Shown piece by piece: positions 1-64,000 of a stretch of DNA of 64,000 bases (within the stretch, counting starts at the first letter, position 1; every line of letters starts with the position of its first letter). The notes under the pieces are model-generated. The model did not search any database and was not told where the DNA came from. It saw nothing but the letters and a program-made list of their open reading frames with translations. The DNA comes from Ciborinia camelliae (taxonomy: Eukaryota; Ascomycota; Leotiomycetes; Helotiales; Sclerotiniaceae), in NCBI GenBank assembly GCA_025890175.1, contig JANPYM010000006.1:1272376-1336375 (forward strand). Direction: 5' to 3'. The translations under genes were made by a program, and so were the position numbers.

Positions 1-792
1 GAAAAACTACTCTACATGGTTATCCAAGGGTTGAAACTACTTATGTGGAATCCGTTTTTGGGCCAGTTTCCGAGTCTTCGTGAGGGCTATGAGAGTCTAT
101 CAAAAGGAAGCTCAGCTACCACGCTACGCCGATTTATGAAGTGGCATTCGAGCACCGAACGACGAGAAGCCGATAGCCCCCAAAAAGCCATGTTACACCA
201 AGCTGCGATAAGAATATTGATTAATATCGGTACGTCCAAACAAGGCATTCAACAATAATTTAGAAATGGACTGATACCCCCTGTAGATCTCCTACTTGCA
301 GGCATACCTGAAGCTTCTTATGGCATTCAAAAGCAAGAGTCCATCGAGTGCTATCGAGCGGAATTTCGTAGCATCCTTCTTTGGAAACCTGTAAGATTTG
401 ACTATTGGGGGCAATTCCAAAGTCTCTCCCCGGACCTTATGAAGAGCATCGAGCTCTTATCTGAATTCGGACCATCGCACCACGAACGTTGTATCCAGAA
501 GGATATCAGAGGGATGCATAAAATAGTATCTAATGCATCCCCAGAAAACCCCGATTCTGACAACTGGGACAACGCAATGTTGTTTTTCATGCAGGAAGGG
601 GCACGCAAAGGAGGGAATTGACCTAGTCCTATGTGTTGAACAACTTCAAGACATCCACAAAGTACTTTCCATGGAGAATGATGCCGGCTCTTCCAGGGCA
701 TACCTTCCTTTGGGTGGATCTTGACCTTTCTTTTGTTGTGATTGGCTATATGGCCATGCTACTTTCCAGATATAGATTAGTTCAATCTGTTG

Positions 793-914
793 AAGCGCGG
801 AGCGCTTGCGGCTACTATGTACATAGTAGCTTAGCGTAGCGTCCGTGCGTAGCACGAACGCGGCTACGCTTGTAGGAAAAATAGAATCCACTTCGTGGAT
901 TCTATGATTCCTAC
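793..914. repeat. Cluster of four perfect or near-perfect hairpins
   Basis: Four inverted repeats lie back to back. AAGCGC/GCGCTT has a GGA loop (793-807). GCTACTATGTACATAGTAGC (811-830) is a perfect 20-bp palindrome. AGCGTAGC/GCTACGCT (833-870) encloses CGTGC-GTA-GCACG. At 872-914 there are an 11-bp stem around loop TTC and an outer GTAGGAA/TTCCTAC arm. Three of the loops are three bases long. It is not a terminator of any gene I can see and resembles a small foldback or MITE-like element. Confidence 0.7.
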
Positions 915-1153
915 AATCAACCAATCCTATGCTTCCTACATAACTTAATACAATCGTTGATATAAATACTTTTCAAACGGCCCTGAGTTCCAAAGATGAG
1001 ACATCAAAATTTCGATCCTCAAAACATCATATAATACCGATGAATCATAAAAACAAAAACGATCACTCTCTTTCACGTTCTCCCCGAAGAAACAATAACC
1101 ATTCTCACACACCCGTAACAACTATCTCCAAATCTCACACACTCACCTCACCT

Positions 1154-1233
1154 CCCCCAATTTCCCTCTCCCCCAATTTCCCTCTCCCCCAATTTCCCTC
1201 TCCCCCAATTTCCCTCTCCCCCAATTTCCCTGT
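1154..1233. repeat. 16-bp tandem repeat, five copies
   Basis: The unit CCCCCAATTTCCCTCT is repeated five times head to tail, the last copy differing by one base. The open frames across it on both strands are low-complexity artefacts. Confidence 0.85.
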
Positions 1234-1249
1234 CCCTCAATCCCTCAAT

Positions 1250-1274
1250 CCCTAAACCCCTAACCCCTAAAACC
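1250..1274. repeat. Telomere-like CCCTAA tract
   Basis: Three imperfect units of the CCCTAA type follow the 16-bp minisatellite directly. TTAGGG is the usual telomere repeat of filamentous fungi, so this may be an interstitial telomere-like patch. It is short and may be a coincidence of the CCCTCAATCC repeat running into it. Confidence 0.4.
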
Positions 1275-1908
1275 AAAGCTCCAACCGCAAGCCAATCAAG
1301 ATAGGTACCTAAGTATATAGCTATGAATAATATACAGAAGATAGAAGATAGCATATTAAAGATAACATATAAAAGCTAAAAGGAAGAGCTAAATCCTCAT
1401 CCTCATCCTCATTCGATGCCGACCACTTAGTCAATCAAGAGCATTCATTCATTCATTCATTCATTCATTCATCAATTCCCTGTTCAGAGTTCAGAGTTCA
1501 GAGAAAGAAAGAAAAAAGGAAAAATAGTAGCATAGGGTACGTACCTAGGTAGGTATGAAAACATCCCATCTTCAAACCCCCAGTATCCAAGAAAACCTCA
1601 CCATACCCCAAAAATCCACCAAATGATCTCCACTATCCACAACAATCGTGCGCATTAAATAGATTAAAAATAGTATTGATTTCACTTTTCCCCCATCACC
1701 ACCGCCTACCTACCTTGGAAGGCCACCCTAACAATTTTGCCTACTAGTGATATTTTGTCCTGCCTAGGTGTCGAAATATGCATACACTTTGCTCCCCAAC
1801 CTAGAACCTAGTATTGTATCTTCACCGCCGTATAAACGCCATGCACAGAAATAAAGAAACGATAGTTCCTCTTCCCTAGTAACCAAATCATTTGTACCAA
1901 AACTAGAC

Positions 1909-3853
1909 CTAACCAGTCTTAGCCTTCTTAGCCGGTCTCTCTTCCGCATCGCTACCACCCTCCTCCTCACTATCACTTCCCGAACTTTCATGAGCTGAAT
2001 CGTATTCTTCCGCTACATCACTCTCACTATCTGTTTTGAAATCTTCATCCACACTCTCATCGTCTTCATCCGCGCTTCCTCTATCGGCTCTAGCGGCTAC
2101 TATTTCTTCATCCGAGGATTGCATGTCAGGGTCTCGAAGAGCGGCGGCTAGGAGAGCGGAATTATCATCATCCATTTCATTCTTGACACGAAGACCCTTG
2201 ATCTTAAAGAAATCCTCGAGGGGCTTTTGTTCTTCACGATTAATGTTGCTGAATTGTGTTTCACCGGCTCCACCTTTAAGCTGAACAGCGATGTCAAAAG
2301 TACGGGAGGCGGAAGTAGCACCACCAACACGTGAGAAGGTTATGGTTTGGATCTGTTCGTAAGTTATGTATGTCGCGGGTTTTGGGACGAACATGAAAGC
2401 TTTCTCTAGGCAGTAGAGGAAACCTTCACTGGCTTTGATAGAACACTTGATACCATATTGTTGGTGGTGGCTGATAATGTTAGTAGAATAATCTGGCAAA
2501 TTGCGAAAAAGTGACATACCTCAAGAAATCCTTGGCCGGTTGATTAATCTTCTTTCCGGCAAGACCACGGAATACTTGTGTAACGACTTCATGTAATGGC
2601 TGTTCGTAATGTGCGCTTAATCTTCCTCCATATTTTTCTTGCATCACACCTTCTGTTATATTCAAATCGATGGTAACTTCTTCATCCTTCTTGAATTGCA
2701 TAACCAAGAAAGGGTATCTGGTTTGACCTTGTCGGAGGGGTGGATCTAAACCAATACAGATCATGAAATGTAATTCGTCCGGCTTGGGTAAAACCATAAA
2801 CTTCTTGATATGGTCGTATTGAATTTTGTAATCGTAAGTTTTACCACGTAATCGGAAAGAATTTTCATACATATCGATATCGAAACGTCCTCTGTGAACA
2901 GTTAGCCTTGCACAAAAGCTTTGAAAATGCGACATGCCTTGGAGTGAGATGTAGGACATCAAGGAAAGTAGCAACAGTATCGCCAGCGACATCGCCAATT
3001 TCGGCCTTCTCCATTAAGGTATCGTAGAACAGGTTGGAAGCATTGTGAGCCTCCTCATCAGCATCGCTTGCATCCTCATCTCCCTCACGAGCTCCCTTCT
3101 TGGTCGCAACTCCGGGAATGTAAAATCTCATCTCAACAAGCTGATCCTTTCCAGCTCCAGCTTTCTTTCCTTTACTGCGCGCACCACCCAAAGCTCCATT
3201 TGTGCCGGTATCATCGCCACTGGCTGGTAAAGAAAATTCGACGGCGACTTCATTTTTGCCTGCCAAGTTCGTGTTTGAGATCTCGGTATATGGGATTTCG
3301 AAAGCAGGTCGATTTTGAACATTGAATACCAATTCTGATTTTCCGAATTCACCTTTGCCCCAATTCCATCCTCTTAAAGCATGCTCCTTGTGTTCCAAAT
3401 TTGTGCTATACCAGTTCTTGAAAACTTTACTCAATCGCTCAAAGTCCTGGATTGTGTGAGAAAAAGTGCGCCAGTCTAAGAGGGTATACTGACATCTTGC
3501 AAGAACCCATCAAGTTGACAGATATCAGAATTGCGCAACAAAAGCTTCACCTCAAAACCCTTTGATGCCTTACTCCATTGAGCGCCTGCGATATTGCTGT
3601 TCTCGAGTGTAAATGTATCTCCGCCACCCGATGGTCTCCATCCAAATCCAGTTTCGGCGAATCTGCAACGGCCTGAATCTTTTGAGAGATCAAGGTAGAT
3701 ATTTTCGAAACTCTCCCTGGAGTAATTATTGATGTTAGAAACCTTGTTCGTTTTCACCACATCCACCATTTTAACACTTTGAGCCATTTTTTTGATGGCA
3801 AAAATGCGGTGAATTCCGTTTGTTATTGAGAATGAAATAACTTACATGGCCAT
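1909..3853 (-). CDS. pob3: FACT complex subunit Pob3 (SSRP1 family)
   Basis: Histone chaperone subunit that, with Spt16, reorganises nucleosomes during transcription and replication in the nucleus. Five exons read 3853-3846, 3716-3494, 3446-2938, 2891-2520 and 2470-1909, giving 557 residues, normal for fungal Pob3. The first exon is only ATGGCCAT. Splicing it to 3716 gives the family N-terminus ending in ESFENIYLDLSK, whereas reading through from the ATG at 3787 adds a poor extension. Recognisable parts in order: the Pob3 N-terminal domain, the SSrecog/PH region with LHLTPRGRFDIDMYEN, a second PH-like (Rtt106-type) domain, then a long acidic tail ending in a basic KK motif. There is no HMG box, as is usual in fungi. 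The third intron (2937-2892) has a GC donor and restores LTPRGRF. Identity is secure; the tiny first exon is inferred. Confidence 0.93.
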
Positions 3854-4749
3854 GTTTTAAGTTTTGGTGATGGTTATTGCTTTTTGGAAGGAACGAGTTT
3901 TCTGCAAGACGATTGATTGAGGTAGTCGCGGTCGCGTCAGGTACGCATAAATTAATTAAGCCAATAATTGATCACGTGATCGACCGCGAGTTTGTCTGCG
4001 GCCATCTTTTTGATTTTGGTTGATGAGATGAGATGGGATGAGATAAGAGAATGTAGGCAAGGAAACTTCCCATGGGATAGGTAGAAGATACATTCATCGC
4101 TACTCGATTGTAAATTTAAGAATTTCCTATAACCAAAGATACCTAGGTAGGTATTTATCGATCTCAAAGCTCTAAGGCTACAAAATATTGAACAGTGTTA
4201 GATGGTAGGCCCTATATCTAAGCCCTAAGCGCTATCCTATTATTACTTTTAAATCCAAATCAGATCGGACGATTGTCAAACTTAGATTCAGATATTCAAG
4301 TGCGCTACAAAGCATCTAAGCCCCAATCCAACATTATCCTATTCTTTACTTTAAAATCAGACATTGAAGAGTGTCGTGAGGCATCTAAAGCCAAGTTCAT
4401 TATCATCGGAGCAACATAATCACGAGCATGTAGGTATGTAGAATGAATTGAGGGTATAGTTAAGCTTTAGATTTCCCTATGTTTCCTTGCCTCTAATAAC
4501 GAGCAAGTTACATGCCAATCTACAAAGATCATCTCTCGCTATGCATGCGCTGGTGTGGTATAAAAGCTTTGAAAACAGTTGTCGACCTCCATCGAATGAA
4601 ATGGTATAACACTTAGGCTTGAGGCAACGCAAAAGAGAAAATATAAATAATGTAACGCCAATCGATGCCCATATTATCCCAGTGAAAATCCGTAACACAG
4701 CAGTCGTCCTCCTTTAATGGCGGCCATATCGTCCCCGATCCAACTTCCA
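3854..4749. other. Intergenic between pob3 and the next minus-strand gene
   Basis: Holds the pob3 promoter on the left, a TACCTAGGTA-type palindrome near 4140, and the 3' flank of the gene to the right. No coding potential recognised. Confidence 0.5.
3970..3981. promoter_or_regulatory. CACGTG-centred 12-bp palindrome
   Basis: GATCACGTGATC lies about 120 bp upstream of the pob3 start. CACGTG is the classical binding core of bHLH factors such as Cbf1. The site itself is visible; its use is inferred. Confidence 0.4.
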
Positions 4750-5267
4750 TTAGGCGGCATTCTCCTTCTCGTCCTCGGGAAGAGGAACCTTCTCGTTCAT
4801 GAGCGATGTAGGTGAGTCGGTGGATGATTGTGATGGTGACTTCTTTCGCATAACGGCGTCTTGTCCACCCATTCTTCGACCCAATGCTCTCTCCAACTTG
4901 GCTCCCAATGCCAACTTTCCCATGTTATCTCTCTTCTCAGTTGTTAAGTCACAACGCTGACTCTCTAACTTCTTGTTTTGTAACTTGTCGATACCGTCCT
5001 CGATGGCGTTGATTTCTTCTTGAGCGGAATCGGTGGTTGTGACGGAGACGGCTTGGCTGTAGGTACTGAAGCGATTGCCTCTGGAAGAGACCTTTGTTGT
5101 GGGCATTTTTGTCAGCGAAGATCGATGATAGTTTGTGGAGGTAGTGTATGCTGAAATCAGGGCGGTGGATTGACGGAAAGGTTGTGCAGAAAGAGAAAGG
5201 GGAGTGAAGGAAATAAACATACACTTGGTGCCATAATAGGACGGGAAGACTCTAAAGAAGCAACCAT
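4750..5267 (-). CDS. Small conserved-looking hydrophilic protein, function unknown
   Basis: The confident part runs from an ATG at 5106 (MPTTKVSSRG) to 4750, 118 residues. It is rich in charged residues, with a likely coiled-coil stretch (EEINAIEDGIDKLQNKKLE), then GKLALGAKLERALGRRMGGQDA and a Ser/Pro-rich tail ending in an acidic cluster. An upstream ATG at 5267 (MVASLESSRPIMAP) followed by a GT donor near 5238 may be the true first exon; joining it to an acceptor near 5152 keeps the frame and lengthens the N-terminus. I do not recognise the family and assign no function. A single low-complexity reading is possible, but the regular heptad-like middle and clean frame favour a real gene. Confidence 0.6.
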
Positions 5268-7735
5268 TTTTGCGATATTCGTTTCAGGTTAACACCGAAT
5301 AATATCTTATGACAGTTTCAATCAAGGTTTCTCCTCGTAGTAGTATGATGCGGACCCTATAAACAACGGCTTGTTATGGTCAAATCGCAGAGTGGCTCGA
5401 GGTACCTAGTAGTGTAAAGGTATGAGCTATCTCAGGCTATTTCGGTCTGGAAGAGATGGCTTTGATCCACGTCTTTGGCTTTTGTAGTATTAGTTGGTGT
5501 GGAAGTGGATCAGGCCCCGGGTGCCACGAGGGATGGGAAGTGGAAGGGTCGATAACTTCAAATAATAGGAGCGAAGGAAAGACTTTCAAATGATTCAAGG
5601 GACCCCTTTAGCTTCTTGAAGGTGGATCAAGTGGTTCTAAAAACGGCAACGCACTGATACGGAGTAAAATGGAGCAGCAATCGCTTGCAGAGTGCAGAGT
5701 GCAGACTGCAGTAAAATGTGAAATTAGAAAGAAATGGAGCACAATAATTACAGTACGGAGTAATTGGAGTGAGTGCTTTTGAGACTCAATTGAGAGAAGA
5801 AACGAAGGAGGCACTGGGCAGGTAGGAGGGTTCACCAGTTGGCTCGTTGGGTTGGGTTGATGGTCGAGACAGTACAGCAGTACATTAATTTTTGGGGATC
5901 TGTGATTCGACAGGATCTTCTGTAGGATCGGTTTGATGCAGTCAGCTTTTAAGGTTTCACGGAATAGCCAACGGATAATACCTAGGTAGGGAAATCTCTA
6001 CCCTGTGAGAGGTTCAGCAAGAAAAAGAAAAACGTGGTGGGTAGGGATTCCGGAATTTTAGTGTGGTTGGGCAAATATAGTAGGTATCAAAATCCGTATT
6101 ACAAGTAAGTTAAAGAGTGGAAGACAAACAGTTGGGAAGTCGATGATTGATCGAACTTGAACTTGATAAGATGTTGGAAATCTAGCTTGTTGCTTTTTTC
6201 TTGAAGGAGACAGAAATTGAAGAGACAGAGAAGAGATAGAGAAGAGTCAGAAAAGAGTCAAAATAAAAAAGAAATAATTTTCTATTTTTACTTGCCTAGC
6301 ATGCACTGCCTTTTAAGTTCTGGCCCGATACAAGTGAATAATATCTAGGACCTAAAGTAGTCCGGTAGCTAAGCTGCGGCTCTTGAAGCTGGAGATATCA
6401 AATCAAATCAAATTCGAATTCGACCTGGAATCCGAATCCGAATCCTCCTGCCCTTTTCAACTCTTATCCAGTCAATCGTGTTGGACGGCAGTATATTGAT
6501 TAATAATTGTTGCTGCAGAATTGGTACGATTTATTGTTGTCAATCTCGAATAGCAGGAGGTCATCTTATCTATTAATACCTAATTCAAGGTCAATCAGTA
6601 AGGATATGCTGGTATATCATGAAGCCCCTCAGCTTGAACTGTGAAGAGTGCGTAGGTGCCCAGTGTCTCATTCTCATGAAGATTTGCATAATATTAATAT
6701 AGAATGAAAGATTTGGAGGGGTCATAAGAATCGGATCACAGGAATCGGATCACCTCGCCGATGGGGAAGATCCGGGGATGAGGATATGAGGAATGCCACG
6801 AAAAAGCAACTGCTGAATTGATTGCTCGATTCATGTTTCTGTAAGAGAGGAAGGGAAGGGACCCGGTTTGGATAGAGGCGGAGAAAAAGAACAAAGTGTT
6901 ATTAAGCACGTGGAAGGCACGATACCGGTATGCATACTGTAGACTGCAGTCTAGATTACTGTACCTACCTACGCAGTACTACTAGGTAGGTAAGAATGGG
7001 TTGCGTTGAACGCGGGCTACTACTGTACTGGAATCTAGATACCTACCCCTATGCACTCCGTAGTCATCTAATAATGCTGATATCACCTTATTTGATAGGT
7101 ACCTACAAAAGAGATGTTATTATTTATGTACGTAGCTTTGCGTTCTGTCGGATTCCCATCCCATCCACATATTGCATACAACCAACCAATTGAACACCTA
7201 GAAAACATGGTACCCCTCACCAACACAGCAAAATACGAATGGTGCTTCGAAACAGAGGGGTTGGATAGTAACATAGTAGCACAAGATCTTGAAAAGGGTG
7301 AGTTTCTTGGTAGGTTTAATTGAGCGGAAGATGAGTACAGCATCAGGAATAGAATACTGTCATTGATAAATCTCATTTGATTGTAGAGTGCAGGCATGTG
7401 GTTCAAACAAATGCATACTGGGAAAGTAATAAAATATCACGTGACTGCATAATCTTTCAAAAGATATACCCGTTTTAGGAAGCTCATCATCATCCAGCAC
7501 CCCACTACAAAACATCAATTTCTGCGGCTACTAGGCAAACCAAAAACTACAGCATTAATCACAATATCAAAGTAAAAGTTGTTCTTGTGGTAGTCGACAA
7601 TACCTGGCCAACATTCAAAATGGTCAAAAAGCAATTTTTGAAAGATACCAAAAAAAAGTCCAAGCATACACCGCAGGTAAGGCTCCATAAATGATCCAAA
7701 ATCAATCAATATACAGGTAATTTAGGTAGTAACAT
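5268..7735. other. Long intergenic region without a recognisable gene
   Basis: About 2.5 kb with no convincing coding frame. It contains CCTAGG-centred palindromes (about 5981 and 6975), a 14-bp palindrome TAGACTGCAGTCTA (6940-6953), a repeated GCAGAGTGCAGA patch near 5690-5710, and purine-rich stretches. Short open frames at 6996-7406 on both strands overlap each other and look fortuitous. Confidence 0.45.
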
Positions 7736-9363
7736 ATGCAGATCCCGGCAACTGCTGATGAATATCTCGCTGGTAAGTTATTCCCCCCCTAAGATCGAAG
7801 ATGAGGACGCGAGCTGAGAGATATCATAGCCGGGGTTGATTTTGAAGAAGCTGGCGAGAAATGGAGGGGTGGTGATGCTGTCAAGGTAAGCCAGGAACTA
7901 CGCCTATGTTTATCTATATGGGTCTTAAATTTGAATCATTAGTCAACCAGATTTTTCATCAGAGCGGTCAATAACTATGAGGAAGCATTGAAAAAATTTC
8001 CAAACTCTTTCGATCTTGCCTACAACAAGTGAGAACTCTTCATTCTCGAAATCCTGGTCCGGATATTCGCTGACATCGTACAGAGCCCGAGTTTTGTATG
8101 AGCTTACACAGTATCCGAAGCTCACAGCGCAATTACCTGGGACCCTCTTGGACCTGCTAGCCACTGCCTTGGAAGCGAGTCGGTATGCATTGAGCCTAAA
8201 ACAGGATAATGCTGACGTTTTGTTGTATGTACACGAATCCCTTTGTGCTTTTCACGGCTAACGGCATCAGTAATACCGCTCAAGTTCTTACCAGTATTGC
8301 TGAGGTAACATCAGAAACGAGAAATGTTGGCAATGATGATAATCTAGCTTTACTCGAGGAAGCTATTGAGCTCTTTCAGAGGTGCTTAACGTTACAGGAG
8401 TACCAATACACTGAATCACAAGCCCAAGCCGAATTTGTACCGACGTCAGAAGATTTAGGTTCCGAGGAAGGCGGAGTTTTATTATCTGATGCCAATTCCC
8501 AACCTCCACAAGATGATCGATGGGCGACTATCGTTGAGCCGGTAACCCTTGATACTTTACTCGATACTCTAATAGCTCAGGTCCAAACACTTACCACCTT
8601 ATGTGGACTGGTGAATGTAGATGCTGGTCGAGGACTGGCATGGATTGAAGAATATTCGACCTCGCTCATCGGTCAAAAACTACAAAGCTACCTTCAAGGC
8701 ACTACCGACCGAGATCAAGAAGCTGGCCTTGCCAAGTCAAATTTTATCTCTGCTCTCGCCGATGCCAATTTCCGAGTTCAACAAATTGATATTAGTACCT
8801 ACGAACGAACCCTGAATGATGCTTATTCGTCGTTGAGCCTCGAAGATCATCCTGAAGGACTCTGCGATAAAGCTGAAGCATTCATCTCATACAACGCATC
8901 TCTTCGTCTGAATTATGAAGCAGCTCAATCACCGGAAGTTTCAGCATCACGGTGGAAAGTTCTAAGTGCAGCACTCGATAATCTAACAAAGGCTTCGAAA
9001 CTACCTTCTGCTGATAATCTACCAAAGATCCATATTTTGCGAGGGGATGTCGAATTTTTAAGATTTCAGTTGGGACAACCACCAAGTAATTACGATGTTG
9101 CTTTCAAGAACGGGGCCGTTTTAACGAAGAATGCGGAGAAATTTTATCGTGGTGCTGGGATTCTAGCGAGAAACGAGGGGTTGAGTAAGGAGTTAGAGGA
9201 AGCTGGAGTCAAGGAAGCTCTGGCTATGAGCTTGTACGGCGAGAAAGCTAAGCTGTTAGAAAGTGTCAAACTGCGACCTGGGGTAGTGAGGGGTGTTTTG
9301 GAGGACGCTCTTGATGATGGGTTGATCTCATATGAAGCTTTATCTGATATGGGTATTGCATAA
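7736..9363 (+). CDS. Tetratricopeptide-like helical repeat protein
   Basis: Five exons, 7736-7772, 7830-7885, 7943-8028, 8084-8224 and 8271-9363, encode 470 residues. The joins restore continuous helical-repeat sequence such as NNYEEALKKFPNSFDLAYNK and ADVLFNTAQVLTSIAEV. The N-terminal third reads as consecutive TPR-like helix pairs (A.RALYELTQYP, ALEASRYALSLKQDNADVLFN). A Gln/Glu/Ser-rich loop follows near residue 170, then further amphipathic helices to the C-terminus. Such proteins act as scaffolds or chaperone adaptors. The layout resembles fungal TPR chaperones of ribosomal proteins, but I cannot fix the orthologue. There is no signal peptide or membrane segment. All four introns are GT-AG and 50-60 bp long. 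Confidence 0.8.
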
Positions 9364-10389
9364 GGATTTCTTGGTGCTATCCCACGATTGATACCTTTGG
9401 CTGATTTGGATTGAGAGGTAGATGATAAAAAAGACATATAGTTTATTCGAATGTTGAGAGACAAATAAAACCCTGTAGTTTATTGGAACATTGACAGGTA
9501 GATGAAAGTCTATAACCCACTTGAACATTATAAGAAGTAGATAGGTGAAAGTTTGTAGCTCACGTAAATAGGTATTAAGAAGTAGAAGAAAGTACCTCCT
9601 ATGTACGGATTGCACTTGAAAATATAATGGTAGACTTCTCGAGTATGGCTACCTATGAGAGGGGAATTATGGTGGTCTTTAATTTTTTATAGTATAAACC
9701 AAACTTTTCTATATCATAGTAGATTCAATTTGTTGTTGTTCTTCAAACCATTGATTTGAGTTCTTTTTTCCTTTCAATGTATATCTTCAACTTCAACATC
9801 CATTCATCTTCGTCCATAGGTCAATTTATTTTAATCCCTGCAGCTCCATCCTGATTTTCGATTATGCACGGATCCATCCAATGCCACCTGCACCGTGCCC
9901 ATCGATATTGATGCCTAAGGCCAATAATTGGAGTTCTGGTTTTCGCTTATGAATTTATAAACTAATGGGGATTTGAATGGCTTCGTCCACTCCCACCATC
10001 AACACCCTCAAGAAAATTCTTTTCGATATCTTCTCACATCTCAAAACACTTATATCCACAATTTAGAAGCTTCTTTCTGTTCTTCTAATTAAATCCTCAC
10101 CCTCATAATATCAATCCTCGAATCTCGAAAGCGGTTTTCTGCCCCAGATCCCTCGAATTTTAACGATACCTTCAACAAGACATACCAATTTTTTCAGAAA
10201 CAGCATTCGATTTCCGTGACAGTACCTCATTTCGCTCTTATTCACTCAATTCTGAATTTCATTCGAAACTATCTGCGACAGTTCACTTCCGCTGTCCCGA
10301 ATTTCTTAACGACATCTCTACGAGACCCCTCTATCTTCTAATTCTTGTGAGGTTGACAAAAGTCTTCCTTCCCCACCTTTTTCAGAATC
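9364..10389. other. Intergenic with pyrimidine-rich leader of the next gene
   Basis: The left part is the 3' flank of the TPR gene. From about 10000 to 10389 the plus strand is C/T-rich, typical of a fungal promoter and 5' leader, leading to the ATG at 10390. No separate gene seen. Confidence 0.5.
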
Positions 10390-12142
10390 ATGGCCACCAA
10401 TGGTAGCTTCAATCAACAAGACCAATACAAGACCACCACCACCGAACAGTACCCAGCTACTTCAGGTGCCGCTGGTTCTACAAATGGAGGTGCTTCGGGC
10501 AGTGATCTCTCCAAGGATGAAGTTGGATGGTACTTTGTTGAGCAGTATTACACTACTTTGAGCAAGTCGCCAGAAAAGCTCCACGTAAGTTTGATAATTT
10601 CTTCTCTTCAAATTGTATATGCGCTAACATTGCATAGCTCTTCTATGGAAAGAAGTCCCAATTTGTTTCTGGTCTTGAGGGAGCTTCAGCTCCAGTATCT
10701 GTTGGCCGAGTTGTAAGTTCCGCGCTTTATTATTTGCGACTATGGCTAATTTCTGTAGAATATCCAAGATCGTATCCGCGACCTCGACTTCCAAGACTGC
10801 AAAGTCCGTGTCACCAACGTCGATTCTCAATCTTCCTTCGACAACATTGTCATTCAAGTGATCGGTGAAACATCCAACAAGTCTGCCGAGCTCAAGAAAT
10901 TCGTCCAAACCTTCGTTTTGGCTCAACAACCTACCGGATACTTCGTTCTCAACGACATCTTCAGATACATCGATGAGGAGGGCGAGGAAGAGCAAGGTGA
11001 GGCTCTTGAGGTCAAAGAGGAATCTGCGCCTGCTCCATTGGTTGACGATGTTGAAATGCCTGCTGCACCAGTTGCTGTCGAGGAGACCGCAGCTCCAGAA
11101 GCTGCTCTGGACGCCGATGTAGTTGACAAGAAGTTGGAAGAGACCATTGAGGCGGAGCCCGCCACCGCCGAACCTACTACAAATGGAGACTCGGTTGAGG
11201 CTGCTACCGAAGCTGAGGAGAAGCCCGAGGAGCCAAAGGTTGAGGAGGAAGCTCCTACACCAGAGGAAATTGAGAAGGCTGTTGATGAGGAGGTTAAGGA
11301 ACCAGAAAAGCCAAAGGAACCCGTCCCAACCCCAGAGCTTTCTAAACAACCTTCTGCCACCAAGCCTGCTCCAGTTCAACCAGCTACCCCCGCTAAGCCA
11401 TTGAGTTGGGCAGCCCGTATCGCAGCTTCAGCTGGACCAGCACCAAAGCCCGCTGTTCCAGTTGTGCAACCAAAGGCCGCCGCCGCTCCAGCTGCACCAA
11501 AGCCTGTTGCCCCTGCCGCTCAGCCAGCTAAGCAACCAACTACTCCAGCAACAACTGCAGCTACTCCCGCAGCTGAGAAGAAAGAAAACTCACCAACAGG
11601 CTCTGCTGGATGGCAAACCGCTGGCGGCGATGCTAAGCGACAAAACCGACCTCAATCTATCTCCCAACAGCCAACAGAGGATAAGGGAACTTTGGGATAT
11701 GTCCGTAATGTCAACGCTTCGGTCAAGGATGAAGAATTGCGCTCACTTTTGGGCTCTTTCGGCGAGTTGGTTTATTTCGACATCAACCGTTCCAAGGTAT
11801 GTCAATTATTTTTTTGTTCCATGATCATAACTAATCCGCTTCCAGAACTGCGCTTTTGTAGAATACGCAAATGCCTCCGGTTACCAAGCAGCTGCTCAAG
11901 CCAACCCCCACAAGATTGGTGAAGAAACCATTTATGTTGAGCCCCGCCGACCAAAGGCTACCGCATACGGCGGAAATGGTTACTCTGGTGGTGGACGTGG
12001 TGGAATGAACCAACGTGGCCGTGGTGGATTCGAACAAGGTCGTCCTGGCAATCAACAAGGTCGAGGCAACTTTGGAGCAAACCGTGGACGTGGAGGTGCT
12101 AATGGACCAAGAGGAGCTCGTGGTGCCACTCAGGCTGCTTAG
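10390..12142 (+). CDS. NTF2-domain and RRM RNA-binding protein (G3BP/Nxt3-like)
   Basis: Four exons, 10390-10584, 10638-10712, 10759-11796 and 11846-12142, give 534 residues. After a short disordered start, an NTF2-like domain spans roughly residues 44-165 (VGWYFVEQYYTTLSKSPEKLH, LFYGKKSQFVSG, GYFVLNDIFRYIDEE). A long acidic then Ala/Pro-rich linker follows, then an RRM near 430-510 (TLGYVRNVNASVKDEELRSL, NCAFVEYANASG) and an RGG-rich C-terminus. This order matches the G3BP family, fission yeast Nxt3 and budding yeast Bre5, which bind RNA, join stress granules and act as cofactors of a deubiquitinase. Introns 1 and 2 fall inside the NTF2 domain and intron 3 inside the RRM. Family assignment is secure; the exact role in this species is inferred. 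Confidence 0.92.
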
Positions 12143-14112
12143 ATCCAAATTTCAACAACCCACATCACCTGTCAAAACGTCGAATTCATCACCTATCACC
12201 CTCAGGACATGAAACCTTCGACGATGTACCATATTCAGTCACCTTGGACTACGAGACCCGAGACCCAAGACCCTTCTTCCTTGTACTCTACTTGATCACG
12301 AAACTTCTCGCGCCTTTATTTCATATTCATGTTTTTAGTACAGCAAAAAGTTCAGCAACTTGATAATTGGCTCATGCTTTGAGCGGTATCATAACGGTAC
12401 ATTGAATGCCTATATGCTTTTCTTTTTCACATCAAAAATTTGAGGATGGATTGGGTGCACCTTTTTTTCTCGTGGACCCCAGAATTTACGCAATTTATGA
12501 TGTATTCTTTTGTGTGGTCTATTTGGCATTGCAAGAATTTGATATCCCGCAAGTTTGACAACCTGTTTGCCACATGACGGATTTTTCATTCTTATATTTT
12601 TCTTTGAGTTATAATGCATAGCATGTTCTGATGGCTGAATGATGACGGATGGATGGATGGTGGATTTGGTAATGGAAAAATGTGTGCTATGTTGGGGTGG
12701 GGTGATAGGATGATAAATGGTATGGATGGGATTGATTGCTGAACCAACGGATGGCTGGATATTCCGGTGTGTTGCAATGGCTTAGCTTGGATGGTTAAAA
12801 TGATGGATATGTAGGCAGGGAAAGGGGTACATGGATTGATGGTGGACATGCCCAATTTTAACCAGTTGCTAGTCTTATTATGGAGGAAGTACATAAATAG
12901 CAGATAGGATGGTGATGAATCAGAAGAACTGATGGTAAGAATTCAGATGAGCAAATTAAATGGAATGAATGGGATGAGTGTCGATGATTTACATGGCAGA
13001 GTTGGGGGATGAAGTGAAGGTGGCGAATAATGAATGATTCAAGATAACGTCTGATCAATAGATGTTGAGTACAAGATAATAGTATAAAATTCAAGATTGG
13101 GGGAGATGAAGAGGGGATTAAAACTGGTGTGTGAAGGGGAATCATGAGAAAGAAAAAATGGATAATGGATGAGGAATAATGGATGAGTGCGTTTTAAGTA
13201 CGTTTTAAGTGCGTTTTAAGTGCGTTTTAAGTGTGTTTACAAGATATCAATTATAAGGACTGAGAAATCCGATTATCATGAGAGCTTTTTATTGCAGGTG
13301 AAGGCAAGCAAGCAAGCAAGCGAGGCATGGCCATGGTATAGGGGGTAGAGAATTATTGAGTGCCTACCTAGCCTGGGTAGGTAGATATAAAGAATGTATG
13401 AGATGAGATTGCATGGGATGAGATGAGGTGGGATATTAGGATGGATTGATGGATGCATGTATGCATTGAGATAGATAGGTTAGATGGATGGATGAGTGAG
13501 CGAGTATAAGTACCGACCTACCTACCGTATCCATGGATAAGTGGAGTGAGGGAAGGGACCTCGCATTAGATAGGTAGATAGGTACCTGAATAGTAGATGT
13601 TAAACATATTTTAGAAATCACCATTACAATCACCAATCACCGTCACAATCTTTCATACTGATTCACTGATTCACTTCGCTGCACTGCGATGTTATGATAT
13701 TCATCTCTGATCAGGAATACCTACCTACTGTACTCCTGAAATCATATCATATATACAATACCAACTTCGCTGCGCTCTACTTCACTCTACTCTATTCTAA
13801 AATATGCATGTATTTATATGTATGTACATAGAGCTAGGTAGGTAGATAGGGTAGGTAATCTATCCTCGCTATGCGCTATTCGCTGATTCTTTTCAAAAAC
13901 TATTTCTTTTTTTCGCTGATCTTCATCTGCCAGTGATCTGATATCAAAATATTCAATCGGAATATGCCATGCCATGCCTTCTATCATCCATCTTTTTGCT
14001 CATTGGTCCTTGATCCTTGGCTTAACTTAGTTTAGTTGTCCAATCAGTAGTACTGAGTACGATATCGTATGCATTCACTTAACCCCGGTGCAGAGAGAGG
14101 GGACACAGGGAA
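12143..14112. other. Intergenic, simple-sequence rich
   Basis: The 3' flank of the RNA-binding protein gene gives way to about 1 kb dominated by GATGGATGG-type low-complexity DNA (about 12630-13560), GGTAGGTA patches, and AT-rich DNA. Open frames here are Pro/Ser/His-rich products of the simple repeats on the minus strand. No gene supported. Confidence 0.55.
13187..13239. repeat. 11-bp tandem repeat GTGCGTTTTAA, about five copies
   Basis: Four nearly identical units and a degenerate fifth lie head to tail in the intergenic region. Confidence 0.8.
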
Positions 14113-17100
14113 TCAAACAATCCCCCCCCTTCTCTTGCTGTGACCTTTTGGCTCAAGATCTCCTTCATTATTCCTCCGAAGTCTCCCCTCGTCTCCCTTC
14201 TTCCTATTAGAGTCATTAATCTTCCCATTGCCATCTGGTTGTTTGCCTTTCCCCCCCCTCTCTCTTCTCCGGTTTCCTCGCCCCCTTGTTGTTTTCTCGG
14301 GGATCGACTGTGCTGATGAGGAAGGACTTGGGGATGCCTGTTGAACTTTGCGACTGCGCCATGATGCTGATGAGGAAGGAGTTGGGGGTGCCTGTTTACG
14401 TTCACCACTGCGCCATGATGCTGACGAGGAAGGAGTTGGCGATACCTGTTTATGTTCACCACTGCGCCATGATGCTGATGAGGAAGGAGTTGGCGATGCT
14501 TGTTTCTCTTGACTTTCACTCTCCGGCTGTTCTGCTTTTTCGGTGGGACTGCTGTCAGGAGGTACCGATTGAGATTCCTGATCAGGTGGGTGATGAATAC
14601 CAGAAGAGTTGGATGCCTGGTGTTGGGTTGGTATTTGAAGTTGTGAAGTTCCTTGGGTTGAAGGTTGCATTGGAGCTTGCATTGGAGCTTGCATTGTAGT
14701 CTGAGTTGGTGTAAATGCATCAGCAGTTGGCCTACTAACAGAACCCTGCTCTCTCGTTGCAGCCGAGTCGCCGCCCATGTTAAATGTCACCGAACTGCCA
14801 TTCGAAGAGCAGCTGTATCTCCTGCCTCGATCATTGTCTGCTCCAGCTATGGACATTTCATCAGCAGTTTCTGAGAAATATCCAAGCTCGAAGGAATTGG
14901 GCGATATTAGTAGTCCTGGGTCTAATGAAAATATGGATTTTTTATCGGCATCATCATTATCATCACTTAACAAGAATTCTTCGAGATTTGGAAGTTCGGA
15001 TGAATTAGTGACAGTGATAGGGTTTTGAGAGCGTGATACAGGGGACGTTGGAACAGGCCGTGTTTGCATAGGTTGAGAAGATTGTTCGCTGGTAGCATTC
15101 AGACCTTGGATGTCTATTTTGAGGTTTTCGCGTTTGGAACCTGGGCTCAATGATCTTGCTCTGGAAGACGGCTCTTCTGGAACTTGCAGCGTATTGAAAT
15201 TAGGGAATGATGAGATGGGCTGTATTTGATCCGTCGAATCATCAAGCTTGTCCAAATCAGAGAAGGATAAAGCGCGTTGAAGTTTTCCATTTCGTCTCAT
15301 CATCCTAGGTCGTCTTCGCTGCAAAGACGAGGATTGGGCACCACGGTCGACATCCGTTGAACCTTGCGGATAGCAGTAGTTTGCATGTGGGTTTACCCTA
15401 TCCGAATTGTACAACGTCGATGGTACATTTGTTCCATCGGGCCGGGTGTTTGAAAATGAAGGGATCGAGACAAATCCTTTATTCTGTGATGCAGGAGATA
15501 CTTTAATATTTGAAGCTCTAGGCCGATGACGTAGAATTATTGGTCCCCGCGGAGCTGGCTTTGGAATATACGCATTCCTCAATATCGAAGAGTATGCGTT
15601 AGAATCTATTGGTTGTGGTGTCGGATCTATTGGTTGTGGTGTCGGATCTATTGGTTGTGGTGTCGGATCTATTGGTTGTGGTGTCGGATCTATTGGTTGT
15701 GGTGTCGGATCTATTGGTTGTGGTGTCGGATCTATTGGCTGTGGTGTCAGATCTACCGTTTTAACACTTTTTTTAAGTTCTGGATCAAAGTAGAAAGCCC
15801 CCATGTATACTGGATACCTGCTATCTTGATTAAGACTGTTGAGATTAGCAGCCCTTCGAACAATTTTATCCTTCGAAACGTCCGGAGAATTTTTCCTCTC
15901 TGATACTACGTATGGCCCAACCTTTGGGCGAATTTCTTTCAATCGGGGTGCCAATGGCGGCTGCAATTCATCGTTTGAAATAAGCTGAGACTTTTTGTTT
16001 TGTGGGATCACATCTGCCGAAGGGTTTGGGTGCGGTTTAGGTTGTCCCAAGTCGGAAATTGAAGGAGTAGGTGCCTCTTGGACAGATTTCTTAGAACTGG
16101 AAGCTTCTGGTGTTGAGTTAAAGGACGATATCGATTCTTTGCTTGTAGCCGCAGAATGCTGAATTTGCGATGATGCCGGAGAGGTATCTCCTTTTTTACG
16201 AAAGATAATTTTTGTCGGGCTTGATTCCGAAGTTTCATCTTCGCTGGCATGGCTTGTCACCCATTCGAGGGTTACAGCTGGAGAAGTTTGCATTCCATTT
16301 AATGTCGGAAATTCATCTTGAGATTTGACAACGGTATCTTGTAATTCCTCAAACTTCAGAGATGTAGAGGTAGCCTCGTTTTTGCTGATTTGGTTAGAAA
16401 TGGAAGCTGTTTTGGCATAACTTGGGGATAGCTTCTGTTCAATATTTATAACAGGAGGTTGCATTCCACCCAATGTCGGAAATTCATCTTGAACTTTAAC
16501 AACTGTATTTTGTAACTCCTTCGATTCTAGAGATGTTGGGGAAGTTTCATTTTTGTTGATTTTATCAGGGATAGAAGCTGTTTTAGCATAACTTGGGGAT
16601 AGCTTCTGTTCAATATTTATAACAGGAGGTTGCATTCCACCCAATGTCGGAAATTCATCTTGAACTTTAACAACTGTATTTTGTAACTCCTTCGATTCTA
16701 GAGATGTTGGGGAAGTTTCATTTTTGTTGATTTTATCAGGGATAGAAGCTGTTTTAGCATAACTTGGGGATAGCTCCTGTTCAATATTTACAACAAAAGA
16801 AAGTTGCATCTTGTTTAGTTCCGGAAATGCTTTTTGAATTTCAACGGCAGTATTTTGTAACTTCTTTGACTCCAGAGATTTAGGGGTAGTCTCATTTTTG
16901 TTGATTTTATCGGGGATGGAAGCTTTTTGGACGTAGCTTGAGGGTGGCTCCCGTTCAATATTTGCATCAGGAAAAGGTTCCATTTGCTTTGATCTCGGAG
17001 ATGTAGATGTATTTGCATCTTGACCGATGTTCTTAGAGCTGGATTCTTTATTGGGAGGGTTCAAGGATGGCCACGCTTCCGGTTTTGAAGATGATTTACT

Positions 17101-20051
17101 TTTTTTGCGATCCTCCTCTGAAGGTTCCAACTTGGGTAGTACTTGTCCAACTATTCTGGCAAAGGAACCCTTTGAATTGAGAATTTTTGGTCCAACAGCT
17201 TCTGCATGATCAGGCAACGGCAGCGGGTGCTCGACTTTTGGAGAGGAGGGAGGGGATGATGATTTTATATGTGTGGAAGTGGATGACTTTCCTATCACAG
17301 GTCCGGAGCTGCTCCCTCGTTTTTTTAATCTTCTTGTTGCAGGTACAGGATTTTTCAGAATCTCTAGTAGTCTTTCTTTTAACGGCACTGATTCAGAAGT
17401 ACAGTTCTCTATACTTGATTCCCCGGTGGGACCAATATTTGGTTCGGCGGGCATTAACGTTGGACACCGGATATTTAACAACGCTGCCAACTCGGCCTCC
17501 TTCTCTGCCTTCTTCTCAACCTGCTTACGCTGTTGATTGGATATCATCTCCCCTCTTGCCTCAAAGCTCTTAATCTTTCTAATTTCTCCATTTAACTTCA
17601 AAACTTTCTTCGCTATTGCTTTTTGATCCTTTGATTGCGCAACCTCCCATTGTGGAGCCACAAACAGTTTATTTGGGGCGTTCATCATTTTATCGGATTT
17701 GTCAGAGCGATGTTTGATTTTGACTGGACCACTTGGTGGAGCACCTTCATTGATGGGGCCACTATGCGCGTCCTTTTTTGAGGATAATGAATTTTGCTGG
17801 GCATTATTTTGGACAGATGAAGAAGGATTTGATTGGAAGCGTCTTGTCGCCGTCAAACTTTTATAACGACGGTAACGATCTTCTTCAGATATGTAGGGCA
17901 TACTGTTGTTTTGCCCTAGTATATTGTTCGAGAATGTCACATCGTTTCGGTTCGGTATATTGTTCGATCCTGGAATATCGTTCGAGAATGTCACATCGTT
18001 CCGGCTCGGTATATCGTTTGAGCCCGGTATATCGTTCGAGCCCGGTATATCGTTCGAGAATGTCACATCGTTCCGGCCTGGTATATTGTTCGATCCTGGA
18101 ATATCGTTCGAACCAGGTATATTATTCGAATAGATACTGTCATTTGTGGTTGGTTCGAGATTTTGAGACGGCCCTGGACACTGTTCATCGAACCCTTGAC
18201 GTAAGAAGATTTCCTCTTGATTGGACTTGATATCTTGATGTCTGGTTTCATTTAGGCTGCTTGAAGGACCATCTGTATCTGTCGCGTTGAAGAATGCGTT
18301 TAGATATTCTTCAAATTTCTGCTCCCTCCTTTTCTTTGTCTCAATCTTCTTCCTGCCATCAACGGATAACTGCCCCCCGCTACCTTGCTGTATCTCCAAA
18401 AGCGTAATCTCTTCAAGGTTTTTGGCTGATTTAACAATCTCGAACCTAATGATTTTCTTGTACTCTGGAATATTTAAGCTCGAATGTAAGACTGCACCGA
18501 ACCTTTGGCCTAAGAAGGCTGACTTTTCGTTTAAGCGCTGGGAAAAAGTTTGTAATTTGTTTTGGGTGTATTTATCCAGTTCTTTATAATTTTTATCGAC
18601 ATCTCGTTTCTGAAGCTTATGTTGGATCTTCTGCGGGTCGGGATAAGCTTGGGCTTGAGAGGGAATTGTATCTGGATTGTCCCATGCCGGATCACAAATT
18701 GTATTTGTTGATATCCCAGATTCATCATAAGTTATATCAAATTTTCCTGCCTGTTCTAGAGAAAACTGACATGTCCATGGACGATATTCCGTCTTCCAGA
18801 ATCCAGGTATGGTACGGTAATCTTGTGACCAACGAAGTGGTGGACGATTGTTTCTCGCCTGCCCTCAAGAAATTAGCCGTGTATTCTTGATATGGTTGAG
18901 GATCAAACCTTCATACCTTAAGCAATAAAAGGGAATAATAATCACTCATATATACTTTACTGCATGTTTCATATACATGCGACGTTTTATTGCATCGCGG
19001 ACAACCCGATATGAACCCAAATTTGTCCACAGGAGACATGCAATTTAATAAACTGTGACCTATCATACCGCAGTTCCCACAAACTAATTTTCCTCGGGAT
19101 TTTGGGGCTCTGCCAGGACGATTGATCTGGTTTTTTGCTAGTGTACCGTTCATTGAAGTTGTTGCGGCATTGGCAACCTCACAAGGTTCATTCAAGGTAT
19201 TTAGATCAGTACCATCGTCAATGCCATCAAACTGTGATGTTGTTTTGGCTTGAAGCAGTCTATCACATGGTGGCGTGGCAGCATGCAATGGTTCGATATG
19301 TTGTTGAGTTGTAGGAGATAGTGGGATGTCGTCTGACTGCGATGAATGCTGGTCTGTCGGCAAGGACTGTGCGGGATTAACTAGACCAGAAGCAACAACT
19401 GAAGCCAAAGGGTATGGTGAATACTTGGAGGTGGATCTTTGTGATTCCAGTGGTCTGGAGCTGTGTGGAAATATGGGATGTGGGCGGTCAGAGCATGTGG
19501 CAGGAACAGAAGGGCTTCGTGATAGGTTTGGCCTAGGAGTATCAAGCATGCAATCGAGGATGATTGGAGCATTATCATCTGGAGCATCATTTGGAGCATC
19601 ATCTGGAGCATCATTTGAAGCATCATCTGGAGCATCATCTGGAGCATCATCTGGAGCATCATCTGGAGCATCATCGTCTTGAGCCAAAGTGAGTGCTGCT
19701 GGAGATGGTGACTCTTCAGGGGAGTTTGTAGTATAGTTCGGTCCCTGGTACTCGGTGGGCTGTGGCGCGGATGTCTGTAGGAATATGCCCGCTAGGAACT
19801 CTTCGTTGGGCCCTGTATCACAATTAATATGAAGCGCACATTTTCCTAGGCATTTTCAACAAACAGAAGTGTCTCCATGTCTCGACTCGGGCTATGATTT
19901 CTTGTACGGGATCGGCGAGATTCGTTCGATCACTTTGGACACGGTCAAGAGTGGTTTCATAATATTCCCAGAAGACACTGCATTTCGTTCCTTCTGACCT
20001 TGCTTTACGGCCCATTGCCTCAAGTTGGAGGATAGGGCTATTGTAACTCAT
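14113..20051 (-). CDS. Giant low-complexity protein with two CCHC zinc knuckles
   Basis: Three exons, 20051-19865, 19812-18917 and 18858-14113, join in frame to about 1,942 residues. Splicing links an N-terminal segment (MSYNSPILQLEAMGRK), a zinc-knuckle region and a long disordered part that otherwise look like separate frames. Two zinc knuckles of form CX2CX4HX4C lie at about residues 307-320 (CGNCGMIGHSLLNC) and 333-346 (CPRCNKTSHVYETC). The rest is hydrophilic and built from several tandem arrays: DDAP near residue 105, NDIPGS about 606-675, a 57-residue unit about 985-1231, DPTPQPI about 1397-1445 and an 18-residue PTPSSSASWRSG unit near 1810-1885. Zinc knuckles commonly bind RNA or single-stranded DNA. 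There is no protease or reverse transcriptase, so it is not an intact retroelement. Function unknown. Confidence 0.75.
14301..14515 (-). repeat. Coding 54-bp repeat (18-residue PTPSSSASWRSG unit)
   Basis: The sequence TGCGCCATGATGCTGA recurs at 14355, 14409 and 14463, an exact 54-bp period, with a divergent extra unit to the left. It encodes Ser/Pro-rich repeats near the C-terminus of the zinc-knuckle protein. Confidence 0.85.
15606..15752 (-). repeat. Coding 21-bp repeat (DPTPQPI), seven copies
   Basis: Seven head-to-tail 21-bp units, almost all identical in DNA, encode the heptapeptide DPTPQPI in the zinc-knuckle protein. Copy number is likely to vary between strains (inference from the near identity). 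Confidence 0.9.
16280..16990 (-). repeat. Coding 171-bp repeat (57 residues), about four to five copies
   Basis: The landmark CATAACTTGGGGATAGC occurs at 16416, 16587 and 16758, a 171-bp period. The units starting at 16416 and 16587 are almost identical, while flanking units are diverged, which shows a recent duplication on top of an older array. The encoded unit contains SPSYAKTASIPDKINKNE. Confidence 0.88.
17915..18125 (-). repeat. Coding Asn/Ile/Pro/Gly repeat array
   Basis: Degenerate units encode (S/G/R)N(D/N)IPGS and RNDVTFSNDIPGS peptides in the zinc-knuckle protein. Confidence 0.8.
19565..19675 (-). repeat. Coding 12-bp repeat (DDAP), about nine copies
   Basis: Units of GGAGCATCATCT encode a run of Asp-Asp-Ala-Pro near residue 105 of the zinc-knuckle protein. 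Confidence 0.9.
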
Positions 20052-20229
20052 ATTGATATTTGGTGAACGAAAATTATATGTTTAAAGAATGATTTTGATA
20101 TTGAATAGAGTTGAAGTAGCAAATGAAAATGATGTTGACTTTGAAAAGAGTTGTGGCCGCTCAATAATCTTTCTATGGACTCGTAAAAGTGTAGGTGGTT
20201 CGCTCTTGCCCAGTGTTTTCAAATAGTTC

Positions 20230-20241
20230 GGACTGCAGTCC
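20230..20241. promoter_or_regulatory. Palindrome GGACTGCAGTCC, copy 1
   Basis: Perfect 12-bp inverted repeat in the divergent promoter, preceded by TTC. Copy 2 lies 172 bp downstream. Confidence 0.5.
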
Positions 20242-20401
20242 AACAATAAGAAACTTTTGAATATTGAAACCATTTTGTATACCTATTGAAATAATTTCGA
20301 ATATTCATGATTGCTATTATTATTGAATCTATTTAGAATAATAAATTTATTAAAATGATTGAAGCATTCTCAAAGATTCAAATATTAAGAGGTCTCAAAT
20401 C

Positions 20402-20413
20402 GGACTGCAGTCC
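20402..20413. promoter_or_regulatory. Palindrome GGACTGCAGTCC, copy 2
   Basis: Second perfect copy of the 12-bp palindrome, also preceded by a TC step, 350 bp upstream of the plus-strand start. Confidence 0.5.
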
Positions 20414-20755
20414 AGATTATGGGGCACACTGCTCTTGCTATACAAATCAACACTGGCAGACTTTTAGCAAGCTCGAAGATCCCCATTCGCACCTACTGCG
20501 AATACCCATCACGGCTATTTCCTCTTGGGGATGACATAACTTCCACATCTTTGAAATATCAGTGGACTTCTCAACATCAATTATAGCCAGCACTCATTGT
20601 ATTAGTTAAAGCCAACATTCATTATATCAATTGACAATAACATTCGCTTAACTCTATCCCTTATTTACCAAATTTACATTTTTAAAGTCTCACTCTCTAT
20701 TCGGAAATTGCTCCAATACATTTCTCTTTCAATATATTTGGTTAGTGAACTGATA

Positions 20756-22255
20756 ATGGAGAAATCATCCATCAACATGTCCGATCCCGGCGAATATTCG
20801 ATCAATTTGAATGTTCTTGAGCATTTTCGCCGACTTCAGGAAGCTGAAGAGGGTCTCAGTAGGCAACAAGGAGTTGATCAACAGCCCTCGCAACCGATAC
20901 AGCCTCGTGATTCGCGTGGTCCAGAACAATCAAGGAATAAAAGAAGCTTCAGGAATACGAAGGGAGGGGTTAATGAATTTGTGCCTGGAAACGCCCAAAA
21001 CGCTAAGACTATCGTAAATTCGAGTATCGAGCCTCCACCCTTTCCCGAACCTCTCAAATTACCTAGAAAGAAGAAGTTCTACCCATGTCCGTGCAATTCA
21101 TATAAAAGGTTCCATCCATTACATCCGATGGAGTGTGGAAACTTAGAGTATGCTCTTACAGGGAAAACGAATAATCTAATCACTACGCTCCCTGATGAGG
21201 CACACCATGCCAGTATTCGAAAACGACTCGAACATCCACAGTTCAAAAAGATTAAGGATAATTGCCTTATTGTAGGATGGATCAAGGAAGGCTCTAGGGA
21301 TTCTGAGTCGAGTCGCGAGCATGTTCATCCCGCCCGGATATTGCATAAACCTCGATATGATCTCCACGATGATCTGCTTGGTGATTATGATGTTTTACTT
21401 GCATCACCGGAATATGATTTGGACAATCACAGTTTGCCAGATGATATCAGCCATCTCACCTTGGGGTCGCCGCCACTTGCTCCATTTGAAATGGGAGTTA
21501 GCCCCCCAAAGTTGGTATCAGGAATGGCAGAATCAATCGAGACAATCAAAACCGATCCAAGTTATTTTAGTTTGTCTTCACCAAAATCTATTGGGAATAG
21601 TGCCAGAGAGTCTATTGCTCACGATAAACAGAAACGGGAATCTGAATTCATTAACTCAAATCGCACAGATGAGGATTACTGTACAGATTCAGACGAAAAC
21701 TTCGATTACGATGACGTCCGACAGGCGTATTTGCGATCACGACCCAACCCCTTGCCAGGCATACAAGAAGAAGAAGGAGAAAAAAGCTGTGACTCGGAGG
21801 AGAGTAATCTCAAGGCTAATACGCCTTCATACCACTTTGATATTAAAGACTACTGGGACAGAAACCTTCAAGCACATGACTCTGGTATTTCATTACCAAA
21901 ATCCGAGGAGGAAGACTCTGATGATGGACTCGAACTTATTGACTCGCGCTCTGCTCTCTTAGCACCCGTTGGCACCAGGTGGTCTTCTACAAATCTGTCT
22001 AAAGATGATGAGAAGCTTTCGGCATCTGCTTTGATCGACCGATTGACTGCATTACAACAAAAGAGTAAAAGGGGGATTCGGCGTAGATGGATGGGTATTT
22101 TGAATCGCAGACGTCGAAACTGGAGCGACAACGCCAAATTCTACACGAGTGACTGCAGTAGTACAGGGGCGGCGCCACATGTTGGCGGAGTTGAGAGAAA
22201 AAGAATCTTCGGGGCAGTGAGAAAACATCCCACCGGAACAAACAGCGAAGAATAA
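20756..22255 (+). CDS. Uncharacterised acidic protein with compact Cys/His motif
   Basis: Single-exon frame of 499 residues from the ATG at 20756 (MEKSSINMSDPGEYS); a second ATG eight codons on is an alternative start. After a Gln-rich disordered N-terminus comes a conserved-looking core near residues 100-170: CPCNSYKRFHPLHPMEC, which gives CXCX6HX2HX3C and may bind zinc, then LEYALTGKTNN and DNCLIVGWIKEG. The remainder is acidic and disordered, with many Asp/Ser runs, ending in a basic stretch (RGIRRRWMGILNRRRRN) that could act in nuclear localisation or nucleic acid binding. It is transcribed divergently from the giant zinc-knuckle protein. The shared theme of small Cys/His motifs in disordered proteins suggests a functional pair. 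No known family recognised. Confidence 0.7.
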   Translation: MEKSSINMSDPGEYSINLNVLEHFRRLQEAEEGLSRQQGVDQQPSQPIQPRDSRGPEQSRNKRSFRNTKGGVNEFVPGNAQNAKTIVNSSIEPPPFPEPLKLPRKKKFYPCPCNSYKRFHPLHPMECGNLEYALTGKTNNLITTLPDEAHHASIRKRLEHPQFKKIKDNCLIVGWIKEGSRDSESSREHVHPARILHKPRYDLHDDLLGDYDVLLASPEYDLDNHSLPDDISHLTLGSPPLAPFEMGVSPPKLVSGMAESIETIKTDPSYFSLSSPKSIGNSARESIAHDKQKRESEFINSNRTDEDYCTDSDENFDYDDVRQAYLRSRPNPLPGIQEEEGEKSCDSEESNLKANTPSYHFDIKDYWDRNLQAHDSGISLPKSEEEDSDDGLELIDSRSALLAPVGTRWSSTNLSKDDEKLSASALIDRLTALQQKSKRGIRRRWMGILNRRRRNWSDNAKFYTSDCSSTGAAPHVGGVERKRIFGAVRKHPTGTNSEE

Positions 22256-22594
22256 ATTTGCGGATAAAGGGGAGAAACAGATCATGGCAGCAGACTATGC
22301 GCCGGTTTTGCAAGGAATGAAATGACGATTGTGCATTTCAATCCTTTCAGCTATAATAAAAGAAAATGATAGCGTTTTTAAACTACTTTGATGAAAGATC
22401 ATGACTTGTTCTGCAATTGATAGAATGAAGGTCAATTTTTTCCGGAATGGAATAAAATTTCCACGGAGAAACCTCGGCATCGAGAAGATGTTAAAGCCTT
22501 CTTTACTGCAACCTTCTCCCCTCTTCCTCATCCCACCATCACTCACGATCATGAGCAATATCTCCCCAACATCTAACAAGCATCTGGCCTGATG
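22256..22594. other. Convergent intergenic spacer
   Basis: 3' flanks of two converging genes. Nothing else seen. Confidence 0.5.
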
Positions 22595-23672
22595 TCAAAT
22601 CTCCCCTCCCATAGCACTGATCTGCTTGACCCCATCTAAATCTCCCAAAAACCCCTCATATTTCTGTTTGATCAATTTCCACGCTGTTGGGCCCAATGGA
22701 AGTCGAAGCGGCACCTTCTCGTTACGACTGGCAATTGTGTAAATAGTTTCTGCTATTCCGGACGGTTCTAGCATACCAGCACCAGACTTTATGCCCATAT
22801 TTACCCATCTCTCGAGTATACGAGCGGGCATGTCGGGGGCCGTGTAGGCGGGATGGGGTGCGGTGTGGGCTTTACTGTGGCCCTCGAAGTTGGTTTTCAC
22901 ACCTGCTGGCTCAATTATGCAGAAATTGACTGGTGGAGAAGAATGGGGTTAGTGATAATTTAATTGCAAGTTTGCTAATTGAGAGAAAGAAAAATTACGG
23001 ATGGGGGAAAAGCGTGAGATGAAGGGGAAAATATAAACATACTATTCCAATCTGGATGCATTTCCCGTGCTACAGACTCAGTCCAGCCTTCCACAGCATA
23101 TTTGCCAGCGTGGTAATAAGCATTACCAGGAAATGAACATAATCCGGCAAGTGAAGAAATCTGGTATATCACTCCTCCTCGATGTTCTTTATGCTGGCGC
23201 ATGACCTCGACGGCTTTCATTGTAACCCTTGCAGTACCGAAAAACAATGTCTCGACTTCTAAATGCGCTTCTTCCTCAGTTGCAGACTCGGTGTCCCCAG
23301 AGAGGGAATAGCCAGCATTGTTGATAACAACGTCAAGATGGAAGGAGTCGCCAAAGTGCCTAGAGGCTGCAGCAAAGGCCTCGTTCACTGAAGTAGGGGA
23401 GGTTACGTCGAGGGAGAGTTTGAGGATATTGGGGTTGGAATCAGGGAGATAAGAGAGGTCCGAGGGATTGCGAGCTGTGGCAATCAAGCGGTGATTGGGT
23501 TTACTGGCCACTAATTCCGAGATAGCGCGACCAATTCCAGATGAGCATCCGGTGACTTTTAGGGTGAAAGGTTAGTTATTTTTCTACAATTTAACTTGGA
23601 AATATAGAGAATCGCACTTAGCCAGGTCGCATCAGCAGGTAGCTTGTAGGTTTTGGTATTGACTGGATTCAT
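22595..23672 (-). CDS. Short-chain dehydrogenase/reductase
   Basis: Three exons, 23672-23618, 23555-23043 and 22929-22595, encode 300 residues, a normal SDR size. The first join produces TWLITGCSSGIGR, the TGxxxGIG nucleotide-binding motif at residues 20-27 after the first beta strand. NNAG, a Ser in ISSLAG and the catalytic YHAGK (YxxxK) follow in order, then the family landmark EPAGVKTNFEG in the last exon. This is a classical SDR using NAD(P)(H), close to retinol or 17-beta-hydroxysteroid dehydrogenase-like fungal enzymes; the substrate cannot be told from sequence. The first intron uses a GTGCGA donor and AAAAG acceptor. There is no signal peptide. It has no obvious pathway neighbours. 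Confidence 0.88.
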
Positions 23673-24859
23673 TTTGACAGGGCCTTAGGCGTTTGGAATT
23701 TTCTCTCTCTAGTATCGACAGGTATGATGATTTATATTCCCTGAGGTTGTTGTACACTTGAATTTCCACAGTGAATGAGGTTGGATATCTTATATTCACA
23801 CTCCAGATAACCCTTACTTCATGTTGTGTCCGAATATAGACCAATAAAACCGAGTCTCGACGTACTATCCACGGTGATTTCAATCAAAACCGAATAACCC
23901 CTATCATGATCTTCGCTTCGCGGCCAGCTCAATTAGTCTTCCCGATCAAAGAAATGGTTCAACCCGGAAGAGATTCTGAGTCATTCGGCAGGGCTTGGGC
24001 TTAGAGGATCAATTAAGGCAGATCCCCCACTCAGTTGTCTCGTGATTCGCCTTGGAACTTCTCCAATCACCATGCTTCATCAAGTTCTGTTGCATGTCTT
24101 GCATTTGTAAAAAATAAAATAAAATATAATTATTTTCAAAGTATATTGTTCCGGTGGTGAGCATTCCCAATTGTGCAACATCAGCCTGACAGCTATATAC
24201 TTTGGGCGCAATTTTGTGCATCAGATCTTAAGTGGGATGTTGATGCAGTAGTTTTTAGATACTACACAAAATTCTTGTATCAACGACAAATCTGATCTGG
24301 TCTTTACATTGAACTGTTGATTCCTATCCGCCGAAAAGAAATCGACCAAAAAATTCTCCATCATTCAACATTGGAGCCTTTACGGTTATTTCGAATGAAA
24401 CAAAATCTTCCAGGTTTTCTTTTTAAATGGGACAGAGAAAATACAGATCAATAAAATAGCGTTAAAGTGCCCAAAAAAGAGAATGCCGCACGTTACGACA
24501 CTCAATGACTGGGTAGCCGAAGTTCAGCTGATATTTTCCCCTAAGCAATAGTACAGGTTAACGTTCAAGTACAAAATTCATTTTCACGTCATCTTTATCA
24601 CAGATTTGCAGTGAATAAGAGTCCAGTGTACGTTTTTCATTCCAATCTATCCTGCTAAACTCTCCACCCTTTTCAATTCCAACTGTAACTCAAAGAGCAA
24701 ATGCCAAAGCCGCCATACTAGACGCTGAAATACATACTTTTCATACGTTTACAAAATGCAAAGCACAGAAAAAGAATTCAGAAACATCCCCATTTCAAAA
24801 TGCCCCCATTATATCAATGTCACCAAACAACAGCAGGAACACCACCACGAAAACAAGAC
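23673..24859. other. Intergenic, AT-rich, no gene seen
   Basis: Promoter of the SDR gene on the left and 3' flank of the secreted repeat protein on the right. No coding region recognised. Confidence 0.5.
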
Positions 24860-25624
24860 CTAATTCCTAGGCTCCTCCTCAAAAGTGTGAGGTCTTCCAG
24901 TCTCCTCAGGTACAACACCAGTAACAGTAAAAGTCCTACTTCCAAACGTCAAAGTCTCAGTCTTGAACTCGAAACTCTTGCTCTCATATATACCAGTAAA
25001 GACAGGTTTTTGCGAGTAAACACCAGTTGGCTTAGCATGACCATTGTGATGTTCTTTGCCTCCTTTGCCAGTGGGTTTGGCATGGCCACTCTCGTAGACA
25101 CCAGTTCCGGAGGGATGGTGATGCTTCTTATTTCCAAAGCCGGTCGGCTTTGCGTAGCCACTCTCGTGCCCATAGATGGCACTGCCTGTAGGCTTGGTCT
25201 TGTGAGTTTTGCTCATAGTAGTACCTTCAATGATGTCGCTTTCTATAGTCCTCTTGGGGAGATGCCCAGTGGGCTTTGCGTGGCCACTTTCGTGTGGCTT
25301 GGATACATGACCAGTAGGCTTAGGATCTTTGTGAGACTTAATACCAGTACCAGAGGGGTGGAAGTGGTGATGTTCGGCTTTGCTACCAGTGGGGTGAATG
25401 GTAAATTTAGGCTTCTCCTCGCCAGTGCAAATGGGGATTGGTTCCTTGGGGTTGAAGGAGCCTGTGGGATGGATCTTGAAGGAGTGGTCATCGATGGAGC
25501 CGGTAGGCTTCATGTGGACGGGTCCACTGGGGTGGATAAAATCGGAGGTGAGAGCAATGGGGGAGGCGGAGATTATGGAGATGAGAAGGGCGGCCGTTAC
25601 GCCACAAATCTTCGTGAATTGCAT
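24860..25624 (-). CDS. Secreted His-rich KPTG-repeat protein
   Basis: Single exon, 254 residues. An N-terminal signal peptide is clear: MQFTKICGVTAALLISIISA, with likely cleavage near ASP. The mature protein is built from about a dozen short units ending in PTG or PSG (IHPTGS, HAKPTGH, HHPSGTG), rich in His, Lys and Gly. There is a single dibasic LPKR site mid-protein, suited to Kex2-type cleavage. The C-terminal 50 residues are non-repetitive (FEFKTETLTFGSRTFTVTG). No cysteine pattern or enzyme motif is present apart from one or two Cys. The His clusters could bind metal ions. A TATATATATAAG element about 230 bp upstream (25852-25870) may be its TATA box. A long frame exists on the other strand, but the signal peptide and repeat regularity favour this one. 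Role unknown; cell-wall or effector-like protein is inference. Confidence 0.82.
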   Translation of the reverse strand: MQFTKICGVTAALLISIISASPIALTSDFIHPSGPVHMKPTGSIDDHSFKIHPTGSFNPKEPIPICTGEEKPKFTIHPTGSKAEHHHFHPSGTGIKSHKDPKPTGHVSKPHESGHAKPTGHLPKRTIESDIIEGTTMSKTHKTKPTGSAIYGHESGYAKPTGFGNKKHHHPSGTGVYESGHAKPTGKGGKEHHNGHAKPTGVYSQKPVFTGIYESKSFEFKTETLTFGSRTFTVTGVVPEETGRPHTFEEEPRN

Positions 25625-27776
25625 GATGATAGAAGTCTATTTGCGTAACTTCTGGTTTTGAGAAGATGACTTGCTGAATTGGATGGAATAAAAATGCTTG
25701 AGATGAAATCAAAGCGAGGACCAGCCAATATTGGAATTGAAAAACAAAACTGTAAGGAGTGTGGTAATGAGAACTTGAAAAGTGGAAAGTGATACAGAAT
25801 ACAGTGTTCGAACTGATGATGCAGAAAAGACGCTTTGAAGAGAAGAGATTCGCTTATATATATATACTTGGCATACGAAAAGAAAGGAGTCTAGACTTGC
25901 CATAAACGTGCAGCAAGCCACTCATTCTCATCTCATCATTCCGTAGCCTCGTGATCCTTCCTCATTTGTGCCACCAGTATCATTACAATGATGGCATCCT
26001 CTTTTCCGGGGAAGCTGTTCATTGCTTCCTTAAGCTCATCAGATACGACTATCCGATAAAATAACCAGGAAATTTTTATAAGGTAGGATCGGAGGAATGC
26101 CTACAGTATATGCAAAGAATTGATTCAACCAAGAACAGGAGCTAGGTTTTAAGCAGATCGATTTCTTAGGAAATATAAAACCCAGCCCTTCAAAAAGTCG
26201 AAAGACTTTCGTAGAAATTCAAAAAAATCAGACGGAATCATCCAGCCGGAATAATACATAAGATCAGATCAGGGGTAATCAACTCGAATAGAGTCTAGAC
26301 AGGGCAATTAAATCCCTCCACCACAAATTCGAAACAACCCCCAACCACGTGCTCGAGAGTCCGACAGCCCCGAATCTTTGAAACACCACCTCTTTTCCCA
26401 CATAGGAAAACAGGACGGACGATATAATCTAATCGTGACTGAAGGCTTGGCATAGCCTACACGAAGGAACAAACAACGACCAGTGAAATCCATGGAAATA
26501 TAGCAAGCTTTGCGGGAGGATGGAGAAGATGCTTAATCATTAATCGAGGAAATTGGTGCTTGCGCGTCTTTCTGACAGCTGGGCTTCGTTAGTAAAGTAA
26601 GCTCGGTAAGCTGTTGAAGATTTGAGATTTGAGATCCTTCTTTCCGAGTCATCATGCTACGGTCGGTAAAGTTTAGGCGCTGAGCGGGGCATACAGCGCT
26701 TCATTTTTAAGCTGAAATTGCTCTACAGTTCTCATACTGCTGTACAACACGACTTGAAACCGTTATATCTTCATATTTCTTTAATAATTATCAACTCTTT
26801 CCTCAACACATATTGAAATGTCAGTATGGTTCAACAAAGGGCGCAATATGTGAAATAGAAAGGCATATCAAGTTCGTCATCTTGACATTCTAGGTGAAAA
26901 CAAGACATTCAAGGTATGATCTGAGCAATAAAAACGAACGGATGAACTTTATTGAATAAGAGAACAAAGTGTTTTATCCCCAGTGAATATTTTAAAAGAT
27001 TTTTATCAATTGAATGTACTTTAATCAGATTGCCTAGGTAAGATGGATGGGTGCAGGAATGAAATACACAAACCTTCTTCGCGCCGGCGAGCTGTTGGTA
27101 TCCTTTAGAGCAAGGGGGAAAATTCTCAACGATTGAAAAGAAAATCAAACTATACGTAAAAGTAATCTTCTAGCATAGGTAGGTAATAACACGCAAGAAG
27201 CTTATTGATTAAATATATCTGAAGATTGAGAGATAGGTAGTGATCTCGTATAATGAGATGCTATAGATCCATTGCTCTACAAAGTAGAAAGCACTTAGTA
27301 ATACTGATCTTATAGTTGCATACAAGTAAACACAATTGCTTGACAACTTATCTTATGAGAGATTTGTACTTTCGTATCCTTACCGATGAGCGATTCAATC
27401 CACATGAACTTGTCATTTCCAGATTCGGAATTATGAAAGACTTGCAGAGGTGAGACCGATCATACTTGATACGGCTGAGAAAAGAACTATCAGAATTCAC
27501 TATACTACTTAACTGGTATCTCCTTTGCTCGCGCATCAGGCTAAAAAGCCGCGAATCTCTCATCTGCATCAGCAGGCCACGAATACTAAATATGCCATAT
27601 ATCCACCATTCTTGTCCCTATCCCATCATATCATCATGCCAATAAATCCCAATGCAAAACATGCATCGACAAACACCCGGAATGCCCGTGGGCCCGACCC
27701 ATGAAATGAACCAACTATCTTACCCATCTTGCACCAATTCAAGTCAAAACCGCTAAATGCATCATTATCATATATC
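25625..27776. other. Long intergenic region, no gene seen
   Basis: Two kilobases of AT-rich DNA with a TATA-like run near 25852, no conserved frame, and two CCTAGG/GGTAGG patches near 27033 and 27180. Searched for tRNA arms by eye without success. Confidence 0.45.
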
Positions 27777-30089
27777 TCATCTCCAGTCCACATATTTTTG
27801 GATACCAGTCCAATCTAATCCCCAAATGCTGGCTCCGCTGGTTTGCCAATTGCGGTTGAACCAAAATGCCAGGCCACCAATGATCCCAAAACTGCTCACT
27901 ACTTGTAGTGCGATAATGCCGCGTCGCTTCATGTCTTCATTGAATTCTAGAATACCAAGTGGATCATGCGTGTTGAAGATTGTGCCAGAAGGTGTTGTCT
28001 CAGAATATGATTCCCGCTTAACCAAGGCTCCAGAATCGGATGGTCGTTTTGGTTGACGTGCTCGAGAGATTGGGACGAGTGTACCGTCCTGTACGCATTC
28101 TCCGAGCCTTTCTGTTAACCATACTGCCCTCTCACTTCGCGCCAAGGCTTCGAATCTAGCACGCTCATTATGAAGACTCCTTTGTAACTCGGTGGCCCAT
28201 TTCGAAAGTCTCACTTGTGCAAGTTTCTCTTCACGTTGAGTATGATCTGTTATACGGGCCAACGCGTAAGATGTAGTAGCACCAACAGGCGCAGTAAGTA
28301 CTTGTGAGGTGGATGACGACATCATTGATCGGCCCAGAGGTCGATAAAGACTTTGTGGCTTTTGCACCGATGGATTATTTCGCCATTGTATGAATTTCTT
28401 TGCTGCAGAATTTCGGAGCCATGCTATGCTATCTGGTTCAAATAATTGATCGACAAGAGCTGTAAGCTCTGACTGAACCAACGGTTGAACGTAGTCTGAG
28501 CTCATTAGAAGGCTAGCATCCATGGTTTCATGATCCTTTGACAACATAGTGGATATGGCATAAGGCGCAGCTGGTTGGGAGGAATGAAGAACATCATCAA
28601 AGGACAGCCCGAAAAGAAACGGACGTATATTGGCAGCTTGAAGCTCGCTCAATACATGTCTTTTGACGCTGGCAAGGTCCTCGAGAGACAAGACTTCTGA
28701 TCGTGCTATGAGAGGGATAACATTCGTCATGGGAGAAATGCGTCGTAGATATTCAATATCTACAGGTTTGATCCCTAGATTCAAGTTAGTTGTTTGCTTA
28801 CACGGATGATTGTGTGCAGAGACTTACGATTTATGATGATGTAGAATACAACATCAACTTGAGAACCGCCATTCCCACCAAGCAAATGTATCATATCAGA
28901 ATCTGTCATTCCATCTTTAGATTCGACCTTTTGAAACTGAGACTCAATATAATCAACAACTGGGCATATGGCTTCGAGGCACTGAAACAATTAGCTACTA
29001 GTAGAATCACCATAGTAAAGCGAGGCTCACGGAAGTCTTATTGCCATAACCGGGGGTATCAACGAAACAGAGATTCCTTTCAAGGACTGAATCACCCATA
29101 CTCTTTCTTCGACGTAGGATCTTGCTTTCGTCAACCTCTGACCACCAACTGGGATATGGCTTTGTGCTGGCATATATCTCTGTGATTTGAGTTGTAGTCG
29201 GCATATGACCACCTCCAGATTTAGCCTTGTTTTTGGAATGTCGTCGCTTCTCAGAGGCTGGTGCTGACGGATTAGAGAGTGGATCGACATGTACGATATC
29301 TTCGCATACTTGCACGATAGCTTTGATCAAGGATGTCTTGCCCACGCCTAGAGAATATTAAATCAGCAATTTGCACTAGAGTAAGGTGTACTTACCTGAA
29401 TCTCCGGCAATCAGGACTTTCAGCCTCCCCATATTCTTGCCCTTCTCTGTAAATGGACGTCTACTAGGCATTTTGATACTTGGCATGACCAGTTGAGGGG
29501 CAGACCCGCTATCCACTATAGCCGGTACGTCTTGATCGTCTTCTCCACCCGATACCATAGCCTGGCTTGATATTTCATCATTCAACGATTCTGTGTCCGA
29601 AGCTCTCGAACCGGGACTGCTAATAATAGAACCTGGAGCGGCGGAATATAAAGACATAGGGGTATAAGGTCTGGAAGCTTCAGTAGTAGAAGGGCGGGCC
29701 GGGGAAGTAGTTCCACTTCTATCGTAGGACGGTTTCGGGGATCGAGACCTTGAATCTCCTACAGATTGTAACTTCTCTGCAAGATTCTTCTTGAATTTCT
29801 CCCTAGCTCTGTCAAATTTTCCACCCTCGTCACCGCTACCTTCAGAAAAAGAGCTAATCGTAGTCTCGATGCTCTCCACGCCGTATGTACTATTCTTCAA
29901 GGAATCTCTTGGTTTTAGAGGAACGTGAATAGGTTGGGCTTCTCCGGATTCTAATGTTCTCTCATCTGCAAGAAAGTAGCTCATCTGCGGAGCTTGTGCT
30001 CTCGTTAAAAGTGGTGTCAGGTCATTATCGTTGATACTCGTACTTCGAGATCTACCTGGATAAGCATCGTCGCCTGGTAGAGGGCGCAT
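27777..30089 (-). CDS. Septin-like P-loop GTPase with C-terminal membrane segment
   Basis: Four exons, 30089-29396, 29347-29031, 28981-28828 and 28774-27777, encode 720 residues. A disordered Ser-rich N-terminus of about 215 residues precedes the G domain: the P-loop GDSGVGKTSL is restored across intron 1, the DxxG box is VDTPGYGNKTS, VVFYIIINRIKPVD follows, and NVIPLIARSE occupies the septin G4 position, where canonical septins have AKAD. The C-terminal part has a charged coiled-coil-like region (REEKLAQVRLSKWATELQRS) and one hydrophobic helix near the end (GIIALQVVSSFGIIGGLAFWF). It is a septin-type GTPase diverged from the core filament septins and probably membrane-anchored. It is transcribed divergently from the Pho85-type kinase. 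Confidence 0.85.
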
Positions 30090-30931
30090 TTTGATTGTTG
30101 ATAAGGGGTTGTTTGTGGGGAATGCGGGGAAGTAAGTTTTATATCATGCTTTGAATGTTTTTGTATAGTAATTTCTGCAAAATGAAGTTATTCAAAGACT
30201 ACCTTTATTGATAATTGAAGGTGTCTCGTAACACGATTGCTTAGGCATGTAACATGGTACCCCGCCGCATGATATTCAAAGGTACTCGAGGTCTTGATTC
30301 ATTTCAGATATCATTTAAGGCATAGCGCAATGAGTCGATTAGCGGTGAAACTTATCTCCGAATCTAAGATAAGGTACCTCCAGCTACCGGCAGATCACGA
30401 GATGAGGCATCAACTTTATTCCCCACCCAGCTGGAGGCGAGCAGGAGGCAACCTAAGCGCTTTGATATTTTATTTGCGTTGGTACCCGCCTTAAGCGCCG
30501 TATTTAGCCCACTTTCACCCAAAAGAAAGGCTAAACTAAATCAATTTACTCTATAAATTATTCTCGCTAGGTATTCCGAGTTGTATCAACCATTCATAGC
30601 ATCAAGTTATAAATAAGGTTAATTGGACATATTTCCACCAGCCAGTGCTCTCAAGTCAATTTGATCCCTACAGCATTGGCATTGTTTGATCTCCAATTTT
30701 AATACATACATCAAAACGGCTTCCCACGGGTCAAAAGACGCGTTGTCGATTTTAGATCAACTTTGCACCCCCGCCTCCATCTTGTTCGATCCACGATATA
30801 CAAATCGCAAAAGATCTTCGATAAAGCCTCCCTACACATTCCCTCCTTCTCCAACTGCACAGCGGCTTCCTCATTCTCTGCCAAGTTCCATCAGCGTTCA
30901 AGATCTCGATACAGAACACAATACAGACGAA
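30090..30931. promoter_or_regulatory. Divergent promoter between septin-like gene and pho85
   Basis: 842 bp contain both 5' leaders. The frame upstream of the kinase ATG stays open for 82 codons but has no ATG, so it is treated as leader. No other gene seen. Confidence 0.45.
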
Positions 30932-32054
30932 ATGGATGGTAGGAAGGTCCCCAGTTCGTTCCAGCAGCTGGAGAAGCTAGGAGAGGGCACATATGCTACT
31001 GTAAGTACACGATGAGAATCCCGAGACACAAGCAAGCTCTGCAGCATGATGTTTATATATATATATATATATTCTATTCCAGAGCAGTTTCCGTAGCGCA
31101 TCCATATTATTCATCGATACTGACTCATACAAGGTTTTTAAAGGTAGAAATAGACAGACTGGTGAACTGGTTGCTCTAAAAGAGATCCACCTTGATTCCG
31201 AAGAAGGCACACCATCGACTGCGATTAGAGAAATCTCGTTGATGAAAGAGTTAAAGCACGAGAATATTGTCAGCTTACACGATGTCATACATACCGAGAA
31301 CAAACTCATGCTCGTTTTCGAACATATGGACAAGGATTTGAAGAAATACATGGATACAACAGGAGACAGAGGAGCTTTACCGCCCCCCACGATCAAATCA
31401 TTCATGCACCAACTTCTCAAAGGAATCGATTTCTGCCATCAAAATCGAGTCCTCCACAGGGATTTGAAGCCTCAAAATCTCCTCATCAACATGAAGGGCC
31501 AGCTCAAACTTGCAGATTTTGGTCTTGCGCGTGCATTTGGTATTCCTGTCAATACTTTCTCCAATGAGGTCGTTACTTTATGGTACAGAGCACCAGATGT
31601 CCTACTTGGAAGTCGAACCTACAATACCAGTATCGATATTTGGTCTGCGGGATGCATCATGGCTGAAATGTATACTGGCCGTCCCTTGTTTCCTGGTACA
31701 ACCAATGAGGATCAACTGGTGCGAATTTTCAGGATCATGGGTACACCATCTGAGCGAACATGGCCTGGAATATCTCAATTCACCGAGTACAAGTCAAATT
31801 TCCAGATGTATGCAACTCAAGATTTACGGGTCATTTTGCCTCAAATTGATGCGGTTGGTATCGACCTTCTTCAAAGAATGTTGCAATTAAGACCAGAATT
31901 GCGAATCAGCGCACATGATGCTTTGAGCCATCCATGGTTCAACGATCTACCAGGTGTAATGAGACGCCCACAAGTACAACAGGGACAGATGCCGATGCAG
32001 AGGGGATATGCGCCACAAGAGGTTATATCTCAGGGTGGTTACCAGCAGTATTGA
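30932..32054 (+). CDS. pho85: Cyclin-dependent kinase, Pho85/PhoA type
   Basis: Two exons, 30932-31000 and 31134-32054, encode 329 residues. The kinase domain begins almost at once: the Gly-rich loop [11 protein letters not shown] is completed by splicing, then VALKEI, the cyclin-binding helix PSTAIRE, the catalytic loop [11 protein letters not shown], and the activation segment [22 protein letters not shown]. The position after NTFS lacks the usual phosphorylated Thr context of Cdc2, as in Pho85. This kinase works with Pcl-type cyclins in phosphate sensing, glycogen metabolism and cell-cycle or developmental control. The C-terminus after the kinase domain is Gln/Met-rich. The 133-bp intron contains a (TA)10 run. 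Identity is secure at the Pho85 subfamily level. Confidence 0.95.
31053..31072. repeat. (TA)n microsatellite in the pho85 intron
   Basis: About ten TA dinucleotides in the only intron of the kinase gene. Confidence 0.85.
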
Positions 32055-33429
32055 TGGGGTTTTTTAGCATTGCGGACTTATGATACCTCTATCATTGGGG
32101 AAAGGCGTTAGACGGGATGTCATGGAGAGAGGATTGGGTGTGTGCGTTTGTGGCTTATGATCCATGATAATGAATTTCTTTGCCTTTGGGTGCATGCTAT
32201 ATCTGCTTTTAATGAAAACTTATCTATGTGAAACAATTTTCAGACCATAAAACTCGGACCTCGTGTTCTTAGACTCTTATTTCGATCTTATGTTGCAAAT
32301 CTGAAGACTGGGCTGTGCAAACATTTTGCCACTGCAGTTTTGTTGGCTCTTGGGCGATTTATAACTTGAATTTATTTCGTACGAACAGAATAACATGCAA
32401 TGAGAAACCTCAAAAGGTCACACGGTAATTTAATTTATATATACCAGTCCAATTGAAAAGAAGAATATATATTTCATCTCAAATTTCTGGAAATGCTGAA
32501 TCATTTGTACCACTCACCGGGAGATAACGTACCGGAAAAGCTAGAAAACCCACCGGGCGAGAACTGAAATTGTCACATGTAAAGATGGGGCTCGCAAGCA
32601 TATTTATGTCACCTGGCGATATGGTATGTGGATGCGAATAAAAATGAAACTGAACTTGTCAACTGCCTTGGGCGACAACTGTTGGTGTACGATGGGGTTA
32701 AATTGGCCAGTCATACAGGAGGCGTGTACTGTGTTTATCACACATTGGTAAGTCTTTTGCCACGCACTACTCATCTCCAGTCAGGCAGCAGATAAAATGA
32801 ATTGAGATTGGTCTTGTATTTACTTCGATTACTTGCCATCGATGATTCGATATCAGCCCCGTTCAAAATGGATCATCGCTCAACTTTTACGACATTGGGC
32901 GCTACCCAGCAGCCCAAAATGGCAAATTTAACACCCTGCTCAAATGCGTTCATGAGATTTCGATAGGCGAGAATTCCATGGCTGGTCTTGAGCGTACACT
33001 CTGCTTTGTGCATGCATTGTTGCGTGTCTGTGTTCGCCATTCGTTCTAGGCTTGCAAGTTGCAAGTACAATTACCTGCATTTGATAGGACTGGCTTGGCG
33101 GGTTTCATTTTCTATGATCAACCCTCCGTAATAGGCACTTCTTTCAATGTCACAGAGCAGCATGTTTGATCACTTGAGAGATATCAACGTCATTTCCAAT
33201 ACCTCTAAAGGTTGCCTTGGCCCATATCATTCGGCATATAATGGCGAATCATACTACATCCCTGGACAATGGCAAATTTCAACAGAAACCAACCTCTCTC
33301 GCGTATCCACACAAGCTCATTATGACTATGGAAAGTTTACTTCCATTAACAAGAGACACTCCCCCTCTTTCTCCTGTTAAGACTCATACAATATGTATGT
33401 TTTCTCTGATAGCTGTATAGGCCCATCTG
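32055..33429. other. Intergenic at the edge of the accessory region
   Basis: 3' flank of pho85, then AT-rich DNA with only short unconvincing frames. Part of the right half may be the unrecognisable upstream portion of the relic that follows. Confidence 0.4.
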
Positions 33430-33912
33430 TAGAAGAAGTCGAATGCCCAGCTGCCGACAGTGATGAACAGCTGGCTGGTTTGCACGGCTGATGAACGCTA
33501 AGGGGATCTCGACCGCAAATGTACAGTTGGAGAATATCAAGGGTGTTATTGCAAGTCATCCCCATGTCCAGATACGACTAAGGCACGTTTTTGGTGTAAT
33601 ATTGTAGAGGCAGAGGAGCCGATAGGAAATGTCAAGGTGTACGTTCATTCAGTCTGCATGTTACAATGAGTGAATGACAAGATAAATTCTAATGGTTAGT
33701 AGGATCCGAAGGATGGAAATATGTTCATAGGATGTGAGTGCATTGAACTCGACTTGTCTGGCGATTATCCATGCACCCGTGGTTGCATAAACACCAGAAA
33801 AAGACGAAAGATAGAGAGACTTCCAGAGAGTCCTGCGAATCTACCTGAAAACATATACTCATTTTGCGCCTTCATCATCAATAAACCCACAAGCCTAAAT
33901 TTCGTCAAATGA
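33430..33912 (+). pseudogene. Relic of a Cys-rich secreted protein (paralogue of the relic at 36.6-38.5 kb)
   Basis: The reading RKCTVGEYQGC followed by CPDTTKARFWC matches, position for position, GKCTTG-x-YQGCGC and CPDLTKGMFLC in the second relic. Directly after this the reading frame shifts, so that the continuation YCRGRGADRKCQG lies in another frame. An intron-like GTGTAC...TAG then leads to DPKDGNMFIGCECIEL. An in-frame stop precedes the block (NA-stop-GDLDRKC). The frameshift, the stop and the loss of any recognisable N-terminus mark it as decayed. Only the Cys-rich tail is preserved. The parent family resembles Cys-rich C-terminal regions of fungal GH18 chitinase-like secreted proteins; that link is tentative. 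Confidence 0.6.
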
Positions 33913-34503
33913 TCGACTTGAACAATGATGCGACGATCTATTCAAAGCCTGTATATAAATACACTAATACCCTTCAATCGACTCTTATTAAACCCCGTCG
34001 GCACATGCGATTTGCAAGACGAGCGACTGAACAGTCAATAACGCACTCACAAATTTTAAATGAACTATTGGTGCTTGACTCCAGTTAACACTGTCAGTGG
34101 TAAATTTTGACTAAATTCTCTATATAGATCATCCAACCTTTCTTGGACGATTGTCTTTAAATGTACAACTTTAGATTGAAACCTACTAGGAGACACATAT
34201 ATTTCGTTACATCGGATAATGCTTTTCTAATATACAGATAAAAATCAAAATCTAGTGACAAAAACCGATTTTGCCGAGACGAGAAGTTAAAACACGCAAC
34301 CCCAGACTAAAGTCTCAGCATATAGGTATCGACTCACAAATCCAAATGGGTATTGTCTCTCGTTCAAAAAGGCAATCCATATCATACATAACAATCTGAT
34401 ACATATTGGACAATACTTGGGCAGTATTCACCCTGCTTACTCAAACAAGGAAACATGCAAATCCGACTAGAATGAAATCCCAAAAACACAAGTCTTCTTC
34501 TAA
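33913..34503. other. Intergenic, no gene seen
   Basis: AT-rich DNA between the first relic and the 3' end of the metallopeptidase gene. Confidence 0.45.
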
Positions 34504-35838
34504 TCACTCTGATAACTTGAACTTGAATGTCCAGAAATTTTCTCTAGTGAGTCTTTTCTTGATTCTACGACTACTGGGTCGCGTTGGACGGGAAATCAAT
34601 TCAAGCCCTCCAGAGCTCGCTCGCATGGAATCCTGTGCCAAACGGTTGTTCCGCTTGTTAAGTAGGATCAAGATTCCAAGGTATGCTGATGACTTTCAGT
34701 CAGTAATTCCCGAATTTAGCTAGTCTTAGTCGAAACCAACGTACCATAAGAGTCTGCTGTATCTAAAGCTTCGTCTGCATTGACATCGAGTATTTCTTCC
34801 CATCCATAAGGCTCGTCTCCGTCCCCTGGGGATACATCTTACAACTGTCAGTTCTGGAGGGAAGGGAATTATGAGTTAATCGGTTACCTACTTGCAACTT
34901 TGGTCAAATGACAAAGCTATTACGATAGTTGTTAGTATCATCGTGATTGAGCTTCGGGGAAATTTTTCATTGCCTCATGAAAGAGTGTGATACTAAGAAG
35001 AGAGCTCAGGTCATCTAAGGTTGTTGGGTCTGAAGCTGCAGTGTCCGGGACATCTTTCTGAATAGGAATATCGTTCAGCAAGGCTGGTCGAGATGTGAAC
35101 GAGGTATCGCATATCTGTAAGAGATTAGTGAGCATCCAAAATGGTCGAATCGCTCAACGTACAGTAACACTTTCCCTATTGGGATTTTGATCGCTGTCTG
35201 TGTATCTGGGATATTTAAATTTATATGTTTGTCCCAATGTTACTACGTCTAAATCTTGGCAGCCCATGGCTCCAATCTTTCTGAAAATCTGGTTCCCTGA
35301 ATCCCACCACGTTAGTAACTCGAAGGGCTTCTTGGAATTCTTTGATTTTTTGGCGGAACCCGCAAGGTCAGGGGCCGGTACCCATCGTTTTCCCTTTCCA
35401 GCAGAATCATTGTCGCAGTAAATCCGAACACCGGAGCCCTTGAAGTCAGACGTGGCAGTCTTCCGGCGATAGTATCGAAAGCCCCTGTGACAAGACTGTT
35501 ATTTTTGTTTGTTCATAAGCGATAGGAGCTCTTACCAGTTACTTTTGAGTAAGCGGCCATATTCGATTTATCTACCATGAAAACTCGCCGAAAAGCAGTT
35601 GCCATAACTTGATCATCATTCTCCTTCAATCTGTGTTGAACATATTATATTGTTGTTGTGAACATCGAGCTAAGTATAACAACAATCTGGAGCTCCCTTC
35701 TGAAGCCATAGATTTGACTTCGTCAATTACTGTTTGCGTGATCTTTCCTGAACAGGTAGTATCCAGATAATAAGATAGAATGGCAGCTTGAGATAGAAGA
35801 GCTAAGTTTAGCCATAGGATAATATAGTTTTCAAACAT
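34504..35838 (-). CDS. Secreted HExxH metallopeptidase-like protein (M35/aspzincin-like)
   Basis: Seven exons, 35838-35684, 35630-35543, 35495-35163, 35114-34974, 34916-34892, 34825-34745 and 34685-34504, keep frame throughout and give 334 residues. The N-terminus is a signal peptide (MFENYIILWLNLALLSQAAI). The middle has ATAFRRVF and GVRIYCDND. The zinc site HELCH at residues 238-242 is formed only after splicing a GC-AG intron (34973-34917) that cuts between HE and LCH. Downstream, YGWEEILDVNADEALDTADSYAY fits the aspzincin pattern, in which an Asp is the third zinc ligand and a NADSYxxFA-like motif follows. This suggests an extracellular endopeptidase. It is flanked on both sides by decayed genes yet is itself uninterrupted. 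The first and second splice donors (GTTGTT, GTAACT) are weak, so the 5' exon joins are less certain. Confidence 0.72.
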
Positions 35839-36559
35839 TTCGAGAGAACTGGAGCATACCTGATCACAACACAAGAAAAGGTTTCGTTGGTGACACGCAT
35901 ATCTGCCGGGGATTCAGTTGATGTTATATGGGCTTTGATTTCCATATTTCAGGTTTCGTTCCGTCCGTACACTACACTCAGACACACTCTCTCCCCCAAG
36001 ACATTTTGGGCCTCACTAATGGCAATATTTCGAGGCAAAAGCTGAATTACTATCTTGATAAACCTGATAATAATAGATATTTATTCCCCTACCTTCCAAC
36101 ATAATATTAACCAACAGTGAGATATATGGCACTGCTGCGTAGCATTATATAAAAGGAAACATGATATTCAATTTCTCGATGGCTGTGGATGATCCTGAAG
36201 GAATGGAAAGTAGTCATCAGGGAAATATGTGCTTCTGAACAAGCAAGAGCTATACTTTAAGTGCCCTGTGCTTCAGGGTCTTGTCATGTTTTGAACTAAT
36301 TATATGAGACAGGATTTTGAACAGTTCTTTAAGACAATCGATGGGTTCTATTTTTGGGGAGAGGGAGCAGTATTGCAATATTCAAACAAAAAATGGAAAC
36401 ATGAATACTGGGTTCAGTGTCCTCCTTGTTCTCTAGTTATTGGCCTCTACCCTCAAATCTCCTATACAGCTTATGATTCTAGCAGGATCCGAGAAGTGAT
36501 CCCCGTGTTTGAATTTGGTATACGAATTACGGTCTTTTGATGATACAGGGGCTGAGAAT
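35839..36559. other. Intergenic, no gene seen
   Basis: Promoter side of the metallopeptidase gene. A 78-codon frame at 36304-36540 has no recognisable features. Confidence 0.4.
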
Positions 36560-38523
36560 TATATTTTGTTGGTTGTTCTGGGTATTGAGCACACTGATAA
36601 GTTAAAACTTAATCTTGGTATATGCCTTGATCGTGCTAGGTTCATGGCCGCCGACCCCGGGCTTGAGAGTACAATCTCCTCCTCTTGCGACCGGTCTAGT
36701 AAATATCTCTAATCAAGGAGAACCGCTATTGGGACTTGTTTTCAACGGCTCGAGAAGTTGGGCCAATGCTTCAGAAAAAGCCAGACTACCGTCCCAGAGA
36801 GGCTTAATGCTATGCCCCGAAGTATTCGCACACTACACACCTCTTCATTGCTCTTTATGTGGTGGGGAGTCATCTACATCTCCTGGCAAATGCAAGGATC
36901 CGAACGCATCTGGTTGGACCTGCGAATGTGAGCTCATCGAATTAAGTGTCCAAAAACATATACTGTACCAATGATATCCCAGGCACAAATCAGTGGTCTA
37001 ATGGGTTAACAACCTCTCTGGTCTCGACCACAGTAGGAGGGGTTAGTACAACTGGAACTTTCGAACTTGAAACTATGAGCGATTACACCAATCTCAGACA
37101 GTCATTACAATAAGAGGAACTGCTACTGCTACTAGTTCAACCAATTCGAGTGTCGAGACCGTTGCTCTTGTTGTTTTCGCTGGCGGTGTTGCATGGTTTT
37201 TAGCTGGTAATAACTTCGCAATCATGTATGTGCGTCCAAGCTGATTATTACGTTTTAGATGCATCTGGGGGTTCTGCAGCTTTATCTGCTCTTAATCCTC
37301 CAGAGGGTCCAAAAGATCGCCCCGGATGATCCCCAATGTCCAACCCCCAGCAAGATTGCCAGGACTGTGGAGGTGTCAACCAAATGTGTGTTGCCCCTGA
37401 TTCTGGCTGTAAGTTAATTGGAAACCCTATTTCTTCTCGAGGATCTCTAATCAACTAGGCGGATGCGAGGAAAAAGATGACAGCGACAAACAAACAGTAT
37501 ATAGAGATAGCTCGTGCCAGGGACAAGATGGTAAATGCACAACTGGGTAATATCAAGGCTGCGGCTGTGAACAGCTAGAATGCCCTGATCTTACCAAGGG
37601 CATGTTCTTGTGTATTTGGTGTGGGGGAAAGACCGAGGAGGGGAAATGTAAAGGTGTAAGTCGTCGTTACATATTCATCAAGTGAACAATTACTCCAATA
37701 CTAACAGTGGCTAGGATCCGGATGATGATTATGAATTTGCAGGATATGATTGCGAGGACACGCCTGACTGGAACCAACCTCCACCTCTCAAGGTCCGACT
37801 TAACGCTGCACTAAACTCGCAAAAGCTCTTAAATCTGCCCGATATTGTATATGACCCACCAGCTTTGACATCCAGCGCCAAGCCCCAACCGAGCTGCGAC
37901 CCAAAAGAGTCTTCCGGGGTACCATGGAACGTCTTTTCGCCAGGAGTACACACAAGCTTCTGTGAGAACATGGGGGATAACAAGACTAATCAAGTTGGAA
38001 AGGTTGTGGACAGTAAAGGCAACCCGATTCACATCAAGACCGCCAAAAACCATCAGTTTCCAACTCCACTAGTATACTGGGCAGGACGCCGCCGCCAAAT
38101 CCCGATTATTACACGGACTATACCTTCGCGCTCACCTGGTCAGGTGGGAACAGATCATGCAATGATAATTTCACCTAGATGTATCACAGGATGACAGAAA
38201 GTCCCTGTGGACACACAGGTGGGGAACAAGAAAGCATGGCTTCCGAGGCAAAAATTGACACAGGCTGTGACATCTATTCCTATTCCATCATTGGTACTCC
38301 ATCACCAATAGCGACATCCGCACCCGCACCCGCACCATCACCACCACCAAGACTCGAAAAGATCATTAGTTGCACCGATCATTCAAATCCGGATTACCTA
38401 CCATTCGCACTCAAGGAAGCAACAGATTACATCTCTAAATTTTGCGCCGCTGATCTCTCGAAACCAGTTGCAGATGCATATATACTAAAAGATGTCAAGC
38501 TTGAGTTGACAAGCTTGAGTTGA
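36560..38523 (+). pseudogene. Decayed Cys-rich secreted protein, chitinase-like C-terminal region
   Basis: Conserved-looking blocks can be followed across intron-like junctions: CSLCGGESSTSPGKCK, SSVETVALVVFAGG, QDCQDCGGVNQMC, GKCTTG-stop-YQGCGC, CPDLTKGMFLCIWCGG, CEDTPDWNQPPP and ESPCGHTGGEQESMAS. Three in-frame stops interrupt otherwise continuous blocks: TGA near 37332, TAA near 37547 and TAG near 38177. A frameshift lies near 38080, where PPPNPDYYTDYTFAL continues in another frame. The paralogous relic at 33.5 kb has GAA where this one has TAA, so that stop is a derived mutation. No catalytic domain is left. Similar Cys-rich tails occur in fungal GH18/killer-toxin-like chitinases; I hold that family link as moderate at best. 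Confidence 0.68.
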
Positions 38524-39374
38524 TGGTTGACTGGTCGCAGGATCAAATTGGATGTAAATCCAAAAATAATCATTTCTTGACGAAGGATGAATGCACTCGG
38601 TACTTTCTTTCCGCAGTGAATTGTAAATTCTCATTCCTACAATAGATCTCTTGACTCGAGAAAATTGACTGATATATGAGTCGCTAGGCGATACAATTAC
38701 ACGTACACCAAAATACGGCTCTAGACCTTTGACTTGGTCGAGTCCGAGAGGCTGTATAGATTTCTTCATTTATGGTGATGTAGTTGATTGAGATTGCCGG
38801 TAGAAAGTATTGAATGATGAAGATCCAGGATTTTATCTTCAAGCTAATTAATGAGCCCAAAATCCAGTTGATATATTCTGACTGCTTAAGGCCTTTGGGT
38901 AACTTGTGTTTGGAGCCGAGATGGATATCTCGGATTTCCAGGCTGGTGAGAGAGTTGTGCATGCGCGAGGTAGAAGTGACTTTTTGTTTGGAGTCTTTGA
39001 TGTCAATGCAATTTTCACAATAAACGACTGAATGGTCTGGAGCTGGGATGCCCTTGATAGATGCATTTTTGGATATGAGAAAATTATTTCAAAATTGTCT
39101 TCTGATCAATCGATATATTACAACAAGTAAAGGTTAAGCAATTATACCATCCACCGTATAAAAGGACAAGAAAGTTTAGGGAAGGGGTGCTTAAATAGTT
39201 TGAAACACCACGGGGTGAATATCTCGTTGCGAAAATAAGTTCCACCGATATCGACTTGTCTTAAGGGGTATTTTGGCAGATTTTGGCAGATCGTGGGTGA
39301 TTATGTATTTCAGTCAGACTCTCCGAAATCCTTAGAAGCGACTCCACTTGCAATTGCTTCTATTTATAGAGGGC
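38524..39374. other. Intergenic, no gene seen
   Basis: A 16-bp direct duplication (AAGCTTGAGTTGAC) sits at the left edge. The rest is AT-rich with no recognisable frame, and forms the 3' flank of the transporter gene. Confidence 0.45.
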
Positions 39375-41052
39375 CTAATGGAATCTAGAACCCTTCCTCA
39401 TTCTTTCTCCATAAAGCATCAACGCCACAAGTGCGGGCAAGAACGCAATGGAAATGAAAGCCAATAACGAATTACCCCATCCTAGTCCCAAACGATTATA
39501 CAAAGGTGGTCCAACCAGTGGTAGAATAGCAGCGAACAGAGCACGGAGTATACAACAGACAGCCACTGCTGAAGCTGCATGTAGTTCATGTACATCGACG
39601 AGATAATTTTCTGTGGGTAGTATCGCTAATATGAAACTAAATCCCACAATTGCGGTGCCAATAATTGGGACGATCCAATGAACGTGTTTTTCGGCAGACC
39701 AGCCGTAGAGGAACAGACCGATAGGAAGGACAATGCCGCCGAGAAGCATGAGTGGAAGTCGATGCTCGGGCTTTAGGTAGCCCTCTTTCGTTTTTTTGTA
39801 TTTGATGTACCGGTCAGAGACCAGGCCATAGAGCAGCATAGCGATAACATTTCCAGCAGCTGGTAGAAGTCAGTATTGTTGTCTACACTCCCAATGAAAG
39901 AACAGGAAATCCGTACCTCTTCCCAGAAATGCAAGCCCCACGGGACCCTGACCAAGTCCATAATTATCCTCCAGGATTGGAGTAAGTGTAGTGAGAATGA
40001 CATAGGAGATACCATAAACAAAAGCCGTGAAGAAAGATATGACAAACACGATTGGCGACAAGAATAGCATTTTGATTGGCCGCAGGAACGATTCCTTTAG
40101 ATCCGTATGCTTTTTCGAACTTTCATATTTCGATTTCAGGTTTTCATTCCCCGTACTTCTACGGAGTCGATCTGTTTTCCGCTTCACAAGTATAACCTTG
40201 TATGTTTCCCGAAAAGTAAGAAACCCAAAACAAGTGACTGCCCCTACAGCAATAACGACGATCCAGATACTCCACCGCCAACCTTTCGCTTCGGTGATGT
40301 AAGAACCGACGACCGGTCCGGCAAACGGTCCGAGGAGTGGAAAAGCAATAGCTACCGACATAGCGGTCCCTCGATCTTCTTTTCTGAAAAGGTCTCCGAC
40401 AATACTTGGCCCCAAAGTCACAGAGCAGACGACAAATCCACACAGAAACCGAAAAGCAATGAGCATAGACATATTAGTACTTAATGCACCTCCTGTGAGA
40501 CACAGAATAAAGAGGAGATTGCCAGCATGGTAGACGGGCATTCGACCATAGACTTCCGAAAGGGGTCCAACTAAGAAGGGTCCGAAGACTTCGCCGAGCT
40601 CCCAAATTGATACGAGTAACGTCGAGTATAGCTCATTGGTAACGTGAAATTCTTCCATTACGCGTGGTACTGCTGGAACGATAGTGATGGTACCCAGGTT
40701 ACTATAGTCAAACAAATTAGATATGTTATTGAAATGCATTTTGAAAATCAAAGATCACGCCATTTTGCGATAGGAGAGGACTTGAGTGAAAACATCCAAC
40801 ATACACCAACATGAACATCAACGCCGTACAGCTAACTATTGACCATTTTCGCCATGAAGGCCAATTCAGGGGATGCTCCGGGTCATTCTCATCGATATCA
40901 ATAACGTTTTCATCATTCTCCTGAGCGTCAGATAAAGTCCCGGTTGCGGTGGTCAAAACTTCTGGTTTTTCCGAGGGTATGGCAATATTCTGGTCTAAAC
41001 TTGTTCCCAATACTTCTTCCTGTAAAGAAACGTCGAGAATTGGGTTATCCAT
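39375..41052 (-). CDS. Major facilitator superfamily multidrug-type exporter (DHA1)
   Basis: Three exons, 41052-40805, 40701-39917 and 39859-39375, encode 505 residues. A cytosolic acidic N-terminus (IDIDENDPEHPLNWPSWRKW) is typical of fungal drug:proton antiporters. Twelve hydrophobic segments follow. The motif A region reads GPLSEVYGRMPVY between helices 2 and 3, and an antiporter-type motif C, GPFAGPVVGSYI, lies in helix 5. Such proteins export drugs, polyamines or secondary metabolites through the plasma membrane. It is the leftmost member of the putative RiPP cluster, where self-protective export of the peptide product is the natural role (inference). Splice joins restore NLGTITIVPAVPRVM and AAGNVIAMLLYGLVSD. 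The start at 41052 (MDNPILDV) was preferred over upstream ATGs that lack family resemblance. Confidence 0.88.
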
Positions 41053-42363
41053 TATCAGCTTAAGATGAGCCCATAAATAAATAGATTGAAGATAGGTTGC
41101 AGAACTTACTGTCATGGTAGGAAAAATCTTTTGTATTTGGGTCATCCAATTCTTGGAGATTGGAGAACATTAAGATACCGAGGAAAAGCCGGCAATGTAA
41201 CATTAACACACATGGTAATCTGGCCTTGCTATTCTGTCCAATCGTTTGCTTTACGATATTAATAACACTGAAACCAGTCAAAAAGTTTGAGTTGCACTGG
41301 TGGGAGCAAAAGCCTCAAGGTCAAGTGGATGGTATGCAGAACTAATTACATACCGGTAGCTTCCAATTCAGTATTGGGAGTTACATTGGTCGAGTACTCT
41401 CTTCTGTTTGAATTTCAAATCCAGAAGAATTAGAATTTGCCTCCTGAATGTCCACCACTTTCCATGCTACATCCGAATACTTGAGAGGATATTTGCAATC
41501 TCATACATCGAGTATCCGTGCTATTGCAGCCTCGGTAACAAAATGGATTCAGGGTAGGCTTATCTTCTCGGGATGAAATGGAAGGTCAATCACTTCCTTG
41601 ATGGCATGAATACCGGATAATTTTGAACATAGTAAAGATATGCGAGATACATAAGTTCCAGGTTATGGTTGCATGCCAGTGGTAAATTCACTACTAACGG
41701 GATAGCTGGCGAACCTTTGGCTCCACAATTAGTTTGTGGATGGAATACTCTGAAGATATCCAAAACTACTCGGCAACAATCGACCCACATCACCATAATC
41801 GACGAAATTCAGACCGTCTCAGCACCAAAGGCCTGGGGCTGTATGTATTGCTACGTTCTCGATGCAGTGCGTGCACTAGGGCAATGCCTTGCTTGCAAGC
41901 AATAGCAACTCTAATCTCCATAATTTGTATGAAGAAAGGTGTACAGTACTAGGGCAAGAGGGGTAAAGATCTATATAAGCAACCGGGAGCATCCTAAATT
42001 CCAATTGGCTGTATCTATATTGAACCGGCAGATTTCTGATTCGACCTTTATCCCCACTATAGCTTATGCGCTTCTATGGATCGTGCGGCGCAGCTACCGC
42101 ACTTTTGCTGGTATCCTTATCTCGGCCAAGCCTATATTCGGCATTATCAACCCGCCGTCTTATTCTGATGATGAAATAGATGTAACGGTTGTCATTTTGT
42201 TATGACCAGGGTGCCCAGAGGTTGTGCGGAGACATCATGCTGCTTTAGTCGAAACATGGTAAACTTAGTACATTTAACGTACAACATCAAAATGTGTCTC
42301 TCTGTCTTAAGTCAGTGATGAAAAGTTCGAACTCTGGCAAGAACCTTCGTTGATTCAAACAGC
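41053..42363. other. Divergent promoter region between MFS and UstY genes
   Basis: 1.3 kb between the minus-strand transporter and the plus-strand UstY gene. Short frames at 41669-42205 have no recognisable domain. Nothing else supported. Confidence 0.45.
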
Positions 42364-43300
42364 ATGTATCGTGCTCTTCGTTCAAACAGTCCTTCAAGGG
42401 ATGACTCTACAGACGCCGAAAAGTTCTATGAACTTCCCGAAAATCATGCCTCAAGAAGTTTTCTTCGCAAGAACTTCTCGTGTTTTCTCTTGATACTTTC
42501 ACTGATTACAAATTTGGGTTTTATCGTCGACATAACGACGAGAAGAGATGTTTCCCAGTGTTTGGAAAGTTCAAAATTTGGTTTGTTGTTTCCTGCCTCG
42601 GCCTCGGCGAGCCAGCCACAGTTTCAGCATAGCAAAATACTGACCATTTATTCCCAGCTGAATTAAAAAGAACGATCCCAAAAGCGTGGACTCCGAACAG
42701 TGGTGCCAATGAAACCGAACAGGATATGCTCTGGGACGAAACAAGCTACGATCGTGGTCAAATTGCGCTTGCCGACGACTATGCGAAGGAAATGGGACTT
42801 CCGAGAGCCCAGAGATTTCCCTGGGATGAGTCAAAAGGTATCTACCTTATAAATGCATATCATAACATACATTGCGTCGTAAGTTCATCCGTTGAACAAA
42901 ACACAGGAAGATGCGCAAAAATTGACGAGCAAACTAGAAAACCATCCGAACGTCAGTGATAGAGTTCCACAATGACATGCCACAAAGTTCGCCATACCTT
43001 CATATCATCCACTGCCTGAATGTACTTCGCGATGAAATTATGTGCAATGCGGATGATACTCCACGATATACGGGCTTTCAAGACAACCAGAAGAGTGGCC
43101 TGGGTCAAGTGCGGATGTGTCGTGATTGGAAGAAGCTCGAGTCCTGGGCTGATGAGCACACTGCTTGCTGGAGACACGTTGGAGAAATAAGAGAGGATGG
43201 GTTCCGAGAATTGGATAGATATCGTTTCTGCCCACCTGGGTCACCTTATGAGGAGATGGCTAAAACTGCATGGCTACGTCCAAGCAATAGTAATGAGTAA
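42364..43300 (+). CDS. UstY/DUF3328-type oxidative cyclisation protein
   Basis: Three exons, 42364-42580, 42658-42878 and 42938-43300, encode 266 residues. A short cytosolic tail is followed by one membrane anchor (CFLLILSLITNLGFIVDI), then the DUF3328 core: LWDETSYDRGQIAL, GLPRAQRFPWDESKGIYLINAYHNIHC with the first HxxHC at residues 141-145, and PYLHIIHCLNVLRDEIMCNADDTP with the second HxxHC at 168-172. Both motifs are intact. Members such as UstYa catalyse copper-dependent oxidative macrocyclisation of ribosomal peptides (ustiloxins, phomopsins, asperipin) in the secretory pathway. It lies 0.6 kb from the small secreted precursor, to which it converges. Splicing at 42937/42938 restores HCVKTIRTSVIEF. 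Family assignment is firm; its substrate is inferred from the neighbouring precursor. Confidence 0.9.
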
Positions 43301-43891
43301 CGTGGAAATACCAGAAGATGTTTCAATATCGATATGGCGTGGTTTTGGTGGTCTTTGAGAAGGTTACTTTGTTTTAGCCTTGCGGTATCAAAAGCTGTGA
43401 TAGGTTGCGAGCCCTTCACGGTATCCGATGAAAACTTCACCTGGACTTCAAAATTGACAAGCGGCGTATACCAACCATTCAAAAGCGGCATGTTAGAAAG
43501 TGACAGCATCATCTAACACCAAAACAGCATCTGAGAGAAGAACGGAAGTACATTGACATTGAAATTGAATGTAGAAAGGTAGAACTTGGTGGGGTACAGC
43601 GGATTTATCACGTGATTACGATACACGATTCCCGGAAGTTACCACTGCACACTTTCCCCTTGTTCTTATTTTGAGGGGATAAAACCCTCCATATCACGAC
43701 GGTTTACTTGTGAGCAGAATTACGATATAAAACTCCTTTGTCATTTCTCGTAATCATTAACGTAAGTGCTCCTTCGACGACAGCGCTCGCATCCCGTAAT
43801 CTTTGCCACCACAATTCCGCATTCCCCCAAAACAAGATCGATTCCAATCCCTCACTTCTGTGCACCCTCTTGTATAATCTCCGGTACATAC
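43301..43891. other. Convergent spacer in the RiPP-like cluster
   Basis: 3' flanks of the UstY and precursor genes, with TTTATCACGTGATTACG near 43605. A 60-codon frame (43334-43516, +) starts with a hydrophobic Trp-rich stretch but has no processing sites and is not called. Confidence 0.45.
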
Positions 43892-44190
43892 TCAGTGCTT
43901 GAGATCTGCTTGTGGAACTGGCTCGATCGCCTCATCGTCGCGAGCAGGGAGTGGGGTGTCCCAATCACTCAAGGGGTTCCGAACGTAGTCGGCATCACGC
44001 TTATGAGGAATGGTTTCGATCGAGTCGCTCAATGGATTTCTGACGTACCCCGTTTCCCGTTCTAAGGCGCCGATTAGTCTTTGCTGAAAGACTAGGGAGG
44101 GGTCAACATACCTGTGAGGTCTTTGATTGGTACAGCAGCGATGAGGACACTGGCGGCGAAGAGGCACAGTACTCGAAGTAACATTGCCAT
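43892..44190 (-). CDS. Putative dikaritin-type RiPP precursor peptide with two YVRNPLSD cores
   Basis: Two exons, 44190-44112 and 44061-43892, joined by a 50-bp GT-AG intron with a GACTAAT branch site, encode 82 residues. The first 20 or so form a signal peptide (MAMLLRVLCLFAASVLIAAV). The mature part contains the octapeptide YVRNPLSD twice, at residues 32-39 and 52-59, in a 20-residue period. A Kex2-type KR (47-48) lies between them, followed by DAD before the second core; an acidic tail follows. This is the architecture of fungal dikaritin precursors (secretion signal, kexin-cleaved repeats, core beginning with Tyr); the phomopsin core also begins Tyr-Val. The gene sits between a UstY-type enzyme and a methyltransferase. 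The core sequence is unlike any I know. Repeat and splice structure are seen directly; RiPP identity is inferred. Confidence 0.78.
43964..44047 (-). repeat. Duplicated core-peptide coding units
   Basis: Core 1 is encoded at 44047-44024 and core 2 at 43987-43964. The eight amino acids are identical, but six of the eight codons differ, all synonymously (for example GTC/GTT, AGA/CGG, AAT/AAC). Confidence 0.85.
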
Positions 44191-45026
44191 AGTGGAATCA
44201 ATTGAGTGTAGAGGGTTTTAGAAGAGGAAGTTGTACAAAGAATTCGGGTTGATCAGATCAACTATGAATCCAGCGGATCTTTGGCAATATGTAAGTCAGA
44301 GAAAAACAAGATTGCTGACCTAGAAAAACAATCCCCATGCCAACAATGCTTCTGTTGCTTCGACACCAAAAAATCTTCTCTTGCTGCTTTTCGGCGACCT
44401 AATCTAAAATGGGAAAACATGACATTGCCACGATGCCCAGTTGCAACGGTACGGTTAGTGATTGCTCAAGGCTTTTTCTTGACTCCAACTTTGAGTCTCG
44501 TTCAATATATCACACTCTCCAGATGCAGTCCATCATGCAGACAATTTTTCAGTGCCGCGCGTATCGGTCTTCATGTGTCTACATGCATTGAACAGGATGG
44601 AGACTCTGTAGACTGTCCACAGTCAATGGACATGCATCTAAACCACCATAGTATATTTGTGTGTGGTAGTGGGTGGTTACTATGGCGTCCCCACTCGCAC
44701 GAAAATCCTATTCGAAAAGCCTTCGATCTAGCAAGGATGGCTGCAAGCCACAGCCGTTCCATTTAAGATCCGCACGAATAAACGCTGTGGTCAACATCAA
44801 TGATGGTTGTCGAAATGCAAAATACTTCTGCCTGTTCTTCTTGGAGATAACAAATACATTATTTGAGATTCTTGCATATATATCAGATTGCCCACTCATG
44901 GATGAGCCAATGACAGTATCATTATGCATATAATCCAATTATAGAAGAAGATAAGACATTAATGACTAATACTGAACGATATCAAGGGCTAGGTACCCCT
45001 GAATCCGCACCAAAAAAACCAAATTA
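44191..45026. other. Intergenic between precursor and methyltransferase
   Basis: Precursor promoter to the left and methyltransferase 3' flank to the right. A 161-codon plus-strand frame (44281-44766) has several Cys but no recognisable domain and is not called. Confidence 0.45.
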
Positions 45027-45919
45027 CTAGACCTTCCTCGCAACACACACAATTCTAGGAATACATAACGCCGCGCCCGCTGTGGACTCCAAATATCCTT
45101 GCTGGATAAGCTCATACCACTTTTTTGCCGCATCCACCTTCCCCATCCTCACCAAACTAGACGCAAACTCATCCATTGTCAGGAGATGCTGTTCGTTGAA
45201 CGCTCTGGCCAGACGATCATCATCCCCGAAGAATTGTATTTTCGCATCTCGGAATCCTGCTTCTTGTAAGAAATCCGGCAATTTGACCGTCCAGTCATGC
45301 CTCCCATTTGCCCAAGACATCTCTCTGATCTGTTCTAGAGCCGGGGCCTGTATTTCCGGGTCGACTTTCCTGACGTGCATGTTGACACAGTCGAGCTCGT
45401 CCCACTGCAGATATCCTATACTAGATTAGCAATTGACTTCTCGCTCGGAGATCTTGTGGGCCCTAACTAACCTCCGGGTTTCAACATCCTCAAGAGCTTC
45501 TGGATAACAGACGACTGAGAATTGCTGTCAAGAACCAGCACCAGGAGCCGTACGTGCACGTAGTCGTATTTTCCGACCATATCATCGGGCAAATCCGTGA
45601 AGATATCCCAATGTCTCATCGACACATTTTCCGGTAGCCAGCTTTGATGAGGAGCTTGACGCACGTCGTTATCGAAGCCGTCGAGCGTAGCTTTCGGGAA
45701 GTCTCTAGCAACGTCTAGGAGCCAGGCTCCGGTACCTGTTGCAACATCCGCAATGACGCTATCATTGTTTAACGGAACTGATGGGTGCACAACGAATTGA
45801 AGGGCTTCCTTCCAGAGATAGTACTGTAGATTAAGACGACAGGCGGCGATATGACTACGATCGAATACGTAGCCATGTCCGTCGGCCAAACTCCAGTCCA
45901 CCTTTGAAGATTCTGACAT
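45027..45919 (-). CDS. Class I SAM-dependent methyltransferase
   Basis: Two exons, 45919-45472 and 45415-45027, encode 278 residues. The SAM-binding motif I is IADVATGTGAWLLDVARDFP (about residues 56-75), with acidic LDGFDNDV at the end of strand 2 and WDIFTDLPDD and YDYVHVRLL as motifs II and III. Splicing completes MLKPGGYLQWDE, the post-motif III signature. There is no signal peptide, so it is probably cytosolic. Related fungal enzymes methylate secondary metabolites. Phomopsin and ustiloxin pathways each use a methyltransferase that N-methylates the peptide, and this gene is the next reading frame after the precursor on the same strand, so peptide methylation is a sensible but unproven role. 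Confidence 0.88.
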
Positions 45920-46472
45920 GCTGATCGGCAGGGATGGATAAACGAAAAGCCAAAATTAAGTATGAACGATGAAGTGATACCAGTGTTTACACAACCTTTG
46001 TATGAAAGATTTATTTTCAAGTAGCAACCCGAATTGTCATCTTTTTTAAATCCATATGAATTATTAATGCTCGGAAAAGAAGATCCATCAGCCTGCACTG
46101 CGCCGCATTCTATGCCATTTTAATCATCAACTGCATATACCTGATACCATGGGTCATTCACCCACCCCTCAAACTTAATGTAGTTATTTTAATTGGTCAT
46201 TTGTGTCTAAAGATACGTATTCATACAGCAAGGTATTTCGAAAGACAAGTAAGATCTTGGTTAAAAAATTTGGGCGAGTGGAAGAGGCAAATGATTCAAC
46301 ATAACTAAAAACATAATTCTATTCGCATAAAAATTCGTTGAACGTCCTTATCCTGGCAATTTCACCATGAAAACCTGATGATGTAAAAATAAACTGTCAT
46401 GGAGAAAACTCGTGCCAATAATCGTTGTCATCACCTGTACCAGCCACGTTGTATGCAACCCCAAAAGTCCTC
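45920..46472. other. Intergenic, no gene seen
   Basis: Promoter of the methyltransferase gene and 3' flank of the seven-helix protein gene. No other coding signal. Confidence 0.45.
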
Positions 46473-47938
46473 CTATGGTTTGGTCGAAATTCTAGTATGA
46501 GATTGCCCCGGTGACATTGGAACCAGAGGTAATTCAAATCCATCCTCGACGTGTGATAGCTTGTAAGGGTCAACAATCTGCTCATGAGCAACAGAACTAG
46601 CACCAAGCTGGGAGGATTGCGAAACCTTCTTTGTCACCAAAATCTCAGTGTCTGGTGCAGTATTGTCATTAGTTCGAGAGCTCGACGTAAATCGCGATCG
46701 GAGGGAGTCTAGTCCCAGCAGACTTCCGAGGCTTGATAGGGGGTGGCGAAATGGTGGCCGAGCTATGATATAATGAAGAGTAGGGAGACAGGCTGCTATC
46801 AATGCAAGGCCGCTTTCAAGACCACTGTAATACAGGAGAATCGTAAGTGTTACTATTAATATAATTAGTATGGGTCAACAAAGCTGGAAAGTACTACCTA
46901 CAATCAACATCCGTATGGGCAGCATACCCGCCATTAGATATTTCCAATTGGACCATCAATCTTATAATGGCCGCAACTAGAGATCTGAAAGATATCAGCC
47001 AGGCTTGATAATATGCCATAAGTGACTTACCCAGCTGCGAGAAAGAAGATTCCAGTAATATAAAGCTTTTGGGACCTTGGCATTCTCAGAGTCCAGACCT
47101 GGTACTAATCAGTAAATTGCAAATAGCATGGCAGGAAATGAGACCAACCGCTGGCATTGGCAGAAGCCAAACTATCGCATCTGTTATGAGATCCGATATC
47201 ATAAGACCATCCAATCTCATGTTAGTATTGCATTCCATGATGAACATCAATGGCTTCCAGGGATTTGTAAAGTGTCTTCCACAACCAAATAACGTTGCAA
47301 ACCAAAACGCAACAGTCCAGAGTGAGCATATTACTAGAAGTCCCTTGCTAACCATATCAAATGACGTTCCTTTATTAACCACGAACAGACGGCGATACAG
47401 GAATATCGCACTGAGTTTGATCAGACCGTTTGCAGGAATCATGAGTAACCATATTATCCAATCGAGCTGGAACCGTGTTAGCAACCATATTTCTCGTTAT
47501 TCCCGGGCCATGAAATTTGTATACCAATTCCACTAGTTTTTGAGCAGGTACGATCTCTGTTAGTTGTGTCTCGAGCGTCGCATTGGGGAGTTGTGGTGTA
47601 GGATATCCAAGACTATGTTTTGCAGCACCTATTCATCGCGTTAGACCTATGGATGCCAATAGTGAGTTGCGACCGACCATATATAAGACATATGCCCATT
47701 CCAATGACAAAGATCTGTTAGGCATATATCAGTATAAACCCTCAATTAAGATATTATATCAAATGCTTACCAAAGCCAAAAGAATCGTGTAGTCATCTGG
47801 ACCAACCTTGACTTTCTGATACGAACGAAGCCAGAAACGAAGACCAACAACAATGATCCCTATGATGGGAAGGATTATTCCCGCAGAGATGACTTCTCCT
47901 GGCCCGACGAAAGCGATGGCAAGTTCGTTCGCAGACAT
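46473..47938 (-). CDS. Seven-transmembrane rhodopsin-domain (PTH11-like) protein
   Basis: Seven exons, 47938-47771, 47714-47678, 47628-47525, 47466-47149, 47098-47031, 46984-46898 and 46824-46473, encode 377 residues. Hydrophobic helices are spread through the first 280 residues: VISAGIILPIIGIIVVGL, YTILLAL joined to IFVIGMGICLIYG, WIIWLLMIPANGLIKLSAIF with the usual LIKLS..FLYRR family landmark, GLLVICSLWTVAFWFATLFGCG, DLITDAIVWLLPMPAVW and SGLESGLALIAACLPTL. The C-terminal tail is cytosolic and Ser-rich. This large ascomycete family of integral membrane proteins lacks the CFEM domain here; functions are mostly unknown, some members sensing surface cues. It may mark the right edge of the RiPP-like cluster or be unrelated. 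Confidence 0.82.
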
Positions 47939-49579
47939 AGCTTGTTTTGAAGCTAACTTTAGCTAAGGAAATTATAACGAGTAGATGTAGTTGGCAGACT
48001 ACGATCTATAAAAGAGAAATTGACCGAAGAGTCCCAGTTCAATAAAAAAACCAAGCTGCTTTTGCGAGCGGCGTCGACACCTACAGGCAGGCCATTTTTA
48101 TGCGATGTTTCTACCCAAACTCCATAACCAGCTTAATAGATATTCAAGCCAGGGTATTGGAGCTTGAAGATTGTGCAATATTGCTGTGCCTCTCAGAAAT
48201 GAGTGGTTGGGGAATATCAAATTTCTTCACGCCGCTCATGAATATGAAATGCAGGGTCTGAATGCTACGTTGAAGGGGCTGTCGAAGAAAATTTCCAGGG
48301 GGGTGGACATTGAATATACGAATTAGTAAAGATGAGAAAGGGTGTATGCTTATGTACCCTGGTATAATACCACCTGCAGTGTTACATTGACATTTTTGCG
48401 CCTGATAAGACAACCCACTCGCGTTCCCTTGATACAGTATCACCAACATTAGATGAAGATCTGCTATTATATATATATTATTATAGTATCGAAGAAGATG
48501 AAAGCGCTTACTATATTTGTTGGATAAATCACGTGCCGTAGGCACGTGATTTGTCCAACGCAAATATTTGACTCGGAAAATTCAAGACAATCAAGACCTG
48601 GGTGACCAAGGCGACAGGGGCAATTGAAAAAAAAGTTGCGATATAGCGCCTCTATTACTTATTATTATATTATCTTATATATAATTAAAAAGAAATTCTT
48701 AGTGTAAGAACTATTCTTATCAATCATCTAGTTTAATAAATAAATATTCCCTTCTTAATCAGTTAATATAATACTTTAATTACAATGCTTTCTACTAACA
48801 CCTTTAGAAAATCCAGAGGTTTTATATCTCTAAAAATACTTTTCGGTATGATGATTACTGTGAATAGATCTTAACTTCAAGAATCAAGAGAGACCAAGGA
48901 TCCCCATATCTAGTATGTACACCCTCAAATAATTCTATTTCAGGATCCCTGGGATCCCTCCGTTCATATCGCCAAGTACCGTCTGACGATACATACAAAT
49001 AATATCTACCGATAGTGTTGGAGCAGACATACATCACCCATCGATCTAGACCGATGATGTGATAACCTATCCCCGGACTCACTCAGGCCAAGCTCAATTC
49101 AGTAACCCCCCGGGATGAAAATCTAACAGCGGCTATTCCAGTTTCTGAGAGCGTCGCTTAATGAAACACTCTATTGCAACGCCTAGATCACTCCTCAGTA
49201 AGGTTGGGCGCTTTATAAAGCAGATGACAATCGTAATAAAGCATGCTATCATAAATTCATATCGGTACGTCAAAATTAACACATGAAGAGAAACACAAAG
49301 CAAACGAGAATAATAATAGTAAAGAACCAAAAGATTAATCATAGTAAACGAGGTTCATTCATTTTGAATAACTAATCCAAGAAACCAGTTATTATACGCA
49401 ATAAACAGAGTAAGCAGAGTTAAGGAAGATTATCTCCTCCCAAGCAATTCATTCGTTCTAGGTATAAGAGTTTTGACAATTTCTCTCCCATATCACATCG
49501 TAACTCTCCCAGATCTATGCATCGACCATTGCATCCCTCATCAAAGTCCCCTCCATCCCCAAATCCGCCGCCTTAGCCG
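47939..49579. other. Intergenic with AT-rich block and foldback hairpin
   Basis: Contains a strong hairpin (48513-48567) followed by a very AT-rich block (about 48640-48850), which may be a degraded mobile element. A 75-codon minus-strand frame (48855-49082; contains SSDGTWRYERRDPRDPEIELF) looks protein-like but has no recognised family and may be a gene fragment. Nothing else seen. Confidence 0.45.
48513..48567. repeat. 55-nt near-perfect foldback with GTA loop
   Basis: The arms pair as ATATTTG, then TTGGA, one mismatch, then AAATCACGTGCC, around loop GTA; the right arm carries a 2-nt bulge. The inner 12-bp stem is perfect and contains CACGTG. The trinucleotide-loop style matches the hairpins at 793-914. 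Confidence 0.75.
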
Positions 49580-50333
49580 TCAGTGTTTGACAGCCTCCTT
49601 GTGGTACTCTGCCTTTCCCTGCAACATGTAGTTGATTAGTCTCGATTATATTATATCTCCCGCCAGTCTTCACCCCGTCATCTCCTCATCTCCTCTCCCC
49701 CTTCTCATATCCAATCTCCTCCAACTTTCCATCTCTTTTCTCACACCATCTCCCCCTCTAAACATTCTTCCTCCCAACCACGCACATAAAACGCAGCAGT
49801 ACAAGTATAAGTGAAAGGAAAGGGGGGAGGATCCTTACATCATGCCCGTGTTTCTCCAACTTATCACCAACTGCATCAACAGCTGCGCGTGCACGAGTGC
49901 TAATTGGTGCTGCCGAATCTTTGGCTACATCTATTATTCCATGACAGGTTTCATTAGCCAAGCTCTGGTTTCCTATCTTGTGGATTGGAAGAAGTAGAGA
50001 AGAGAGCCCCTGGGGAATAGAACTCTTTTGGACAGAGAAAATAGAGAAAGAAAAACCAAAAACGAACTTTTATGAACCTCCTTACTAGTCTCCTTTCCTC
50101 CAGCCTGAGTCTTCTCCGAGACGTAGTGACCTGCGTTCCTATGGGACGAAAGACGGATTAGTACATCAAGACTTGGGAGAGTAGAAAGATATAAGATAGG
50201 GAAACGAGGAGATCAAAAGATTTTTTTTAGAATGATGAAGAAGAAGAGAGGAAACAGATGAAAAGAAGAATCATAATAAATCTCCTGCACATCCATAAAA
50301 CAAAGCAAGTTCCACGAACCTGATGGTATTCAT
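49580..50333 (-). CDS. grg1: Glucose-repressible / clock-controlled protein Grg1 (Ccg-1)
   Basis: Four small exons, 50333-50320, 50138-50068, 49930-49839 and 49618-49580, encode 71 residues, the same size as Neurospora CCG-1/GRG-1. The spliced protein reads MNTIRNAGHYVSEKTQAGGKETSKE, then VAKDSAAPISTRARAAVDAVGDKLE and a basic end AEYHKEAVKH; this order is diagnostic of the family. In Neurospora the gene is strongly induced on glucose depletion, by stress and by the clock; the biochemical role is unknown. Exon 1 holds only 14 coding bases. Introns are long for this window (roughly 180-220 bp), and the leader is pyrimidine-rich, as in abundantly expressed fungal genes. Confidence 0.88.
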
Positions 50334-51017
50334 CTTCAAGTTTGCGTGCGATATAGTAACCTTATCGTACTTCTCTTAACTTTTCTTTGTTTTCCGATAT
50401 ACGTTTTATTCAGTAGGTATCGATACCGAAGTAATTTAATTTAATTCGATGTTGAGTATCGTATCGTAGGTAAGGTAAAGGATGTATCGTATGCAATTGA
50501 GCTATAGTAATGTAGTAATAAAGGATGCGTATCTTCTCAGGTAGGTAGGTATCTCATGAAGTTTCCCGAAAGAAAAAATGAGGAGTATTTATTTCTTTTG
50601 AAGTGTGAGGTTTAAAGTTTTGATATAATTAGAAAAGCAAATCCTGGATCCCAAAGGGAAAGCAGGATCTTTATATAGGTAGGTACCTAAGTAAGAACCC
50701 CTCCTCCCCTCATCGTCATCGTCATCATCATCATTTCCCCTTTCCCATCGTCATCGCCCCTTTCCTTTCCTTTCCTTTCCTATTCTCTTTCACATCCAAA
50801 AACCGCACACACAAGAAAAAAGAAGAAGAAAACAAGAAAACAAGAAACCAGAGTTTTCATGACGTAGGTACGTAAGTGTGGGTATAGTATAGTTTAAATT
50901 CATGAAACGCTTTCCTTTATCCCCTCATTCATTTCATCCAATCCCTCCCTTCATTCATTCATTCCACCCAACACACCGCACATTTCCATCCGAGGGAGCA
51001 TCAGCTCCGTCAGCTCC

Positions 51018-51115
51018 ATCCTCAAATCCATCCTCAAATCCATCCTCAAATCCATCCTCAAATCCATCCTCAAATCCATCCTCAAATCCATCCTCAAATC
51101 CATCCTCAAAGGAAC
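51018..51115. repeat. 12-bp tandem repeat ATCCTCAAATCC, about eight copies
   Basis: Head-to-tail, nearly identical units. They keep an open frame (Asn-Pro-Ser-Ser) only because the unit length is a multiple of three. Confidence 0.9.
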
Positions 51116-51182
51116 GCCACCACCACCACCAACTACCGCAACTACTCTAGTACTCTAGCCCTCTACTTTCCTCCTCCAACCA

Positions 51183-51260
51183 TCCAATCCAATCCAATCC
51201 AATCCAATCCAATCCAATCCAATCCAATCCAATCCAATCCAATCCAATCCAATCCAATCC
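51183..51260. repeat. 5-bp microsatellite (CCAAT)n, about 15 copies
   Basis: Perfect pentanucleotide array. Each unit contains a CCAAT box, but the array lies between a divergent promoter and a 3' flank and is best seen as a microsatellite. Confidence 0.92.
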
Positions 51261-52383
51261 AGCCAGATCTCCATCTCCATCCCCATCCCCATCTCATCTC
51301 CATCTCTCGATTTAAAAGAAACAAACAATAAAAAACAATAATAACAAAAACAAAAAATGACAATCTCATGCAAGGGGGCCGGAACTGTGACTTCCTTCCA
51401 ATGGGATGCGACACTATCACAAACCACCACAAACCTACACATACGTCATTCACATTAACATTCCCATTCGCAAGCAAGCCAACGCAAGCAACCCCCCCCC
51501 CAAAAAAAACGCCCATCTGACTTCCCATCCACCAACAAGGACCTGACCTTCCTCCTCAGAAAAAAATCCAACCTCCAACCTAGACTTTTCATTCAAGTTT
51601 AGCTTTTCATCCAGGTTTTCATTTTCATATTCATTTTCATATTCATGTTCATAGAGACATAGGAATCCTTCCATAATAATCCTTCCACAGTACCTAGGAG
51701 AAGACCCACCCATATATACCAGACCAAAAAAAAGCTACGCTGTGTATAGATAGGTATATGGGGAAAAGCACCAGCACGGCAACCAATCAATCAATAAAAA
51801 ACCCACATCTAGTAAGTAAGCAGTAACGTGGTAATCCACAAAAATGTATCAATATCGACTCTCGAGGTTGATCAATCGAGGATAATCACTCGAGATCAAT
51901 CCATAAATATAATAAAACTATTGCCTCCACCTCATCCCCCTCCCCCATCCCCAATCCCCCATTCCCCCACCCAAAACCACGCCAAACGTACAAGAGGGGG
52001 AGAGAGAAAAAAAAAGACACCCTCCCAATCCCAACAATTCACTTTCACCAGAAAAAAAAAGCGCCAAGAAATGCGTATATACAAATACTGCGCCTTGAAT
52101 ATCCCACCCTACCTATCCACCCCCTCGCTTACGGAAAAGATATCTATGAACCGTGAATGCAATCATAATGCATTCAGTAGTGCATCCCAAAACCTATTGT
52201 GGTGCGAGAGACGATCCGTAATGAAATGGGTATGTTCGTCCATTAATTAAACCTTGCTCACTCCTAAACTCCATTTCCTGATAATTTGGATGTGTCGATG
52301 TTCGCTCGTTAACCTCTATTCGAATACGTTGTATGTCTGCTATCCTCAAGATAACAGTGATTAAGGTGCTATGAGATGTTGGG

Positions 52384-54393
52384 CTACCCTGGAAATACTG
52401 GGAGCTGCGAATCATCTAACACTTCGTCGAGATCAGCATCGTTTTCCTCGGTATTTATTGCCGTAGCGTTCATCATGCCAGTCATCGTTTGGTCATCATC
52501 AACAGCCGGGATAATTTGTGCACCCATACCCTGTTCAATAACATCATCTTCATCCGGGTTTGGTATTTGATCAGTTCGAGTCAAATAGGTGCGTAGACCA
52601 TTCACACCATCCCCCGAAAAGACACAGAATACATTGCGTTGATGTTCAGAAAATTCTATGAAGTGTCAATGAAGTGAAGTCGAGCATAAGAAGTGAATCA
52701 CTTACCACTCGGAGCTTCTCTACAAAACTGTTCGAGATCCACTCGAAGAAAAGCTTGAACACCAGTCAAACTTAGATGGGTCAATTTTGGACAACTCTTA
52801 AGCAGTTCAACTATGCTCTGTATTATCATTAGCAATGATGCCCTCACTCTTGGTCATATTCTACTCACCGGAAGGGTTAAATTAGTACAATAGCTAAGGT
52901 GTACTCTCTCGAGACAACTCCCAGTGTAGGCTGCGTCATCAGGGTGATGTCCTCGGTGACCTAATTGCCTTTGTCTTTGAGCGTGAGCCAACGCCATAAC
53001 ACTCTCATCGGTAATCGCTTGGCACTTAACTAGACCGATGCGCCTTAGCTTGGGAAGACTAGCTAGCTTTGTGACAGATGCATCTGTAAGGTGAATACAA
53101 CAACCGAGATCGATGTAGCGAATGCGATTGCATGACTGAACGAGTCTTATTACGGCAGCGTCAGTAATTTGTCCACAATGTCCAAGGTGGAGGTAGTGAA
53201 GGTTCTTTCCCAGCTTGCTGATGGAATGAACCGCATGATCCGTTAATAGTCTACATTTTGCAAATACTAGATTCCTCAACCTTGGAGCGACAGTAATGAT
53301 CTTCTCGACGGCAGCATCTGTGAGACGCAGACAACTGGTAAGATCCAATATCCGTAGATGATCATATGTTACTTTATGAGGTAAGTTAAGGAATGCGTTA
53401 TCGGAAATCGTCTCGCAATTCGCCAATCGAAGTTCTCGAAGGGCTTTTCCATTTGCGATGAGAGCAGTGATTGGATCGTTTCCAATCAATTTACACTGGT
53501 GGAGATCGATTTCGAGGATATTGCGGCAATTTTGAGCGAATGCCATGATGGCCCTGTCGTCTAATTGTTCACATTCATTCAATTTAAGCTAAAAAAACAT
53601 GTCAGTATAAATCTTGGATAAACCTGCAAGGACTTACACGTTTGAGGAGGTGGCAACTTTCTGCCACCTTCACCATAGAGTCAGAGGAGATTCCAACGCA
53701 CGACGTTATATTCAGACCTTGTAGTCGACGACAGTGCATTGCCAGAGCGAACATGGAAGTCTCGGTAATTTGTTTAACTCCCGAAATATCCAAAGCAAGC
53801 AAGTGACTGTTATCGGTGATAAGTCCAGTCAATCCACTATCCGTGATACCCACGCAGTTGGTCAAAGTTAATCGTTCCACCCTTGTGCATACGGATAGAG
53901 GGTGAACGGTTCCATCACTGACACGCTCTGATAAAATGGCCAAATTTAATCTTTTGATGAAATCTCGATATGCGAAGTAGGGGTTGTCCAAAGTAAGTGT
54001 GTTGCAAATGTGGCCAAGTTTCGGAAATGTTGAACATGCCGGTCGGTGCCATAATAGATCAACACTGTTCCTCGCCCATTTCTTAGATACTCGCATGCAA
54101 GATAAAAGGTCGTTTGGATGGCTGAGCTTTGCAAATATGTTGATGAGGACTTCTGCCGGTAGTCTGTTCGATGCTGATATACATGCGTCGGTCACAGCCA
54201 TATCTTGGAAAGTTGGGACGCCGATTGATGACTGCGAATCATTATTTCCGGTAAAGAAATCGGATTCTTCGTAATCGGCACGCGCGGGCGAATTACTCGT
54301 AGATGAGTGCGAATCATCACCTATATCAGGAGTCGCACGAGATGTAAATGTGGAGTTAATGAGAGGCATCCTGATGGTGGGTCGTCCCTTCAT
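52384..54393 (-). CDS. grr1: F-box and leucine-rich-repeat protein, Grr1/GrrA type
   Basis: Four exons, 54393-53638, 53588-52869, 52817-52706 and 52655-52384, encode 619 residues. An F-box lies near residue 75 (ASNRLPAEVLINIFAKLSHPNDLLSCMRVSKKW in pieces, with the LPxEVLxxIF core). About a dozen cysteine-containing LRRs follow (LTLTNCVGITDSGL, LRLANCETISDNAF, LVFAKCRLLTDHAV, IDLGCCIHLTDASV), then an acidic tail. Grr1 is the substrate receptor of an SCF ubiquitin ligase, targeting cyclins and nutrient-signalling proteins; Aspergillus GrrA is needed for ascospore maturation. The size and the F-box-then-LRR order fit. Intron 1 falls between LRRs. Confidence 0.94.
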
Positions 54394-56225
54394 GATGAAT
54401 AGACCAAGGAGGAGGGAGGGAGGGAGGAGGTAATGTCGTGAAGTATTTGATGTAAGAGCGATGATTTCAATAGCCCGATGGCTTCAATATAGCTTCAATA
54501 TATGTCGCAATATGTTTTGAGCCTCTTGATGAATGGATAGTAAGTCGAATGTTGTGCAAGGGGATGGAATGAGGAGGTTGCTTCTTGACAATTGTGGATT
54601 TGCTCAGCCTCGTCTTTATCGATTTTCCCCAGGGTTTGGAAAGTATTGTTAAGGTTAAAGATGTCGCCAAATTCCTGAATTCCAAGGTTATCTGTAATGA
54701 ACAAATGGTAAGAAGAACGAACCTCGATGTCTTATGGGAAATCAATTACCTGGAGTGTCGATCAACAAGAGTACTAGCCTTATTAGTAAGCAGTCCATAA
54801 CTGATCATTTGAAATCCATCCAATTCATCCATCAAAATTTACATTTGCGCAAACGATTAAAATTACAAATACTGTACAGTAGGTACCTACAATTATTCCA
54901 ACTTATAATTCATTCGGTAGGTAGAAAAAGTACCACAACTTTCTTATACGTACTATACCTAGATGACCATAATTACAAGACTCATTAACTAAACCCTATT
55001 ATTTGGAAATACATTCATGCATTCATGCATTCATGCATTCATGCATCTATTCATATGTTCATCTCATCGCATCCCATAACCCAAGCAAAGGAAATTCGAA
55101 TCAAAGCATCCCATCACATCCCATCCAATTCCATCTACAATACTCCATACCTAGTATAGAACTTCCAACTTCCAAGCCCGGAGTTCCTTGTGGTGATGAA
55201 AAAACACTCGAGGTGCATACCATCCAATGAAAACCACCAAAAACACCTGATCTATTTATAGAACCATATATGAATATGATGTGAACGGGATTATTTATCA
55301 ATACCTAGGATTCAATATCATAGGTATTTTTATTTTTAGATCCATCTCCCTACCTATCGGACTTTGTGATACCAAGGTAGGTATGATATAATATGATATG
55401 ATATGATGTGTAACTTGTGGCCGAACCTGCTGGTTCCTGATTTGTTCTGATTCCAGATGAGGATCAAATGGGGGACAGGACTTGGATTTCCATTTGGGAT
55501 GGTTCATGAACCCCCCTTTCTTCTTGCATTCACTACCTCCAGCTACGTAAGTGTATTGTCTTGTATGTACACTTATGTCACACTGCTATTTGTATGACAA
55601 TGCTAATCTGGATCAAATGAATACCTACCGAACCATTGCTTTTCCTTTTGGCTTGATGATGTCAGGAGCTGAACTTTTTAGAGCTACCTACCTAGGTAGA
55701 TGGATGTATGATTTGAGACATTAGAGGTATGGAGATAAGAAGGAATCTTATTTGGAGAACATCTTCTACATCCTAGGTAGGTATTTCAAGACTAGAAATC
55801 CCCCCCCCAAAAAAACTCAATGCTATACTAGGTACTATAAAGATAAAATGTAAATACAAAATTCCATTCAATCCCAACACCCAGATCAAATCAAATCAAA
55901 TATCCAAAAGATGAGTAACCAAAATGAACCTCAAAATGCAATACAGTACGGGTATAATTAGTAAACCCTTGCGATTGTAAATCTTACCTACTATTTAAAT
56001 TTTTAGCGTTTTCTTTCCTGTGCTTTCCTTTCCCCGGATTCCTGTAAGGCTAGGTAGAACCTAGCTACGCGAGATCATCATCAAATCATCAAATCAGACC
56101 AGACCAGATCAGATCAGATCAAGATCACGCCAGAGCTCCAAACATTCCCCTCTTTCCCCTCCCCTACCCTCCACCCCAAAAACATCGGTAGGAACACAAC
56201 ACACCATAACACAACCCGCAAAAAA
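54394..56225. other. Intergenic, palindrome rich, no gene seen
   Basis: Promoter of grr1 and of aim18, with ATTCATGC repeats near 55010-55040, several CCTAGG palindromes (55691, 55771), a poly-C/A tract and GATCAGATC repeats just before aim18. Confidence 0.45.
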
Positions 56226-57404
56226 ATGTCCACCAGCCACCTCCCCCTCCGCACCACCCGCATCCTCCGCACCCTCCCCCTCCCACAATGCCGGCCGCAA
56301 TGCCTACACCAAATCCGGCTCCACACCCGCACACTAACCAGCAAACCTCGGCCCTCCCCCTCTCCCTCCTCGTCCTCCCCGATCCTCGACCCCATATCCC
56401 TGCACCGGCTCGAAGCCAGCCGCCGCGCGTACCACAAACGACGGATAATCTATTCGGCATCCGGATTCATCGTCGGCATGATATGTATCTGGGTAACGGC
56501 AACATCGATCGAGCTACCTCCGCCGGCCAAACTCGATAGTTCGCGCCCGCTGGACTCGCTCTCGACTTCTGCGAAAGTGATTGTGAAAGCTTCTGGAGAA
56601 AAAAAAGAGGAGGAGGAGGAGGAGGAGCTAGTCGAGACGGGAACTTCGACGATTCCTACGTTTCCGAAATATATCTATATTTCCGATAACCACGATGGAG
56701 AAGAAGGAAGTGGAGGCGACAAACCCGGAACCCCCGCCGAAGAATACCAACTCCTGGGCCTCGGCATCCGCACCGTCTCCTTCCTGTCCATCCAAGTCTA
56801 CGTCATCGGCCTCTACATATCGCGCTCCAGCATCCGCGCGCTGCAATCCGAGCTAATATCTCGGGCCGGGCCCGCCGGCGCCACGACGCTGATCGGCGGG
56901 GAGAAAGACGAGTTACAAACGCTGCTGATGCACGAGACGCACGGGGAAGAGATCTGGAACGCGATATTAAAAAACGGCGGGGTAAAAACCATGATCCGCA
57001 TCGTGCCGACGAGAAATACGGATTTCCAGCACTTGCGGGACGCGTGGGTGCGGGGGTTAACGGCGCGGGCGCAGAGGAATCGTGGGGAGTATGGGGATGA
57101 GGCGTTTGGGATGGGGATGGGGGAGTTCAAGGGGCTGTTGAATCGCGGGAGTGTGCCGAAGGGCAGGGAATTGTTGTTGAGGAGGGATGCGGAGGGAAAA
57201 TTGGGGGTTTGGTATGAGGATGGGGAGAGGGGGAGTCAGTGGTTAGGAGAGGTGCGCGATGAGAGGATTAGTAGAGGCATTTGGTTGGGGTATTTGGCGG
57301 GGAAGAATGTTAGTTGTGAGCAGGCTAGGAGGAATATTGTGGAGGGGGTTATGGGGTTGGTGGAGAGGCCGGTTGGGTCCGTCGTCGGTCAGGTTCATGT
57401 GTAG
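56226..57404 (+). CDS. aim18: Mitochondrial chalcone-isomerase-fold protein Aim18/Aim46 type
   Basis: Single exon, 392 residues. The first 60 residues are Arg/Ser/Pro-rich without acidic residues, as expected for a mitochondrial presequence. A hydrophobic helix near residue 75 (IIYSASGFIVGMICIWVTA) would anchor it in the inner membrane. After an acidic linker comes the chalcone isomerase-like domain, with GLGIRTVSFLSIQVYVIGLYI, GGVKTMIRIVPTRNTDFQHLRD and the C-terminal GYLAGKNVSCEQARRNIVEGV. Yeast Aim18 and Aim46 have this domain order; they are thought to be haem-binding rather than enzymes. The coding DNA is unusually GC-rich compared with the surroundings and carries a run of Glu codons at 56607-56630. 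Confidence 0.87.
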   Translation: MSTSHLPLRTTRILRTLPLPQCRPQCLHQIRLHTRTLTSKPRPSPSPSSSSPILDPISLHRLEASRRAYHKRRIIYSASGFIVGMICIWVTATSIELPPPAKLDSSRPLDSLSTSAKVIVKASGEKKEEEEEEELVETGTSTIPTFPKYIYISDNHDGEEGSGGDKPGTPAEEYQLLGLGIRTVSFLSIQVYVIGLYISRSSIRALQSELISRAGPAGATTLIGGEKDELQTLLMHETHGEEIWNAILKNGGVKTMIRIVPTRNTDFQHLRDAWVRGLTARAQRNRGEYGDEAFGMGMGEFKGLLNRGSVPKGRELLLRRDAEGKLGVWYEDGERGSQWLGEVRDERISRGIWLGYLAGKNVSCEQARRNIVEGVMGLVERPVGSVVGQVHV

Positions 57405-57728
57405 AGACTGATTTTGTGTTGTATTGCATTGCATTTGAATGTATGATTATGATGGGTCGGATGGATGGATTGATGGCATAGCATAGCATAGCATGGCATG
57501 GCATAGCATAACAAAACATAGCACGGACGGAACCAAAAAGCAAACGAACCTTTATCTAGGCATCATATTCCCCATTCTATCATGCATTCAATCTTCCATT
57601 CAATCTTCAATGTCCCCGAAAGAAATATTCTATGCACTTTATGCACTGTATCCACTTCCCTCCCTCCATTCCTCCTCTAGTCTCTAGAAACCGCAACCGA
57701 CTCACTACCCACTCCTCACTTCTCCCTC
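57405..57728. other. Convergent spacer
   Basis: 3' flanks of aim18 and the glutaredoxin gene, with GCATA/GCATG simple repeats near 57480. No gene. Confidence 0.5.
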
Positions 57729-58458
57729 TCAAATAGCATTCAAAGCCTTCAACTCAGCCTCCAACTGCTTCTTATCCTTGGCCTGCAGATCCGAGTTTCC
57801 ACCCACGTGTTTTTGGCCAATGAAGATGTTGGGGACGGATCCTTGGTTGGTTTTTTGCTTGAGGTAGGCTTGGATTTCGGATCCGTCGGCTGCGTGCGGA
57901 GGTTAGTTTTTGGGTTTGGAGGGGAAGGGGATGGAGGGAAACATACCAACTTGATCCAATTCAATAGCGTAAAACTTGGCGTCCATGCTCCTCAGAAGGT
58001 TCTTGGTGGCCGTGCAGTAGGGACAGTAGGATTTGCTGAAGACGGCTGGGGGTTGGGTGGGAGTGGTTAGCTGGTTGGTGGGTACGTGGTAGGTATGTAT
58101 GAATGTATATTTTTTTTCTTCCTTCACTTCTTTCATTGCATCTCCACTCTACTTTCGTAGTGTAATGAGAGGGAATAACTAGGTAGTGTATGGACTTGAA
58201 GCCCATCTCATCTCATCTTATCTCGCTCGAGAAACTCCCATTGTCTTGCTCTGCAACCTGCTCGCTTTGCGGCATCCAAAGAGTAGGTACTTCATAATAT
58301 AGTACCGTAGTCCTCAAATAGGAAGAGAGAATAGGGAGAGATGTTGCTTGGGCATGGAAAATAGGAAGGGAATGGGAATATAAATAGGAAGAGGATCAGA
58401 ACTTACCAACAGCATTATCGGCAATAATCCCATCGGCTTTCTGTTGTGCGGCCGACAT
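57729..58458 (-). CDS. Dithiol glutaredoxin (CPYC)
   Basis: Three exons, 58458-58407, 58045-57947 and 57889-57729, encode 103 residues from the first ATG, the normal size for Grx1/Grx2. The active site is [14 protein letters not shown] (CPYC); other family marks are [15 protein letters not shown], the TVP-equivalent [14 protein letters not shown] and the GGNSDL turn binding glutathione. It reduces disulphides and glutathionylated proteins with GSH. The first intron is long, about 361 bp. Upstream of the ATG the frame stays open and would encode FVRRFFTTSTITPAR, which looks like a mitochondrial presequence but has no ATG; yeast GRX2 makes two isoforms from alternative starts, so a near-cognate start is possible. 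Confidence 0.93.
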
Positions 58459-60059
58459 TCTGGCGGGAGTGATGGTGGAAGTGGTGAAAAATCGGCGTAC
58501 GAAATTAATGGTGGGCAATTGGTGGTAGACCTGGTTGAGGTCTTTTGGATTTTGGATTTGAGGATGGTTATATGGATGGGATGGAGTGGGATAGAATGGA
58601 GTGGGATGGAGTGATTGTTTATATGTAGATTTGGGTTTGAGTTTGAGTTTGGATTTGGCTTATTTGGATTTGGATTGGGATTTTGTGAGGAAAGTGGGAA
58701 GGATGTTGGGAGTTCCGGAGCTTGAGTGGTTAAATATTGGGGGGTGGGAGGGAATTGATAGGTGGTGATGGTGAAGGGTGGATTTCAAAATTGTGGTTTC
58801 TTTTTTCTTGGAGGGGAGGGGAGAAGAGGAGAGGGGCGATTTGATTTGATTTGATTTGATTTGATTAGCAATTCTGTTTGGGCGGGGACGTTCTAGAAAA
58901 TTGATTTGAGATTTGAGATTTGAATAATAATGATCAAATAATGGATATGGATATAGATATGGATTATGCAGCTGTCCATAGCTCGAGGTCGAGATTTATC
59001 GAGAAAATTGCGTCACTGGACAGCCGAGGTTCAATATATATCATACCTATGTGCAGTATCTACCAGGTTACCTATAAAGGAAAGAGTAATAATAAGAGAA
59101 CGGATACTGCAGGTGTGAATTGCAAAAGGAGATTCAGGAAATACTAGGTAGGTACAATAAAGATATTTGTCAGCAAATCATTCAAATCGCCAGTAGGAGA
59201 AGACAAGAATAAACCTCCCAACTATATATAGAAACAAAGACAAAGACCTTCAATGTTTGATTTGTTGAAAATACACAATGAATTCATATACAGAATCGAT
59301 ATAGAAAAAAGTGAGGCAAAGCATACTACCTAGGTACGTACTTGCAATAGATCTTCCGAAAAACGTGTGCTGGCATACAAGTAAGTTATCAAAGAATCAT
59401 TTTCCGAAGCAAGCCTTGTGATCTGTTGGTGAAGTTATTATGTTATTGCTTTTTGCCTTCTTATTCTTATTACCTAGTAAATGTTGATCGGGATGATGGA
59501 GTAGCTACCTCCTACGTACCTGTTACCGACTTCCAGTAGAGAGAAACTAAAAAGCGGCAACCAATTTGATGTGAACAGATCATCCCGCTTTTAGGTACAT
59601 ACCCGTCACGACTCACGACCTACCTACCTAGTAGGTATTACTTTAGCTTCACTCTACTATTTGTGTCAAAAATCAATGTTAAAACTTCAAAATCCATATC
59701 TTTGGACTTTCTGATATACACTCATTCACTTTGACCTTAAATCGCTTGAGCTTGGTTCCCTTCACCACCACCACCAACAATTCCTAATTTGGAACATTCT
59801 CCGTCAATCAATCCCGGGCCTTGCAAAAAAGTTTACAGGAAAAGACAACGTTGACTCCTAGTCATTACTACTATTACACTATAATTCCACCGTCTTTCCA
59901 TCACCTTCGACCTCCGTCATCCTAAAGCCTCAACATCACGAGTCAATCACCCCACCTTAAACCTTACAAGTTACATCCCACATATATCGAGACCTGTCAT
60001 AACTTAAGAAATCTCACGAAAAAAGTCCCCTCCATAGGACTAGATAAAAATCAGACAAG
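58459..60059. promoter_or_regulatory. Divergent intergenic region between glutaredoxin and BAG genes
   Basis: Repeats of TGGATGG, GAGTTTGG and GATTTGATTT (58560-58870), several CCTAGG palindromes (59145, 59330, 59625) and an AC/CT-rich leader before the BAG gene. A 75-codon frame at 58920-59147 has no features. Confidence 0.45.
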
Positions 60060-61199
60060 GTGGCTTCCCGCGTTTTAAACTCACAAGGTGGCACCCTGTC
60101 TTCTGCCATTCAACGTCTTCCGGATTCTCTTCAAAGCTATCTCGATATCACTTCTCACCATCTCCAATCTGCCTATTCTCAACTTCCCGAACCCGCCCAG
60201 GCTTACATCCAACAAGCCGCCAAATACACACATATTGATCAGGTTCCTCCTACGACGTTAGCCGGTAGTGCTTTTGTGATACTTGCTGCTGCTGTAAGTA
60301 TGAGTCGTTGGGGAAATAGCTGGTTCAGTGGGGGTGCGAGTCGTTTGAGTCCTTTCTCGAGTAGAAGTCATCCGCCACAAGTACAAGATGGGGATTTTGA
60401 ATATATCACCAGCGGGGATTTGGAGGAACCCAGAAGAACCTATGACCCAAATTCGAGACCGCCCCCTTCTATGCAAGAGGAGGATGACGTACTATTGGTG
60501 AAGAATAAGGGAATTACTTATCCAGTCAAATTTCCAGCCTACAGTATCGGGGATGGAAAATTAAAAGTTAGCGATGTGAGAAAGAGAGCGGCGGCATTGA
60601 TGGATGTTTCGAATTGGAAGAAGTTGAAATTGGTTTACAAAGGACAGCAATTGAAGGACGACAATGCAATTTGTCGAAGCTATGGATTAAGAAATGAATC
60701 GGAGATTCTTTGCATTGTCGGCGATGCACCAACTGGAAGTGAAGATTCAGAGGATGAAAGCGAAGATGTCCAAGAAGGAACCGCATCCAAGCTCAGAAAA
60801 CGAATCCGCAAGTCGAAGAATAAGAAGGGGAAGAAGAAGAGCGATAATAATCTCAAAGCACCACAGATGGAACCTTCTGCCACTTCAAGAACAGGCTCAC
60901 CAATTCCTCCCCCAACACCTAAAACACCAATTGAGAAATTGAACGCCATTTCAGATCATTTCGATACCGAGATCCTACCTTTGGCCGAAGCATACCTTGC
61001 AAACCCACCAGAGGATCAAAAGAAAAAGGATTTTGAACATAAGAAACTGAGTGAGACGATTATGGGGCAGGTGCTGTTGAAGTTGGATGCGGTTGAGACG
61101 GAGGGGGATCAGGTGGCAAGAGATACGAGGAAAGCTCTTGTCAGGAAAGCGCAGGATGTTTTGAATGATCTTGATGCGAAGGCTTCTGCTGAAGAATAA
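60060..61199 (+). CDS. BAG-domain Hsp70 regulator with ubiquitin-like domain and membrane segment
   Basis: Single exon of 379 residues when counted from a GTG at 60060. A hydrophobic helix near residues 65-80 ([15 protein letters not shown]) would anchor it in a membrane. A ubiquitin-like domain follows ([36 protein letters not shown]), then a Lys-rich linker and a C-terminal BAG domain ([24 protein letters not shown], ending [20 protein letters not shown]). This matches fission yeast Bag101-type proteins, nucleotide exchange factors for Hsp70. The frame has a TAA five codons upstream of the GTG, and the first in-frame ATG is at codon 80, after the helix. So either initiation is at GTG (AAGGTGG context), or an upstream exon exists that I could not find, or an ATG has mutated or been misread. 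Confidence 0.85.
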
Positions 61200-62680
61200 G
61201 AGCATTGGTTCGAAGATTTTTGCTTGAGGGCTGTTCTTGTTTCTTCCTAGAGCATAAGTGCTTCCGTTGCAATGGTCGCAGCGTTCGTATCTGGGAAGTG
61301 GAACCGGGTTTACTGCCATAAATCCGGAGGTTCCTCTTGGTTCATGGTGTCTTTTATATCACAAATGCCTTTCATTCCGGGAGTCTAAAGCGGCCATTCA
61401 GCTTTCGGCTCGGAGGTTCTTTTTAGATCAAAACGGCGTATCTTATGCTTCGTTTACGAAACTTGTTATATTGAGATGCTATGCATTTACTGGGTGTTAT
61501 CACACTTCTCCGCTTCTAGAGAGGATCGCTTATTGCAGTGTTGGCGAAGGTTTGGCATGGCGTCTTTCAAAGATAGAATGGTGTTAATGAATTGTCCATA
61601 GGAGGGGAGGGGTCTGAACGAAGTACAGGGGTGAGCGTCATTGCCGCAGGGGAGATATTCGTGAGGGCTGATAATTTGAGTTGCAGCATAGAATATACTA
61701 CTGCTTGCTTTTCGATACATTGGAAATGCACCTGCGTGCCATATGGCTATGTTATATTAGAAAGAAAATATGAGACTCCAATTCGGTTAAGGAAATGTAT
61801 ATTGTCTCGTCTCTCCTTTTGTCTATTGCCTTCCACATGTGATATATCTCAGACTTCAGTTATAACAAAAGGCAGCTATCTTCGCCTTTACTAGCGGGAA
61901 CCCCAGTGCTATTGTGTTCTATTTTACAGCCCCATGATGCAATTTAGATCCACTGCAGTATTAGATAACTTCGTGAACTATACAGTTCCAGCCTGGTCTT
62001 GAATGTTCAATTTGGCCTGGATATGGATATTCATGTCGGAAATAGTATTGATTGTCACAATCATTACAACTATTCGGCGTATTTAGTTGGCTCATTTTGT
62101 AATGTAGTCTTGATATGACCGCCACTTGCTTACTTAACTGTATCAACCAAAAGTCAAGAGGTTATCTGTCGTCTACAATTGGCATAACAATGGTATTAAA
62201 TCGCAGCCTTGATAGGGGGCCGCATCTGATATTAACGAGGCTTGAAGGAAGTTGAAAATTTTGTTCGTATCGGTCAACGGGTGAAAATGCAAGGCTGTAA
62301 CCACAAAATTTATCTTCACTTCCAACTTCCAGTTATTGCAACGATACCGTACGAGATAAAATCTGAGTACATCCAACGTAAATTAAATAGACATTGCCAT
62401 CCAAAAAATTAATTGATACAACAACAACTTTACTCTGCTTCAATCAATAAATAATTCTTTTCAAATTTCCTGAAATTGGGGTTGTTAGCCCTGGGACTCG
62501 GCTAATATTTTAGCGCGAAAACCGGTGTCAATTTCGAGAATCTCATCCACCGCGAAGACGAATTTGAAGACAACGACCAACCGACAAAACACGACACCGC
62601 CCTCACCAAATAACGAAGGTAGAGCATTTTGATATTCTGTATACTTTTCGAAATCATTCTGACATTTTATCCAGGACACG
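61200..62680. other. Intergenic, no gene seen
   Basis: 3' flank of the BAG gene and, from about 62500, the promoter of the ribosomal protein gene with an ACAACGACCAACCGACAAAA-type A/C-rich leader. Short frames on both strands overlap and have no recognisable content. Confidence 0.45.
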
Positions 62681-63689
62681 ATGTCGACCTTCGAGCCAGT
62701 CGTAAGTGCTCAATCCCTTATCCATGGTCACCATAGTTCAATTCAAGATATAGCGACGACAACGATTGGAAGAAATTGTTTTGGGTTCAGCGACATGCAG
62801 GATACGAAGAGGAACGGATTGCTGATATTGGACTTCTATTAGATCACGATCGATGCCAAGGGTCACCTTCTTGGTCGCCTTGCAAGCACTGTTGCAAAGC
62901 AGTTGCTTAACGGCCAGAAGATCGTCGTTGTACGATGTGAGGCCTTGAACATCTCCGGAGAGTTCTTCCGTGCGAAGCGTACGTTATACCTTTACTTGAA
63001 TCTGAGGTGGAATGGCATATGATGGATTCGATATCGCGCATGGATGGAATATATATGAAATGATGGAAGGCTGATTCAATTTCGATAATAGTCAAGTACC
63101 ACGCCTACCTCCGAAAGATGACCAGATACAACCCAACCCGTGGAGGTAAGATATCATGACCCGCCAATTGCGATTAATGGCATTCGACACGAGGAAAATA
63201 TCCTGACACGTTTCGAATAGGTCCTTTCCATTTCCGTGCCCCATCCAGAATCTTCTACAAGACCGTCCGTGGTATGATTCCTCACAAGACCGCCCGTGGT
63301 GCCGCTGCCATGGAGAGACTTAAGGTTTTCGAGGGTGTCCCACCACCATACGACAAAGTCAAGCGCGTTGTCGTTCCCCAAGCTTTGAGAGTGTTGAGAT
63401 TGAAGCCTGGACGCAAATACTGCACTGTCGGCAGATTGAGCCACGAGGTCGGATGGAAATACCAAGACGTTGTTGCTAGGTTAGTAAAGTCATTTGGGAT
63501 TAGGTTGAATCCAAATTTGATGGGATGGTTACTAATATCAATTATTACAGACTTGAGGAGAGAAGAAAGGTTAAGAGCGCCGCATACTACGAGCGCAAGA
63601 AGGCAGCACGCAAGCAGCTCTCAGAAGCCCAGAAGTCCGCCAAGATCGATGATAAGACTAAGACTGAGTTGGCTGCTCTCGGCTACTAA
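62681..63689 (+). CDS. rpl16: Large-subunit ribosomal protein uL13 (L13a/Rpl16)
   Basis: Five exons, 62681-62701, 62843-62978, 63092-63145, 63221-63479 and 63551-63689, encode 202 residues, matching eukaryotic L13a. Recognisable conserved runs in order: [44 protein letters not shown]-like [23 protein letters not shown] (in pieces), [23 protein letters not shown], and a basic C-terminal helix ending ELAALGY. It is a component of the 60S subunit near the peptide exit side. All four introns are GT-AG, with the first after only seven codons, typical of fungal ribosomal protein genes. I saw no convincing box C/D snoRNA in the introns. Confidence 0.96.
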
Positions 63690-64000
63690 ACTTCCTGGAC
63701 CTTATTTGATGTGATTTTGCGCTGCTGGGTGGATGGATTGGGTTGTTTTAACGGTTTCTTCTTTTCAACAATAACAACGTCAATGCTTTGTTCGACCTAT
63801 TATTGGGAGATCTCAGGGCCTGGTATTCATTTACCACACACGATATTGGGAAATGCTACATGGAATAGGAGTCTGATGCAGCAAGGAACTCTGATGTGTA
63901 TTGCTTCGGCTTGCATGCAGTTCATAGCAAAATGAAAAGCCCAAGGCATGAATCAAGAATGAATACATTGCGTTTGGTGTTGTGGAAATGGAAGTGGAAT
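63690..64000 (+). other. 3' flank of rpl16 to window end
   Basis: AT-rich untranslated sequence. Nothing further recognised. Confidence 0.5.

What the first reader, a model, noticed from the sequence alone, without database searches (positions are those of the whole stretch)
39375..47938. Putative undescribed dikaritin-type RiPP gene cluster
Within 8.6 kb lie an MFS exporter, a UstY/DUF3328 protein with two intact HxxHC motifs, a small secreted peptide with a duplicated Tyr-led octapeptide and a Kex2 site, a class I methyltransferase and a seven-helix membrane protein. Seen directly: motifs, repeats, signal peptide, spacing. Known: UstY proteins cyclise kexin-released cores in ustiloxin, phomopsin and asperipin pathways, with methyltransferases and exporters in some of them. 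Inferred: the product is a cyclic peptide built on YVRNPLSD. I know of no dikaritin with this core.
Basis: partly seen in the sequence, partly recalled or inferred. Interest (0 to 1): 0.93.

Follow-up and report, generated by a model that had tools for sequence, protein, structure and literature searches.

The report
Conserved low-copy fungal cyclic-peptide gene cluster
A petal-blight fungus carries a small gene for a secreted peptide beside the gene of an enzyme family known to link such peptides into rings; a relative keeps the same pair with only one intact copy of the peptide core, a pattern that repeat-based searches would miss.

Summary
The window is Ciborinia camelliae, with intact genes for an MFS transporter, a UstYa/DUF3328 protein with two HxxHC motifs, an 82-residue secreted peptide with two YVRNPLSD copies and one KR site, a class I methyltransferase, and a PF20684 seven-helix protein. 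The peptide is a conserved gene: Botrytis fragariae has it as Bfra_004942, beside the UstYa homologue Bfra_004943. The two Ciborinia cores differ at 7 of 24 bases, all silent; in two Botrytis homologues the first core is eroded, while the second cassette and tail keep 33/35 residues. The five homologues found carry one intact core, so the peptide fails the published repeat-protein definition (three or more repeats). The UstYa falls in one clade in which UstYa and methyltransferase lie on contigs of equal length in 8 of 8 other testable species, in four fungal classes; but the linked methyltransferases form no clade. In this genome 11 of 31 UstYa loci (this one included) have a PF20684 gene within 4 kb (0.54 expected from local shifts). 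Best reading: a dikaritin-type RiPP locus with a low-copy, strongly conserved precursor. Ring chemistry, methylation, export and the seven-helix protein's role are inferred.

The parts
39375..41052 (-). MFS transporter, 505 aa; exons 41052-40805, 40701-39917, 39859-39375
   Evidence: MFS_1 E 1.6e-44; divergent from the UstYa gene; role as exporter inferred
42364..43300 (+). UstYa/DUF3328 protein, 266 aa; exons 42364-42580, 42658-42878, 42938-43300
   Evidence: PF11807 E 7.2e-23; 82% to Bfra_004943
42861..42875 (+). first HxxHC motif (HNIHC, residues 141-145)
   Evidence: H144 and C145 invariant, H141 nearly so, in 34 rows; on a helix in the model of the Botrytis homologue
43001..43015 (+). second HxxHC motif (HIIHC, residues 168-172)
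   Evidence: H171 and C172 invariant, H168 nearly so, in 34 rows
43892..44190 (-). precursor peptide gene, 82 aa; exons 44190-44112 and 44061-43892, 50-nt intron
   Evidence: identical to NHQ30_005442
44024..44047 (-). first core copy YVRNPLSD (eroded in the two Botrytis homologues)
43997..44002 (-). KR, the only dibasic (Kex2-type) site before a core; kept in both Botrytis homologues, single R in P0004-P0006
43964..43987 (-). second core copy YVRNPLSD (8/8 in both Botrytis homologues)
43895..43939 (-). conserved C-terminal tail DDEAIEPVPQADLKH, possible recognition part or part of the product
   Evidence: 15/15 identical in both Botrytis homologues
45027..45919 (-). class I SAM methyltransferase, 278 aa; exons 45919-45472, 45415-45027 (NHQ30_005443)
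46473..47938 (-). seven-helix membrane protein, PF20684, 377 aa, seven exons
   Evidence: PF20684-UstYa proximity genome-wide

Best explanation
A dikaritin-type (UstYa-modified) RiPP locus with a low-copy precursor. The 82-residue peptide enters the ER by its signal peptide. A kexin cuts after KR, releasing a stretch that begins DADYVRNPLSDWDTPLPAR. The membrane-anchored, presumably copper-dependent UstYa oxidises the Tyr-led core, most likely joining the Tyr side chain to another residue into a ring. The methyltransferase probably methylates the released product (the alpha-amino group is the best guess, by analogy with ustiloxin), and the MFS protein probably exports it. The seven-helix protein is a recurrent neighbour of UstYa genes. 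SHOWN: gene structures, motifs, conservation of precursor and core, precursor-UstYa neighbourhood in two genera (in Botrytis by consecutive tags), UstYa-methyltransferase linkage in one UstYa clade, PF20684-UstYa proximity in this genome. INFERRED: every biochemical step.
For: Precursor homologues: 6 proteins at E up to 1 in a database of 5.77 billion, the Ciborinia protein itself, Botrytis fragariae and Botryotinia globosa among them; RD.DY.RNPLSDWDTPLP.RDDE is in 6 of 6. Consecutive tags Bfra_004942/Bfra_004943. Ciborinia against each Botrytis homologue: 18 of 27 residues differ in 21-47, 2 of 35 in 48-82 (Fisher 3.1e-7); UstYa 219/266 identical to B. fragariae. Silent-only divergence of the two cores. 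A 28-row UstYa group, SH-aLRT 100, holds 9 of 9 methyltransferase-linked rows, Ciborinia included; contigs of equal length in 8 of 8 other species inside, 0 of 5 outside, Fisher 7.8e-4. Exactly one gene number lies between UstYa and methyltransferase in 4 of the 5 species with serial tags, as the precursor does in Ciborinia. HxxHC motifs on two helices behind one TM-like helix in the AF2 model of the Botrytis homologue, as described for CctR, a copper enzyme (PMC12435403, abstract and passages).
Against: No expression or metabolite data. Only 1-2 cores and one KR; in 3 of 6 homologues (P0004-P0006) the site before the core is a single R, so kexin cutting is not certain there. UstYa-type proteins also act on non-ribosomal peptides (cyclochlorotine, PMC12435403). 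The linked methyltransferases do not form one clade (9 rows need 3 changes; 500 of 500 shuffles as low). The genes between UstYa and methyltransferase in other fungi were not read. Conservation of MFS and 7TM beside this UstYa in other species was not tested. The conserved tail may mean a longer product than the octapeptide.
Confidence: 0.75

Rival explanations
1. The peptide is a linear secreted signal, pheromone-like or host-directed peptide, and the UstYa next door serves another substrate.
For: Strong conservation of the whole C-terminal 35 residues also fits a linear ligand; only one dibasic site; UstYa loci are common here (31 loci).
Against: UstYa and precursor are neighbours in two genera. 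In PMC7329392 almost all mating-factor or pheromone repeat proteins (three exceptions) lack DUF3328 neighbours (abstract), and Tyr-bearing repeats are commoner among those that have one (65.6% against 38.2%; section 7).
Confidence: 0.12
2. Only precursor, UstYa and perhaps the methyltransferase form a pathway; MFS and/or the seven-helix protein are chance neighbours.
For: MFS genes are abundant (432 first-look candidates). Conservation of MFS and 7TM next to this UstYa clade elsewhere was not tested.
Against: PF20684 lies within 4 kb of 11 of 31 UstYa loci, 10 of 30 without this one, against a mean of 0.54 and a maximum of 2 in 54 local shifts.
Confidence: 0.4
3. The mature product is a longer peptide (about 19 or 34 residues after the KR cut), not the octapeptide.
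For: WDTPLP and the 15-residue tail are as conserved as the core; no dibasic site follows the second core.
Against: Between the two Ciborinia copies only YVRNPLSD and scattered residues are shared, with silent-only change in the octapeptide.
Confidence: 0.35
4. UstYa and methyltransferase belong to a non-ribosomal or other small-molecule pathway; the peptide ORF is incidental.
For: DUF3328 enzymes act in cyclochlorotine biosynthesis (PMC12435403).
Against: No NRPS or PKS domain in the 17 frames or gene models given to Pfam (not every ORF of the window was scanned); the peptide's C-terminal 35 residues are more conserved between genera than the UstYa.
Confidence: 0.05

Closest known systems
Asperipin-2a pathway (Aspergillus flavus)
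   Same: One DUF3328 gene, a transporter, ring closure at Tyr (PMC12048977 and PMC7329392 passages)
   Different: Its cluster has a reductase and its precursor is multi-repeat (recalled); here 1-2 cores and a methyltransferase
Ustiloxin and phomopsin pathways
   Same: DUF3328 enzymes, methyltransferase, Kex2-type precursor
   Different: They have 2 and 5 DUF3328 genes and need a tyrosinase; here one UstYa and no tyrosinase match on the contig
Kex2-processed repeat proteins (KEPs), PMC7329392
   Same: N-terminal hydrophobic stretch, KR site, DUF3328 gene next door
   Different: KEPs need at least 3 tandem repeats of at least 8 aa between dibasic sites; this one has 2 copies and the five homologues found have 1
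Lichen DUF3328 clusters without a recognised repeat precursor (PMC12048977)
   Same: UstY homologue, methyltransferases in clan R1, no repeats; the authors name a single core peptide as one possibility
   Different: Clans R1 and R2 differ in genes (tyrosinase, GNAT); here a concrete precursor is seen. Whether their UstY homologues belong to the clade was not tested; three Lecanoromycete species do (Varicellaria, Ikaeria, Caloplaca; class of Caloplaca recalled)

Membership tests
Dikaritin (DUF3328 as class-defining enzyme, as reported in PMC12048977) | DUF3328 protein with two HxxHC motifs | tested here: met
Dikaritin | Secreted ribosomal precursor beside it | tested here: met
   hydrophobic N-terminus (hydropathy only, no signal-peptide predictor) and gene adjacency
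Dikaritin | Highly repeated core sequences | tested here: not met
   two copies in Ciborinia, one intact core in each of the five homologues found
Dikaritin (five-gene definition, as reported in PMC12048977) | Tyrosinase and several DUF3328 genes | tested here: not met
   no PF00264 match on contig C24 (12 matches elsewhere); one PF11807 match in the window
Dikaritin | Side-chain ether or similar macrocycle in the product | not testable with these tools
   needs LC-MS/NMR
KEP (PMC7329392) | At least 3 tandem repeats of at least 8 aa between dibasic sites | tested here: not met
DUF3328 copper enzymes | N-terminal TM helix, HxxHC(x)nHxxHC on paired helices | tested here: met
   hydropathy on the Ciborinia protein; model of the 82%-identical Botrytis homologue, a monomer, pLDDT 82.3, best of five
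DUF3328 copper enzymes | Copper and dioxygen dependence | not testable with these tools
   biochemistry
UstYa clade linked to a methyltransferase | Methyltransferases of one orthologous group | tested here: not met
   linked methyltransferases scattered in a quick tree of the 120 listed of 474 proteins

The most novel reading that the evidence does not exclude
An ancient, widespread class of essentially single-core UstYa RiPPs: one UstYa clade spanning Leotiomycetes, Eurotiomycetes, Dothideomycetes and Lecanoromycetes is built around a compact UstYa-precursor-methyltransferase unit whose precursors are not repetitive and so were missed, including in lichens. UstYa enzymes as a group also work with a dedicated PF20684 seven-helix membrane partner, perhaps the missing electron or Cu(I) supplier that the CctR authors postulated.
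Probability: 0.3. Interest if true: 0.75.

Novelty: new variant of a known kind. Interest (0 to 1): 0.6.

Why it matters
The large published survey of these fungal peptides (PMC7329392) looked for repeated cores. This locus is a conserved example with one or two cores, which such a search misses. It suggests a concrete candidate answer to the reported missing precursor in lichen DUF3328 clusters and points to named single genes to check. The recurrent PF20684 membrane protein beside UstYa genes makes the open question of how these lumenal copper enzymes are supplied or regulated testable by gene removal.

Tried and rejected
Relatives of the precursor (A1) and of UstYa (A3) were sought in viral contigs, and of UstYa in bacterial and archaeal genome contigs: none confirmed. 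No solved chain matched the UstYa sequence at E 1 or the methyltransferase at E 0.01; the model of the Botrytis UstYa had no solved match at E 0.001 (best 0.62). No further copy of the precursor was found in the genome: the 2 matches up to E 10 are its own exons. MFS could not serve as a genome-wide control, because 9 of 432 candidates were scored. A 28-nt intron for the precursor was rejected: the frame breaks. I considered the 7TM as a marker of repeat-peptide UstYa loci and dropped that: among 18 fetched UstYa loci, repeat precursors, judged by eye from the scan, were seen in 7 (L011, L012, L015, L020, L021, L022/L030, L025), namely 2 of the 6 with a 7TM within 4 kb and 5 of the 12 without. 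I do not use the second Fisher test, because its two rows are not comparable.
Full report
WHERE IT IS. The peptide and the methyltransferase in the window equal NHQ30_005442 and NHQ30_005443 of Ciborinia camelliae at 100%, so the window is that fungus (Helotiales, Sclerotiniaceae). The nearest identified genes outside are a protein kinase frame at 31-32 kb and F-box and leucine-rich-repeat frames at 52.9-54.5 kb. Between those and the cluster only one frame (37715-38194, no family) was given to Pfam, so the borders are not fixed.

THE FIVE GENES. Exon models were built by hand from consensus splice sites and checked for open frames: MFS 505 aa and UstYa 266 aa, peptide 82 aa, methyltransferase 278 aa, seven-helix protein 377 aa with six introns. 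Pfam places four of them: MFS_1, UstYa, methyltransferase domains, Fung_rhodopsin PF20684; the peptide matches no family. Hydropathy gives seven hydrophobic stretches in the PF20684 protein, one in UstYa and one N-terminal stretch in the peptide. A 28-nt alternative intron of the peptide breaks the frame. The 50-nt intron gives exactly the public protein. For UstYa, no 100% Ciborinia entry appeared, so that model is supported by its homologues only.

IS THE PEPTIDE REAL? Yes. A search of a database of 5.77 billion proteins returned 6 with E up to 1: itself, Botrytis fragariae (66%), Botryotinia globosa (65%) and three without a name. The search reaches only relatives sharing short exact words, so more may exist. 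The pattern RD.DY.RNPLSDWDTPLP.RDDE is in 6 of 6. Against each Botrytis homologue, 18 of 27 residues differ in residues 21-47, up to the KR cut, but 2 of 35 in 48-82 (Fisher 3.1e-7), while UstYa is 219/266 identical between Ciborinia and B. fragariae. The two Ciborinia octapeptides differ at 7 of 24 bases without any amino-acid change; random placement gave that in 7 of 500,000 trials. In 20,000 shuffles of the processed part no repeat longer than 6 aa arose, against 8 observed. No other copy was found in the genome.

The duplication is not general. In both Botrytis homologues the first core is eroded (2 of 8 residues kept), and the three unnamed homologues have one core. The only dibasic site before a core in the Ciborinia peptide is KR; P0004-P0006 have a single R there. 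A product limited to the octapeptide is not established, because WDTPLP and the tail are as conserved as the core.

NEIGHBOURHOOD IN OTHER FUNGI. Bfra_004942 (peptide) and Bfra_004943 (UstYa) are consecutive tags. The UstYa search gave 72 proteins at E 1e-5 and the methyltransferase search 474 at E 1e-20, of which the best 120 are listed. Eight species other than Ciborinia have a UstYa in the Ciborinia clade and a listed methyltransferase, and in 8 of 8 the two lie on contigs of the same length: Hymenoscyphus fraxineus, Penicillium pulvis, Aspergillus transmontanensis, Lophiotrema nucula, Varicellaria rhodocarpa, cf. Caloplaca sp., Byssothecium circinans, Ikaeria aurantiellina. These are Leotiomycetes, Eurotiomycetes, Dothideomycetes and Lecanoromycetes (Caloplaca's class recalled). 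Five species with a UstYa outside the clade and a listed methyltransferase (Mycoblastus, Puttea, Hypoxylon cercidicola, Botrytis deweyae, B. paeoniae) have them on contigs of different length: 0 of 5 (Fisher 7.8e-4). Six other named species in the clade, Botrytis fragariae among them, had no methyltransferase among the 120 listed and are undecided. In 4 of the 5 species with serial tags exactly one number lies between the two (8534/8536, 4424/4426, 735/737, 3026/3028; H. fraxineus 561/565), as in Ciborinia, where the precursor lies between them. In a quick UstYa tree of 72 rows, 9 of 9 linked rows, Ciborinia included, fall in one 28-row group with SH-aLRT 100. Against a simple picture: the linked methyltransferases are scattered in their own quick tree (9 rows, 3 changes, 500 of 500 shuffles as low), so the gene was either recruited more than once or the tree does not resolve it. 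Linkage here rests on equal contig lengths and tags, not on reading the contigs.

THE SEVEN-HELIX NEIGHBOUR. PF11807 gave 58 matches (31 loci merged at 10 kb) and PF20684 148 matches with 150 of 189 candidates scored (106 loci merged at 1 kb). Within 4 kb, 11 of 31 UstYa loci, this one included (10 of 30 without it), have a PF20684 locus; 54 local shifts of 20-150 kb gave a mean of 0.54 and a maximum of 2. Control pairs in the same call: UstYa with P450 4 of 31 (mean 0.67, maximum 3); PF20684 with P450 10 of 106 (mean 1.02, maximum 5). PF20684 genes are thus also enriched near P450 genes, and the UstYa link is the strongest of the three pairs. Counts are lower bounds where candidates were left unscored. 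It is one genome. What the 7TM does is unknown: PF20684 is named a fungal rhodopsin domain, and I recall that such proteins are often called Pth11-like receptors. The CctR authors postulate an accessory protein for electrons or Cu(I) (PMC12435403, passages); a UstYa-linked membrane protein is a candidate, no more.

HOW IT LIKELY WORKS. CctR, and by that paper's account ApnU and AprY, are copper- and dioxygen-dependent dimers; in CctR the HxxHC pairs sit in a predicted coiled coil (PMC12435403, abstract and passages). The Botrytis homologue (82% identical to Ciborinia's) models with one long N-terminal helix (32-64) and both motifs on successive helices (138-157, 166-182), mean pLDDT 82.3 in the best of five models, the others 60.9-77.3. 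The model finds no solved relative, nor does the Ciborinia sequence. I infer: signal-peptide entry, kexin cut at KR, UstYa oxidation of the Tyr-led core, methylation, export.

AGAINST WHAT IS KNOWN. The KEP survey required at least 3 repeats of at least 8 aa between dibasic sites (PMC7329392, section 13), so this peptide and the homologues found fall outside. The same paper reports 22% of KEPs with DUF3328 neighbours, and 2, 5 and 1 DUF3328 genes in the ustiloxin, phomopsin and asperipin-2a pathways (abstract and section 7). A 2025 lichen survey found DUF3328 clusters without repeated precursors and named a single core peptide as one possibility (PMC12048977, passages). A Sclerotinia sclerotiorum survey describes a RiPP candidate defined by paired DUF3328 genes, unlike the single one here (PMC6941272, passages). 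Searches for the core letters and for six locus tags found 0 papers. Searches for DUF3328 with Botrytis (3 papers), for dikaritin terms, for DUF3328 or UstYa with rhodopsin, SAT4 or integral-membrane terms (20 of 26 listed), for DUF3328 or fungal RiPP with Pth11 or seven-transmembrane terms (12 of 55 listed), and for PF20684 with PF11807 or ustiloxin (1 paper) showed no title on this cluster or on a UstYa-7TM link. Of those lists I opened passages of PMC7329392, PMC12048977, PMC6941272 and PMC7317419 only; PMC9632046 and PMC5987419, which hold some of the terms, were not opened, and supplements could not be read. The library lacks most subscription journals.

VERDICT. A real, conserved UstYa-linked peptide locus, undescribed as far as these searches reach: a low-copy variant of the dikaritin kind rather than a new kind.

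Noticed in passing
G000 genome-wide: PF20684 seven-helix genes lie within 4 kb of 11 of 31 UstYa loci (0.54 expected from local shifts).
   Followed up: partly
L011, L012, L015, L020, L021, L022/L030, L025: Other UstYa loci of this genome carry repeat peptides of Kex2 type, judged by eye in 7 of 18 fetched loci, e.g. units KREPDRSVVGTGSDRY (L021) and DADTAIVYPAEKR (L025).
   Followed up: partly
24863-25636 (-): Secreted-looking histidine-rich protein with many HPTG/KPTG repeats (GHAKPTG); no Pfam family above cut-off (24860-25600 scanned).
   Followed up: no
14113-18864 (-): 1583-residue open frame with PTPQPID repeats and IPGSNDIPGRNDV-type repeats.
   Followed up: no
51015-51261: Two nearby perfect microsatellites: 12-bp unit x 8 (51015-51110) and 5-bp unit x 16 (51182-51261).
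   Followed up: no
SS1G_07231 (P0081), EAE98_001541 (P0080): Sclerotinia sclerotiorum and Botrytis deweyae have an 87%-identical methyltransferase; no peptide homologue is named for these species, and the UstYa named for B. deweyae lies outside the clade. Clustered entries may hide unnamed members.
   Followed up: no
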